Assembly (NCBI RefSeq): GCF_015155755.1
Contig: NZ_VWPI01000067.1
Location: 1 to 49,851 of the forward strand
Direction of reading: 5' to 3'
DNA: 49,851 nt
Origin: Komagataeibacter sp. FXV3
GTDB lineage: Bacteria > Pseudomonadota > Alphaproteobacteria > Acetobacterales > Acetobacteraceae
In this document: positions 1 through 49,851 of the stretch, in pieces
Layout: each line of letters starts with the position of its first letter
How positions within the stretch are numbered: the stretch's first letter is position 1
Position numbers and translations under genes: made by a program
Notes under the pieces: generated by a model
Seen by the model: the letters and a program-made list of their open reading frames with translations, nothing else
Told to the model about the DNA's origin: nothing
The model's database searches: none

Positions 1-15
1 ACTCAGAAGCTCCAT
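1..15 (-). CDS. First five codons of a minus-strand gene cut by the window edge
   Basis: Read on the minus strand, an ATG at 15-13 opens MELLS and runs off the window. A clear Shine-Dalgarno (TGAGGAGT, 30-23) sits seven bases upstream. It lies downstream of the Cro-like gene in the same direction, so it is probably the next gene of that early transcript, as cII follows cro in lambdoid phages. Only five codons are visible; no function can be given. Confidence 0.4.
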
Positions 16-104
16 GTCAATCACTCCTCAAACCCCCAGCAGATGCTGCCGGGGAGTGTGAAGGCATGGGTCAAATCTCGATGAAAATTTCCGCCCTACC
101 CGGG

Positions 105-245
105 TCAGTTCTCAGTGAAAATCAACATCAGGTGACAGACGGGGATCGCCTTCCACTTCAGCACGGCGGAATGCGTTTTCATCCCGAGGGCACGGGACAG
201 TTTACATGCCCCACCGGCTCGGGAGATGAGTTCTGCTGGTTTCAT
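105..245 (-). CDS. Small Cro/YdaS-like DNA-binding protein
   Basis: A 46-residue protein starting MKPAELISRAGG followed by KLSRALGMKTHSAVLKWK and then IPV. This is the helix-turn-helix pattern of YdaS/Cro-type antirepressors (AGG-x4-LARALG then a recognition helix ending in W). It is divergent from the CI-like gene, the usual genetic-switch layout. In-frame upstream starts exist at 272, 308 and 359, but the best promoter (TTGACC at 281-276, with an operator over the -10 zone) would start transcription near 245. I therefore chose the ATG at 245, which would make the message nearly leaderless. The protein is shorter than usual YdaS proteins (about 65-75 residues), so the C-terminus may be truncated. 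Expected role: counteract the repressor at the shared operators. Confidence 0.55.
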   Translation of the reverse strand: MKPAELISRAGGACKLSRALGMKTHSAVLKWKAIPVCHLMLIFTEN

Positions 246-252
246 ACCCAAT

Positions 253-281
253 ATGTCTCTTATGGAGACCATGCAGGTCAA
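253..281 (-). promoter_or_regulatory. Predicted cro-side promoter
   Basis: On the minus strand TTGACC (281-276) is a good -35 hexamer. Seventeen bases further lies AGACAT, with ACATAT overlapping it, at the -10 position. The operator at 255-269 covers the -10 zone. The order -35, six bases, GTCTC-N5-GAGAC is identical to the promoter at 2209-2237, which supports both predictions. Confidence 0.55.
255..269. promoter_or_regulatory. Repressor operator O1 (GTCTC-TTATG-GAGAC)
   Basis: A perfect 5+5 inverted repeat with a five-base centre. It matches the two sites at 2187-2201 and 2221-2235 in both arms, and all three centres share T at the first two positions and G at the last. It lies between the repressor and cro genes, over the predicted cro -10 zone. 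The likely ligands are the CI-like protein (338-682) and the Cro-like protein. Confidence 0.7.
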
Positions 282-289
282 GCAAAAAC

Positions 290-304
290 GTCTCTTAGGG
301 CGGC
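290..304. promoter_or_regulatory. Degenerate second operator (one good half-site)
   Basis: GTCTC-TTAGG matches the left arm and centre of the perfect operators, but the right arm is GCGGC instead of GAGAC. Its centre is 35 bases from that of O1, against 34 bases between the paired operators at 2187 and 2221, and it holds the same place relative to the -35 hexamer. It is probably a weaker site of the same regulator, on the side facing the repressor gene. Confidence 0.5.
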
Positions 305-337
305 ACATTAATTTGGAAATGATGAAATGATGTCCCA

Positions 338-682
338 ATGAGTGACACCATTGGCACACGGCTACGGCATATCCGCGAGGAAAAGGGTCTCAACCAGATT
401 GACGTTGGTGAGGCCGTGGGGATCAGCCGTTCTTATCTTTCCGACATCGAGGCCGGAAAAAAGGATGGAAGCATCAAGACGATCACCGCCTTAGCGCAGT
501 ATTACGATGTTTCCCTGGACTACCTTGCGGGCTTTCCGGTTCCTGCGATCCAGAGTGCCGAGGATGCTGCTCATGATGACTTTGAGCGGATCCTTCTCAA
601 GATATGGCGCGCGATGAACGAGGAAGAGCGCTTGGGCCTGATGGCGCTCCTCAAAGCCCGAATTGATACCAATGCAGCCTGA
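338..682 (+). CDS. CI-like repressor, XRE-family helix-turn-helix protein
   Basis: A 114-residue protein with an N-terminal XRE/Cro-CI helix-turn-helix over roughly residues 6-62: IGTRLRHIREEKGLNQ, then VGEAVGISRSYLSDIEAGKK, then TITALAQYYDVSLDYLAG. The C-terminal 50 residues are helical and acidic. There is no S24/LexA-type self-cleavage domain, so induction would not go through direct RecA-triggered cleavage of this protein. It is divergent from the Cro-like gene and next to operators repeated at the integrase operon promoter, so it is probably the element's master repressor. The start codon sits inside a small inverted repeat (CCAATG 335-340, CATTGG 349-354) and lacks a clear Shine-Dalgarno, which may indicate weak or regulated translation. 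Confidence 0.85.
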   Translation: MSDTIGTRLRHIREEKGLNQIDVGEAVGISRSYLSDIEAGKKDGSIKTITALAQYYDVSLDYLAGFPVPAIQSAEDAAHDDFERILLKIWRAMNEEERLGLMALLKARIDTNAA

Positions 683-875
683 TCCATTCCCCGGTGTCCA
701 TAGGTCTTTAGCCGCGTTCCCGTTCATTGTTTCTCTTTCGTTCTCACGGAACGATAGCAGAACCGACCGCGTGGTTGATATACGGAATTTGGATATGGGT
801 TATGCGGCAATAGTCGCATAATTTGCATATTTTTTAAGCAAATAATTTCATTTCGATTTAGAGGGAATCATCAAA
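683..875. promoter_or_regulatory. AT-rich leader with two adjacent inverted repeats upstream of the BstA-like gene
   Basis: This non-coding stretch holds TATGCG-N8-CGCATA at 801-820, followed without a gap by ATTTGC-N11-GCAAAT at 821-843, then a Shine-Dalgarno GAGGG at 861-865 for the TTG start at 876. CGTTCC (715-720) and GGAACG (749-754) form a third, wider inverted pair. No factor is recognised. The repeats could be a promoter-operator or a structured 5' leader for the following gene. Confidence 0.4.
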
Positions 876-1817
876 TTGACTAAGAAAATCAATATACTAT
901 CGCAGAATTCTAGCAAAGAGAGAATCAATGAAAAACGGCGCCAACCGATGCTATTTTCTGCCATGGAAGCAGAGGAAGACACGCTGGGAATGGGCGTTCT
1001 TTCTGATGGAACACCCTATCTAAACCAGCGAGGACTGGCTCTTCTCTGCGGTGTCAAGAATGCCCATATCGGGACAATCAGCTCTCAATAGAACGAGTTA
1101 CCTTACAAGCCTCGGATTGCTGCCATTCGAGAACTTTTGTCAGAAGATGGTGAGACACCTCCAGATCTGCCGCATATTGAAGTTCCTCATGCGGGGAAAG
1201 TGCATTTTTGCTATCCCGTCCATGTGTGTTTGGCCGTTCTGCAATACTATGCATTTGGGGCGGGTCCTAACTGCCAACCAGAAGCCCAGAGCAATTTTAG
1301 AAAACTTGCTGGCAGTAAACTGACCGAAGAAATATACCGCCGTGTTGGATACAATCCAAATGCAGCGGAAAACGTAAATATGGTAGCGTGGCATGAACGT
1401 ATTGCCTTAAATTACCAGTCTGCCCCTGATGGGTATTTTTGCATTTTCAATGAAGCAAATACTTTAATATACGAAATGATTATGGCAGGAATACCTGTTG
1501 GCCCTAAAACCGTTCCAGATATTTCGATAGGCATTGCATGGTCTAAACACTGGAAAGACAAGGATCTCCATTTAAAATATGGTGCTCCAAATAGCTTTCC
1601 TCACCGTTACCCAGACAGCCACCCACAAGCTCGCTCCAATCCTCAGACGGCTAAATGCTATCCTATGGGAGCGTTGGGTGATTACCGCATTTGGCTGAAG
1701 AACGTGTATATAATGGGCGGAAAGTTTACTAATTATTTGCAAACAAAAGCGCCGCAATTGCCGCCGGGATCGGTTCCGAAGGCCCTTGGTAAGATTGTCC
1801 GCAGAGAAATAGAATAA
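876..1817 (+). pseudogene. KilA-N/BstA-like phage-defence protein (tentative) interrupted by an in-frame TAG
   Basis: One reading frame runs from a TTG start (Shine-Dalgarno GAGGG ten bases upstream) to the TAA at 1815-1817, broken only by TAG at 1089-1091 (codon 72 of 314). The product would be 312 residues. The N-terminal part has [19 protein letters not shown] then LCGV, like KilA-N-type domains. The C-terminal part has VPDISIG, SKHWKD, PDSHPQA, CYP and ALGDYRIW motifs. From memory these resemble prophage proteins of the BstA abortive-infection family; this was not searched. Position beside the repressor fits that family. A TGG to TAG change (Trp to amber) would explain the stop. Alternatively the 3' part is translated separately from the TTG at 1137. 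Base composition is AT-rich compared with neighbours, suggesting separate origin. Confidence 0.5.
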
Positions 1818-1824
1818 TCCCCCG

Positions 1825-1846
1825 CCCCGCTCCGGCGGGGTTTTTT
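1825..1846 (+). terminator. Rho-independent terminator
   Basis: CCCCGC (1825-1830) pairs with GCGGGG (1835-1840) around a four-base loop, followed by TTTTTT. It lies eight bases after the stop of the BstA-like frame. The convergent minus-strand gene stops at 1851, so the hairpin separates two converging transcripts. Confidence 0.85.
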
Positions 1847-1850
1847 ATGC

Positions 1851-2111
1851 CTAATCCTCCATCTCCGGCACATCCCCCACGCTCTCAAGGATCTCCGGCT
1901 CACCGTAGTCCCCAGCATCCTCGTCCACTTCCATGCGGACCAAGATTGCTCCGGCCATAGACGTGCCGCGAGCGGCGACCTTATCAGTCCTGCGCCTGCC
2001 TTCCTCTACCGACCGGCACACGATGGGCGTGCCTGGCTCAAGCTGGGCAGCACCCCGTTTGGGCTTTCCCCAGATATACGGCTGGAAGATGATTCGTTCG
2101 GTAGCGGCCAT
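1851..2111 (-). CDS. Small hypothetical protein
   Basis: An 86-residue protein preceded by a good Shine-Dalgarno (GAGGAG, about eight bases before the ATG). It begins MAATERIIFQPYIWGKPKRG, has a basic middle (EEGRRRTDKV) and ends in an acidic tail (MEVDEDAGDYGEPE, then VPEMED). I recognise no domain. The charge split (basic front, acidic end) and small size resemble accessory proteins of phages and islands. It is convergent with the BstA-like frame and divergent from the integrase operon. Confidence 0.6.
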   Translation of the reverse strand: MAATERIIFQPYIWGKPKRGAAQLEPGTPIVCRSVEEGRRRTDKVAARGTSMAGAILVRMEVDEDAGDYGEPEILESVGDVPEMED

Positions 2112-2186
2112 CGGTTTCTCCTCTGAGTATGTTCATATTGTGTTCCTTCCATCAAAAGGGAAGTGAATTCGACATGAGTGATATTT

Positions 2187-2201
2187 GTCTCTTTTGGAGA
2201 C
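2187..2201. promoter_or_regulatory. Repressor operator O3 (GTCTC-TTTTG-GAGAC)
   Basis: A perfect inverted repeat identical in both arms to O1. It lies just upstream of the TTGACG -35 hexamer of the integrase operon promoter, leaving seven bases between them, so a bound repressor would flank the promoter from upstream. Confidence 0.7.
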
Positions 2202-2208
2202 TTTTCCC

Positions 2209-2237
2209 TTGACGCAAGGCGTCTCTTTAGGAGACTT
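2209..2237 (+). promoter_or_regulatory. Predicted promoter of the integrase operon
   Basis: TTGACG at 2209-2214 is a strong -35 hexamer. At 17 bases AGACTT (2232-2237) occupies the -10 position, overlapping the right arm of operator O4. Spacing between the -35 hexamer and the operator is the same six bases as on the cro side. Transcription would start near 2245, about 100 bases before the first gene at 2343. Confidence 0.55.
2221..2235. promoter_or_regulatory. Repressor operator O4 (GTCTC-TTTAG-GAGAC)
   Basis: A perfect inverted repeat with centre 34 bases from that of O3. It covers the spacer and -10 zone of the predicted operon promoter, where a bound repressor should block RNA polymerase directly. 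Confidence 0.7.
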
Positions 2238-2342
2238 TAAGCCCACTACCTGCTGACGGAGCGGCTGACCCCACGGAAATCCCGTGGCCGATATACCTCC
2301 AGACGCTGGTGAGACACTCATTTTGAGTCGGGAGAGGCTTAT

Positions 2343-2891
2343 ATGTCAGGACGACACGGACGGATCGAGGGTGCGCGAGTGCACTTCCGCCTGCCGCCGG
2401 ATCTCAAGCGGTGGCTTGAAGATCGCGCGGCAGGCCGGGTCCGGACCATGGCCAGTGAACTGGTCACCATTCTTGAAAAGACACGCAGCGATGAAAGGGC
2501 GAAGCGGACGGCGGCAAGGAAATCCCTTGTGCTCCAGCATGCGTCCGCAAAACGGACGGATGCGGACATTGGTTCTCCCAATCTGGCGAACCAAACATCC
2601 GCTCCCCTGTCCCACGCTGAAATCGACTTTGGCGAGGCCATCCAGCACCTGTCGCGCGAGAAGCTGATTGCGCTGGCCGATGACCAGTGCAGCAAGCTGT
2701 GCCTGATGTGGGAAAACGTGCTGGAACTGCTCGCCCTCAACCTGGACGACCGTCGGGTGTACGAGATCGCGCAGGACATGGCGGAAACGCTGAACGACAA
2801 TTCCGTGGAACATGAAATGTTCTATGGTGGCAAGGCGCGTGAACGGCTGCTGTCATTGTTCCCTGCCCTACGTGAAGGGGGTGCGGTATGA
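2343..2891 (+). CDS. Ribbon-helix-helix (Arc-like) DNA-binding protein, first gene of the integrase operon
   Basis: A 182-residue protein with a strong Shine-Dalgarno (GGGAGAGG). Residues about 10-45 read ARVHFRLPPDLKRWLEDRAA then TMASELVTIL, the beta-strand/helix/helix pattern of Arc/MetJ repressors (RLPPDLKRWLE; SELVTILEK). The rest is acidic and helical, without a recognised domain; Arc-type phage proteins often carry such an extension. The stop overlaps the next start (ATGA at 2888-2891), indicating translational coupling. It could autoregulate the operon or act as a secondary regulator. Confidence 0.7.
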   Translation: MSGRHGRIEGARVHFRLPPDLKRWLEDRAAGRVRTMASELVTILEKTRSDERAKRTAARKSLVLQHASAKRTDADIGSPNLANQTSAPLSHAEIDFGEAIQHLSREKLIALADDQCSKLCLMWENVLELLALNLDDRRVYEIAQDMAETLNDNSVEHEMFYGGKARERLLSLFPALREGGAV

Positions 2892-3502
2892 GCAACGTCA
2901 CGATCAATGGCCGACCGGTCTCCATTCTGGAATATCTGGGCCAGCGCGTCGTCACGCTGGCTATGATTGACGATCTGCATGGCCGCCCCAAAGACACGGC
3001 CCGCAAGCGCTTCAATGAAAACAAGCGCCGCTTTGTTGAGGGGGAAGATTACTTCGTCCGAAATCCGGACGAAGCCAGAGAGCTTGGGTTTACCGCCCCC
3101 AATGGCCTGACCCTGCTGACCGAAAGCGGTTACCTGATGCTGGTGAAGTCCTTCACGGACGATCTGGCATGGACGGTGCAGCGCGAACTGGTCACCGGCT
3201 ACTTCCGCGCGCCCCGGCAGCCGGACCTGCCCCGCAATACGCTGGCCACCATGGAACCGACCGAACTGAACGCCCGCATCGGCGCGTGCCGGCAGGCTTC
3301 GCGCCAGTGGGGCAAGTCAGCCGGTGCATGGGCATGGATGAAGGCGGGACTGCCCCGGCCGCCGCGGGAACTGCTCAGCGTAGCCGAGAACGCGGTGCTG
3401 GATGCCGTGAACGGCACCAAGCCCACACCGTCGCCAGTCCAGCGTCGGATCATGATTATCGAGGATGTGCAGGGCGGATCGGTCCCTACCCCGTTCCCCT
3501 GA
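2888..3502 (+). CDS. ORF6N-domain protein, probable phage antirepressor-type regulator
   Basis: A 204-residue protein. Residues about 15-100 fit the ORF6N domain: VTLAMIDDLHGRP, then KRFNENKRRFVEGEDYF, then LTLLTESGYLMLVKSF and VQRELVTGYFR. ORF6N is a DNA-binding domain typical of phage antirepressors and relatives of KilA-N/BRO. The C-terminal half (residues 110-204) contains NARIGACRQASRQWGKSA and WMKAGLPRPPRELLS, and resembles no domain I can name. It is coupled to the upstream ribbon-helix-helix gene by a four-base overlap, so the two may act together. Confidence 0.75.
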   Translation: MSNVTINGRPVSILEYLGQRVVTLAMIDDLHGRPKDTARKRFNENKRRFVEGEDYFVRNPDEARELGFTAPNGLTLLTESGYLMLVKSFTDDLAWTVQRELVTGYFRAPRQPDLPRNTLATMEPTELNARIGACRQASRQWGKSAGAWAWMKAGLPRPPRELLSVAENAVLDAVNGTKPTPSPVQRRIMIIEDVQGGSVPTPFP

Positions 3503-3580
3503 CCGTCCACCCTGAACAAGTAATCAATCCCCATCGGCTGCCATTACCAGCCTGACACAAGTATCCAAGGAAATCGAAAA

Positions 3581-5026
3581 ATGTCCGAAACCCTCTCACG
3601 CCCGAAGTGCGTCCAGACGCCTGCGCCCGCCTTTGTTGTGGAGGACCAGATTGACCGGGTTCTGGAGCAGGCTGCGGCCCCGGTTGCCGCCGATCTGCCT
3701 GCTTTTGCCACGCCGACCCAGATCGGACGACGGTTGGCCACGGTGCGTCATATTCTCGATGAACTGGAAAAGACAGAAGGTTGCAGGGGAGCCTCCTTTA
3801 GCCGCTATGACAGGGAGCGCGATTCTCTCGTCGACCTTATGTCCACGAAGCAGCCCAACAACCTGCATGACGTGGCTGCCATTCTGAGCGCCATGATTGA
3901 CCCTTTGGGAATGCTGGAGGGCTTCAACCTCAGCCGGGAGGATATCGACAAATATACGGCGCAGTTACAGCGCGGCGTCTGCGGCACGCTGAAGCATCTC
4001 ATTGCCCTCGGTATCAATGTCGATGCGCTGGCGCCGGTGGACCCTTTTTATGAAATCCAGCGCATCCTCGGCACGCCAGCGGAAGTCACGCCATCGGCCC
4101 TACGCGATCTGGCCGATACGATGGAACGGCAGTTTATCGAAATCAGGGATTTTCCTGCTGACGAATGGCCTGTCGATAATGGCCCGCAGGTCCTTATGGA
4201 CTATTGGGCCAATGTGGACGCCACACAAGCCCAGACCGTCCAGTCGGCGGAAGATGTAGTCAACCTGGCACGGATCACGCGCACGCTTGAGGATTCCATT
4301 GCCGAAGGGGACGAGTGCCCTGCACTGGAAAACATCCCCCGCATGCTGGTCTCAGCCATTCTGGATGGGCATCTGCCATCGCCTACCGGCCGGGATGCGT
4401 CGATCATAGCGAAGGCAACGGCAGCCACGGCGTTCGGGCGGCATGTTGAAGCAGCATATGCCCAGGCCCCAAATACCAAAGCCAGCAATGAAGCAATGGA
4501 TAAACTGTTTGGGGAACGAGGTCACAAGATCAACGATCTCATGCTCTGCAAACCCACCACGCTACAGGGTTTTGCCGCCATGGCTCAGGCGATCATCGAG
4601 GACGACGGTGGTCTGCGCTCAGGCCGTGAGATGGAAGGCGATCCCGACAATCTGGTTGCCCTTACCCGCCATCTGGCTTCCGTTGCTCCGCAGTCCGGCG
4701 TCAGCCCAGACGTTGCCCTGATCAATGACTGCAATCGCTTTTGTGTGCTTGAGGCCCGAAGCAACAGGCTCTGGACTGAGGCTAAAACTCGGCAGGAAGA
4801 GGATGCTGCCACACTCGCATGCGCCCCATTTGAGGAAGAAAGCCGAGCGCTGATGGAACGGATCACTGCGCTGGAAGCCCATACCCCGGCAGGCAATACC
4901 GCCCGAGCGCATGCCCTGTCCCTGTTTGCCCCTGACCTGCTCGAACCCTCCGAACGGCTGGATTGTGCCCAGAACATGCTAGCCGCCCTCGCCCGCGACA
5001 CGCTGGCCATGGGAGCCTCGTCATGA
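3581..5026 (+). CDS. Unknown 481-residue protein of the integrase operon
   Basis: Preceded by AAGGAA nine bases before the ATG. The protein is acidic, largely helical, soluble, without signal peptide or membrane segments. A motif occurs twice: KQPNNLHDVAAILSAMI near residue 88 and KPTTLQGFAAMAQAII near residue 325 (pattern KxPxxLxxxAAxxxAxI), suggesting an internal duplication. Similar PATTLxGLAAKxRA motifs occur, from memory, in uncharacterised proteins of alpha-proteobacterial prophages and islands. No catalytic motif is visible. It is the largest gene of the operon and ends in a four-base overlap with the next gene. Confidence 0.65.
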   Translation: MSETLSRPKCVQTPAPAFVVEDQIDRVLEQAAAPVAADLPAFATPTQIGRRLATVRHILDELEKTEGCRGASFSRYDRERDSLVDLMSTKQPNNLHDVAAILSAMIDPLGMLEGFNLSREDIDKYTAQLQRGVCGTLKHLIALGINVDALAPVDPFYEIQRILGTPAEVTPSALRDLADTMERQFIEIRDFPADEWPVDNGPQVLMDYWANVDATQAQTVQSAEDVVNLARITRTLEDSIAEGDECPALENIPRMLVSAILDGHLPSPTGRDASIIAKATAATAFGRHVEAAYAQAPNTKASNEAMDKLFGERGHKINDLMLCKPTTLQGFAAMAQAIIEDDGGLRSGREMEGDPDNLVALTRHLASVAPQSGVSPDVALINDCNRFCVLEARSNRLWTEAKTRQEEDAATLACAPFEEESRALMERITALEAHTPAGNTARAHALSLFAPDLLEPSERLDCAQNMLAALARDTLAMGASS

Positions 5027-5286
5027 GCGATGATCTCGACAACATCTCGATCACGCCCCGCGGCATGGGTGCGCTGATTGCGGAACTGGGGGCAGCGGAT
5101 AACGAAGCCGCATTCTGCCTGCGCCTGCAGGGCCACCTGCTAAGCATGGCCCGCAGCTACACGCAGCAGGGCTACTCGGATAAAGAAATCGTCGGGTTCA
5201 TGCAGCAGATCGCCGATGGCGCCGCCTTCCGCCGCAATGAACTGCGGCCGATCGCCAACATTCATCACACGCCGGGACATGCGTAA
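5023..5286 (+). CDS. Small hypothetical protein
   Basis: An 87-residue protein starting at the ATG in the ATGA overlap with the upstream gene (5023-5026); an upstream in-frame start at 4963 would lie inside that gene and is less likely. It starts MSDDLDNISITPRGMGALI and has a helical middle (FCLRLQGHLLSMARSY; SDKEIVGFMQQIADGAAFRR). No domain is recognised. Its position between overlapping genes supports it being real. Confidence 0.6.
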   Translation: MSDDLDNISITPRGMGALIAELGAADNEAAFCLRLQGHLLSMARSYTQQGYSDKEIVGFMQQIADGAAFRRNELRPIANIHHTPGHA

Positions 5287-5762
5287 TGGCTGCCCGCAAA
5301 ACCGACCGGCGCTATACCCCGCAGGACGATGCCCTGATCCGTTCTATGCGAACTGAAGCACGGTCCTGGACGGATATCGGCAGGGTGTTCGGGGTGCATG
5401 GCACCTCCATCCGTCAGCGCCTGATCCGCGTGCTGCAGGAGGACGACCCACACCCCGATGCTGAAAGCCTGCGCGAGGCAGCCCGACGCAAGCAGGCCGC
5501 ACAGCAGGAAGCCACTCCGGCCCGGCTGCCCCTCACCCTCCGCACGCGCGATGGCGCGTTCAGCATCGCGGCCCTGCAGATGCTCCATCACCAGCAGGCA
5601 GCAACTGCAGGCCATATCCGCGCGACCGTACAGGAAATCGCGGCATGGGCCCGCACCAACCGGCTGCCACCCGCCTGCCGGGACACGCTGGCCCATATCA
5701 ACGCATGGCGCACGCGCGAGGGCCTGCCGCCCTTCGTGCTCCAGAAGGAGAAAACATCGTGA
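5286..5762 (+). CDS. Helix-turn-helix protein with GcrA/Myb-like N-terminus
   Basis: A 158-residue protein starting one base inside the previous stop (TAATG). Residues about 8-50 read RRYTPQDDALIRSMRTE, SWTDIGRVFGVHGTSIRQRL, a trihelical homeodomain-like fold as in GcrA or SANT/Myb-type phage proteins (W at the second helix, then a VFGVHGTSIRQR recognition helix). The remainder is Ala/Gln-rich, with no recognised domain. Likely a DNA-binding accessory factor of the element; its target is unknown. Confidence 0.6.
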   Translation: MAARKTDRRYTPQDDALIRSMRTEARSWTDIGRVFGVHGTSIRQRLIRVLQEDDPHPDAESLREAARRKQAAQQEATPARLPLTLRTRDGAFSIAALQMLHHQQAATAGHIRATVQEIAAWARTNRLPPACRDTLAHINAWRTREGLPPFVLQKEKTS

Positions 5763-5983
5763 CTGACCTCAGCATGGGTGATGAAGTTCCCCGCCTCCCC
5801 CGATTCAACCCTGAGCCGCATGCCTATGACCGCAAGGCGCGCAACATCCCTTTGACCGAACCAACAACCTCGCGATCGCTCTGTATGCTGGCCCGGACCT
5901 GGGCCGTGCTGAACCCGAACGCTACCATCGAGGAACGGCAATACCTCGCAGCACTCATCGCTACGGAAATCGCGGGGCGATAG
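5759..5983 (+). CDS. Small hypothetical protein
   Basis: A 74-residue protein starting at the GTG overlapping the previous stop (GTGA, 5759-5762), with an AAGGAG Shine-Dalgarno eight bases upstream. It contains EVPRLPRFNPEPHAYDRKAR and ends with NATIEERQYLAALIATEIAGR. No domain is recognised. The reading frame stays open upstream to 5645, but the overlap and Shine-Dalgarno favour the GTG start. Confidence 0.55.
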   Translation: MTDLSMGDEVPRLPRFNPEPHAYDRKARNIPLTEPTTSRSLCMLARTWAVLNPNATIEERQYLAALIATEIAGR

Positions 5984-5987
5984 CAGC

Positions 5988-6344
5988 ATGGACACCATCC
6001 CCCAGATCACGCAGCGGGTGCGTCTGGCCGATGTCGCCCGGGTCACCACCCTTTCCACCCGCCAGATCCAGAAGCTGGCCGCAGCCGGGCAGATACCCGG
6101 TGCGGCCAAGTTCGGCCGGATCTGGACATTCGATCCCATCAAGATCCACGCATGGATCAACAATCAGGAGGCCCGGGTTTGTCAGGCCGCACCAACGCCA
6201 ACATCTACCTTCGAGGCAAAACGTATTGGGGGCGGCTCCAGATTGCCGGCCGCGAGCATAGAAGCAGCCTACGCACGGCTGACCCGCGGGAAGCCCGGCG
6301 CAGGCTCAAGCAGTGGAAAACGGAACTCGAGCGCGAGGCCGTAA
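5988..6344 (+). CDS. Excisionase-like MerR-type helix-turn-helix protein
   Basis: A 118-residue protein whose first 63 residues match the excisionase/helix-turn-helix_17 pattern: VRLADVARVTTLSTRQIQKL, AAAGQIPGAAKFGRIWTFD, IKIHAWINNQE. This is the usual size of such domains. The last 55 residues are low-complexity and overlap the integrase gene in another frame. The gene lies directly upstream of the integrase, as recombination directionality factors often do. The domain alone cannot distinguish an excisionase from another small regulator. Confidence 0.7.
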   Translation: MDTIPQITQRVRLADVARVTTLSTRQIQKLAAAGQIPGAAKFGRIWTFDPIKIHAWINNQEARVCQAAPTPTSTFEAKRIGGGSRLPAASIEAAYARLTRGKPGAGSSSGKRNSSARP

Positions 6345-7237
6345 CCGGGGACAGCGATCAGCTTTTTGAAGAAGCCGTCATCCGCTGGATTACCGAAGTG
6401 CTGGCAACCTCGGTCAAGCCCCAGACCATGCGACGCTACACCATCTCAATCCGCAGTCTGGAAGATACATTCAAGGGCGTTCGTGTGCGCGACATCACCA
6501 CGCGCCTGATTTCCAATTTCGTATCCAGCCGGTCAGGCAGCGTGACCAATGCTACGATTCGCCGAGACCTGACTGCCCTTTCCCGCCTGCTGTCGGCCTG
6601 CGTGGCGTGGGGCTGGATCACCAGCAACCCGGCCCTGTCCTTTGACCGCACGATCATCCGCGAACGGCGCGATCCGATTACGCCGCCCTGCCCGGATTCG
6701 GTGGCGCGGTTCAGGGCCGCCTGTCCACCCGGCATGGCCGCGATTCTCGATCTTCTGGAACAGACGGGCATGCGGGAAAATGAAGCTGTCAGCCTGACGG
6801 GAGATAACGTGGACCATGAACGCCAACAGATCCGACTGCTCCGCACCAAGACGAGTCGGCCACGCACGATCGCATGGGTCACGCCAGGTGGAGACGCAAC
6901 CGCGTTGCTGGAGCAAGCACCTCTTACCGGTTGCCTGTTCCCGAACCGGTATGGAAAGCCTTATCGAAATGCGGCCTCAAACTATGGACAGGTCATGCGC
7001 CGGGTGATGGCGCGATGCGAAGTCGAGAGCATCTCCTTCACCCGCTTTCGTATCCATGACCTCCGCCATGCCTTCGCTATCCGTTGGCTCAAGGCAGGCG
7101 GCGACATCTACCGTTTGAGCCGCCATCTGGGACACACATCGGTCAAGACAACTGAAATCTACCTGTCGGCCCTTACGGCGGATGAACTGGACCGGGTAAT
7201 GCATGTCGGCACAAAAGACGGCACAGTAACCACATGA
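6152..7237 (+). CDS. int: Tyrosine site-specific recombinase (phage-type integrase)
   Basis: A 361-residue protein when started at the ATG 6152. The arm-binding part is RTNANIYLRGKTYWGRLQIA, then a core-binding SAM-like domain (about 70-165), then the catalytic domain. Catalytic residues are visible: Arg near 208 (TGMRENEA), HDLRH near 303, LGH near 326 and the nucleophile Tyr near 336 (TTEIYLSAL). It overlaps the excisionase-like gene by 193 bases in a different frame. A later start, such as the TTG near 6178, would shorten the overlap only slightly. It catalyses integration and excision of the element, presumably at the adjacent tRNA-Ser. It is the last gene of the repressor-controlled operon. 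Confidence 0.9.
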   Translation: MDQQSGGPGLSGRTNANIYLRGKTYWGRLQIAGREHRSSLRTADPREARRRLKQWKTELEREAVTGDSDQLFEEAVIRWITEVLATSVKPQTMRRYTISIRSLEDTFKGVRVRDITTRLISNFVSSRSGSVTNATIRRDLTALSRLLSACVAWGWITSNPALSFDRTIIRERRDPITPPCPDSVARFRAACPPGMAAILDLLEQTGMRENEAVSLTGDNVDHERQQIRLLRTKTSRPRTIAWVTPGGDATALLEQAPLTGCLFPNRYGKPYRNAASNYGQVMRRVMARCEVESISFTRFRIHDLRHAFAIRWLKAGGDIYRLSRHLGHTSVKTTEIYLSALTADELDRVMHVGTKDGTVTT

Positions 7238-7303
7238 ATGCAGCGGTTTTTGTGCATGGTAACATCTAGACGGCGGCGGAATACCTAGCTAAACAGACGA
7301 TAT

Positions 7304-7393
<90 letters not shown>

Positions 7394-7589
7394 CATTCCC
7401 TGAAAATATGATGCCGTCACAATGCCGCGCACCCATCAAACGATGACGTGACAGTAGTGATATTCCATACGGGAATGGCCTGTTCCATCATACGGATGCC
7501 AGATCCCTCCCCCCTTTCCTGCGCCGCGAACCATGGGTCCGCCGTCCCTGCACTGCCCCATGATCCGTACCACAGGCTGCGGACGACAC

Positions 7590-7618
7590 GGGCGCAGGCA
7601 CATACGTTGCCTGCGCCC
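7590..7618 (-). terminator. Strong hairpin after bcsAB, probable terminator
   Basis: GGGCGCAGGCA (7590-7600) and TGCCTGCGCCC (7608-7618) form a perfect 11-base-pair stem with a seven-base loop, eight bases beyond the bcsAB stop. There is no T-run, so termination may need Rho, or the hairpin may only protect the 3' end. The rest of the 7394-7625 gap shows nothing recognisable. Confidence 0.5.
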
Positions 7619-7625
7619 CGCCCGA

Positions 7626-10600
7626 TCAGTCTTCAGATGCATGTTCCGCCATGCGTACCGCTTCATCGGCCTCGGCCTGTTCACGCACCCGTCGGCGCGC
7701 CCGGGCCCGCAGCCACAGCCATGCGCCAGTTCCCAGCATGATCGCGCCCGTCACACCACACAGGTACATCAGGATCGGGTGCCGCGACAGGAACCAGTCC
7801 ACCCACATCCACAGCGGCAACCTGCCCACCGTATAGGTGGGCGATGTGCGATAGGTCGTGAATTTGTCACCGTTCTTCAGCACCAGGTCACCCTGCAGGC
7901 TGGACAGGGCCTTGCGGTCATGCAGGCTGGTGACCAGGTCATGGATATGCGCGCCATCATCCCCCAGCAGCGCCAGAACAGAACGATGGCTTGCATAGGG
8001 GGATTCCGCCCCGATCATCATCGCGGCGTTGCGCACCGGGGCATTCAGGTTGGCGGTCACCCCATTGCGCAGTCCGCTGCCGTCACGGTCCTGGAACATG
8101 TACCAGATACCCTGCAGCCCCATATCCTGACCGACATGGATATGGCCATCGTCAATCTGGTATGCCGAACGTGACAGCAGGGAAGTTGCCGCCCCCATCT
8201 GCCCCACTGGCGCCAGCAGGATGATATCGCCCGAAGGCGGATTCTGCGCGATATCCGCCGTCGTGGCAAAATGCACCCCTGCGGCGGGATACCATGTCAC
8301 CGATCCCATGAAGCCCATCAGGTCAAGATAGGCCCCGATCGTGTCGGTATCCGGCGTGGGCGGCAAAACCACCGTGGTTTCCCCAAGGTCGGCCATGCGC
8401 GAAAACGGAAACCCGATTTCAGAAAAATAGGAGAGGTTGGGCAGGGTCGCGAAATGCACCCCGCGCCGGAAATCCAGCACGGAATCCGAATCAATCCCCA
8501 GACGCAGGTTATCGGGCGTACGGCGACAGGCTCCACGGTCCACCGGACGGGTATCAAAGTTGAACTGCAGGTCATTTTGCCCAAACAGAAGCCATGACGG
8601 TAGCGCCGTGACGTGCCCCACCGCGCCTGCATGCTGGGTAACCATCCGTTCCGACCACATGCGCCACAGGCTGTTGCCCAGCAGCGAATAGCTTTGCAGG
8701 TAGGAGTTGTTGAGACTGACATCCAGACGGGACGCGCTGATATCCACCACCGGGTTATCCGGCGTGCGCACCCACAGATCCATCAGGAAAGGCAGGCCAT
8801 GCCACGTATACAGGTCGGGCGGCAGGTGAAACGGCACATGCAGCGTACCGGGCGCAAACCCGCCAGCCTGCAGGTCGCCCGCTGTCACCAGTTCACCAAA
8901 GCGCACCGGGCGATCCGTCGGGATGAAAGCTGGTGCATCATATGGCGCGCGGGGGCGCAGGGTAACATCCTGCACCACGGCAGATGACATGTTGCCCAGC
9001 GTATCGGGCGAAAACACCAGCGCACGGGCCGCGACCTCAACCTCGTGCGGCGTGCGCCCGGTTACGATCAGGACGGTGCCCCACCTGTCATTGGGATTGG
9101 CGATTTCCAGCAGCGTCGGGCCAGCAGGCATGTGTCCCTGGTCATCAACAGGAATATTCTGCCCGATTTCAATGGCATTGCCCGATGCCGGCATGCTGCG
9201 CGACACGGGAAAAGATAGCAGGCGCGAGTCAGCCAGCTTGCCGAACCATGAGGCGACAAGCCCCCCCGCGCGCATGATGTCCTCCCCCGGTGATGACGCG
9301 GGCATGACCACCGGCACCCGCATGGCCACCTTCAGATTGGGATCGAAAAAGGGTACCGGCAACCGACTCAGGTCACGTTCGGGCACGATCCGCGCCGTGG
9401 TCAGGGTAATGCTGGACTGATCCGATATCTGGGCCCACAGCACGTCATTGTACAGGTCGTTGCAGTCACGCCTGTATTCACCGGCAAAATGGAAATTGAG
9501 CTTGTTGTCACCCGTGAAATAAAGCGGATCGACCTCGATTTCCATCGGACCGAAGGTCGGGTGCGTGGGATCGATGCGGATCGTGCCGACATACTGTTCA
9601 TTCAGGGTGACGGTCAGCGCCGTGGCTTCGGGCAGCAGCGAGGGCGAAATCGCCCCTGACAGTTTCAGCGTTGCATGGGTCACCACGCGGTTGGCCGGCA
9701 CCACCACGTCAATACCCTGCAATGGTGAAAAACCACGCAGGGTCAGGGGGCCGTTTTCAAGGCCAAGGTCATGAAACGGAATGGTGCGCGTAATTTCGGT
9801 ATCGGCCACCCGGTCCGCCAGCCTGGGGTCCGCCACACTGCCCACGGGCGGGATATCGCCACTGTTGGTATCGCCCAGCGGGGTCAGGCGCGACACGCCC
9901 GTCGTACTGTAAACCGGTGGGGATACAGGCGGCGCGGCGACAGGTGCCACGGCTGCCGGCGGCACGGGCGGGGGGGAGACGGGCTCCTGCGCCCGTGCGG
10001 GCGTCATCACCGACAGCAACATGCCCATCCCTGCCGCCATCATGGTCACGCCATAGCCAATGCCCCGATGGACAGGCGGCACCACAAGGCTCTTTTTTTC
10101 CAGCGTTTCTTCCTTGTGCACGCTTTCATCACTTTCTTCAGATTCCTGCGCCGGGCTGAGATCCCACAGGTAAGGCGGGGACAGAAGGCCGCCTATGCTT
10201 TTTATGACCTGATATATGCTGTTCAACGGTCGGTCATCCTTGAAATCGGCCCAGTTATGCCATGCATCGCTTCGACCGAATACAAAGCTGACAATCTGGC
10301 GTTCCTGCTCCAGCGTTTCATTTTTCCATTGCAGATGCAGCCACGAACCACGCTGCCCGAGAATGGTGGCAGGCACCGCCACCTCGATCCCGTCATCGGG
10401 CTTGCTGTACCGCAGGATGATGTCCATCGGGGTCTCAAGCTGTGTCGACAGGTTGAGGGTTACCCCCGCCCCACCCAGCGAAATATCCGTCGTATGGGCA
10501 TGATATGCCGCGCCATCGGCAAAACAGACCTCGACAGGCAGCTTGGCCCGCACGCGGGGCTTGTGCCGGATCTGTCGCGTCTCGCGCCCCACCGCGATGG

Positions 10601-12323
10601 ACGCCAGCACCACGATCAGGCTGATGGTGATCCATAACGTGTTGAGCAAGAAGGACTGGAACGCCAGTTTCTGATGGTACTGGAAAATCATGCCCAGTAT
10701 GCCGCGCACCATTCCCGCAAACAGGATCAGCGCCATGATGGCGTTGGGGTACACCGCGCTGAAATCGAAATACCCGCGCGCCAGAAGCCCGCCCTTGTCC
10801 GTCACGTTGAACTTGCCCTTGTGCGGCTGCAGCAGGGTGACGATGGTGATGCGGATAAGGAACAGCGCGAGCGAGGTCTCGTAAATCTCGCTCCAGAAGG
10901 AATAGCGCCACCGCCCCTCGATCCGGGACAGGGTCATGATGGAATGGAAAATATGCGGCAGCGCATAGACCATGATGGCAAAGGGGGATGCCGCGATGAT
11001 GTTCTGCCCGAAAAACAGGAACCCCAGCGGTGAGACAAGGAAGGTTACCCGTGGGATGGCAAACAGGAAGTGCGACATGGCCGACAGGTAGCACAGCCGC
11101 TGTTCCCACCGCAGGCCACCGCCCATCAGGGGGTTGTCCAGCCGCATGATCTGCAGCATGCCACGCGCCCAGCGCACGCGCTGGCCGATATGCAGGATCA
11201 GCCGTTCGGTGGCCAGTCCACCGGCCAATGGCTGGCACAGATAGGCCGTCCCCCACCCCTTGCGCTGCATCTTCAGCGCGGTATGGGCATCTTCCGTAAC
11301 CGTTTCGGTCGCGAAGCCGCCGACACTCAGCAGCGCCGAACGGCGGATGGCGGCACATGAACCGCAGAAGAATGTCGCATCCCAGAAATCATTGCCATCC
11401 TGCACCAGCCCATAGAACATGTTGCCTTCAGGCGGTACGTCATAGCCCGCGGCAAGGTTGCGCTGGAACGGATCGGGGGAATAGAAATGGTGCGGCGTCT
11501 GCAGCAGCGCCAGCTTGGGATCCGCCACCATCCAGCCAATGGTCTTGAGCAGGAAGGACCGGGTGGGCACATGGTCACAATCGAAAATGACCACGAACTC
11601 CCCCTTGGTGATCTTCATCGCGTGATTGAGGTTGCCGGCCTTGGCGTGGTTGTTCTCTGAACGGATGATGTAACCCGCGCCGGATTCCCTTGCAAAATCG
11701 TAAAAGGACTTCCGCCGCCCGTCATCCAGGATATAGACATTCAGCTTATCTGCGGGCCAGTGCAGGTCCATCGCCCCCAGTACGGTCGAACGCACCAGTT
11801 CCAGATCCTCGTTATAGGATGGGACATAGACATCCACCACCGGCCACTCATCGGTGTTGTCCGGAAGGTTGTGCGGCTTGCGGCCCAGGGGCCATGACAT
11901 CTGGAAATAGCTCAGGCACAGGGTGGACAGCGCGTATCCCTCAGCCAGAAGCAGGGCGATCGACATGACAATCTGCAGCGGACCGGTGAACTGCACCGTG
12001 CTGCCCAGCCGCCAGATCAGGTAACGGAAGGACACGAACAGGGACAGCATCATGAGGATGCAGGTAACGTGCCGTCCCTTCTTGCGGTTAAGGAAGAAGA
12101 ACAGGCTGATCGTGCCAATGGAAATATAGGCCTGCTGTGCGGGCGCAAGGGTAACGTCGCCAACAGACAGGCAGAGAAACGCCCCACCCGTCAGCAGGAA
12201 GCAGACAAGCCACTTCGTCCTGCGCGGCGTGGCCATGAACGCTTTGCCGCCCCACTTCAGCCACAATTCCCTTAGCATATTTTGCAACCAGACCGACCTG
12301 AATAAAAACCTGCTGATACGCAT
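7626..12323 (-). CDS. bcsAB: Fused cellulose synthase BcsA-BcsB (orphan, without bcsC/bcsD)
   Basis: A 1565-residue inner-membrane protein that polymerises UDP-glucose into beta-1,4-glucan. N-terminal membrane segments precede a GT2 domain with the family motifs YILDDG (near 198), FDCDH (near 249), TED (near 342) and QRVRW (near 380). A C-terminal PilZ domain follows (RHKPR near 585 and DISLGG), which binds cyclic-di-GMP. An Ala-rich hydrophobic segment ending TPARA-Q near 775 resembles an internal signal-peptide site before the periplasmic BcsB half. One membrane helix anchors the C-terminus (HPILMYLCGVTGAIMLG). Alternative starts exist at residues 16 and 30. No bcsZ, ccpA, bcsC, bcsD, bcsX or bcsY neighbour is present. 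It therefore resembles the stand-alone extra bcsAB copies described in Komagataeibacter; which numbered paralogue it is cannot be decided here. Confidence 0.93.
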   Translation of the reverse strand: MRISRFLFRSVWLQNMLRELWLKWGGKAFMATPRRTKWLVCFLLTGGAFLCLSVGDVTLAPAQQAYISIGTISLFFFLNRKKGRHVTCILMMLSLFVSFRYLIWRLGSTVQFTGPLQIVMSIALLLAEGYALSTLCLSYFQMSWPLGRKPHNLPDNTDEWPVVDVYVPSYNEDLELVRSTVLGAMDLHWPADKLNVYILDDGRRKSFYDFARESGAGYIIRSENNHAKAGNLNHAMKITKGEFVVIFDCDHVPTRSFLLKTIGWMVADPKLALLQTPHHFYSPDPFQRNLAAGYDVPPEGNMFYGLVQDGNDFWDATFFCGSCAAIRRSALLSVGGFATETVTEDAHTALKMQRKGWGTAYLCQPLAGGLATERLILHIGQRVRWARGMLQIMRLDNPLMGGGLRWEQRLCYLSAMSHFLFAIPRVTFLVSPLGFLFFGQNIIAASPFAIMVYALPHIFHSIMTLSRIEGRWRYSFWSEIYETSLALFLIRITIVTLLQPHKGKFNVTDKGGLLARGYFDFSAVYPNAIMALILFAGMVRGILGMIFQYHQKLAFQSFLLNTLWITISLIVVLASIAVGRETRQIRHKPRVRAKLPVEVCFADGAAYHAHTTDISLGGAGVTLNLSTQLETPMDIILRYSKPDDGIEVAVPATILGQRGSWLHLQWKNETLEQERQIVSFVFGRSDAWHNWADFKDDRPLNSIYQVIKSIGGLLSPPYLWDLSPAQESEESDESVHKEETLEKKSLVVPPVHRGIGYGVTMMAAGMGMLLSVMTPARAQEPVSPPPVPPAAVAPVAAPPVSPPVYSTTGVSRLTPLGDTNSGDIPPVGSVADPRLADRVADTEITRTIPFHDLGLENGPLTLRGFSPLQGIDVVVPANRVVTHATLKLSGAISPSLLPEATALTVTLNEQYVGTIRIDPTHPTFGPMEIEVDPLYFTGDNKLNFHFAGEYRRDCNDLYNDVLWAQISDQSSITLTTARIVPERDLSRLPVPFFDPNLKVAMRVPVVMPASSPGEDIMRAGGLVASWFGKLADSRLLSFPVSRSMPASGNAIEIGQNIPVDDQGHMPAGPTLLEIANPNDRWGTVLIVTGRTPHEVEVAARALVFSPDTLGNMSSAVVQDVTLRPRAPYDAPAFIPTDRPVRFGELVTAGDLQAGGFAPGTLHVPFHLPPDLYTWHGLPFLMDLWVRTPDNPVVDISASRLDVSLNNSYLQSYSLLGNSLWRMWSERMVTQHAGAVGHVTALPSWLLFGQNDLQFNFDTRPVDRGACRRTPDNLRLGIDSDSVLDFRRGVHFATLPNLSYFSEIGFPFSRMADLGETTVVLPPTPDTDTIGAYLDLMGFMGSVTWYPAAGVHFATTADIAQNPPSGDIILLAPVGQMGAATSLLSRSAYQIDDGHIHVGQDMGLQGIWYMFQDRDGSGLRNGVTANLNAPVRNAAMMIGAESPYASHRSVLALLGDDGAHIHDLVTSLHDRKALSSLQGDLVLKNGDKFTTYRTSPTYTVGRLPLWMWVDWFLSRHPILMYLCGVTGAIMLGTGAWLWLRARARRRVREQAEADEAVRMAEHASED

Positions 12324-12662
12324 GCATGCAACAGACGCGCCAGGACATTTTACTGACCATTATTGCGCCCCGCGCCAGGCACGATTTATTCCTTATGGCA
12401 AAAAGTTCCGCTTAAAAGGTATCTCTTTCCTGTGATTTCCTTAATGGGAAGGCACATTAAATGACGTGCCGTCGGGACCGCAAGGCATTATGTGGAATAC
12501 GGATTTATTTTCAGGTGTCAGTTAAAAAAACAGGTATCGTGCGCCGCATACAATAACGACCCGACAAAAAACATGAATACATTTTACATAATAAATAATG
12601 CAATATGATTTATTATGTAAAATATCCTGTTTTACATATGAACGGACAGTCTGCGACAGACG
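12324..12662. other. Intergenic region upstream of bcsAB
   Basis: An AT-rich stretch between the bcsAB start and the terminator of rhlE. It must hold the bcsAB promoter, but no clear -35/-10 pair could be chosen. Its main structure is the long inverted repeat at 12581-12623, listed separately. No good Shine-Dalgarno precedes the bcsAB ATG at 12323. Confidence 0.6.
12581..12623. repeat. Perfect 16-base AT-rich inverted repeat
   Basis: The arm at 12581-12596 (ATTTTACATAATAAAT) is exactly complementary to 12608-12623, with an 11-base spacer. TTTTACATA recurs as a partial third copy at 12630-12638. The repeat is 258 bases upstream of the bcsAB start and is far more AT-rich than its surroundings. 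It could be an operator for a dimeric regulator, a cruciform, or the scar of a lost mobile element. Confidence 0.8.
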
Positions 12663-12695
12663 AAAAAAGGCACCCGATCCATCGGACCGGATGCC
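12663..12695 (-). terminator. Rho-independent terminator of the RNA helicase gene
   Basis: Two 12-base arms (12669-12680 and 12684-12695) pair with two mismatches around a three-base loop. On the minus strand they are followed by six T residues. The hairpin begins 27 bases after the helicase stop codon. Confidence 0.85.
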
Positions 12696-12721
12696 TTGTT
12701 CATTCTGTCATACGTGTGGTG

Positions 12722-14059
12722 TCAGACCGCGCGGCGACCCGCGCCACCGGAACGGCCACCGCCACCGGGACGACCGCCACGGCCACCACCGGGCGGACGA
12801 CCGCCACCGGCGGGACGACCACCACCACCGGGACGCCCGCCGCCGGAACGGCCACCGCCGCCCCCACGGCCGCGACCACCGCCACCCAGCACGGGCGGAC
12901 GCATGGTGGAATTCTCGGCTGATTCCGAATGGTAAGGATGTTCGGACACAACCGGGATCTTCTTGCCGATATTCTTTTCAATATCACGCAGCCATGCGCG
13001 CTGTTCCGCATCACACAGGGAAACGGCCCAGCCTTCACGCCCGGCGCGCGCCGTGCGGCCAATGCGGTGGACATAGCTTTCGGGAACGTTGGGCAGGTCG
13101 TAGTTGAACACGTGGGTCACGTCATCCACGTCAATACCACGGGCCGCGATGTCGGTCGCCACCAGCACCTTCACGTTGCCGGAACGGAAACCCGACATGG
13201 CGCGTTCACGCGCGCCCTGCGACTTGTTGCCATGAATGGCTTCAGCCGTGATGCCGTGTTCGCTCAGGAAGGCCGCGACCTTGTTGGCTTCATGCTTCAT
13301 CAGCGTGAACACCACGGCGCGTTCGACCTTGGGCGAGTCCACCAGCAGCTTCAGCGCCTCGCGCTTGTTGCCGGTATCGACAAACATCACCGCCTGGCGG
13401 ATACGGTCCACCGTGCTGGACGGCGGCGTGACCTGCACGGTGGCGGGGTCACGCAGCAGGCCGTGCGCCAGATCCGAAATGGTCTTGGGCATGGTGGCCG
13501 AGAACAGCAGTGTCTGGCGATCGGTCGGCAGGGCGGCGACAATCTTGCGGATATCGCGCACGAAGCCCATGTCCAGCATGCGGTCGGCTTCGTCCAGTAC
13601 CAGGACCTCAAGCCCGGACAGGTCGACATGCCCCTGCCCCATCAGGTCCAGCAGGCGGCCGGGGGCGGCAACCAGCACGTCCACGCCGCGGCGCAGGGCC
13701 TCGATCTGGCGTCCCTGCCCCACGCCACCAAACACGACAGCGTGGCTGAAGCGCATGTGGCGGGCATAGGATGCGAAGCTTTCCCCGATCTGGGATGCCA
13801 GTTCGCGGGTCGGCGCCAGTACCAGCGCGCGCGCGCCCTTTGGGTGGGCACGGCCTTTTTCACGGAAAAGACGGTCAAGGATTGGCAGCGCGAAGGCCGC
13901 GGTCTTGCCCGTTCCGGTCTGTGCCAGCCCCAGCAGGTCACGCCCTTCCAGCAGATAGGGAATGGCGCCGGCCTGAATGGGGGTGGGCGTGGCGTAGCCT
14001 TCCTCGTCCAGTGCCCGCAGCAGCGGCTCTGCAAGATGAAGATCGGCAAACGTTGTCAT
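12722..14059 (-). CDS. rhlE: DEAD-box ATP-dependent RNA helicase, RhlE type, with an RGG/Gly-rich tail
   Basis: A 445-residue protein starting [14 protein letters not shown]; the start is fixed by an AGGAGG Shine-Dalgarno (an upstream in-frame start at 14149 lacks one). Motifs in order: Q motif ([14 protein letters not shown]), [18 protein letters not shown] ([11 protein letters not shown]), [14 protein letters not shown] and HRIGRTAR. The last 60 or so residues are almost only Gly, Arg and Pro ([26 protein letters not shown]), a disordered RNA-binding tail. Expected role: unwinding structured RNA in ribosome assembly or mRNA decay. It is transcribed alone, with its own terminator. Confidence 0.92.
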
Positions 14060-14388
14060 GAATGGCGCCTCCTGGCGCAAAAAAACAGGGCCGTGGGGCG
14101 TGCAGGAACCTGCATGCCCGGATGGCGAACTGACAGACATACCCGACACCGGCCCTTATATGCACGGGGGCACTCGGTCTGTCGTCGCAAGGATATCATG
14201 TAAGGAATAAAGGCCGGTCCAGTCTGCTTCTGTTCGTGTCCCCCGCGTCAAGGACACGTGCAATCAAACCAGCACAAGGAACAGGCGCGGTCCGTTCCCA
14301 AGCCTGAGGCTGTATATTGTTACGGGGGGAACCGCAAGCTTTTTCATGCAGCCCCCGCCTTATGCCCGCCCGTCACGGGCGGCCCGGT
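14060..14388. other. Intergenic region between the helicase and nitroreductase genes
   Basis: A 329-base stretch without a convincing gene. It contains the hairpin CCGCCCG-TCA-CGGGCGG at 14366-14382, six bases after the nitroreductase stop, which probably ends that transcript although no T-run follows. The rest must carry the helicase promoter and a leader. I saw no RNA gene. Confidence 0.5.
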
Positions 14389-15018
14389 TCACGACGGGGG
14401 AAAACGGTCGGTCAGGATGACTTCGCCATCGGGCAGCTTGCCCACGCGCGGCGCGGCCTGTTCCACGCCCTTGCCAATGACGACAAACATCGCCACCACA
14501 TGGTCCGCCGGCAGGTTGATCAGGCGCCCCACCGCGTCATAATCGAACCCGTCCATGGGGCAGGACTGGTAGCCCATGGCGGTGGCGGCCAGCATGAGCG
14601 TCTGCGCCGCAAGGCCCGCGCTGCGCATGGTCTCGTCCTGCTGGACCCATTCTCGGCCTTCGTAATAGCTGCGGATCAGTTCCGCCATGCGCTGCTTCAC
14701 GTCCTCGGGCGCGCCATCGAAATAGCGGGCCGGGTCTTTTTTCCACGCATCGCGGTCGGCGCAGATCACGACCAGCGCGGAGGCATCGGTCACATCCGGC
14801 TGGTCCCACGCCACCTTGCGCAGCGCGCGGCGCAGGGCCGGGTCGCGCACCACCACGAAACGGCAGTGCTGGATATTGAAGGCAGAGGGCGCATGGCGTG
14901 CGGCCGCAAGCAGTTTGTGCAGATCCGCCGGGCTGATCTTGTGATCCGGGTCATAGGCCCGTATGGCGCGCCGGGTCCGGATGGCTTCAAGGGTATCCAA
15001 TGTCACGTCTCCCACCAT
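14389..15018 (-). CDS. Nitroreductase-family FMN oxidoreductase
   Basis: A 209-residue protein starting MVGDVTLDTLEAIRTRRAIR. The family marks are the N-terminal FMN-phosphate contact region (RTRRAIRAYD), HAPSAFNIQ, the central AGLAAQTLMLAATAMGYQSCPMDG and a C-terminal VVIGKG. Such enzymes reduce nitro compounds, quinones or other electrophiles using NAD(P)H; the substrate cannot be read from the sequence. It lies 10 bases after metW on the same strand, so it is probably the third gene of that transcript. Longer in-frame starts (to 15168) lie inside metW and lack ribosome sites. Confidence 0.85.
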   Translation of the reverse strand: MVGDVTLDTLEAIRTRRAIRAYDPDHKISPADLHKLLAAARHAPSAFNIQHCRFVVVRDPALRRALRKVAWDQPDVTDASALVVICADRDAWKKDPARYFDGAPEDVKQRMAELIRSYYEGREWVQQDETMRSAGLAAQTLMLAATAMGYQSCPMDGFDYDAVGRLINLPADHVVAMFVVIGKGVEQAAPRVGKLPDGEVILTDRFPPS

Positions 15019-15028
15019 GGCGACTTTG

Positions 15029-15640
15029 TTAACGGGGGGCGTCCTTGCGCCGTAACAGGAACAGCGCCTGTTCCCCGAACAGGTTGGCCAGCCGGATCGA
15101 ACGCCGCCATGGTGCGCGCTCGCCGTCTTCATCAACGGCCATCCACTGCTGGACAACATAACCCTCATCGCGACACAGCGTCAAAAAGTCGAGGATCGTG
15201 CACGGGTGGATATTGGGCGTGTCGTACCACGGCGTGCTCCATACGCTGGTCATGGGCATGCGCCCGCGCAGCAGAAGCTGCATGCGCAGCCGCCAGTGGC
15301 CGAAATTGGGGAATGACACGATGGCATACCGCCCGATGCGCAGCATCTGGCGCAGTACCTCCCGCGGGCGTTCGACCGCCTGCAGGGTGCGCTGCAGCAC
15401 CACGTAATCAAACGCATTGTCGGGGTAATGGACCAGATCATGGTCCGCATCCCCATGCATGACCGGCAGGCCGTGGGCGACGGAACGGGTGACCTCACGC
15501 ATGTCGATCTCGATCCCGCGCGCGTCACACCCGCTGTTGCGGAACAGGTAGTCCAGCAGCGCGCCATCGCCACTGCCCACATCCAGTACGCGGGTCCGGG
15601 GACGGATCATGCCCGCGATCAGGCGCTGGTCAAGCCGCAT
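15029..15640 (-). CDS. metW: Methionine biosynthesis protein MetW
   Basis: A 203-residue SAM-dependent methyltransferase-fold protein starting MRLDQRLIAGMI. Motif I is VLDVGSGDGALLDYL, followed by GIEID, HGDADHDL, FDYVVLQRTLQ and SFPNFGHWRLR, all typical of MetW. The start lies two bases after the metX stop, indicating translational coupling. In alpha-proteobacteria MetW is needed, with MetX, for homoserine acylation; direct partnership is known for the pair but is inferred here. Confidence 0.92.
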   Translation of the reverse strand: MRLDQRLIAGMIRPRTRVLDVGSGDGALLDYLFRNSGCDARGIEIDMREVTRSVAHGLPVMHGDADHDLVHYPDNAFDYVVLQRTLQAVERPREVLRQMLRIGRYAIVSFPNFGHWRLRMQLLLRGRMPMTSVWSTPWYDTPNIHPCTILDFLTLCRDEGYVVQQWMAVDEDGERAPWRRSIRLANLFGEQALFLLRRKDAPR

Positions 15641-15642
15641 GG

Positions 15643-16812
15643 TCAGCCAATCCCCGCATGTTCCGCCGCCCCGCACAGGAAGCCACGGATGGTCCGGTCA
15701 AAATCAGGTTCATCCAGCAGGAAGGCATCATGCCCCTTGTCACTGTCGATCTCGACAAAGGATACGTTTGCCGCGACCTGGTTGAGCGCACGGGCCAAAA
15801 GCCGCGCCTGTGACGTAGGGAACAGCCAGTCAGACGAAAACGATATGATGCAGAACCGCGTGGGCGTGCCCCGGAACGGGCGCGACATATCGCCATCATG
15901 CTCGGCGCCGAGATCGAAATAATCCATCGCCCGCGTGATCGTCAGGTAGGAATTGGCGTCAAACCGCCGCACGAAGGTCGATCCCTGATGGCGCAGGTAG
16001 CTTTCCACCTCAAACATCTCGCCAAACAGCGCGCCCGGCGCCCCCACCGCCCCGCGTCCGGGGGTCGCCCGCACGCGGCGGCCGAATTTGCGTGTCAGCG
16101 CCGCTTCGGACAGGTATGTGATGTGCGCCATCATGCGCGCGACCGCCAGCCCACGGGCCGGGATCTCGTTACATTCCCAGTACCGGCCACCATGCCATTG
16201 CGGGTCGGCGAATATGGCCTGGCGGCTGACTTCGTTAAAGGCGATGTTCTGCGCGGAATGGAAAGGGGATGTCGCGATCGGCATGGCCGCGAACACCTGA
16301 TCGGGATAGGTCGCGCACCATTCCAGCACCTGCATGCCACCCATGGACCCGCCGACAACCGCCAGCAGGCGCCTGATGCCCATATGTTCAACCAGCAGGT
16401 GCTGCGCGCGCACCATGTCACGAATGGTGATGGCGGGGAAATCGGTGCCCCACGGCTCCTCCGTCCCGTCTTCACGCACCCGCAGGCTGCGCGGGCCGGT
16501 CGTGCCCATGCACCCGCCCAGCACATTGACGCAGATGACAAAGAAACGGTCGGTATCAATCGGCAGCCCCGGCCCGACCATGCGTCCCCACCATCCGGGC
16601 TTGCCGGTCAGGGGATGGGGGTCGGCCACGTACTGATCACCCGTCAGCGCGTGGCAGACCAGGATCGCGTTGTCACGCGCGGGCGACAGGGTGCCATAGG
16701 CGCGGTACGCCACATCCACCGGTGCAAGGTGGAAGCCACAGTCCAGCTGCAATCCGTCTGGAAAGGTGACATGCTGGTGCGACAGGGTGGTAGCGGGATT
16801 GGTCTGGTCCAT
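15643..16812 (-). CDS. metX: Homoserine O-acetyltransferase
   Basis: A 389-residue alpha/beta-hydrolase-fold enzyme transferring acetyl from acetyl-CoA to homoserine, the committed step of methionine synthesis. The start [10 protein letters not shown] at 16812 is chosen because the upstream extension (to 16890) is not family-like. Visible marks are [22 protein letters not shown], the nucleophile elbow GGSMGGMQ (Ser156), SSDWLFP (catalytic Asp region) and [10 protein letters not shown] (catalytic His). It is coupled to metW. The 117-base leader up to dnaE shows no S-adenosylmethionine riboswitch that I could recognise. Confidence 0.95.
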
Positions 16813-16929
16813 TCTGTATCCGGCATTGCGTCGACAGGGACAATGAAAAAAACTGGCAGGGGTTGCGTATGACACCCCGGCCCGGCACATGCAAGGTTCA
16901 TGGCGATCCCTGCCCGCCGGGCCATGGGG

Positions 16930-19900
16930 TCAGAACTGTTCCACCTTGCCCACGCCCTCGATGGCCTTGATCATCTGCGCTACGCGTGGGGTCACGCGGT
17001 AACGTTCGGACAGCGTCAGTTCAACATCGCGCGTTTCCGCGACCGATGGCAGCAGGATCACCCGCCCCCGCCCGTTGCCATTGCCCAGCAGCACGTCGCG
17101 GATCGGTTCCAGCGCGTCCGCCCGGTCGAACCAGATACGCAGTTCCGCCGCGGCTTCCGCCGCCGCCTGTTCCAGTTCCATCACGTCGGACGCCGTGATG
17201 CGCAGTGCCTCGCCCTCCAGCTTCAGGTCGGCAGTGACGACAACGGCATTGCCCGCCACCAGGATTTCACGCGACCGCGACAGCACTTCGGAAAAGAAGG
17301 TGATTTCACACCCGCCCGACGCATCGGACAGCCGCACCCACGCCATCTTGTTCCCCGTGCGCGTGGGGCGTTCCTTGCGGTCCACCACACAGCCCGCGAT
17401 CTTGACGCGGCCAATGCCCGCCTGTGCCGCCGCCTCCAGCCCCGTGGCCCTGACCGCCCCCAGCCTGCGCATGAGCGGGCCGTAGGAATCCAGCGGGTGT
17501 CCCGTCAGGTGGAAGCCAATGGCGTCGGCTTCCATGTTCAGCCGTTCGAATTCGGGCCAGTCCGCGCAGCGCGGCAGGCGCAGCGGCTCACGCTGGGCGG
17601 GTATGGCGCCACCACCGCCAAACAGGCCGATCTGCCCGCTGGCGGCTTCCTGCGCATTGGCCTGCGCGCGCCGCATCACGGTTTCCGCCCCGCCACAGGC
17701 CTGCGCGCGGTTGGGCAGGATGGTGTCGAACGCCCCCGCGCGGGCCAGGTTTTCCAGCTGCATCTTGTTGACCTGCCGCGGGTCAAGGCGGGCGGCCAGG
17801 TCCTCAAGGTCGGTAAAGGGCCTGTCGCCGCGCACCGCCACCAGCGACTGCATGGCGCTCAGCCCCACCTTCTTGACCGCGGCCAGCGCGTAGCGGATGC
17901 CATAGCCCTTGCCATCGGGCAGTTTTTCCACCGTGAAGTCCGCGCCGGATGCATTGATGTCGGGCGGCAGGATGGGAATGCCCAACCGGTCGGCTTCCTG
18001 CCGCAGGCCCGCCAGCTTGTCGGTCTTTTCACGCGCAAGCGACATGCATGCGGCGATAAAGGCGACGGGATGGTTCGCCTTCATCCACGCCGTCTGGTAC
18101 GATACCAGCGCGTAGGCGGCGGCATGGGATTTGTTGAACCCGTAATCGGCAAACTTGGCCATGAGGTCGAACACCTCGGCAGCCTTTTCGCGCTCGATCC
18201 CGCGCTTCATCGCCCCTTCGGTAAAGATCTCGCGCTGGCGGTCCATTTCCGCGCGGATCTTCTTGCCCATGGCGCGCCGCAGCAGGTCGGCGCCCCCCAG
18301 GCTGTAGCCCGCCATCTTCTGGGCGATCTGCATGACCTGTTCCTGATAGACCATGATGCCGTAGGTCTCTTCCAGGATATCGCGGATTTCCTCGTGCGGG
18401 GGTTCCCATGCCTCCCCATGCTTGCGCCTGCAGTAATCGGGAATGTTGGCCATGGGGCCGGGACGGTACAGCGCCACGGCGGCGATCAGGTCTTCCAGCC
18501 GGGTCGGGCGCATCTGCTTGAGCACGTCGCGCATGCCGGCACCTTCGAACTGGAACACGCCGCCCGTATCGCCGCGCGCCAGCATGTCGTAGGTCAGTCC
18601 GTCATCCAGCGGCAGGGCCGACAGGTCGACCTCGACCCCCATGCCGTGCAGGAACTGCACCGCGCGTTGCAGGATGGTCAGCGTGGTCAGGCCGAGGAAG
18701 TCGAATTTGACCAGTCCCGCCTGCTCCACGAACTTCATGTTGTACTGCGTGACCAGCATGTCGCTTTTGGGATCGCGATACAGCGGCACCAGTTCCACCA
18801 GTTCGCGGTCACCAATCACAACGCCTGCCGCATGCGTACTGGCATGGCGGAACAGGCCTTCCAGTTGCTGGCCGATTTCCAGCAGGCGGGCGATGGCCTC
18901 GTCCTCGTCGCGCATTTCCTGCAGGCGCGGCTCCCCCTCGATCGCCTGTTTCAGGGTCACGGGCTGCGCGGGATTGTTGGGGATCAGTTCCGCCACGCGG
19001 TTGACCATGCCGAATGGCAGGCCCAGCACGCGCCCCACGTCACGCACCGCCGCACGCGCCTGCAGTTTACCGAACGTGATGATCTGGGCCACGCGGTCGG
19101 GGCCGTATTCGCTGCGGACGTAACGGATGACCTCGTCACGCCGGTCCTGACAGAAATCGATATCGAAATCGGGCATCGACACGCGTTCGGGGTTGAGGAA
19201 CCGTTCGAACAGCAGGTTGAAGGGAATGGGGTCGATATCGGTAATGGTCAGCGCCCATGCCGCAAGCGACCCGGCACCCGAACCACGGCCCGGCCCCACG
19301 GGTATGTCATGCGCCTTGGCCCACTGGATGAAGTCGGCCACGATCATGAAATAACCGGGGAAACCCATCTGTGCGATGATATCGAGTTCGAATGCCAGGC
19401 GTTCTTCGTATTTCGTCCGCGTGTCGTCATCGACAGTCATGCGCGACAGGCGGTTTTTCAGGCCGGTCACGGCCATGTGCCGCAATGTCTGTTCTTCGGT
19501 CTGGCCTTCTTCCACCTTGGGGCAGACCGGCAGCAGGGGCTTGCGCGTTTCGACCGCAATGGCGCAGCAGCGCGCGATGTCCAGCGTGTTGTCGCAGGCT
19601 TCGGGCAGGTCGGCGAACAGTTCACGCATGACCTCCGGCGGTTTGAACCAGTGTTCGGGTGTCACCCGCCAGCGGTCGCGTTCGGCCATGGTACGGCCCT
19701 GCGCGATACACAGCAGCGCGTCATGCGCCTCGTACATGTCCGGCCTGGGGAAGAAACATTCATTGGTCGCCACCAGCGGCAGGCCCATGCGGTCGGCCAT
19801 GGCGATCATGCCCGGCTCCACCGCGCGTTCCGCCGCCTGCCCATGGCGGTGCAGTTCCACCGCCATGTGGCTGCCATAGGCTTCGTGCAGGCGGTCCATG

Positions 19901-20364
19901 AGGCGTGCTGCCTCCCTTTCCTGCCCTTCGGCCAGCATGTGGAACAGCGGTCCCCGGCTGCCCCCCGTCAGCAGGAACAGCCCGCCCGCGCGTTCGCACA
20001 GCACATCGAGGGTGACGGTCGGTTCATCCGTTTCATGCTGCAGGAACCCCGCCGAGGACAGGAACTGCAGGTTGGCCAGCCCTTCCGCATTGCGCGCCAG
20101 CAGCACCACGGGTTCGGCCGGGCTGCCGGGCTTGTCGCTGCGCGACGGCAGGCCGATCTGGCAGCCGATAATGGGCTGCACGCCCTTTTTTCCGCAATAC
20201 TGCGAAAATTCCAGCGCGCCGAACATGTTGCCCGTATCGGTAATGGCGACGGCGGGCATGCGCATGTCGTGGGCCAGCGCCACCAGTTCGGGCACGCGGA
20301 TGGCCCCCTGGCTGAGGGAATAGGCGGAGTGGACACGCAGGTGGACAAAATCGGCATGGGACAT
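16930..20364 (-). CDS. dnaE: DNA polymerase III alpha subunit
   Basis: A 1144-residue replicative polymerase. The N-terminal PHP domain begins VHLRVHSAYSLSQGAI and includes AITDTGNMFGALEF. The C-family polymerase core has GPGRGSGAGSLAAW, the catalytic PDFDIDFCQDRR and FDFLGLTTLT. The (HhH)2 segment, beta-clamp contact region (QIGLFGG) and OB-fold (VKIAGCVVDRKERPT) follow. Length fits the DnaE1 type. It stands alone between metX and an intergenic repeat. The complementary strand carries an open frame of similar length, a coding-bias artefact. Confidence 0.97.
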   Translation of the reverse strand: MSHADFVHLRVHSAYSLSQGAIRVPELVALAHDMRMPAVAITDTGNMFGALEFSQYCGKKGVQPIIGCQIGLPSRSDKPGSPAEPVVLLARNAEGLANLQFLSSAGFLQHETDEPTVTLDVLCERAGGLFLLTGGSRGPLFHMLAEGQEREAARLMDRLHEAYGSHMAVELHRHGQAAERAVEPGMIAMADRMGLPLVATNECFFPRPDMYEAHDALLCIAQGRTMAERDRWRVTPEHWFKPPEVMRELFADLPEACDNTLDIARCCAIAVETRKPLLPVCPKVEEGQTEEQTLRHMAVTGLKNRLSRMTVDDDTRTKYEERLAFELDIIAQMGFPGYFMIVADFIQWAKAHDIPVGPGRGSGAGSLAAWALTITDIDPIPFNLLFERFLNPERVSMPDFDIDFCQDRRDEVIRYVRSEYGPDRVAQIITFGKLQARAAVRDVGRVLGLPFGMVNRVAELIPNNPAQPVTLKQAIEGEPRLQEMRDEDEAIARLLEIGQQLEGLFRHASTHAAGVVIGDRELVELVPLYRDPKSDMLVTQYNMKFVEQAGLVKFDFLGLTTLTILQRAVQFLHGMGVEVDLSALPLDDGLTYDMLARGDTGGVFQFEGAGMRDVLKQMRPTRLEDLIAAVALYRPGPMANIPDYCRRKHGEAWEPPHEEIRDILEETYGIMVYQEQVMQIAQKMAGYSLGGADLLRRAMGKKIRAEMDRQREIFTEGAMKRGIEREKAAEVFDLMAKFADYGFNKSHAAAYALVSYQTAWMKANHPVAFIAACMSLAREKTDKLAGLRQEADRLGIPILPPDINASGADFTVEKLPDGKGYGIRYALAAVKKVGLSAMQSLVAVRGDRPFTDLEDLAARLDPRQVNKMQLENLARAGAFDTILPNRAQACGGAETVMRRAQANAQEAASGQIGLFGGGGAIPAQREPLRLPRCADWPEFERLNMEADAIGFHLTGHPLDSYGPLMRRLGAVRATGLEAAAQAGIGRVKIAGCVVDRKERPTRTGNKMAWVRLSDASGGCEITFFSEVLSRSREILVAGNAVVVTADLKLEGEALRITASDVMELEQAAAEAAAELRIWFDRADALEPIRDVLLGNGNGRGRVILLPSVAETRDVELTLSERYRVTPRVAQMIKAIEGVGKVEQF

Positions 20365-20440
20365 GGGCCTATCCTACCCCACACCGCATCTGATTCGCAC
20401 GCCCCGCGCGCAGGGCCAGCCTGTTATCCCTGAAAAATAA

Positions 20441-20520
20441 CAAAAGTTTTTGGGTGTTCCCTTTTTTCAAAAAGGCAGCGTTCCCTGAATCTTTTTGAAA
20501 AAAGCTTCACCAAAAACTTT
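20441..20520 (-). repeat. Quasi-palindromic intergenic repeat, copy 1
   Basis: About 80 bases. Read on the minus strand it opens AAAGTTTTTGGTGAAGC and ends CACCCAAAAACTTTTG, so the ends are inverted copies of each other. Inside are two smaller hairpins (AAGC...; TGCCTTTTTGAAAAAAGG). It aligns along its whole length with 24120-24197, roughly 78% identical by eye. It starts 12 bases after the lolD stop and probably ends that transcript. Confidence 0.85.
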
Positions 20521-20531
20521 CTGGCGTTTTT

Positions 20532-21239
20532 TCAGGTGGCGGGTACCACCGGCACAACCAGCCCGTCACGCAGGGTCACGATGCGGTCCATACGGCGGGC
20601 AAGGTCCATGTTATGGGTTGCGATCAGGGCAGCGACCCCATGGGCCCGCACGGTTTCCAGTAGCGCGTCAAACACTGCGTCAGACGTATGCACGTCCAGA
20701 TTGCCCGTCGGTTCATCCGCCAGCAGGACATGCGGGCGGTTGGCCAGCGCGCGGGCAATGGCCACGCGCTGCTTCTCCCCCCCCGACAGCTTGCCCGGCA
20801 GATGATCCAGCCGGTGCCCCAGCCCGAAAATGGACAGCAGTTCGTCCGCCCGTGCACGCGCCGCCTTGCGCGCGACACCCGCGATCATCTGCGGCAGCAT
20901 GACGTTTTCACGCGCGCTGAATTCGGCCAGCAGGTGATGGAACTGGTACACGAACCCGATCCGGTCGCGCCGGATCTGGGTACGCTGCGCATCCGTCAGC
21001 GCGCCCGCGTCCTGCCCCGCCACCATGACGCAACCCGCATCCGGCTTTTCCAGCAGGCCCGCCAGATGCAACAGCGTGGACTTGCCGGTGCCCGAAGGGG
21101 CGACAAGGGCCACGATCTCACCGGGGTGCAGCGTCAGGTCCACGCCACGCAGCACATCCAGCGTTTCCTCACCACTGATGTAACGGCGCGCCACGCCATC
21201 CATGCGCAGCGACGGGGCATTGTCTAGGGCGTCACTCAT
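20532..21239 (-). CDS. lolD: Lipoprotein-releasing ABC transporter ATPase LolD
   Basis: A 235-residue ABC ATPase. Walker A is APSGTGKST (residues 47-55), the Q-loop region FVYQFHHLL, the signature LSGGEKQR, Walker [12 protein letters not shown] and the switch His in [21 protein letters not shown] after the Q-loop is typical of LolD/MacB-type ATPases. Its start overlaps the lolC stop by eight bases. With LolC it extracts outer-membrane lipoproteins from the inner membrane for transfer to LolA. Confidence 0.93.
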
Positions 21240-22476
21240 GGCGCAGGGCCTCCACCGGGTCGGTTTTTGCCGCCCTCCATGACGGATACAGCGTCGCCAG
21301 CAGCGACAGCACCAGCGCCATCACGATCACCTCGATCACCTGCGACCAGATCAGCCTGGCGGGCAGGTGTTCAAGGTAATAGACCTCGGGATTGAACAGG
21401 TTGGTGCCGGTAATGCGCTGCAGAAGCTGGCGGATATGTTCGATATTCAGGCAGAACACGATGCCAAGCCCGGTTCCCACAAACGTGCCCGTCACCCCCA
21501 CCGACGCCCCGCACATGAGGAAGATGCGCATGATCGCCCCGCGCGTCGCCCCCAGCGTGCGCAGCACAGCGATATCGGCACTCTTGTCCTTGACCATCAT
21601 GATCAGCGACGAAATCACGTTGAAGGCGGCGACAAGGATAATCAGCGTCAGGATCAGGAACATCACGTTCTGTTCCACCTGCACCGCGCCGAAAAAGGCA
21701 TTGTTGCTCTGCGTCCAGTCCATGACGCGCACATTGCCATCCATGACCTTCTCGATCGCCTGACGGATGGGGCCGACGTTTTCCGCGTCCCGGGTCATGA
21801 CCTGCACCTGCGTCACCTGTCCCGGTAGCTGGAAATATACCTGTGCCGCATGCAGCGGCAGGAACACGTAGCTGGCATTATAGTCATTCACCCCGGCATC
21901 GAATATGCCCACTACGCGATAGGCGCGCACGCGCGGCATGGTGCCGAATGCGGTTGCCGCCCCCTGCGGCGAGACCAGCGTCAGCCTGCCGCCCACCGTC
22001 AGCCCCGCGCGTTCCGCCAGCGTGGTGCCGACGATGATGGTGTCATCACCACCAAAATCGTCCATGGAACCGGCGACAAGGTTATCGCTGACCTCATGCA
22101 GCGCCTGCAGGTCGGCCCGCGTCATGCCGCGCACCAGCCCGCCCGCATTGTAGCTGCCGGAATTGAGCAGCACCTGCGATTCCACCAGAGGTGCTGCCGT
22201 CACAACGCCCGGCACCTTACGCACGCGCCCGGCCACGTCATCATAATCGCTGATGGTACGTGTCACGCCGAATACGCTGAGATCGCCATTCAGCCCGAGG
22301 ATACGGCCCAGCAGGTCAGCCTTGAACCCGTTCATGACCGACATGACGATGATCAGCGTGGCGACACCCAGCGCGATCCCCACAAGCGAGAAGATCGCGA
22401 TGACGGAAACGAACCGTTCCCCCCGCCGGGCATGCAGGTAACGCCCGGCGACCATCCGCTCGAAGGGACCAAACAT
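21232..22476 (-). CDS. lolC: Lipoprotein-releasing ABC transporter permease LolC/LolE
   Basis: A 414-residue membrane protein with one N-terminal helix ([23 protein letters not shown]), a large periplasmic MacB-like domain (about 45-265), and three C-terminal helices, the LolC/E plan. [14 protein letters not shown] after the first helix is characteristic. Alpha-proteobacteria usually have one permease forming a homodimer rather than separate LolC and LolE; only one is seen here. It overlaps proS by one base upstream (TGATG) and lolD downstream, so the three genes form an operon. Confidence 0.92.
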
Positions 22477-23798
22477 CAGCCGCGTATTTTCGCGATAAGG
22501 GTCAGGGCGGCCTCGACCGTTTCCTCGGTGCGTTCACCGGTATGACGGTTTTTCACTTCCACCTTGCCATCCTTCGCCCCGCGCGGGCCCACGATCAGCT
22601 GCCATGGATGGCCCAGCAAATCGGCATCGGCAAACTTTGCGCCCGCACGTTCGGCACGGTCATCGTACAGCAGGTCATCAGGCGCTGCCGCATACAGCTT
22701 TTCACAGATGGCGTCGCACTGCGCATCACCATTCTTCAGGTTGATGATGGCGGCCCGGAAAGGGGCTACGGATGCAGGCCAGATAATGCCGTTGTCATCA
22801 TGGCTGGCTTCGATGATCGCGGCGACAAGGCGCGAGACGCCAATGCCATACGACCCCATTTCCGGATATAGCGGCGCACCGTCGGGACCGCTTACGGCGA
22901 TATCCATGGACTGGGTATATTTGCGCCCGAAGTTGAAGATATGCCCGACCTCGATGCCACGCCCCTCGCGCTGGCGCTCGGCTGGCACCTTTGCCCATGC
23001 CTCCGCATCATGCATCTCGTCCGTCGCGGCATAGAACGACGTCATGCCGGTAAAGAACTTTTCAAGCGACGCGCGGTCGTTAAGGTCAACATTTTCGCCC
23101 AGCCAGTCCTGGTCCTCCAGCGCGCTGTCAAAGAACACGCCGCTTTCCCCCGTGGGGGCCAGGATCAGGAATTCGTGGCTCAGTTCGCCACCGATCGGCC
23201 CGGTATCGGCGCGCATCGGGATCGCACGCACGCCCAGGCGCTGGAACGTGCGCAGATAGGCCAGCATCATGCGGCGATAGGTATCGACCGCGGAATCGTG
23301 GTCAAGATCGAAGCTGTAGGCGTCCTTCATGTAGAACTCGCGCCCGCGCATCACGCCAAAGCGGGGGCGGACCTCGTCACGGAACTTCCACTGGATCTGG
23401 TACAGCACCTGCGGCAGTTCCTTGTAGGATTTGACCGCCTGACCGAACAGGTCGGTAATCATTTCCTCGTTGGTCGGCCCAAACAGCATGTCGCGTTCAT
23501 GCCGGTCACGGATGCGCAGCATTTCCGGCCCATAGGCGTCATACCGGCCCGAACGCTTCCACAGGTCGGCGGATTGCATGGTGGGCATCAGCAGTTCCTG
23601 CGCGCCCACGGCGTCCTGTTCTTGGCGCACGATATTCGCGATATGGCGCAGCACCCGCAGGCCGGCTGGCAGCCAGGCATAGATGCCTGCCGCCGTCTGG
23701 CGAATCATGCCCGCACGCAGCATGAGCCGGTGTGACGTGATCTGGGCCTCGGCCGGATTTTCCTTGAGGGTCGGCAGAAAACTGCGGGACAGACGCAT
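22476..23798 (-). CDS. proS: Prolyl-tRNA synthetase
   Basis: A 440-residue class II aminoacyl-tRNA synthetase charging tRNA-Pro. It has [20 protein letters not shown] at the N-terminus, motif 2 ([22 protein letters not shown]), motif 3 ([14 protein letters not shown]) and a C-terminal anticodon-binding domain. It lacks the editing insertion found in the approximately 570-residue E. coli enzyme, as is usual in alpha-proteobacteria. It is the first gene of the proS-lolC-lolD operon. Confidence 0.96.
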
Positions 23799-24037
23799 AT
23801 CCGTATGAACCTTGAAGTATGAGAACCGATAATGCAGCGGACCCTAGACCAATCACAACGCCCGTGGAATGGGGCATGTGCGTGATATCCCCCCGCGCCA
23901 CACCGAAGCGTGATGCGCAAAGGCCGTAAGTGCGTAAACATCCACGTGAGGGGGCATGGCGGCAAGCCCGTGCCGGGGCTAAGCTGCGCAGGCAAATCTG
24001 GTTGCACACGAGACGCCGGGTTTAGGGAAAACGTACC
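23799..24037. other. Intergenic region upstream of proS with no recognised gene
   Basis: The stretch contains a small hairpin with a GGCATGG/CCGTGCC stem near 23955-23976. Short open frames present on the minus strand lack ribosome sites and family features. It should hold the proS promoter. A small RNA is possible but I could not match one. Confidence 0.4.
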
Positions 24038-24079
24038 AAAAAAATAATGGCAGGAAACGGTCCATCCGTTCCCTGCCAT
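24038..24079 (-). terminator. Rho-independent terminator
   Basis: Arms 24047-24060 and 24066-24079 form 14 positions with one mismatch around a five-base loop. On the minus strand the hairpin is followed by a T-run (24044-24038). It lies downstream of the RNase J gene, beyond repeat copy 2, and probably stops readthrough toward proS. Confidence 0.85.
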
Positions 24080-24119
24080 AATCATTTGCGGTCTGTGAAA
24101 CGCCCCGAAGGTAATTAAA

Positions 24120-24197
24120 AAAGTTTTCGGGGAAGCTGTTTTCAAAAAGCTTAAGGAAACGCCGCCTTTTAAAAAAAGCGGCACCCAGAAACTTTTA
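24120..24197 (+). repeat. Quasi-palindromic intergenic repeat, copy 2
   Basis: Same element as 20441-20520, in the opposite orientation on the chromosome: it opens AAAGTTTTCGGGGAAGC and closes CACCCAGAAACTTTTA. The inner hairpin is GCCGCC...GCGGC. It ends four bases beyond the RNase J stop codon, again a gene 3' end. Because the element is nearly palindromic, either orientation can fold at the end of a transcript. Confidence 0.85.
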
Positions 24198-24201
24198 TCA
24201 A

Positions 24202-25848
24202 CTACACCCGCAGCAGGTGCACATCCACCAGCGGACGCTTCTGCAGCTTGCGGCCCAGCGCACGGCGCAGGGCGGTCTTGGCCGCTTCGCGGAAGGTCGC
24301 GTCGTTTTCACGCAGTTCATCGGGGATTTCGTCCAGCGCATTACCGAATTCCTCGGTCACGCGCTGCGTTTCGGGATCTTCGGCATCCAGCAGGCCGGGC
24401 GCGCTGACCTTCGGGTCCCCGATCAGGTAGCCCTCGTCATCCACCGCGAAACTGCCCAGCACCATGCCGTTGAACAGCATCCGCCGCCGCGCCGACAGCA
24501 CGCCGCCATTCATGGGCAGGATACGCCCGCCATCCAGCACCAGCCGCCCGGTGGGAGCAGTATCGCCAATTTCGACCCCATCGGCGCGGATGTCGAGGAT
24601 ATCGCCATCTTCCAGCAGCACGGGTTCGATATTCAGTTCCTGCGCAATGGCGGCATTGGCGGTCAGGTGACGCCATTCGCCATGCACCGGGATCAGGAAA
24701 CGCGGGCGCACGAGGTCATACAGCTTACGCACGTCACCACCCGTGGCATGGCCCGATACGTGCACCAGATGGTCCTTGTCGGTAATCACGTGCACGCCGC
24801 GGCGAGTCAGGCTATCCTGCACCTGTATCACGGCCTGTTCGTTACCGGGAATCATGCGGCTGCTGTAGATGACCGTATCGCCCTCACCCAGCGCGATGTT
24901 GGGGTGGGTGTCGGCCGCGATGCGCGACAGGGCGGAACGGGGTTCGCCCTGACTGCCGGTCACGATCAGCAGGATCTGGTTGTCAGGGATGGAATTGGCG
25001 TCCTGTTCCGACAGGAAGTGCGGCACATCCGACAGGTAGCCACATTCACGCGCCGCGACCTCCAGGTTGCGCAGGCTGCGCCCGACCACGGCCACGCGAC
25101 GGCCCGCGGCCTTTGCCGCCATGGCCAGCGTTTCCACGCGGGCGACGTTACTGGCGAAGCAGGTCACCGCGATCCGCCCCTCAAGCGAGGCGATGAGGCG
25201 CGTCATCTCGCGCCGTACATCGGCTTCGGACGCGGATGGCCCTTCGGTGCGGACATTGGTGCTGTCGCACACCATGGCCAGCACGCCCTCGCGCCCCAGT
25301 TCGGCAAAGGTTTCAAGGTCGGTCGGCGGCCCCACCTGCGGGTCGGGATCGATCTTCCAGTCACCGGTATGGACAATGATGCCCTGCGGCGTGCGCAGCA
25401 CCAGCGACTGTGATTCCGGCACCGAATGCGTGACCGAGACGAAGCGCAGATCAAACGGCCCGACCGTAAAGGCGCTGCCCGGGGCGATCACATGGATGGG
25501 CACCTGTTGCAGCAGCCCGGCTTCCCCCAGCTTGCGGCGCAGCACGGCGGCGGCAAACGGGGTGACATAGACCGGGCAGCCAAGCTGCGGCCACAGATGG
25601 GCAATGGCGCCCAGATGGTCTTCATGCGCGTGGGTGACAACCAGCCCGGCCAGCGCATCCTTGCGTTCGGCAATGAAGACAGGGTCAGGCAGGATGATTT
25701 CCGCCTCCGGCGTGTCATTGCCGCTGAAGCCGATGCCGCAATCCACCGCCAGCCATGCCTCACCCTGTCGGTACAGGTTGAGGTTCATGCCGATTTCGCC
25801 TGTCCCGCCTAACGGAAGGAATGAAACGCCTGTCATATCATTCATCAA
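24202..25848 (-). CDS. rnj: Ribonuclease J (metallo-beta-lactamase/beta-CASP RNase)
   Basis: A 548-residue nuclease of RNA maturation and decay. The metallo-beta-lactamase motifs are FLPLGGTGEIGMN, THAHEDHLGA (zinc ligands), SVTHSVPES, HTGDWKID and CDSTN. The beta-CASP part has TCFASNVARV, TGSQGEPRSAL, SSRMIPGNE, HVSGHATGGD and PVHGEWRHL, followed by a C-terminal domain. It has both endonuclease and 5'-exonuclease potential. Starts at residues 1, 2 or 5 are all possible. In related bacteria a pantothenate kinase gene often separates it from birA; here there is only a 282-base gap. Confidence 0.94.
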   Translation of the reverse strand: MMNDMTGVSFLPLGGTGEIGMNLNLYRQGEAWLAVDCGIGFSGNDTPEAEIILPDPVFIAERKDALAGLVVTHAHEDHLGAIAHLWPQLGCPVYVTPFAAAVLRRKLGEAGLLQQVPIHVIAPGSAFTVGPFDLRFVSVTHSVPESQSLVLRTPQGIIVHTGDWKIDPDPQVGPPTDLETFAELGREGVLAMVCDSTNVRTEGPSASEADVRREMTRLIASLEGRIAVTCFASNVARVETLAMAAKAAGRRVAVVGRSLRNLEVAARECGYLSDVPHFLSEQDANSIPDNQILLIVTGSQGEPRSALSRIAADTHPNIALGEGDTVIYSSRMIPGNEQAVIQVQDSLTRRGVHVITDKDHLVHVSGHATGGDVRKLYDLVRPRFLIPVHGEWRHLTANAAIAQELNIEPVLLEDGDILDIRADGVEIGDTAPTGRLVLDGGRILPMNGGVLSARRRMLFNGMVLGSFAVDDEGYLIGDPKVSAPGLLDAEDPETQRVTEEFGNALDEIPDELRENDATFREAAKTALRRALGRKLQKRPLVDVHLLRV

Positions 25849-26130
25849 TAAATCCTGTGTCAGTTACCATGGTTTCAGATGTGTTTGAAAAATGGCCGCG
25901 GAACGCCCGTTCCGTGCCGTTGTTCGTGCCCTGTTGTCAGCCCGGTCGGGGCCAAGATCCTGTCTGGCTGCCAGCATGTCGCCGGTCCGCCTGCCCTGCT
26001 GGCGTGGGTGGAGCCATCCATCGCCTTTCCCCGTCGGGTGGGCGGTGCTCGACACCTTTCGCCATAAAATCATGCATGGGATTATCATGTAATCCCGCCA
26101 ACTTAAATCTCTTTCCTTTGCCGGGACCGA

Positions 26131-26925
26131 TTATTCTCGTTCCACGGGGGCCAGCAGCACCTCGCCCGTCACCACGCGACGCACCCCATCAGGTGTGCGC
26201 AGCAACAGGATGCCGTCATCTTCCAACCCTGCAAACGTGCCGGTAAACTGCTGGTTTCCTGCCGTAACCCGTATGGGGGTACCGATTGCGTGTCCCCGTT
26301 CCAGCCATGCGGTGCGGATGGTGGAAAATCCATGTGCTTCGTAACGCGACAGCCACAGGCCCAGATGGTGCAGGAGCCTGTGCGCCACCTCGGGCGCTGC
26401 CGGTACATCGTCCCGGCAGTCCGCCAGGCAGGCCAGCGTGCGGCCTGCGATATCGGGCCTGCCCAGCAGGTTGGCCCCGATACCGATCACCTGCCATGAC
26501 ACCCCGGCCCCGATCCCGCTCTCGATCAGGATACCGGCCATCTTGCACCCATCAAGCAGCAGGTCATTGGGCCATTTCAGTTCCAGCGCATGACCGGCGG
26601 GCACGTAGGCCGCCACGGCGTCATGCAGCGCAAGCCCGGCAATGAACGGCCACAGCCCCACCGGCACCGCAGCCCCCTGCCCCACCAGCATGACCGACAG
26701 GGCAAGGTTGCCACCGGGATCACACCATGCACGCCCCCGGCTGCCACGCCCCGCCGTCTGTTCCAGCGCGAGGATGGCGACACCATCCGCCCCCTCGCCC
26801 GCCTCAAGCCGCGCCTTGCACAGATCGGATGTCGATCCCAGCCTTTCATGTACCTCCATCCGCCATGCGGGGCCATTGTCACGGGGGATCGTGATAACGG
26901 AAGGATAAAGGGCGGGCTGGGTCAT
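26131..26925 (-). CDS. birA: Biotin-protein ligase
   Basis: A 264-residue enzyme that makes biotinyl-AMP and transfers biotin to carboxylase carrier domains. The catalytic loop is EQTAGRGSRGRAW and the active-site lysine motif LKWPNDLLLDGCKMAGILIE; a small C-terminal SH3-like domain follows. It lacks an N-terminal helix-turn-helix, so it is not a transcriptional repressor. It starts three bases after the nuoN stop and is the last gene of the complex I transcript. Confidence 0.94.
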   Translation of the reverse strand: MTQPALYPSVITIPRDNGPAWRMEVHERLGSTSDLCKARLEAGEGADGVAILALEQTAGRGSRGRAWCDPGGNLALSVMLVGQGAAVPVGLWPFIAGLALHDAVAAYVPAGHALELKWPNDLLLDGCKMAGILIESGIGAGVSWQVIGIGANLLGRPDIAGRTLACLADCRDDVPAAPEVAHRLLHHLGLWLSRYEAHGFSTIRTAWLERGHAIGTPIRVTAGNQQFTGTFAGLEDDGILLLRTPDGVRRVVTGEVLLAPVERE

Positions 26926-26928
26926 GCG

Positions 26929-28353
26929 TTACCTGAACAATGCGCTCGCCGCCGCCTGTGCTGCTGTCGCAACGGGACCAAGCCCCACCACGAAGAACGT
27001 GGTCACCAGCCCCATTCCCACCGATACGAACGAGACGGAAACAGGCGAGCGGTCCAGCGCCGGGGCGGCGGCATCGAAAAACATGATCTTGACGATCCGG
27101 ATATAGTAATACGCCCCGATCACGCTGCTGACGATACCAATTGCCGCAAGGCCATAAAGATGCGCGTTGATCGCGGCATAGAACACCATGAGCTTGCCAA
27201 AGAACCCGGCCAGCGGCGGCGCGCCCGCCATGGAGAACATGAACACCGCCATGGCCAGCGCCATGCCCGGATCGGTGCGCCCCAGACCGGACAGGTCACT
27301 GATCCGGCTGACCGCGCGCCCCTTGCGGCGCATGGCGACAATGCCTGCGAACGCGCCGACATTCATGAACAGGTAAGTCACCAGATAGACCAGCGTGCCG
27401 CGCGTGCCCTCCGCCGTGCCGGCCGCCATGCCGATCATGGCGTAGCCCATATGCCCGATGGAGGAATACGCCATGAGCCGCTTGATGTTCCCCTGCGGAA
27501 TGGCCGCAAGCGAGCCGAATACCATGGAGGCTGCGGACACGACCTCGATCAGCAGCTGCCATTGCGGCGTCATGCTGCCAAACGGACCGGCCATGACGCG
27601 CAGCAGCACGGCGAATGCCGCGATCTTGGGCGCACCGGCCATATAGGCGGTGACCGAAGTGGGCGCGCCCTGGTACACATCGGGCGTCCACATATGGAAC
27701 GGCACCATGGACAGCTTGAAGCACAGCCCCACCAGCACGAACACGATGCCCACCATAAGCCCGGCAGGCAGCACCGCGCTGCCACGCACCGCCTGCTGCA
27801 GGCCGGCATATTCCATCGTCCCGGCAAAACCGTAGGCCAGCGAGATGCCATACAGCAGCAGCCCCGACGCCAGCGACCCCAGCACGAAATACTTCAGCCC
27901 CGCTTCCGCCGCCGTCACCCGGTCACGGGCAAAGGCGCACAGGATGTAGATGGACAGCGAGGACAGTTCCAGCCCGACAAACAGCGTCATGAGGTTGCCC
28001 GATGACGCCATGATCATCGTGCCCAGCGTGGAAAAGGCGATCAGGACAGGGAATTCGAACTTGTCGATTTCCATTTCCCGCGCATATCCCACGCTCAGCA
28101 CCACAGACAGGGCTGCCCCCGTCAGGCTCAGCACCTTCATGAAACGGGCAAAGCCGTCATTGATGAAGATATGGTTATACCCGGTGCCATCGGGCGACAG
28201 CACGACAAGGATGCCCGTGACCACCAGGGCCAGCAGCGTCATCATCGCACAGGAAAAAAAGGCCTGCCCGCGCCGTTGCATCACCCCGGCAAGCAGGATG
28301 ACCAGCCCCGACAGGGCCAGCACGATTTCGGGCAGTGCAAGTGTCCAGTTCAT
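26929..28353 (-). CDS. nuoN: NADH-quinone oxidoreductase subunit N
   Basis: A 474-residue antiporter-like subunit of the complex I membrane arm with about 14 helices. The start MNWTLALPEIVLALSGL is family-like, with an AGGG Shine-Dalgarno; an ATG six codons earlier is possible. FVGLELSSLSIYILCAF carries the helix-5 acidic residue, and AAEAGLKYFVLGSLASG the following lysine helix, both features of NuoN rather than NuoM. It follows nuoL after only 26 bases, where nuoM would normally lie. Confidence 0.95.
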   Translation of the reverse strand: MNWTLALPEIVLALSGLVILLAGVMQRRGQAFFSCAMMTLLALVVTGILVVLSPDGTGYNHIFINDGFARFMKVLSLTGAALSVVLSVGYAREMEIDKFEFPVLIAFSTLGTMIMASSGNLMTLFVGLELSSLSIYILCAFARDRVTAAEAGLKYFVLGSLASGLLLYGISLAYGFAGTMEYAGLQQAVRGSAVLPAGLMVGIVFVLVGLCFKLSMVPFHMWTPDVYQGAPTSVTAYMAGAPKIAAFAVLLRVMAGPFGSMTPQWQLLIEVVSAASMVFGSLAAIPQGNIKRLMAYSSIGHMGYAMIGMAAGTAEGTRGTLVYLVTYLFMNVGAFAGIVAMRRKGRAVSRISDLSGLGRTDPGMALAMAVFMFSMAGAPPLAGFFGKLMVFYAAINAHLYGLAAIGIVSSVIGAYYYIRIVKIMFFDAAAPALDRSPVSVSFVSVGMGLVTTFFVVGLGPVATAAQAAASALFR

Positions 28354-28379
28354 TGGTATTGGCCCTGACATGCCTGGGG

Positions 28380-30317
28380 TTAGCGGAAGAACAGCATGGT
28401 GGTCAGCAGCACCACCAGCCCGATCAGCATGGAAAAGGCATAGACCGCCATGGACCCGGTCTGGATGCGCACGGCCTGCCCCGCGCTGCCTGCGGTCAGG
28501 CGGGCCAGCCCTTCGGGTATGCCCTCGACCACGTCCTCGTCCACGCCCTTCCACAACAGGCGCGCAATCGCGCGATAGGGGCGGATGATGGCCACGTCAT
28601 ACAGTTCGTCGAAATACCATTTGTTCAGCAGGAACAGGTAAAGCGGACGCAGGCTGCGCGCGAGTGACGCCGGAATGCCGGGGCTTGCGATATAGCAGAC
28701 ATAAGCCACGGCAATGCCCAGAACGGCGGCGAATGTCGGCACCAGTGCGATAAAGCCCGGCGTCTGTTCAAGGCGTTCGATCACGTCATGGCCGGGAATG
28801 GCGGCAATCGCCCCGTTCCAGAACGCCGCCTGGTGGCTGCCGACATAGAACGGTTCCAGCACGATACCCGCAATTACCGCGCCCACGGACAGCAGGCCGA
28901 CCGGCACCATCATGGATGCCGGGCTTTCATGCGCGCCGTCATGCAGGTGCGCATCACGCGGCTTGCCATGGAACACCAGGAAGATCAGGCGCCAGCTGTA
29001 CAGCGCGGTCAGGAACGCGGTGACACATCCCATGACCCAGCCATAATGGCCCATGCCGCCATCTGACATCCATGCCGCTTCAAGGATCGCATCCTTCGAC
29101 CAGTACCCGGCAAAGGGGAAGATACCGGCCAGCGCAAGGCTGCCAATCCACATGGCGGCATAGGTGAAGGGAATCTTCCGCCACAGCCCGCCCATGCGGA
29201 ACATGTCCTGTTCATCATGCACCGCATGGATCACGCAGCCCGCGCCAAGGAACAATAGCGCCTTGAAGAACGCATGCGTGGTCAGGTGGAACATGGATGC
29301 CTGATACGCCCCCACGCCAACGGCCACGAACATGTAACCAAGCTGCGAACAGGTGGAATAGGCAATCGTGCGCTTGATGTCGGGCTGCACCAGCCCCACG
29401 GTCGCGGCAAAAAAGCTGGTGGTGCCGCCAACCAGCACGATCAGGTCGCGGGTGACCGGCGCCAGGTCCACCAGCGGCGACATGCGCACCATCAAAAAGA
29501 TGCCCGCCGTCACCATGGTCGCCGCGTGGATCAGGGCGGAAACCGGGGTTGGTCCCTCCATCGCATCGGGCAGCCATGTGTGCAGGAACAGCTGGGCGGA
29601 CTTGCCCATCGCCCCGATGAACAGCAGCGTCGCGATGACTTCATACAGCGGATGCGTGCCGAACAGCACGAACGTATCGTTCACATGGTAGGGGATGGCG
29701 GCGAAAATATCGTCATACGACACGCTGCCCAGCCGGATGAAAATCAGCGAAATGCCGACAAGGAAGAACAGGTCGGCAATACGGTTGACCACGAACGCCT
29801 TGATCGCGGCGGCACAGGCGGACGGACGGTCATACCAGTAGCCAATCAGCAGGTAACTCGCCAGCCCCACCCCTTCCCAGCCAAAGAACAGCTGCAGCAG
29901 GTTGTCCGATGTCACCAGCATGAGCATGGCGAACGTAAACAGCGACAGGTAGGAAAAGAAGCGGTAAACCGGCCGCGCCTCATGCGCCATGTAGCCCACG
30001 CTGTACACATGTACCAGCAGCGAGACCACGGTGACCATGGCCACCACGCTGACCGAAAGCATGTCCATGCGCAGCTGCCAGTCGGCCCGGAAGCCCGCCG
30101 CGTGGACCCAGTCGGCCACCGGCACGACAAACGTGCCCACGTCGCCCATCTCGAACCCCAGCACGCCAATGGCCGCCAGCGCCGAACAGATCATGAGGCC
30201 GATGGTGGTGAACCGCGCCGCCCCGTCGCCCATCAGGTGACCAAAACAGCCCGCCACCAGGAAGCCGATAAGGGGCGCGAACACCGCCACTTCAAACAGG
30301 AAGGATGCCGTCTGCAT
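28380..30317 (-). CDS. nuoL: NADH-quinone oxidoreductase subunit L
   Basis: A 645-residue distal proton-pumping subunit. It has SVGYMAHE, LFFGWEGVGLASYLLIG (Glu148) and IGAMGKSAQLFLHTWLPDAM (Lys239). The long amphipathic lateral helix and terminal anchor are present (ALYLFLLNKWYFDELYD-like segment near 555, last helix at the C-terminus). The C-terminus is complete, so the missing nuoM is not explained by fusion into this gene. It begins five bases after nuoK, with a good Shine-Dalgarno (TAAGGGA). Confidence 0.96.
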   Translation of the reverse strand: MQTASFLFEVAVFAPLIGFLVAGCFGHLMGDGAARFTTIGLMICSALAAIGVLGFEMGDVGTFVVPVADWVHAAGFRADWQLRMDMLSVSVVAMVTVVSLLVHVYSVGYMAHEARPVYRFFSYLSLFTFAMLMLVTSDNLLQLFFGWEGVGLASYLLIGYWYDRPSACAAAIKAFVVNRIADLFFLVGISLIFIRLGSVSYDDIFAAIPYHVNDTFVLFGTHPLYEVIATLLFIGAMGKSAQLFLHTWLPDAMEGPTPVSALIHAATMVTAGIFLMVRMSPLVDLAPVTRDLIVLVGGTTSFFAATVGLVQPDIKRTIAYSTCSQLGYMFVAVGVGAYQASMFHLTTHAFFKALLFLGAGCVIHAVHDEQDMFRMGGLWRKIPFTYAAMWIGSLALAGIFPFAGYWSKDAILEAAWMSDGGMGHYGWVMGCVTAFLTALYSWRLIFLVFHGKPRDAHLHDGAHESPASMMVPVGLLSVGAVIAGIVLEPFYVGSHQAAFWNGAIAAIPGHDVIERLEQTPGFIALVPTFAAVLGIAVAYVCYIASPGIPASLARSLRPLYLFLLNKWYFDELYDVAIIRPYRAIARLLWKGVDEDVVEGIPEGLARLTAGSAGQAVRIQTGSMAVYAFSMLIGLVVLLTTMLFFR

Positions 30318-30322
30318 TTCCC

Positions 30323-30646
30323 TTACCCCTTCATCATCGTGATATCATCGACTTCGATCGAGCCGCGATTACGGAAATAGACCGTGACAATGGCCAGCCC
30401 GATGGCGGATTCCGCCGCCGCGATGGTCAGCACGAACAGGGTCATCACCTGTCCCGACAGGTCGCCGGTGGCAGCCGAAAACGCCACGAAATTGATATTG
30501 GCCGAAAGCAGGATCAGTTCGATCGACATCAGGATGATGATGACGTTCTTGCGGTTCACGAAAATGCCGAACACGCCCAGAACCAGCAGGATCGCGCCAA
30601 TGCTCAGGTAGGGCGCAAGGCCGATCCCCTCAATCGCGCTATGCAT
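30323..30646 (-). CDS. nuoK: NADH-quinone oxidoreductase subunit K
   Basis: A 107-residue, three-helix membrane subunit starting [38 protein letters not shown] carries the conserved membrane Glu in helix 2, and [11 protein letters not shown] the second Glu in helix 3, both in the proton path. Its start overlaps the nuoJ stop by eight bases. The longer open frame (to 30907) runs through nuoJ and is not used. Confidence 0.95.
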
Positions 30647-31412
30647 TGTCCTGTCCTTTCGTGCCTGTCGCGGGGGCAATGACCACCAGCGCGGTCTGTG
30701 TTTCTTCTTCCGTTTCCTGTTCGCGCCACGCCTGCGTGCCATAGGTACCCGGCACCGCCGCCACGTCGTATGATGTATGCGGGCGCAGGAAACCGCCCTG
30801 TGCCGCAACGCCCACACCCAGCGGGACCTGAAGCATTTCCAGGCTGTCGGCGGCCGTGCGGTCGTGCTGGCGGTCGATGTTCTGGCGGCGTCCGGTGGGC
30901 CGGTCACGCAGCGTCAGCACGATCGCGCCGATCATCGCCACCAGCAGCACCAGCGCGCAGGACTGGAACAGGAAGATGTAATGGGTATAAAGCACGTCAC
31001 CGAGCGCCGCCGTATTGGTGCGCGTGGGTGACGACGGGACAAGGTGCCCGATCTGGTCGATGTTGGAGGCGACACGCCAGTGGGTGAACGCCATGATCAG
31101 TTCAACCAGCAGCACGCCGCCAACCATGCCGCCAATGGGCGCGTAACGCTGCACGCCTTCACGCATCCGCGCGAAATTGACATCCAGCATCATCACCACG
31201 AACAGGAACAGGACCGCGACCGCGCCGACATAGACGATCACCAGTGTCATCGCGAGGAATTCGGCCCCCGCAATCAGGAACAGCCCCGCCGCGTTGAAGA
31301 ACGCAAGGATCAGGAACAGCACCGAATGCACGGGGTTGCGCGCGCACACCACCATGGTGGCGGACAGGACCAGAACCGCCGCAAAAACGTAGAAGACAAT
31401 CTGGGTCATCAT
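30639..31412 (-). CDS. nuoJ: NADH-quinone oxidoreductase subunit J with a long C-terminal tail
   Basis: A 257-residue membrane subunit with five helices in the first 175 or so residues, including [26 protein letters not shown], the conserved helix-3 region. After the last helix ([20 protein letters not shown]) there is a hydrophilic tail of roughly 75 residues, longer than in most NuoJ proteins, containing [12 protein letters not shown] and an acidic [10 protein letters not shown] stretch. The start ([10 protein letters not shown]) has an AGGAAG Shine-Dalgarno. A 78-base gap separates it from nuoI. Confidence 0.94.
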
Positions 31413-31490
31413 GGGTGAGCTTCCTGCAGCATGGATGTTTCCTCCTGCTGGCATGGCGGGGGCGCGCTTGGCCGCGCCCGCCGTGCGGTG

Positions 31491-31979
31491 TCAGCGGTAC
31501 GGGGCATCAAGTTCGAGCCTGCGGGCGAGAACGCTTTCCCAGCGGTCGCCATTGGCCAGGAGCTTGTCCTTGTCGTACATCAGTTCTTCGCGGGTTTCGG
31601 TCGCGAACTCATAATTCGGGCCTTCGACAATCGCATCGACCGGGCAAGCTTCCTCGCACAGGCCGCAATAGATGCACTTGGTCATGTCGATGTCGTAGCG
31701 CGTGGTCCGGCGGGATCCGTCGTCACGCGGTTCGGCCTCGATGGTGATGGCTTCCGCCGGGCATGTCGCCTCGCACAGCTTGCATGCGATGCAGCGCTCT
31801 TCCCCGTTGGGGTAACGACGCAGCGCGTGTTCGCCCCGAAAGCGCGGCGACAGCACGCCCTTTTCATAAGGGTAGTTGATCGTGGCCTTCGGCTTGAAGA
31901 ACGCCTTCAGCGTCACGCTCATGCCCGACACCAGTTCGGACAGAAGCATGGAACGGGCGGCTTTGCTTAATGTACCCAT
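31491..31979 (-). CDS. nuoI: NADH-quinone oxidoreductase subunit I
   Basis: A 162-residue peripheral subunit carrying two 4Fe-4S clusters (N6a and N6b). The ligands are [12 protein letters not shown] (Cys 63, 66, 69, 73) and [12 protein letters not shown] (Cys 102, 105, 108, 112). It starts at [11 protein letters not shown], overlapping the nuoH stop by one base, and passes electrons toward NuoB. Confidence 0.96.
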
Positions 31980-33001
31980 CAGCCTGCTCCTCCGGGCAGA
32001 AGGCCCGTTACCATCAGGAACCCCGCGCTCAGCACCATCCATGCCAGCGAAAACGGCAGGAATACTTTCCAGCCCAGCCGCATGAGCTGGTCATAGCGGT
32101 AGCGGGGAAATGTCGCGCGCACCCAGATGAAGACAAACAGGCAGAACAGGATCTTCGCGATCAGCCACAGCGGCCCCGGTATCCATGTAAAGGGCGCGAT
32201 CCCCAGCGGCGGCAGCCAGCCACCCAGGAACAGGATGCTGACCATGCCCGACATCAGGAACATGTTCGCGTATTCACCCAGGAAGAACAGGCCGAACGCC
32301 AGGGCCGAATATTCGACGAAGAAGCCCGCCACCAGTTCGCTCTCGCCTTCAGGCAGGTCGAATGGCGCGCGGTTGGTCTCGGCCAGCGCCGAGATGAAAA
32401 AGACGATGAACATCGGGAACATGGGCAGGCAGAACCACACGTTGCGCTGCGCCAGCACGATGTCATTGAGGTTGAGGCTGCCCACCGCCAGCAGCACCGA
32501 CACGATCACCAGCCCGATGGACACTTCGTAAGAGACCATCTGTGCCGCAGAGCGCAGCCCGCCAAGGAAGGCGTATTTGGAATTGGACGCCCACCCCGCG
32601 ATCAGGATGCCATAAACACCCAGCGATGAAATCGCGAGCAGGTACAGCACCCCCACATTGATGTTCGCGATGGCCAGCCCGTTACCCGTGGGAATCACCG
32701 CCCACGCCACCATGGCCAGCGAGAATGTCAGGAACGGCGCGAACAGGAACAGCATCCGGTTGGCGCCTGACGGGATCACCGTTTCCTTCGTCAGCATCTT
32801 GATCGCGTCGGCAAAGGCCTGCAGCACGCCAAACGGGCCGTTCACGTTCGGCCCCTTGCGCAGCTGCATGGCGGCCATCACCTTGCGTTCGGCCAGCGTC
32901 AGGTACGCAACCCCCAGCAGCAGCGGCACCAGCACCGCCAGCGTTTCCAGCACGATCAGCACAAGCTGGCCCGGCATGGTGTGAAAGAAGAAATCCGCCA
33001 T
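31979..33001 (-). CDS. nuoH: NADH-quinone oxidoreductase subunit H
   Basis: A 340-residue membrane subunit with eight predicted helices, forming the quinone entry site with NuoB and NuoD. Signature segments are [33 protein letters not shown], and [20 protein letters not shown] in the conserved loop. It starts [12 protein letters not shown] at 33001, four bases after the nuoG stop; the upstream extension is not family-like. Confidence 0.96.
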
Positions 33002-33005
33002 GATC

Positions 33006-35069
33006 CTACTCCGCCGCCTGGTTTGCAGGGTGCACGTAAATCCCCGAACAGGTTTCCATGGTGGGACTGGCGCGGCACACGGCATGGGTCAGGTAATAAT
33101 CGGCAATGACCGGGTGGAACGGGTCACTGGACATGGCCACGGCACCCGCCTGTGGCGGCGTGGTGTCGGCCGTGGCATGACGCGCCCACTGCGCCCCGAA
33201 TACCGGGCTGGCCCGCATCATGCGCGCACGCAGGGCCTCGATTGTGTCATAGGGCAGCTTGCGCCCCACCACTTCGGAAAAGGCGCGCAGGATGCGCCAG
33301 TCTTCCCGCGCATCCCCCGGCGGCATGACAGCGCGGAACGCTTCCTGCACCCGCCCTTCGGTATTGGTGTAGGTGCCGGGCTTTTCGGCATACAGCGTGC
33401 CGGGCAGGATGACATCCGCCCGCGCCGCGCCCGCGTCGCCATGGTGGCCCTGATAGACGACAAAGGTTTCCGGCCCGATGCGGTCGGTCGCGAATTCATC
33501 CGCGCCCAGCAGCCACAGCACGTCCACCCCGCCATCCAGCATGCCCGCCACGTCACGGCCCTTCGGCGCGGGCACAAGACCAAGATCCAGCCCCGCGACA
33601 CGACTGGCCGCCGTGTGCAGCACGTTGAAGCCATGCCAGTCGGGCGTCATGGCCCCCACCTGCGTCGCTAGGTCCCAGCATGCCTTTGCAATCGCCTGCC
33701 CGTCGGGACGCGTCAGCGCGCCGTGGCCGACAATGATCATGGGTTTTTTCGCGTTTTTCAGTGCATCGGCAAAAGGCAGTTTACCATCCGCCAGGTCCGC
33801 CAGCGTGTCGGGGCCTGCGCCCAGCACCTCGGCCGCATAGGTCGGGTCGGCATTGGGCGCGCCGATCATGGCGATGGGAAAGCCACCGCGCCCGGCGGCA
33901 AGGAAGCGCTTGCGGATGCGCGCATTCAGCACGGGCGCTTCCTGCCGCGGGACAGATCCCACGATCAGCAGCGCGTCCGCGTCCTCTATGCCGGTAATGC
34001 CCGTATTGAATGTGTAGAAGTCACGGCGTGACGTGTCGTATTTCGCCCCGTCCTGCCGACAGTCGATATTGCCCGACCCCAGCGTTTCCATCAGGTCCTT
34101 CAGCGCCATCATGCTTTCGGCATCGCACATGTCGCCTGCAATCGCGCCAATGCGTTCGCCCGGCACGTTCTTCAGACGCATCGCGATGGTGGAAAAGGCA
34201 TCCTGCCAGCTTGCGGGCTGCAACCTGCCATCCACCCGCACCCATGGCCGGTCAAGGCGGCGGCGGCGGAAGCCATCGACCACGAACCGTCCCTTGTCCG
34301 ACAGCCATTCCTCGTTCACTTCGTCATTGATGCGCGGCACGATGCGCAGCACCGCCGCCCCACGTGCATGCATGACGATATTGGTTCCCACCGCGTCACA
34401 CACATCGATGGAATCCGTGCGCTTGAGTTCCCATGAACGGGCGGTGAACGCATAAGGCTGCGATGTCAGCGCGCCCACGGGACAGATGTCGATCAGGTTG
34501 CCCGACAGTTCGGATGTCAGGGCCTTTTCAACATAATTGGTGATCTCGAGGTTTTCGCCACGTGAAATGCCGCCCAGTTCGGGCACGCCCGCGATTTCGG
34601 TCGAAAAGCGGATGCAGCGCGTGCACTGGATGCAGCGCGTCATGACCGTCTTGACCAATGGGCCAAGATACTTGTCGGTTACCGCGCGCTTGTTTTCACG
34701 GTAGCGGGAATGGTCCGCGCCATAACCGAAGGCCTGATCCTGCAGGTCGCATTCACCGCCCTGGTCACAGATGGGACAGTCCAGCGGATGATTGATCAGC
34801 AGGAATTCCATCACCGCGCGGCGGGCGCGGCGCACGACCTCGGTATCGGTGAAGATCTGCATCCCCTCCCCTATGGGGAAGCCGCATGAGGCGACCGGCT
34901 TGCGCCCGCCCGCCACTTCAACCAGGCACATCCGGCAGTTGCCCGCCACCGACAGGCGTTCATGATAACAGAAACGCGGGATTTCCTTGCCCGCCGCCTC
35001 ACACGCCTGCAGCGCGGAGGAACCTGCCGCGACTTCCACCGGAATACCGTCAACGGTTACTTTTACCAC
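33006..35069 (-). CDS. nuoG: NADH-quinone oxidoreductase subunit G
   Basis: A 687-residue iron-sulfur subunit starting at a GTG. The 2Fe-2S ligands are Cys34, 45, 48 and 62 ([21 protein letters not shown]). The His-containing cluster motif is [14 protein letters not shown], and a further 4Fe-4S set is [11 protein letters not shown] with DICPVGAL. A molybdopterin-oxidoreductase-like domain without metal function follows. It relays electrons from NuoF/E to NuoI. Confidence 0.96.
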
Positions 35070-35074
35070 TGTTC

Positions 35075-36400
35075 CTACTCCGCAGCTTCAACCAGGCCCA
35101 CGGGCACCTGCACGGGCCGCGTGCCGCCATGGGCGGCCTTGTAGGCATGGATGCGTTCTTCCATGACGGGCCGGAACCTGCGGATCAGCCCCTGTATCGG
35201 CCACGCCGCCGCATCACCCAGCGCGCAGATGGTGTGCCCTTCCACCTGCCGGGTGACCTGTTCCAGCATGTCGATTTCCTCGATTTCGGCGCGACCTTCG
35301 ACCATGCGTTCCATGATGCGCATCATCCATCCCGTGCCCTCGCGGCATGGGGTGCACTGGCCGCAGCTTTCATGTTTGAAGAATTTCGAGAACCGGGCGA
35401 TCGCGGCGATGATGTCGGTGGATCTGTCCATCACGATCATGCAGCCGGTGCCAAGGCCCGAACCTTCGGCGCGCAGGCTGTCGTAATCCATCAGCACGGT
35501 ATCGCACACGTCACGCGGCAGCATGGGCACCGAACAGCCGCCGGGAATGACCGCCAGCAGGTTGTCCCACCCGCCGCGCACGCCACCGCCGTGCTTTTCG
35601 ATCAGTTCCTTCATCGGGACACCCAGCTCTTCTTCAAACACGCAGGGCGTGTTGACGTGACCCGATATGGCCATGAGCTTGGTGCCCGCGTTATTGGGCC
35701 GCCCCAGTCCCGAAAACCATGCCGCCCCCCGGCGCAGGATGGTGGCGGAAACGGCAATGCTTTCCACGTTGTTGACCGTGGTGGGGCAGCCATACAGGCC
35801 CATCGCCGCCGGGAAAGGCGGCTTCATGCGCGGCTGGCCCTTCTTGCCCTCCAGGCTTTCCAGCAGGGCGGTTTCCTCACCGCATATATACGCACCCGCG
35901 CCACGGTGGATGTAGAAGTCGAAATCCCAGCCCGACCCGCAGGCATTCTTTCCGATCAGGCCCGCCGCATACGCCTCGTCAATGGCGTGCTGCAGGTGCA
36001 TGGCCTCGTTATAGAACTCGCCACGGATGTAGATGTAGGCCGCATGCGCCCCCATGGCGAAGGAAGCGATCAGCGCGCTTTCCACCAGCTTGTGCGGGTC
36101 ATGGCGCAGGATCTCGCGGTCCTTGCAGGTGCCGGGTTCTGACTCGTCACCATTGATGACGAGGTAATGCGGCCGCCCGTCATTCTTCCTGGGCATGAAC
36201 GACCATTTGACGCCGGTGGGGAAACCCGCGCCACCGCGCCCGCGCAGGCCGGATGCCTTCATCTCGCTGATGATGGCGTCACGCCCGCGCGCCAGTATGT
36301 CGGCCGTGCCGTCCCAGTCACCGCGTGCGCGGGCACCGGCCAGCGTCCAGTCGTTCTGGCCATACAGGTTGGTGAAGATACGGTCCTTGTCCTGCAACAT
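35075..36400 (-). CDS. nuoF: NADH-quinone oxidoreductase subunit F
   Basis: A 441-residue NADH-oxidising subunit. The FMN/NADH-binding stretch is [16 protein letters not shown] (51-66) with [14 protein letters not shown] and [15 protein letters not shown]. The 4Fe-4S cluster N3 motif is [11 protein letters not shown] plus Cys in HTICALGDA. It starts ATG five bases after the nuoE stop. Confidence 0.97.
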
Positions 36401-36405
36401 GTTCT

Positions 36406-37065
36406 CTACCCCTGCCCCTGCGGCTTGCGCGCCACGTCATCCACCAGCACCTTGCGCCCACCGGCGGGGGCGGCGTTCAGGCGGTCGATGGTGGGGCCGG
36501 GCCTGGGACGTTCACCGCGCCTGAGTGCGGCAATCAGTTCCTCGGTACGCGGGCCGTCCAGATCTTCGTAGTAATCATCATCAACCTGCAGGATCGGGGC
36601 ATTGGCGCACGCACCCAGGCATTCGACCTCGGTCAGGGTGAACAGGCCGTCGGCGCTGGTCTCGCCAAACGCCTTGATGCCCGTCGCCGCCTTGCACGCC
36701 GCCGTCACGTCATCCGACCCACGCAGCCAGCACGACGTGGTGGTGCAGACCTGCAGGTGGTACCGGCCGATCGGCTTGGTGTTGAACATGAGGTAGAAGG
36801 TCGCGACCTCGTATACCCGGATCGGGGCCATTTCCAGACGTTCGGCCACGACATCCATGGCCACGCGGGGGATCCACGCGCTGCCGGTCTGGCGGCCCAT
36901 CTGCTTCTGCACCACATACAGCAGCGGCAGCACGCCGCTTGCCTTCCGCTCGGGCGGATATTTGGCAAGAACGGTCGCAATCTGCTGTTCGCTCTCGTGG
37001 TCGAATTCAAAATGGGTGGGTTCCACGCCCTCAGGCGCGTTGGGCTGGACGGACATGTCGGTCAC
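36406..37065 (-). CDS. nuoE: NADH-quinone oxidoreductase subunit E
   Basis: A 219-residue thioredoxin-like subunit with a 2Fe-2S cluster (N1a) held by Cys107, 112, 149 and 153 ([22 protein letters not shown]). The fold start [23 protein letters not shown] is typical. It has a Pro/Arg-rich C-terminal tail of about 40 residues. Its start overlaps the nuoD stop by four bases. Confidence 0.96.
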
Positions 37066-38318
37066 CTGTCAATCTCGCCAAATACCAGATCGAGCGACCC
37101 GATAATGGCCACGGCATCCGCCAGCATGTGCCGGCGCGACATCTCGTCGATTGCCTGGAGATGGGAAAAACCCGTGGGCCGGATCTTGCAGCGATACGGC
37201 CGGTTGCTGCCATCAGCCACCAGATACACCCCGAATTCCCCCTTGGGCGTTTCGGTCACGGTGTAGGTCGCACCCGGTGGTACGTGGTAGCCTTCGGTAA
37301 ACAGCTTGAAGTGATGGATCAGCGCTTCCATCGACCGCTTCATTTCGCGGCGCGGCGGGGGCGTGATCTTGTGGTCGCGTATCTTGACCGGGCCGGGGCG
37401 GATCTGTTCCAGGCACTGGTTGATGATCTTCACGCTCTCGCGCATTTCGGCGACGCGTATCAGGTAGCGATCATAACAGTCGCCCTGACGGCCCACGGGC
37501 ACGTTGAATTCAACCTTGTCGTAATTGTCGTAAGGCTGGCTGCGGCGCAGGTCCCATGGCACGCCCGATGCCCGCAGGCACGGGCCGCTGAAACCCCAGG
37601 CCAGCGCCTGTTCGGTGGTGAAAACACCGATGCCCACCGTGCGCTGTTTCCAGATGCGGTTACTGGTCAGCAGTGATTCAAGGTCATCAATCCATCTGGG
37701 GAAGGTCCGCGCCCAGTCGGCAATACGTTCCTCCAGTCCCGCAGGCAGATCGCGCGCCACGCCACCGGGGCGAACGTAATTGGCATGGAAGCGCGCGCCG
37801 GATGCGGCTTCATAGAACTCGATCAGCTTTTCGCGTTCCTCATATCCCCACAGCGCGGGTGTCAGCGCGCCGCAGTCCAGCCCGAAGGAGGTCAGGTTGA
37901 GGATATGGTTCAGGATGCGCGTGATCTCGGCAAACATGACCCGGATCCATTTGGCGCGTTCCGGGGCCTCGATATTCAGCAGCTTTTCCACCGCCAGCGC
38001 GAAGGCCTGCTCCTCACACATGGGCGAGACGTAATCGAGGCGGTCGAAATACGGCAGCGCCTTGGGATACGTCTTGTATTCGATCAGCTTTTCCGTGCCA
38101 CGATGCAGCAGGCCGACATGGGGAATGGCGCGGGCGACGACCTCGCCCTCCATTTCCAGAACCAGCCGCAACACACCGTGGGCGGAAGGATGCTGGGGAC
38201 CGAAGTTCAGCGCATGGGAATCAATTTCCACCACATGGCGCTTGACCTCACCATCATGGTCCTCCGGCAGCATGCTGTCGGGAATGTCCGTATCACTACG
38301 AAGGGTTACGTCGCTCAT
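37062..38318 (-). CDS. nuoD: NADH-quinone oxidoreductase subunit D
   Basis: A 418-residue 49-kDa-type subunit related to NiFe hydrogenase large subunits, forming the quinone pocket with NuoB. Signature parts are [18 protein letters not shown] (quinone-site His), [38 protein letters not shown] and [10 protein letters not shown]. NuoC and NuoD are separate genes, unlike the fused NuoCD of E. coli. Confidence 0.97.
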
Positions 38319-38325
38319 CTGTCGC

Positions 38326-38994
38326 CTATCCCTGTCGTTTCATGTCCTGGCGGTCGGCATGTGCCTTTTCATCGCCCGGCAGCGTCAGGATGCCTTCCCA
38401 TGGGGATTCGAAATCGAAATTGCGGAAATCCTGCACCAGGTCGACCGGCCCATAGACCACCTGACGGCGTTCCTCGTCGTAATGCAGTTCGACATAACCG
38501 GTCAGGGGGAAGTCCTTGCGCAGCGGATGCCCTTCAAACCCGTAATCGGTCAGGATGCGCCGCAGGTCGGGCTGATCGGTAAACAGCACGCCAAACAGGT
38601 CGTAGCATTCGCGTTCCCACCACGTGGCCGCGGGCCATAGCTGGTGGACTGATGGCACGGGCGATGTCTCGTCCGTTGTCACGATCACGCGGATGCGGTG
38701 GTTATGGGTAACCGACAGCAGGTTGTAGACCACATCAAACCGCTCGGCCCGTTCAGGAAAATCCACGCCGCATATGTCCATCACCTGCTGGCAGGCGTAA
38801 CGCGGGTCATCACGCAGCATGGTCATGAGTTCGAGCAGCCGATGGCGCGTGGCGCGCACCACCAGTTCACCCTTCTCGATCCCGGCGGACATGATGCCCG
38901 GCACGGCTGTGGACAGGCGGAAGGCAATGGCGCCCAGCGGGCCCGACACGGCGCGCGGCACGGCCACGGGGGGGATGCTTGCGGGATCAGCCAC
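38326..38994 (-). CDS. nuoC: NADH-quinone oxidoreductase subunit C
   Basis: A 222-residue 30-kDa-type subunit. The central part has [33 protein letters not shown], and the family signature [20 protein letters not shown] with [16 protein letters not shown]. The N-terminal Ala/Pro-rich 20 residues are variable. Its start overlaps the nuoB stop by eight bases. Confidence 0.96.
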
Positions 38995-39568
38995 GGCGGA
39001 TTGTCCCTGTCCTGCGGATTTTCTTCTGCAGTTGCAGAATGCCGTAGATCAGCGCCTCCGCCGTGGGGGGACAGCCGGGCACGTACACATCCACCGGCAC
39101 GATACGGTCACAGCCCCGCACCACCGAATAGGAATAATGGTAATACCCGCCGCCATTGGCGCATGACCCCATGGAAATGACCCAGCGTGGCTCGGCCATC
39201 TGGTCGTAAACCCGGCGCAGGGCGGGCGCCATCTTGTTGGTCAGCGTGCCCGCCACGATCATCACGTCCGACTGGCGTGGCGATCCGCGCGGGATGATGC
39301 CCATGCGGTCCAGATCATAGCGCGGCATGTAGGCGTGGATCATTTCCACCGCACAGCATGCCAGCCCGAAGGACATGGGCCACAGGCTGCCGGTCCGGCC
39401 CCAGTTCACCAGCTTGTCCAGGCTTGCGACCACAAAACCCTTTTCGGTGATTTCACCGGTAATGCCCTTGATCACCGCGTCCTGCTGCGGCCCCGGCGGC
39501 AGCATTTCCCGGTTCCATGCAATACTGTCGGCAGGCCGGTCCGGCCCGGATGTATCGTTGCTACCCAT
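38987..39568 (-). CDS. nuoB: NADH-quinone oxidoreductase subunit B
   Basis: A 193-residue PSST-type subunit holding the terminal 4Fe-4S cluster N2. Ligands are the tandem Cys71-Cys72 (GLACCAVEM), Cys136 (MGSCANGGG) and Cys166 (VPGCPP). It has a strong GGAGG Shine-Dalgarno and begins 24 bases after the nuoA stop. Confidence 0.97.
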
Positions 39569-39592
39569 TGGCGCGCCTCCCCCTTGTCATGC

Positions 39593-39958
39593 TCAATCCC
39601 AGTCCAGCGCGCCCTTGCTCCATTCATAAATGAAGCCGACCACCAGAATGCCCAGGAAGCCCATCATGGACGCGAAACCGAACCACCCGATCCGTGACAG
39701 ACTGACCGCCCACGGGAACAGGAACGCGACCTCCAGATCGAAAATGATGAACAGGATCGCCACCAGGTAGAACCGCACGTCAAAACGATGACGTGCATTA
39801 TCAAATGCCTCGAAACCACATTCGTATGCGGACGTTTTCTCGGCATAGGGTTTCTGGTGGCCAAACAGCAGTGAACTGCCAAGCATCGCGCCTGCGATCA
39901 CCACCGCAATGCACCCGAATATGAGTACGGGCAAATAATCAGCGATAACGGAATGCAT
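39593..39958 (-). CDS. nuoA: NADH-quinone oxidoreductase subunit A
   Basis: A 121-residue, three-helix membrane subunit, first gene of the operon. The start [15 protein letters not shown] is chosen over a TTG five codons earlier. The conserved loop [23 protein letters not shown] carries the Cys and acidic residues of the quinone-site loop, followed by [16 protein letters not shown]. The 228 bases upstream must hold the operon promoter; no clear hexamers could be assigned. Confidence 0.95.
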
Positions 39959-40185
39959 CTTCCGTGTTCCCAACCTGTTAATGCGCCATCGGCTGTCTTG
40001 ATCGACTTATGTATGGCTTCGGGGATGCTAGACCCAACATGCTGGGGGGAACAGTTACTTAACCGTGTTCTTGGGTGAACATTACTGTGAGGATGTATAC
40101 CGGACCATTTCCGTCAATATTACGTGACCGTTACTTATATGGCACGAATTATTGTTTTCATTTTCCCGTGTAAAAATATGGGCAC

Positions 40186-40216
40186 AAAAAAACGCCAGTG
40201 CGGCTGCATCTGGCGT
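40186..40216 (-). terminator. Rho-independent terminator of the tRNA-Val/tRNA-Asp transcript
   Basis: ACGCCAG (40192-40198) pairs with CTGGCGT (40210-40216), and the minus strand continues into a T-run (40192-40186). It lies 29 bases beyond the tRNA-Asp 3' end. Confidence 0.85.
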
Positions 40217-40245
40217 GGTACGGAAACATATGGATTGTGCCGTAA

Positions 40246-40322
<77 letters not shown>

Positions 40323-40361
40323 GTGGTGCATATCCCTGCTTATATAAAAGCATGGGAAATA

Positions 40362-40436
40362 TGGTGGGCGATGACGGGATCGAACCGCCGACCCTCTCGG
40401 TGTAAACGAGATGCTCTACCGCTAAGCTAATCGCCC
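40362..40436 (-). tRNA. tRNA-Val (anticodon UAC)
   Basis: On the minus strand the acceptor GGGCGAT pairs with ATCGCCC, with discriminator A and encoded CCA. The anticodon loop TTTACAC gives UAC. D-arm and T-arm (GGTTCGATC) are standard. Confidence 0.96.
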
Positions 40437-40457
40437 GCGACCCTACTAAGCGATTGC

Positions 40458-40500
40458 AAAAAAAGGGGCAACCCAAAAAATGGATTGCCCCTTCTTTTTT
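40458..40500 (-). terminator. Rho-independent terminator of the HU gene
   Basis: GGGGCAACCCA (40465-40475) pairs, with one mismatch, to TGGATTGCCCC (40481-40491). The minus strand continues into seven T residues (40464-40458). The plus strand also has a T-run, so the signal could work in both directions. It lies 30 bases after the HU stop. Confidence 0.9.
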
Positions 40501-40520
40501 TCCTGAAAAAACAGTCAGCC

Positions 40521-40808
40521 TTACTTGCTGACAGCTTCCTTCAGGTTCTTGCCCGGCTTGAAACGCACGGACGTGGAAGCCGGAATGTCCAGCGGCTCAC
40601 CCGTGCGGGGGTTGCGCCCCTTGGCCGCCTTGCGGGTGGCGGTCACGAACGTACCAAAACCAACCAGACGGACTTCCTGCTTGCTTGCAAGCGCCTTTTC
40701 GATCGCACCGAAAACCGCATCAACCACTTCGCCAGCCTTTGCCTTGGCCAGATCGGCTTCCTCGGCTACCGCAGCGACGAGTTCCTGCTTGTTAAGTGGC
40801 TTCTCCAT
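40521..40808 (-). CDS. hup: DNA-binding protein HU
   Basis: A 95-residue histone-like protein that bends and compacts DNA. It begins MEKPLNKQELVAAVAEEA. VRLVGFGTFVTATRKA, followed by GRNPRTGEPLDIPASTSVRFKPGK, is the beta-arm with the conserved RNPRTG and the intercalating Pro. It has its own AAAGG Shine-Dalgarno and strong terminator and lies directly downstream of lon, as in many proteobacteria. Confidence 0.96.
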   Translation of the reverse strand: MEKPLNKQELVAAVAEEADLAKAKAGEVVDAVFGAIEKALASKQEVRLVGFGTFVTATRKAAKGRNPRTGEPLDIPASTSVRFKPGKNLKEAVSK

Positions 40809-40980
40809 TTTACGCCTTTCTTTGTACTGTGCGCCTACGCAATCATTTAAAAGTCGCGCCGCATTTCTGCACGCACTATGCCGCTGTTTTTTCTCACGTC
40901 AACCGACAGAATTCGGGGAACGACAGAGAAAATCCGTCATTCCCCTCCATCATGACAATTTTGCGACCACGCAACCCTGC

Positions 40981-43470
40981 TTAATGCGTCAATGCAGGGG
41001 TAGCCGTGCCTTCCTTGGTGCCCGATGCCACCGGTTCCGTCCATTCGATCGGCTCCGGCTTGTGCACCAGCGCCTGCCCGATCACCTCATCCACATGCGA
41101 GACCGGCAGTATGGTCATGGCACTGGTCACGACTTCTGGAATGTCCACCAGGTCCTTCTCGTTGTCCTTGGGAATGAAGATGGTGGTCAGCCCCGCACGA
41201 TGGGCCGCCAGCAGCTTTTCCTTAAGCCCGCCAATGGGCAGGACACGACCACGCAGCGTGATTTCGCCCGTCATGCCCACATCGCGACGCACCGGGATAC
41301 CCGTCATCACGCTGACGATGGATGTCGCCATGGCAATACCGGCGGACGGACCGTCCTTGGGCGTGGCCCCTTCGGGCACATGCACGTGCAGGTCACGCTT
41401 TTCAAACAGATCCGGGCTGATACCGAACGTCACGGCGCGGCTGCGGACATAGGACAGGGCGGCGGCGACACTTTCCTTCATCACATCGCCCAGCTTGCCG
41501 GTCAGCTTGATGTTGCCCTTACCGGGCACCATCACACTTTCGATGGTCAGGATTTCCCCACCCACCTCGGTCCATGCCAGCCCGGTCACGACTCCGACCA
41601 TGTCTTCCGACTCGGTCTCGCCATGGCGGAAGCGTTTCACGCCAGCATATTTTTCAAGGTTATCGGCCGTGATCGCCACGGTCTTGGCCTTGCCCGTCAC
41701 GATTTCGGTCACGGCCTTGCGTGCCAGGGTCGCGATTTCACGTTCCAGGTTACGCACGCCCGCTTCACGCGTGTAACTGCGGATCAGTTCGCGCAGTGCA
41801 TCATCCGACACCGACCATTCGCCCGGCTTCAGGTTGTTCGCCTCCGTCTGCTTGGACAGCAGGTGGCGCTTGGCGATCTCGACCTTCTCGTCTTCCGTGT
41901 AACCGGACAGACGGATGATCTCCATGCGGTCCAGCAGTGGCTGGGGCATGTTCAGGCTGTTGGCCGTGGTGATGAACATCACATCCGACAGGTCGTAATC
42001 GACTTCCAGATAGTGATCGCCAAAGGTCGAATTCTGCTCCGGATCCAGCACCTCAAGCAGCGCGGAGGACGGATCGCCACGCCAGTCCGCACCCAGCTTG
42101 TCGATTTCATCCAGCAGGAACAGCGGATTCGAAGTCTTGGCCTTCTTCATTCCCTGAATGATCTTGCCCGGCATGGAACCGATATAGGTCCGGCGATGAC
42201 CACGGATCTCGGCCTCGTCACGCATGCCACCCAGCGACATGCGGACGTACTGCCGCCCTGTCGCCTTCGCGATGGATTTGGCCAGCGAGGTCTTGCCCAC
42301 GCCCGGCGGTCCCACCAGGCACAGGATCGGCCCCTTCAGCTTCTGCGCGCGACTCTGCACCGCCAGATATTCGATGATGCGTTCCTTGACCTTCTCCAGA
42401 CCGTAATGGTCGGTATCGAGAACCTTCTGGGCCTCGGACAGGTCATGGCGCACCTTGGAACGCTTCTTCCATGGAATGCCAAGGATCCAGTCGAGGTAGT
42501 TGCGCACCACCGTCGATTCGGCAGACATCGGGCTCATGCTCCGCAGCTTTTTCAGCTCGGCCACCGCCTTTTCGCGCGCTTCCTTGCTCAGCTTGGTCTT
42601 GGCGATCTTTTCCTCAAGCTCGGCGGTCTCGTCCTTGCCGTCCTCGCCTTCACCCAGTTCCTTCTGGATCGCCTTCAGCTGCTCGTTCAGGTAGTACTCG
42701 CGCTGTGTCTTTTCCATCTGCCGCTTCACGCGGTTGCGGATGCGCTTTTCCACCTGCAGCACGCCGATTTCGGCTTCCATATGCGCGAAAACCCGTTCCA
42801 GACGCGCATTCACGTCCTGAATTTCGAGGATTTCCTGCTTTTCGGGAATCTTCAGGTTCAGATGGCTGGCAATGGTATCCGCCAGCTTCGACAGGTCATC
42901 AATCTGGTTGAGGGAGACCAGCACCTCTGGCGCGATCTTCTTGTTCAGCTTGATGTACTGCTCGAACAGGCCAATCAGCGTGCGACCAATGGCCTCGGCT
43001 TCCTTGCCGTCGGTTTCCTGTTCCGGCACGTCCTCGATCTCGGCCTCGAAATGGCCATCGACCTCATGCAGGGCGGTGATGTGGGCGCGACGTCCCCCTT
43101 CGACCAGCACCTTCACCGTGCCATCGGGTAGCTTGAGCAGTTGCAGGATGGTGGACACGGTGCCGTAGCGATAGATATCGTCTGGCGTCGGGTCATCCTG
43201 TGCCGCGTTCTTCTGCGCGACCAGCAGGATCTGCTTGTCGCTGCGCGTCACCGCTTCCAGCGCCCGCACTGATTTTTCGCGTCCCACGAACAGCGGCACG
43301 ATCATGTGCGGGAAAACGACAATATCCCGCAGCGGCAGCACCGCAATCGTATCATGTGCGCTGGTCGTTTCTTCCGTCTCACGCTGGGCGGGGGGCGGAT
43401 TGGCTACCATGTTGTTGTCCGTCGTTTCCGTCCCGTCGGGGACGGGATTCAGCCTGTCAGTTTCAGACAT
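40981..43470 (-). CDS. lon: ATP-dependent protease Lon
   Basis: An 829-residue cytoplasmic AAA+ protease. The start [13 protein letters not shown] has an AGGAGG Shine-Dalgarno. The LAN substrate domain ([20 protein letters not shown]) is followed by a coiled-coil part, the AAA+ domain (Walker [10 protein letters not shown] near 388; [10 protein letters not shown]) and a serine-lysine protease domain ([11 protein letters not shown], Ser near 708; [14 protein letters not shown], Lys near 750). It ends in an Ala/Thr-rich tail. It degrades damaged and short-lived regulatory proteins. Confidence 0.97.
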
Positions 43471-43631
43471 GTTATTTTTTGACCTCCTGATGGACGATCC
43501 CGGACGGGCACCCAAACATTGCGGCCTGCCCATCCGTTGCGCCGCATATGCGACAACTTCACTTCATGTTGTCACGACGCGCCATCACCACAAGTCCGGC
43601 GATGGCATTTCGGCGTAAACCGGCCCTGCCG

Positions 43632-44891
43632 TCAGGCAGACTGTTCGGCCGGCTGGTTCTTCCCATACACATAGACAGGCTGTGCCTTGCCTTCGGCCAC
43701 TTCCTTGTTGACCACGACTTCCTCGACGTTCTTCAGGCCGGGCAGTTCGAACATGGTCGACAGCAGGATGCTTTCCAGAATGGCGCGCAGGCCACGCGCA
43801 CCGGTCCGCCGCGCAATGGCGCGCTGGGCCACCTGGCGCAATGCGTCCTCGGTAAAGGTAAGCTGCACGTCTTCCATCTGGAACAGGCGGGCATACTGCT
43901 TGACCAGCGCGTTCTTGGGCTTGGTCAGGATCTCGATCAGGGCAGCCTCATCAAGGTCCTCAAGCGTCGCAACCACGGGCAGACGACCGATGAATTCAGG
44001 TATCAGGCCGAATTTCAGCAGGTCCTCAGGCTCCACGTCACGCAGCACCGCGCCCATGCGACGTTCGTCAGGGGACTGCACATCGGCGCCGAAGCCGATG
44101 CCCGAACCCTTGCCACGCGCGCTGATGATCTTGTCCAGCCCCGCGAACGCGCCACCGCAGATGAACAGCATGTTGGTGGTGTCGACCTGCAGGAATTCCT
44201 GCTGCGGGTGCTTGCGTCCGCCCTGCGGCGGCACGGAAGCGACGGTGCCTTCCATGATCTTCAGCAGCGCCTGCTGCACGCCTTCACCGCTGACATCGCG
44301 GGTAATCGAAGGGTTGTCCGACTTGCGCGAGATCTTGTCGATCTCATCGATATAGACGATGCCGCGCTGTGCCTTTTCCACGTTGTAATCCGCCGCCTGC
44401 AGCAGCTTGAGGATGATGTTCTCCACATCCTCACCCACGTAACCGGCTTCGGTCAGGGTCGTGGCGTCGGCCATGGTGAAGGGCACGTCAAGAATGCGGG
44501 CCAGCGTCTGCGCCAGCAGCGTCTTGCCCGAACCCGTCGGCCCGATCAGCATGATGTTGGACTTCGCAATCTCGACATCATTGTTCTTCTGGGCATGGGC
44601 CAAGCGTTTGTAGTGGTTATGCACCGCAACCGACAGCACCTTTTTCGCGTGGCCCTGCCCGATGACATAATCATCCAGAATCTTGCAGATTTCCCGTGGT
44701 GTCGGCACGCCATCGCGTGATTTGACCAGATGCGTCTTGTGTTCCTCACGGATGATATCCATGCACAATTCGACGCATTCATCGCAAATGAACACGGTGG
44801 GACCGGCGATCAGTTTGCGGACCTCGTGCTGCGACTTGCCACAGAACGAGCAGTAAAGCGTATTTTTGGAATCGCCGGATTTGTTATTCAT
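43632..44891 (-). CDS. clpX: ATP-dependent Clp protease ATP-binding subunit ClpX
   Basis: A 419-residue AAA+ unfoldase. The N-terminal zinc-binding domain has [11 protein letters not shown] and [10 protein letters not shown]. The AAA+ module has Walker [20 protein letters not shown] and the pore loop region; the IGF-type ClpP-binding loop reads [10 protein letters not shown]. The start [10 protein letters not shown] has a GGAG Shine-Dalgarno. It lies 131 bases after clpP on the same strand and feeds substrates to ClpP. Confidence 0.97.
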
Positions 44892-45022
44892 AACCGCTCC
44901 TATTCCCACGCGGGGGAACTTCTCCATACCTTGCGACCGGGCCACGGGGGCACGGCACGCCGCAGGTGATTTTCACCCACAGGGGCAGGAAGCGCACCTG
45001 CGCGCGCGCTTCCTTGTGCAGA

Positions 45023-45664
45023 TTACTCCGCAGGTTTTGATGCAACGTTACGACGGACCACTTCATCGACAATACCGAATGCCTGCGCTTCTTCCGCCGA
45101 CATGTAGCTGTCGCGTTCCAGCTTCTGCTCGATTTCCTCAAGCGTGCGGCCGGTATGCTCCTTGTAGATCTCGTTCAGGCGCTTGCGGATGGTCAGGATT
45201 TCCTGTGCCTGGATCTCGATATCGCTGGCCTGTCCCTGCGCGCCGCCCGAAGGCTGGTGCACCATGACGCGGGAATTCGGCAGGGCGAATCGCCGTCCCT
45301 TTTCCCCACCGGCCAGCAGCAGCGACCCCATGGACGCCGCCTGCCCGATGCACACCGTGCTGACGGGGCAGCGGATGTACTGCATGGTGTCGTAAATCGC
45401 CAGTCCCGCCGACACCACGCCGCCGGGGCTGTTGATGTAGAACGAGATTTCCTTGCTCGGGTTCACGCTTTCCAGATAAAGCAGCTGCGCCGACACAAGG
45501 GCGGAAACCTGATCATAGACCGGTCCGGTCAGAAAGATGATCCGTTCCTGCAGAAGGCGGGAATAGATGTCGAATGCCCGTTCCCCGCGGGAGGTCTGCT
45601 CCACCACCATGGGCACCAGAGCGTTATTGAAGATCTCTACGGGATCCCGATCCCTCATAGCCAT
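45023..45664 (-). CDS. clpP: ATP-dependent Clp protease proteolytic subunit ClpP
   Basis: A 213-residue serine protease that forms a double heptameric ring. The catalytic triad is visible: Ser111 ([14 protein letters not shown]), His136 ([10 protein letters not shown]) and Asp185 ([12 protein letters not shown]). [19 protein letters not shown] is the oxyanion-side segment. Starts at residue 1 or 3 are both possible. Confidence 0.97.
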
Positions 45665-45864
45665 ATTCCCGTCCTGAAAAGCAAGGATCCGCCCTGCGCG
45701 CGATCACCGGCAAGAGATGCGCGGACAACGCGGACGCAGCCGGACCCTTCCCGGTTACTTATGACAAAATAGAGACAAACACGCCAGATACCACCCCACC
45801 CCTGTCATTTTGCCATGAACGGGGGTGACAAACTGTGCGTATTCACCTGTCCGCAAACACATAC

Positions 45865-45892
45865 GGCGCACGGAAGTCCCCTTCCGCGCGCC
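45865..45892 (-). terminator. Hairpin after tig, probable terminator
   Basis: GGCGCACGGAAG (45865-45876) and CTTCCGCGCGCC (45881-45892) form a 12-base-pair stem with one wobble pair and a four-base loop. It lies 30 bases after the tig stop. Only a weak T-tract follows on the minus strand, so termination may be partial. The rest of 45665-45921 shows nothing recognisable. Confidence 0.55.
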
Positions 45893-45921
45893 GCATGCGC
45901 CACCTATGCCGCGAAAGCGGA

Positions 45922-47259
45922 TCAGACGTCAGCTTCCGGCATTTCAGCCAGTTCTTCCGGCGTCACTTCCTTGTCCTCGACCTTCGCAAGCTCGACGATA
46001 TAGTCGATGACCTTGTTTTCGAAGATCGGGCCACGCAGGCCGTCAACGGCCTGCGGGTTCTTGGAGAAATACTCGAACACGGCCTGTTCCTGACCGGGGT
46101 AGCGCGCGGCTTCGGCGCGCACCGCATGCACGATTTCTTCCTGCGTCACGGTGATGTTGTTCACACGACCGATTTCCGCCAGCAGAAGACCCAGCTTCAC
46201 GCGGCGTTCGGCAATCTTGCGATAGTCGGCGCGCAGCGTGTCCTCGTCCTTGTCCTTGTCTTCCTCATCCAGGCGACCGGCCTTGCGGTCTTCCTCGATG
46301 CGGTTCCAGATCTGGGTGAACTCGGCATCGACCATGCCCGGAGGGGCTTCGAAATCGGTCTTTTCCGCCAGCTTGTCCAGCAGTTCACGCTTCAGGCGCA
46401 GGCGGGACAGCTGTTCGTATTCCTGACCAACCTGCTTGGAGATCAGTTCACGCACCTGCTCCAGCCCGTCGAAGCCAAGCTTCTTGGCCAGTTCGTCATC
46501 AATCTTGGCCTCGACCGGACGGCGGAGTTCCTTGAGCTTGATGTCGAAGCTGGCTTCCTTGCCCGCCAGGTGTTCCGCGCCGTAATCGGCGGGGAAGGTC
46601 ACGGTGATCACCTTTTCGTCACCGACCTTCATGCCCTCGATCTGCTCGGCAAAGCCGGGGATGAAGCCTGCGCCACCCAGTTCGACGCTGACATCATCAG
46701 CGGAACCGCCTTCGAACGCCGTACCGTCGATCTTGCCCACGAAGTCAACCACGGCCACGTCGCCATTGGCGGCGGGGCGATCTTCCTCGACCTTTTCGAA
46801 CTCACGCTGGCGGCTGGCGATTTCCGTCAGGGCCTTGTCCACGGTCTCGGCGTTCACTTCGGACTTGAGACGCACGAGCGACAGGTCCGACAGGTCGGGG
46901 ATGGTGATTTCGGGCAGGACCTCGAACTCGACCGTGAACTTCAGGTCTTCCTTGCTGCCCGGCTCGCTGCCGGAAACCAGGTCAACCTTGGGCTGCATGG
47001 CCGGGCGCAGGCCGCGCTCATCCAGCAGGGTGCGGGTCGCGTCGCTTACAACCTGCTCCAGGACCTCGCCCTGAACAGATTCACCAAAACGCTGCTGCAG
47101 GATGCTCATCGGCACCTTTCCGGGGCGGAAGCCCGGCAGCTTCATGGACTGTCCAACTTCTTTCAGGCGCGCGGTGCGCTTGCTCTCGATTTCCGTGGCA
47201 GGCACCGTAACGGTAAACCCGCGCTTCAGGCCATCGGAAAGCGTTTCAGTAACCTGCAT
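45922..47259 (-). CDS. tig: Trigger factor, ribosome-associated chaperone
   Basis: A 445-residue peptidyl-prolyl isomerase/chaperone that receives nascent chains at the ribosome exit. The start MQVTETLSDGLKR is the conserved family N-terminus; an ATG four codons earlier (47271) is possible but is too close to the GAGAGG ribosome site. The ribosome-docking loop is PGFRPGKVPM, the FKBP-like domain contains VVDFVGKIDGTAFEGGSA and the C-terminal domain is helical and acidic. It heads the tig-clpP-clpX-lon-hup cluster. Confidence 0.95.
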   Translation of the reverse strand: MQVTETLSDGLKRGFTVTVPATEIESKRTARLKEVGQSMKLPGFRPGKVPMSILQQRFGESVQGEVLEQVVSDATRTLLDERGLRPAMQPKVDLVSGSEPGSKEDLKFTVEFEVLPEITIPDLSDLSLVRLKSEVNAETVDKALTEIASRQREFEKVEEDRPAANGDVAVVDFVGKIDGTAFEGGSADDVSVELGGAGFIPGFAEQIEGMKVGDEKVITVTFPADYGAEHLAGKEASFDIKLKELRRPVEAKIDDELAKKLGFDGLEQVRELISKQVGQEYEQLSRLRLKRELLDKLAEKTDFEAPPGMVDAEFTQIWNRIEEDRKAGRLDEEDKDKDEDTLRADYRKIAERRVKLGLLLAEIGRVNNITVTQEEIVHAVRAEAARYPGQEQAVFEYFSKNPQAVDGLRGPIFENKVIDYIVELAKVEDKEVTPEELAEMPEADV

Positions 47260-47354
47260 CTGCCAGGCCATCCTCTCGGTCAGAACGTGTCAAAGAACGC
47301 AATAGGCCGGTCAGGCCACCACGTCTGCTCGCATAACGCGACTTGCCGGGATCT

Positions 47355-47439
<85 letters not shown>

Positions 47440-47519
47440 ACTGTGCCCAGGCTGTAAGCGCGGGGCTTTAGCGCACCATTGGCCATGGGGCAATATCCCA
47501 CGCGGCCCGAATGGCGTTT

Positions 47520-48980
47520 TCAGCCGAAAACTTTTTTTGCCTCCGCTTCCGCGCGTGCCCTTGCCGCACCCAGATGGCGGTCAAAATCCTCGGCTACCGG
47601 CCATTCGCCGGCATGCAGCGCCGCATCACCATGCATCCACACCCCTGCACACGCCGCATCCCAGCGTGGCATGCCCGCCGCCAGCAGGGCCGCGATGATT
47701 CCCGTCAGCGTATCGCCCGACCCCGCCGTGCCCAGCATGGGGGTGGCGTGGCTGTTGATCGCGACACGCCCGTCGGGACTGGCGATGATGGTGTCCGGCC
47801 CCTTCATGACGGTCACGGCCCCCGTCCGCGCCGCCGCATGTCGTGCCGCCGCCACGCGATCCGGCCCCGGCTTGCCGAACACGCGCGAAAACTCGCCTAT
47901 ATGCGGGGTGATGATGGCAGCCCCTTTCAACCGGTCGGGCTGCCCCGCCGCCATGGTGAACGCCCCGGCATCGGCAATCACGTCCCGCCCCGCATGCACC
48001 AGCGCCGGGAAGGTCGCCGCGACTTCCGCCACCGACAGGCCCGGCCCGCAGACCCAGACGTGACGCCGCGTATCGCGCAGCAGGTCATCCAGCGCGCCGG
48101 AATCCACAATCAGCCCCGGCGGCGCGGTCATGCGGTACACCTCCGCGCTGTCGCCCACCGCCAGCCGCACGAGACCCGCGCCCGCCGCCCGCGCGCCCGC
48201 CGCCGACAGGCGCGCCGCACCCGGCATTTCACGCCCGCCACATATGCTGACAACACCGCGGCTGTATTTATAGCTCGTCGGCCCGCACGCGGGCGTGCGC
48301 CACAGCCCCGGTTCGTTATGCCATGTCCGAATCGGCACCGACGCCACCGCGCCTTCCCCGATGCCGATATCCGCCAGCACGGTCCGGCCACACAGCGTAT
48401 GCCCCGGCAGCAGCAGGTGCCCGGGCTTGAGCCGGCAGAATGTGACCGTCATCTCGACCTGTGGCGCATATCCCCGGACAGCACCCGTCGCCCCGTCCAC
48501 GCCCGTCGGCATGTCAATGGCAACCAGACGGGGGGCGGCATTGAGCACATCCGCCACGTCCTGGCCGATATCGCGGCTCAGCCCCGCGCCGAACACCGCA
48601 TCGACCACCAGGTCGAAACGGGCGGCACTTTCGGGCGTGAACGCCACGACCGGCCCCTGCCACAGCGCGGCGGCCGCGGCGGCATCCCCACCGGGATGGG
48701 GCGGTGCCATTTCAGCAACCGATACCGGCCAGCCTTCTTCCGCCAGTCGGCGCGCGGTCACGTAACCGTCACCGCCGTTATTGCCGGGACCGCACAGCAC
48801 CAGCACGCGGCACGGGCGCATGTGCCGCCGGATGGCGCGGGCGACGGCCCGGCCCGCGTTTTCCATCAGCACGGCCACCGGCACGTGGCGGGCGGCCGCG
48901 GCATCGATCCGCCCCATTTCATCAGGCGTGGGCAGCAGCAGGTGGCGTGCGGCCGTCCGTGCTGTGTCATCCATGGTCAT
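47520..48980 (-). CDS. nnrDE: Bifunctional NAD(P)H-hydrate epimerase / ADP-dependent dehydratase
   Basis: A 486-residue metabolite-repair enzyme. The N-terminal YjeF_N domain (about 1-215) has LMENAGRAVARAI, GPGNNGGDGYVTARRL, VVDAVFGAG and DMPTGVDG, and epimerises hydrated NAD(P)H. The C-terminal carbohydrate-kinase-like domain has RGVVSICGG, ITPHIGEFSRVFG, MKGPDTIIASPDG and TAGSGDTLTGIIAALLA, and removes the water using a nucleotide. The start MTMDDTARTA has an AAGGG Shine-Dalgarno; an ATG two codons later is also possible. Both domains look intact. Confidence 0.94.
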   Translation of the reverse strand: MTMDDTARTAARHLLLPTPDEMGRIDAAAARHVPVAVLMENAGRAVARAIRRHMRPCRVLVLCGPGNNGGDGYVTARRLAEEGWPVSVAEMAPPHPGGDAAAAAALWQGPVVAFTPESAARFDLVVDAVFGAGLSRDIGQDVADVLNAAPRLVAIDMPTGVDGATGAVRGYAPQVEMTVTFCRLKPGHLLLPGHTLCGRTVLADIGIGEGAVASVPIRTWHNEPGLWRTPACGPTSYKYSRGVVSICGGREMPGAARLSAAGARAAGAGLVRLAVGDSAEVYRMTAPPGLIVDSGALDDLLRDTRRHVWVCGPGLSVAEVAATFPALVHAGRDVIADAGAFTMAAGQPDRLKGAAIITPHIGEFSRVFGKPGPDRVAAARHAAARTGAVTVMKGPDTIIASPDGRVAINSHATPMLGTAGSGDTLTGIIAALLAAGMPRWDAACAGVWMHGDAALHAGEWPVAEDFDRHLGAARARAEAEAKKVFG

Positions 48981-49120
48981 GATGTCATTTCCCTTCTGGC
49001 AACTTTGGCTGCATGACTGGCCTTGCGCATGATACAGGAATGGGGAAACAAGCATTCCGCATCCTGCCCCCGTGGCAGGGACTGCTTTCTTTACCCATTC
49101 ATCCCCCGCAAGGAGGCGTC

Positions 49121-49573
49121 ATGTCCTATTCCATAGTCTGGAGCCTTGTGCTCGCACTCCACATAACCGGCATGGCGGCCTGGGTTGGCGGCATGATCTA
49201 TGCGGCCTTCGTGCTCAAGCCCAGCCTCAACCTGCTGGATGGAACGCAGCGCGCCTCCGTCCACCTGCAGACGCTCAACCGTTTTTTCCGTATCGTATGG
49301 CATACCATGCCGACGGTGCTGATTACGGGCTGGCTCCTGATTTATCACGATGGCGGGTTTGCGGTGGTGCCATGGCCGATCAACCTCATGCAGCTGTTCG
49401 GGCTGATCATGGCCGGCATTTTCGCCCGCATCTATTTCGGTCCCTACCAGAAGGCGCGCCGCGCGCTGCGCCCGCAGCAGGGCACGTTCGACTCGATCCG
49501 TTCGCTGGTCATGCTCAATACCGGCATCGGCGTGCTGACCATCATCTGTGGCTGCCTGGCCCATCCGTTCTGA
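49121..49573 (+). CDS. CopD-like small membrane protein
   Basis: A 150-residue integral membrane protein with four predicted helices, starting MSYSIVWSLVLALHITGMAA after a strong AGGAGG Shine-Dalgarno. LHITGMAAWVGGMIYAAFVL in helix 1 and WHTMPTVLITGWLLI in helix 3 carry conserved His residues, as in the CopD/DUF2269 and HemJ-like superfamily, where they may bind metal or haem. The substrate cannot be decided. It is the only complete plus-strand gene outside the integrated element. Confidence 0.75.
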   Translation: MSYSIVWSLVLALHITGMAAWVGGMIYAAFVLKPSLNLLDGTQRASVHLQTLNRFFRIVWHTMPTVLITGWLLIYHDGGFAVVPWPINLMQLFGLIMAGIFARIYFGPYQKARRALRPQQGTFDSIRSLVMLNTGIGVLTIICGCLAHPF

Positions 49574-49579
49574 AATTGC

Positions 49580-49600
49580 GGGGACAATCCTCACGTCCCC
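49580..49600 (+). terminator. Weak hairpin after the CopD-like gene
   Basis: GGGGAC (49580-49585) pairs with GTCCCC (49595-49600) around a nine-base loop, followed by TTGATTT. It lies six bases after the stop and may be a weak terminator. The rest of 49601-49784 shows nothing recognisable. Confidence 0.45.
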
Positions 49601-49784
49601 TTGATTTCCGTTGCAAATATGGGTAGGCACAGGGAATGTGGCACAGCAGGGTATCTGACCCGGACATGCCGCACTCCCCTTCCCTGCATTGCTGCAGGTA
49701 CATCAGGGACGGCAGCCTGATACAGCGCGACACGGTGGCAATCGGACGGGGCCATATTCATCTGCTGATACGTTCGAGAGTAAT

Positions 49785-49851
49785 TTGAGCGCCAAAAAAA
49801 CGCCCTCCGCCCCGGCCCGATCCGCAAAGAAGGCGGTGGCCCCAGCCCCCG
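49785..49851 (+). CDS. Start of a plus-strand gene cut by the window edge
   Basis: A TTG at 49785 preceded by GAGAG opens a frame rich in Lys, Ala and Pro (MSAKKTPSAPARSAKKAV when started with Met). It runs to the window end without a stop. Such basic, disordered N-termini occur in several nucleic-acid-binding proteins, for example extended Rho factors, which often lie near CopD/HemJ-like genes; this is speculation from 22 codons. Confidence 0.4.
   Translation, partial: MSAKKTPSAPARSAKKAVAPAP

Follow-up and report, generated by a model that had tools for sequence, protein, structure and literature searches.

The nuoM gene absent from the complex I operon of Komagataeibacter sp. FXV3 lies beside mutL

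Results and discussion

All 14 subunits of complex I are encoded in the genome of Komagataeibacter sp. FXV3: subunits A to L and N in the stretch of DNA analysed here (hereafter the window, 49,851 bp), and subunit M in a solitary gene on another contig, C199. Compared with the canonical 14-gene operon, FXV3 has the full set of subunits, an otherwise equal gene order and the proton-path residues, and differs in that its nuoM is unlinked and adjoins mutL and parE. We regard an ordinary, complete 14-subunit complex I with an unlinked nuoM as much the best reading, with a probability of roughly 0.93.

The nuo operon of the window

Thirteen subunits lie in standard order on the minus strand, and nuoM is absent from the operon. 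NCBIfam profiles name nuoG to nuoK, nuoL and nuoN, and Pfam profiles fit nuoA to nuoF, which bears out the subunit inventory of the sequence-only reading. The stop codon of nuoL ends at 28380 and the ATG of nuoN is at 28353, leaving between them exactly 26 bases (28354-28379) with no gene; the sequence, the open reading frames and both profile collections agree with the earlier description of this junction. The mechanically called frame of nuoN starts further out, at 28554, and its profile match from residue 69 fits the ATG at 28353 (residue 68). The features of the region are:

26131 to 26925, minus strand: putative birA-like gene after nuoN; its protein has a match next to nuoN in 20 of 20 split loci and in 13 of 14 operon loci
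26929 to 28353, minus strand: nuoN, 474 aa (NF004440, 594 bits, cut-off 519, match from residue 69 of the long frame; PF00361)
28354 to 28379, minus strand: nuoL-nuoN junction, 26 bp, the usual place of nuoM in the standard order; in 21 of 60 family genomes nuoN is preceded directly by nuoL
28380 to 30317, minus strand: nuoL, 645 aa (TIGR01974, 781 bits, above cut-off)
30323 to 30646, minus strand: nuoK (NF004323, 151 bits, residues 95-194 of the frame 30323-30907; start approximate, set by eye from the profile match)
30639 to 31412, minus strand: nuoJ (NF005164, 266 bits; start approximate)
31491 to 32042, minus strand: nuoI (NF004539, 310 bits; longest frame, match from residue 24)
31979 to 33085, minus strand: nuoH (NF004745, 512 bits, residues 33-363; longest frame, start probably near 33000)
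33006 to 35069, minus strand: nuoG (TIGR01973, 727 bits)
35075 to 36400, minus strand: nuoF (PF01512, PF10589)
36406 to 37065, minus strand: nuoE (PF01257)
37062 to 38318, minus strand: nuoD (PF00346)
38326 to 38994, minus strand: nuoC (PF00329)
38987 to 39568, minus strand: nuoB (PF01058)
39593 to 39973, minus strand: nuoA (PF00507)

The gene at 26131-26925 is presumably birA-like, judging from the appearance of its sequence. Elsewhere in the window, positions 7626-12323 (minus strand) form a single frame of 1565 aa, which we take to resemble a cellulose synthase catalytic part plus a BcsB-like part, as in cellulose-making Komagataeibacter.

The solitary nuoM

The genome of FXV3 (3.6 Mb in 208 contigs) was searched with the NuoM model TIGR01972, and two genes score above the cut-off, one on C199 and one on C145. 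Loss of NuoM, with a complex I lacking this pump subunit, is rejected in view of these two genes. The gene on C199 (8798-10339) is intact and encodes 513 aa; its segment 8861-10303 matches the model at 555 bits (cut-off 263.8) with no stops, while nuoL and nuoN of the window reach only 124 and 140 bits, below the cut-off. Of the possibilities raised by the sequence-only reading, a nuoM encoded elsewhere is thus the one that the genome supports. On the same strand, mutL ends 134 bp before nuoM; downstream of nuoM comes parE, which faces it. The best match of the solitary NuoM among solved structures is chain M of PDB 8qby (438 bits), presumably the Paracoccus enzyme. A search of the nuoM region with Rfam gave no match. 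A weak PF00361 fragment (21.7 bits) was also seen at a contig end, G000:C181:12-203 (L010), and may be part of a different antiporter-like membrane protein truncated at the contig boundary.

The other gene above the cut-off belongs to a second, divergent and contiguous nuoL-M-N set of the same genome, located on C145 (L008, C145:1-20000). A 676-aa frame upstream of this set may, by its size, be a fused nuoCD. C145 bears three contiguous antiporter-type genes, the middle one scoring as NuoM, and the window operon could in principle draw its NuoM from there. This NuoM, however, is merely 38% identical to the solitary one and sits with an L and an N of its own. Moreover, in 12 of the 21 genomes that share the split arrangement (described below) no second set was evident at the thresholds applied (three matches to TIGR01972 plus one to NuoN), so the set cannot be the general source of NuoM; all 21 fetched genomes nevertheless have an open solitary nuoM with its charged residues, and a comparison of seven genomes shows selection on the solitary gene. 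Supply of the window operon from C145 is accordingly very unlikely. Two types of nuo operon, one common and the second present in some, have been described in acetic acid bacteria (PMC4596401); that comparison is based on nuoHIJKLN, and the passage describing it makes no mention of nuoM or its place. A predicted Fur site is reported upstream of a set that lists nuoCD and nuoM (PMC9368920), which we infer to be of the second operon type.

Spread of the split arrangement

Named genome contigs were scanned with the solitary NuoM, giving 28 named loci from Komagataeibacter, Novacetimonas, Gluconacetobacter and Acetobacter indonesiensis. In all 28, nuoM comes after mutL in the same orientation, and neither a nuoL nor a nuoN of the window type adjoins it; the weak NuoL and NuoN hits in these stretches fall inside nuoM itself. 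The mutL-nuoM spacer measures 101-165 bp in 26 loci and about 2 kb in the other two, and parE was also seen in 20 of the 28 stretches. The NuoM of FXV3 shares 98% identity with its counterparts in K. swingsii, K. diospyri, K. oboediens and K. intermedius.

A draw of 150 genomes of the family gave 139 with a match to the NuoM model and 137 with a NuoN match at the thresholds used. For the 60 of these 137 whose loci were fetched, the gene next upstream of nuoN was identified by script, which supplied the comparison with related species that the sequence-only reading had proposed: it is nuoL in 21 genomes, FXV3 included, and nuoM in 39, among them G059, which bears two such nuoL-M-N operons. These genomes and the named loci are not independent, as contigs of equal length occur in five pairs (L021/G123, L033/G067, L023/G038, L024/G149 and L027/G108). 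Across the 21 split genomes the length of the junction ranges from -1 to 87 bp, with 17 of them at 19-37 bp, measured up to the position aligning with residue 1 of the NuoN of FXV3. Wherever a fetched stretch of a split genome includes both mutL and parE, nuoM is situated between the two. The neighbourhood of parE is not constant: in G038, for example, it is on another contig.

The split genomes are related by descent. All 21 form one clade in the NuoN tree (100/98), and so do the 14 used in a ParE+IleS tree (100/100), in which G059 is represented by only five ParE residues (its match holds a TAG) and G002 by a partial IleS. A larger sample of 394 genomes contained 77 whose NuoM shares 60% identity or more with the solitary protein; the next match, at 57%, is an operon copy. 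Among the matches listed, all 19 genomes of the genus Komagataeibacter have a solitary-type NuoM, and the non-matching genomes listed include none of this genus.

This distribution bears on the proposal that the strain or its assembly has suffered a deletion. The FXV3 assembly is a draft of 208 contigs, which leaves room for faults, but the junction sits within a contig of 49.8 kb, and 20 further genomes, several of them near-complete, also have nuoL immediately before nuoN; in G117, for example, which is in five contigs, nuoN is at C1:906220 and nuoM at C1:463612. Because of these 20 genomes, both an assembly fault and a strain-specific deletion are rejected, and we assign them a negligible probability; the split belongs to a whole clade.

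Functional state of the solitary NuoM

The nuoM frame is open in all 21 split genomes fetched. The TAG in the nuoM of G649 is the gene's own terminal stop codon; the match extends one residue beyond the coding sequence. Compared pairwise with one set of six relatives, nuoM has a dN/dS of 0.08-0.21, nuoN of 0.08-0.21 and nuoL of 0.11-0.27; the ranges are alike, and the solitary nuoM is therefore under purifying selection about as strong as that on its partners nuoL and nuoN.

The charged residues of the proton path (E151, K230, H237, K261 and E403 in the numbering of FXV3) are kept in all 21 solitary NuoM proteins. Their correspondence to E. coli numbers is assigned by motif and is in part presumed; by motif, E403 is E407 of E. 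coli NuoM. The distal glutamate is present in the solitary NuoM where NuoL and NuoN have lysine. In E. coli, the glutamate E407 sets NuoM apart from NuoL and NuoN, as stated in the passages of PMC9271201 on the roles of these residues.

The central lysine, K261 in FXV3, was also followed in other NuoM proteins. It is kept in 32 of the 33 operon NuoM aligned. The two g49 genomes examined, G113 (L127) and G048 (L185), have asparagine instead in their operon NuoM, and asparagine likewise stands at this position in an extra NuoM of G010, G091 and G136 (L092-L094). Judging from this residue, such proteins may have unusual pumping.

A shortened complex I without NuoM and with altered proton stoichiometry, one of the options of the sequence-only reading, has the gap between nuoL and nuoN as the one observation in its favour. 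An intact and selected nuoM elsewhere in the genome, open with its charges kept in all 21 split genomes, speaks against it, as does the expression of a solitary nuoM counterpart in the proteome tables of Acetobacter pasteurianus (PMC10742644, see below). We give the shortened complex practically no credence. For the complete enzyme that we favour, the solitary nuoM would be transcribed separately from the nuo operon, as suggested by its start 134 bp after mutL and by a conserved upstream element. Its product would then be inserted in the membrane, be supplied in trans and be assembled between the operon-made NuoL and NuoN, resulting in a full-length proton-pumping arm with presumably normal pumping.

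Evidence from Acetobacter pasteurianus

The annotation of A. pasteurianus SKU1108 published in 2016 lists a nuoA-N operon of 13 locus tags and gives nuoM apart (PMC5158111), and is in this respect like FXV3: a 13-tag operon and a separate nuoM. It concerns another genus, and the split is stated there in passing, with no comment on its age or origin in the passages that deal with the operon. The arrangement is old, and published annotation already shows it.

The proteome tables of PMC10742644, also on A. pasteurianus, give values for both the operon-encoded and the separate subunits. NuoM (fig_HN.1610) is at 0.62/0.33 in the lag phase and 2.16/1.78 in the exponential phase; the corresponding values are 0.39/0.24 and 2.72/2.05 for nuoB (3342), and 0.93/0.31 and 2.22/2.12 for nuoN (3354). 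NuoM is therefore down in lag and up in exponential phase, the direction taken by NuoB to NuoI (genes 3342-3350) in the rows covered, although in the first lag comparison nuoN is unchanged (0.93) while nuoM is down (0.62). The running text on these proteins names NuoM only among those that are down at 6% acetic acid. As nuoI is gene 3350 and nuoN gene 3354 in these tables, the numbers leave room for J, K and L only, which fits the split in A. pasteurianus. Gene 1610 presumably corresponds to the nuoM on the mutL side.

A conserved element upstream of nuoM

The spacer between mutL and nuoM is poorly alignable save for one element, TC[GT]GNNNAA[CT]GTGA. It is located 68-92 bp before the aligned nuoM start in all 28 named loci, in FXV3 (L009:10391-10407, minus strand) and in 10 of the 20 other split genomes, counts in which named loci and family genomes overlap in five contigs; it is absent from the other 10 of these 20 and from the three g89 copies described in the next section. 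The element is kept across genera amid otherwise diverged DNA. In L026 and L028, where mutL and nuoM are about 2 kb apart, it stays with nuoM. A stricter form of the pattern has one exact match in the FXV3 genome, at nuoM, and four matches with one mismatch, one of which falls in the window (48432-48448); with this stricter pattern, none was found upstream of nuoA in FXV3. A loose pattern gives 30 matches against 32.7 expected by chance, and a site common to the nuoM upstream element and the window is rejected. The element probably belongs to the promoter or the leader of nuoM.

A sigma-70-like match upstream of nuoM was also considered and discarded, being no better than in shuffled sequences (one found, mean 0.7). 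Its second hexamer is conserved among the Komagataeibacter rows aligned and is not kept in other genera.

Evolutionary history of nuoM

Three genomes of a related genus, designated g89 (G134, G089 and G455; loci L090, L091 and L179), carry an extra nuoM away from the nuo operon, besides the operon copy. This extra gene lies about 25.6 kb from parE, with mutL about 280 kb away.

In the NuoM trees, which carry the warning that long branches meet, the 21 solitary copies and the g89 extra copies form a clade (100/100) that excludes every operon copy sampled, g89's own included. The clade is unchanged after dropping eight long rows; all three runs of the test omitted these eight named rows, run A additionally the g89 extra copies and run B additionally the solitary rows. 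The g89 extra copies branch below the solitary ones, which form a clade by themselves with support of 84/86 in the first tree and 97/88 in the second (built with 12 of the 26 class rows, type-2 NuoM being left out). An AU test rejects a clade of g89 extra and own operon copies (p about 1e-63). At 21 sites the g89 extra copy shares a residue with at least 80% of the solitary copies that occurs in at most 10% of operon and class copies, against nine sites at which it sides with the operon type rather than the solitary type, and three shared by the extra and own operon copies of G134 alone. The NuoM alignment holds no convincing indel marking the solitary type. When the solitary rows are left out, the g89 extra copy falls on a very long branch, near no operon copy, so that the evidence tying g89 to the solitary type is that of the joint trees and the shared sites.

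The sequence-only reading had held that a nuoM elsewhere in the genome would make the gap only a relocation. The gene is indeed elsewhere, but the trees point to an older paralogue that replaced the operon copy: the 100/100 clade of solitary and g89 extra copies, with g89 keeping its operon copy, suggests paralogue replacement and not a plain move. We lean slightly towards a history in which an ancestor gained a second nuoM, the role of the operon copy passed to the solitary gene, and acetic acid bacteria dropped the copy in the operon. That an anciently diverged, unlinked paralogue was swapped in for the operon copy in the ancestor of acetic acid bacteria, with g89 retaining both, stands at even odds in our estimate.

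A plain relocation would have the operon nuoM move beside mutL in the ancestor of acetic acid bacteria and evolve faster thereafter, g89 having acquired its extra copy later from that lineage. Several observations are in line with it. All split genomes form one clade in the NuoN and ParE+IleS trees, and the split lineage is placed near G113 in both the NuoM and the NuoN trees, as orthology predicts. In the NuoN tree g89 groups with G059, G105 and G050 (99/88), not with the split genomes; the ParE+IleS tree places it without firm support, although a clade of g89 plus the split genomes is not rejected (AU p 0.19). Relocation is harder to reconcile with the joint clade of solitary and extra copies apart from all sampled operon copies, which persists without the eight long rows, with the branching of the g89 extra copies below the solitary clade, with the balance of the shared sites, and with the AU rejection of a clade uniting the g89 extra and operon copies. 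We give this history an appreciable chance, though short of even. Transfer of a solitary-type gene into g89 is possible.

Significance

In the open-access literature on nuoM and complex I in acetic acid bacteria, we did not find the origin of the split discussed, which is no proof that such a discussion is absent. PMC12361115 surveys complex I genes, and its single main-text mention of Komagataeibacter concerns a plasmid-borne set. Modest points that may be new are the possible swap of paralogues and the conserved element upstream of nuoM.

Recognising the unlinked nuoM averts a false reading, that of a three-pump enzyme reduced to two. Operon order alone is no evidence of subunit loss, and surveys that require contiguous genes for a complete complex I would misjudge these bacteria. 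Should the relocation history be true, the enzyme would be just as complete. If instead the paralogue history is true, genomes with both copies would let the competition of two NuoM variants for one slot be asked, and if the swap took place, g89 would represent a halfway stage in the exchange of a subunit within an obligate one-to-one complex, open to experiment.
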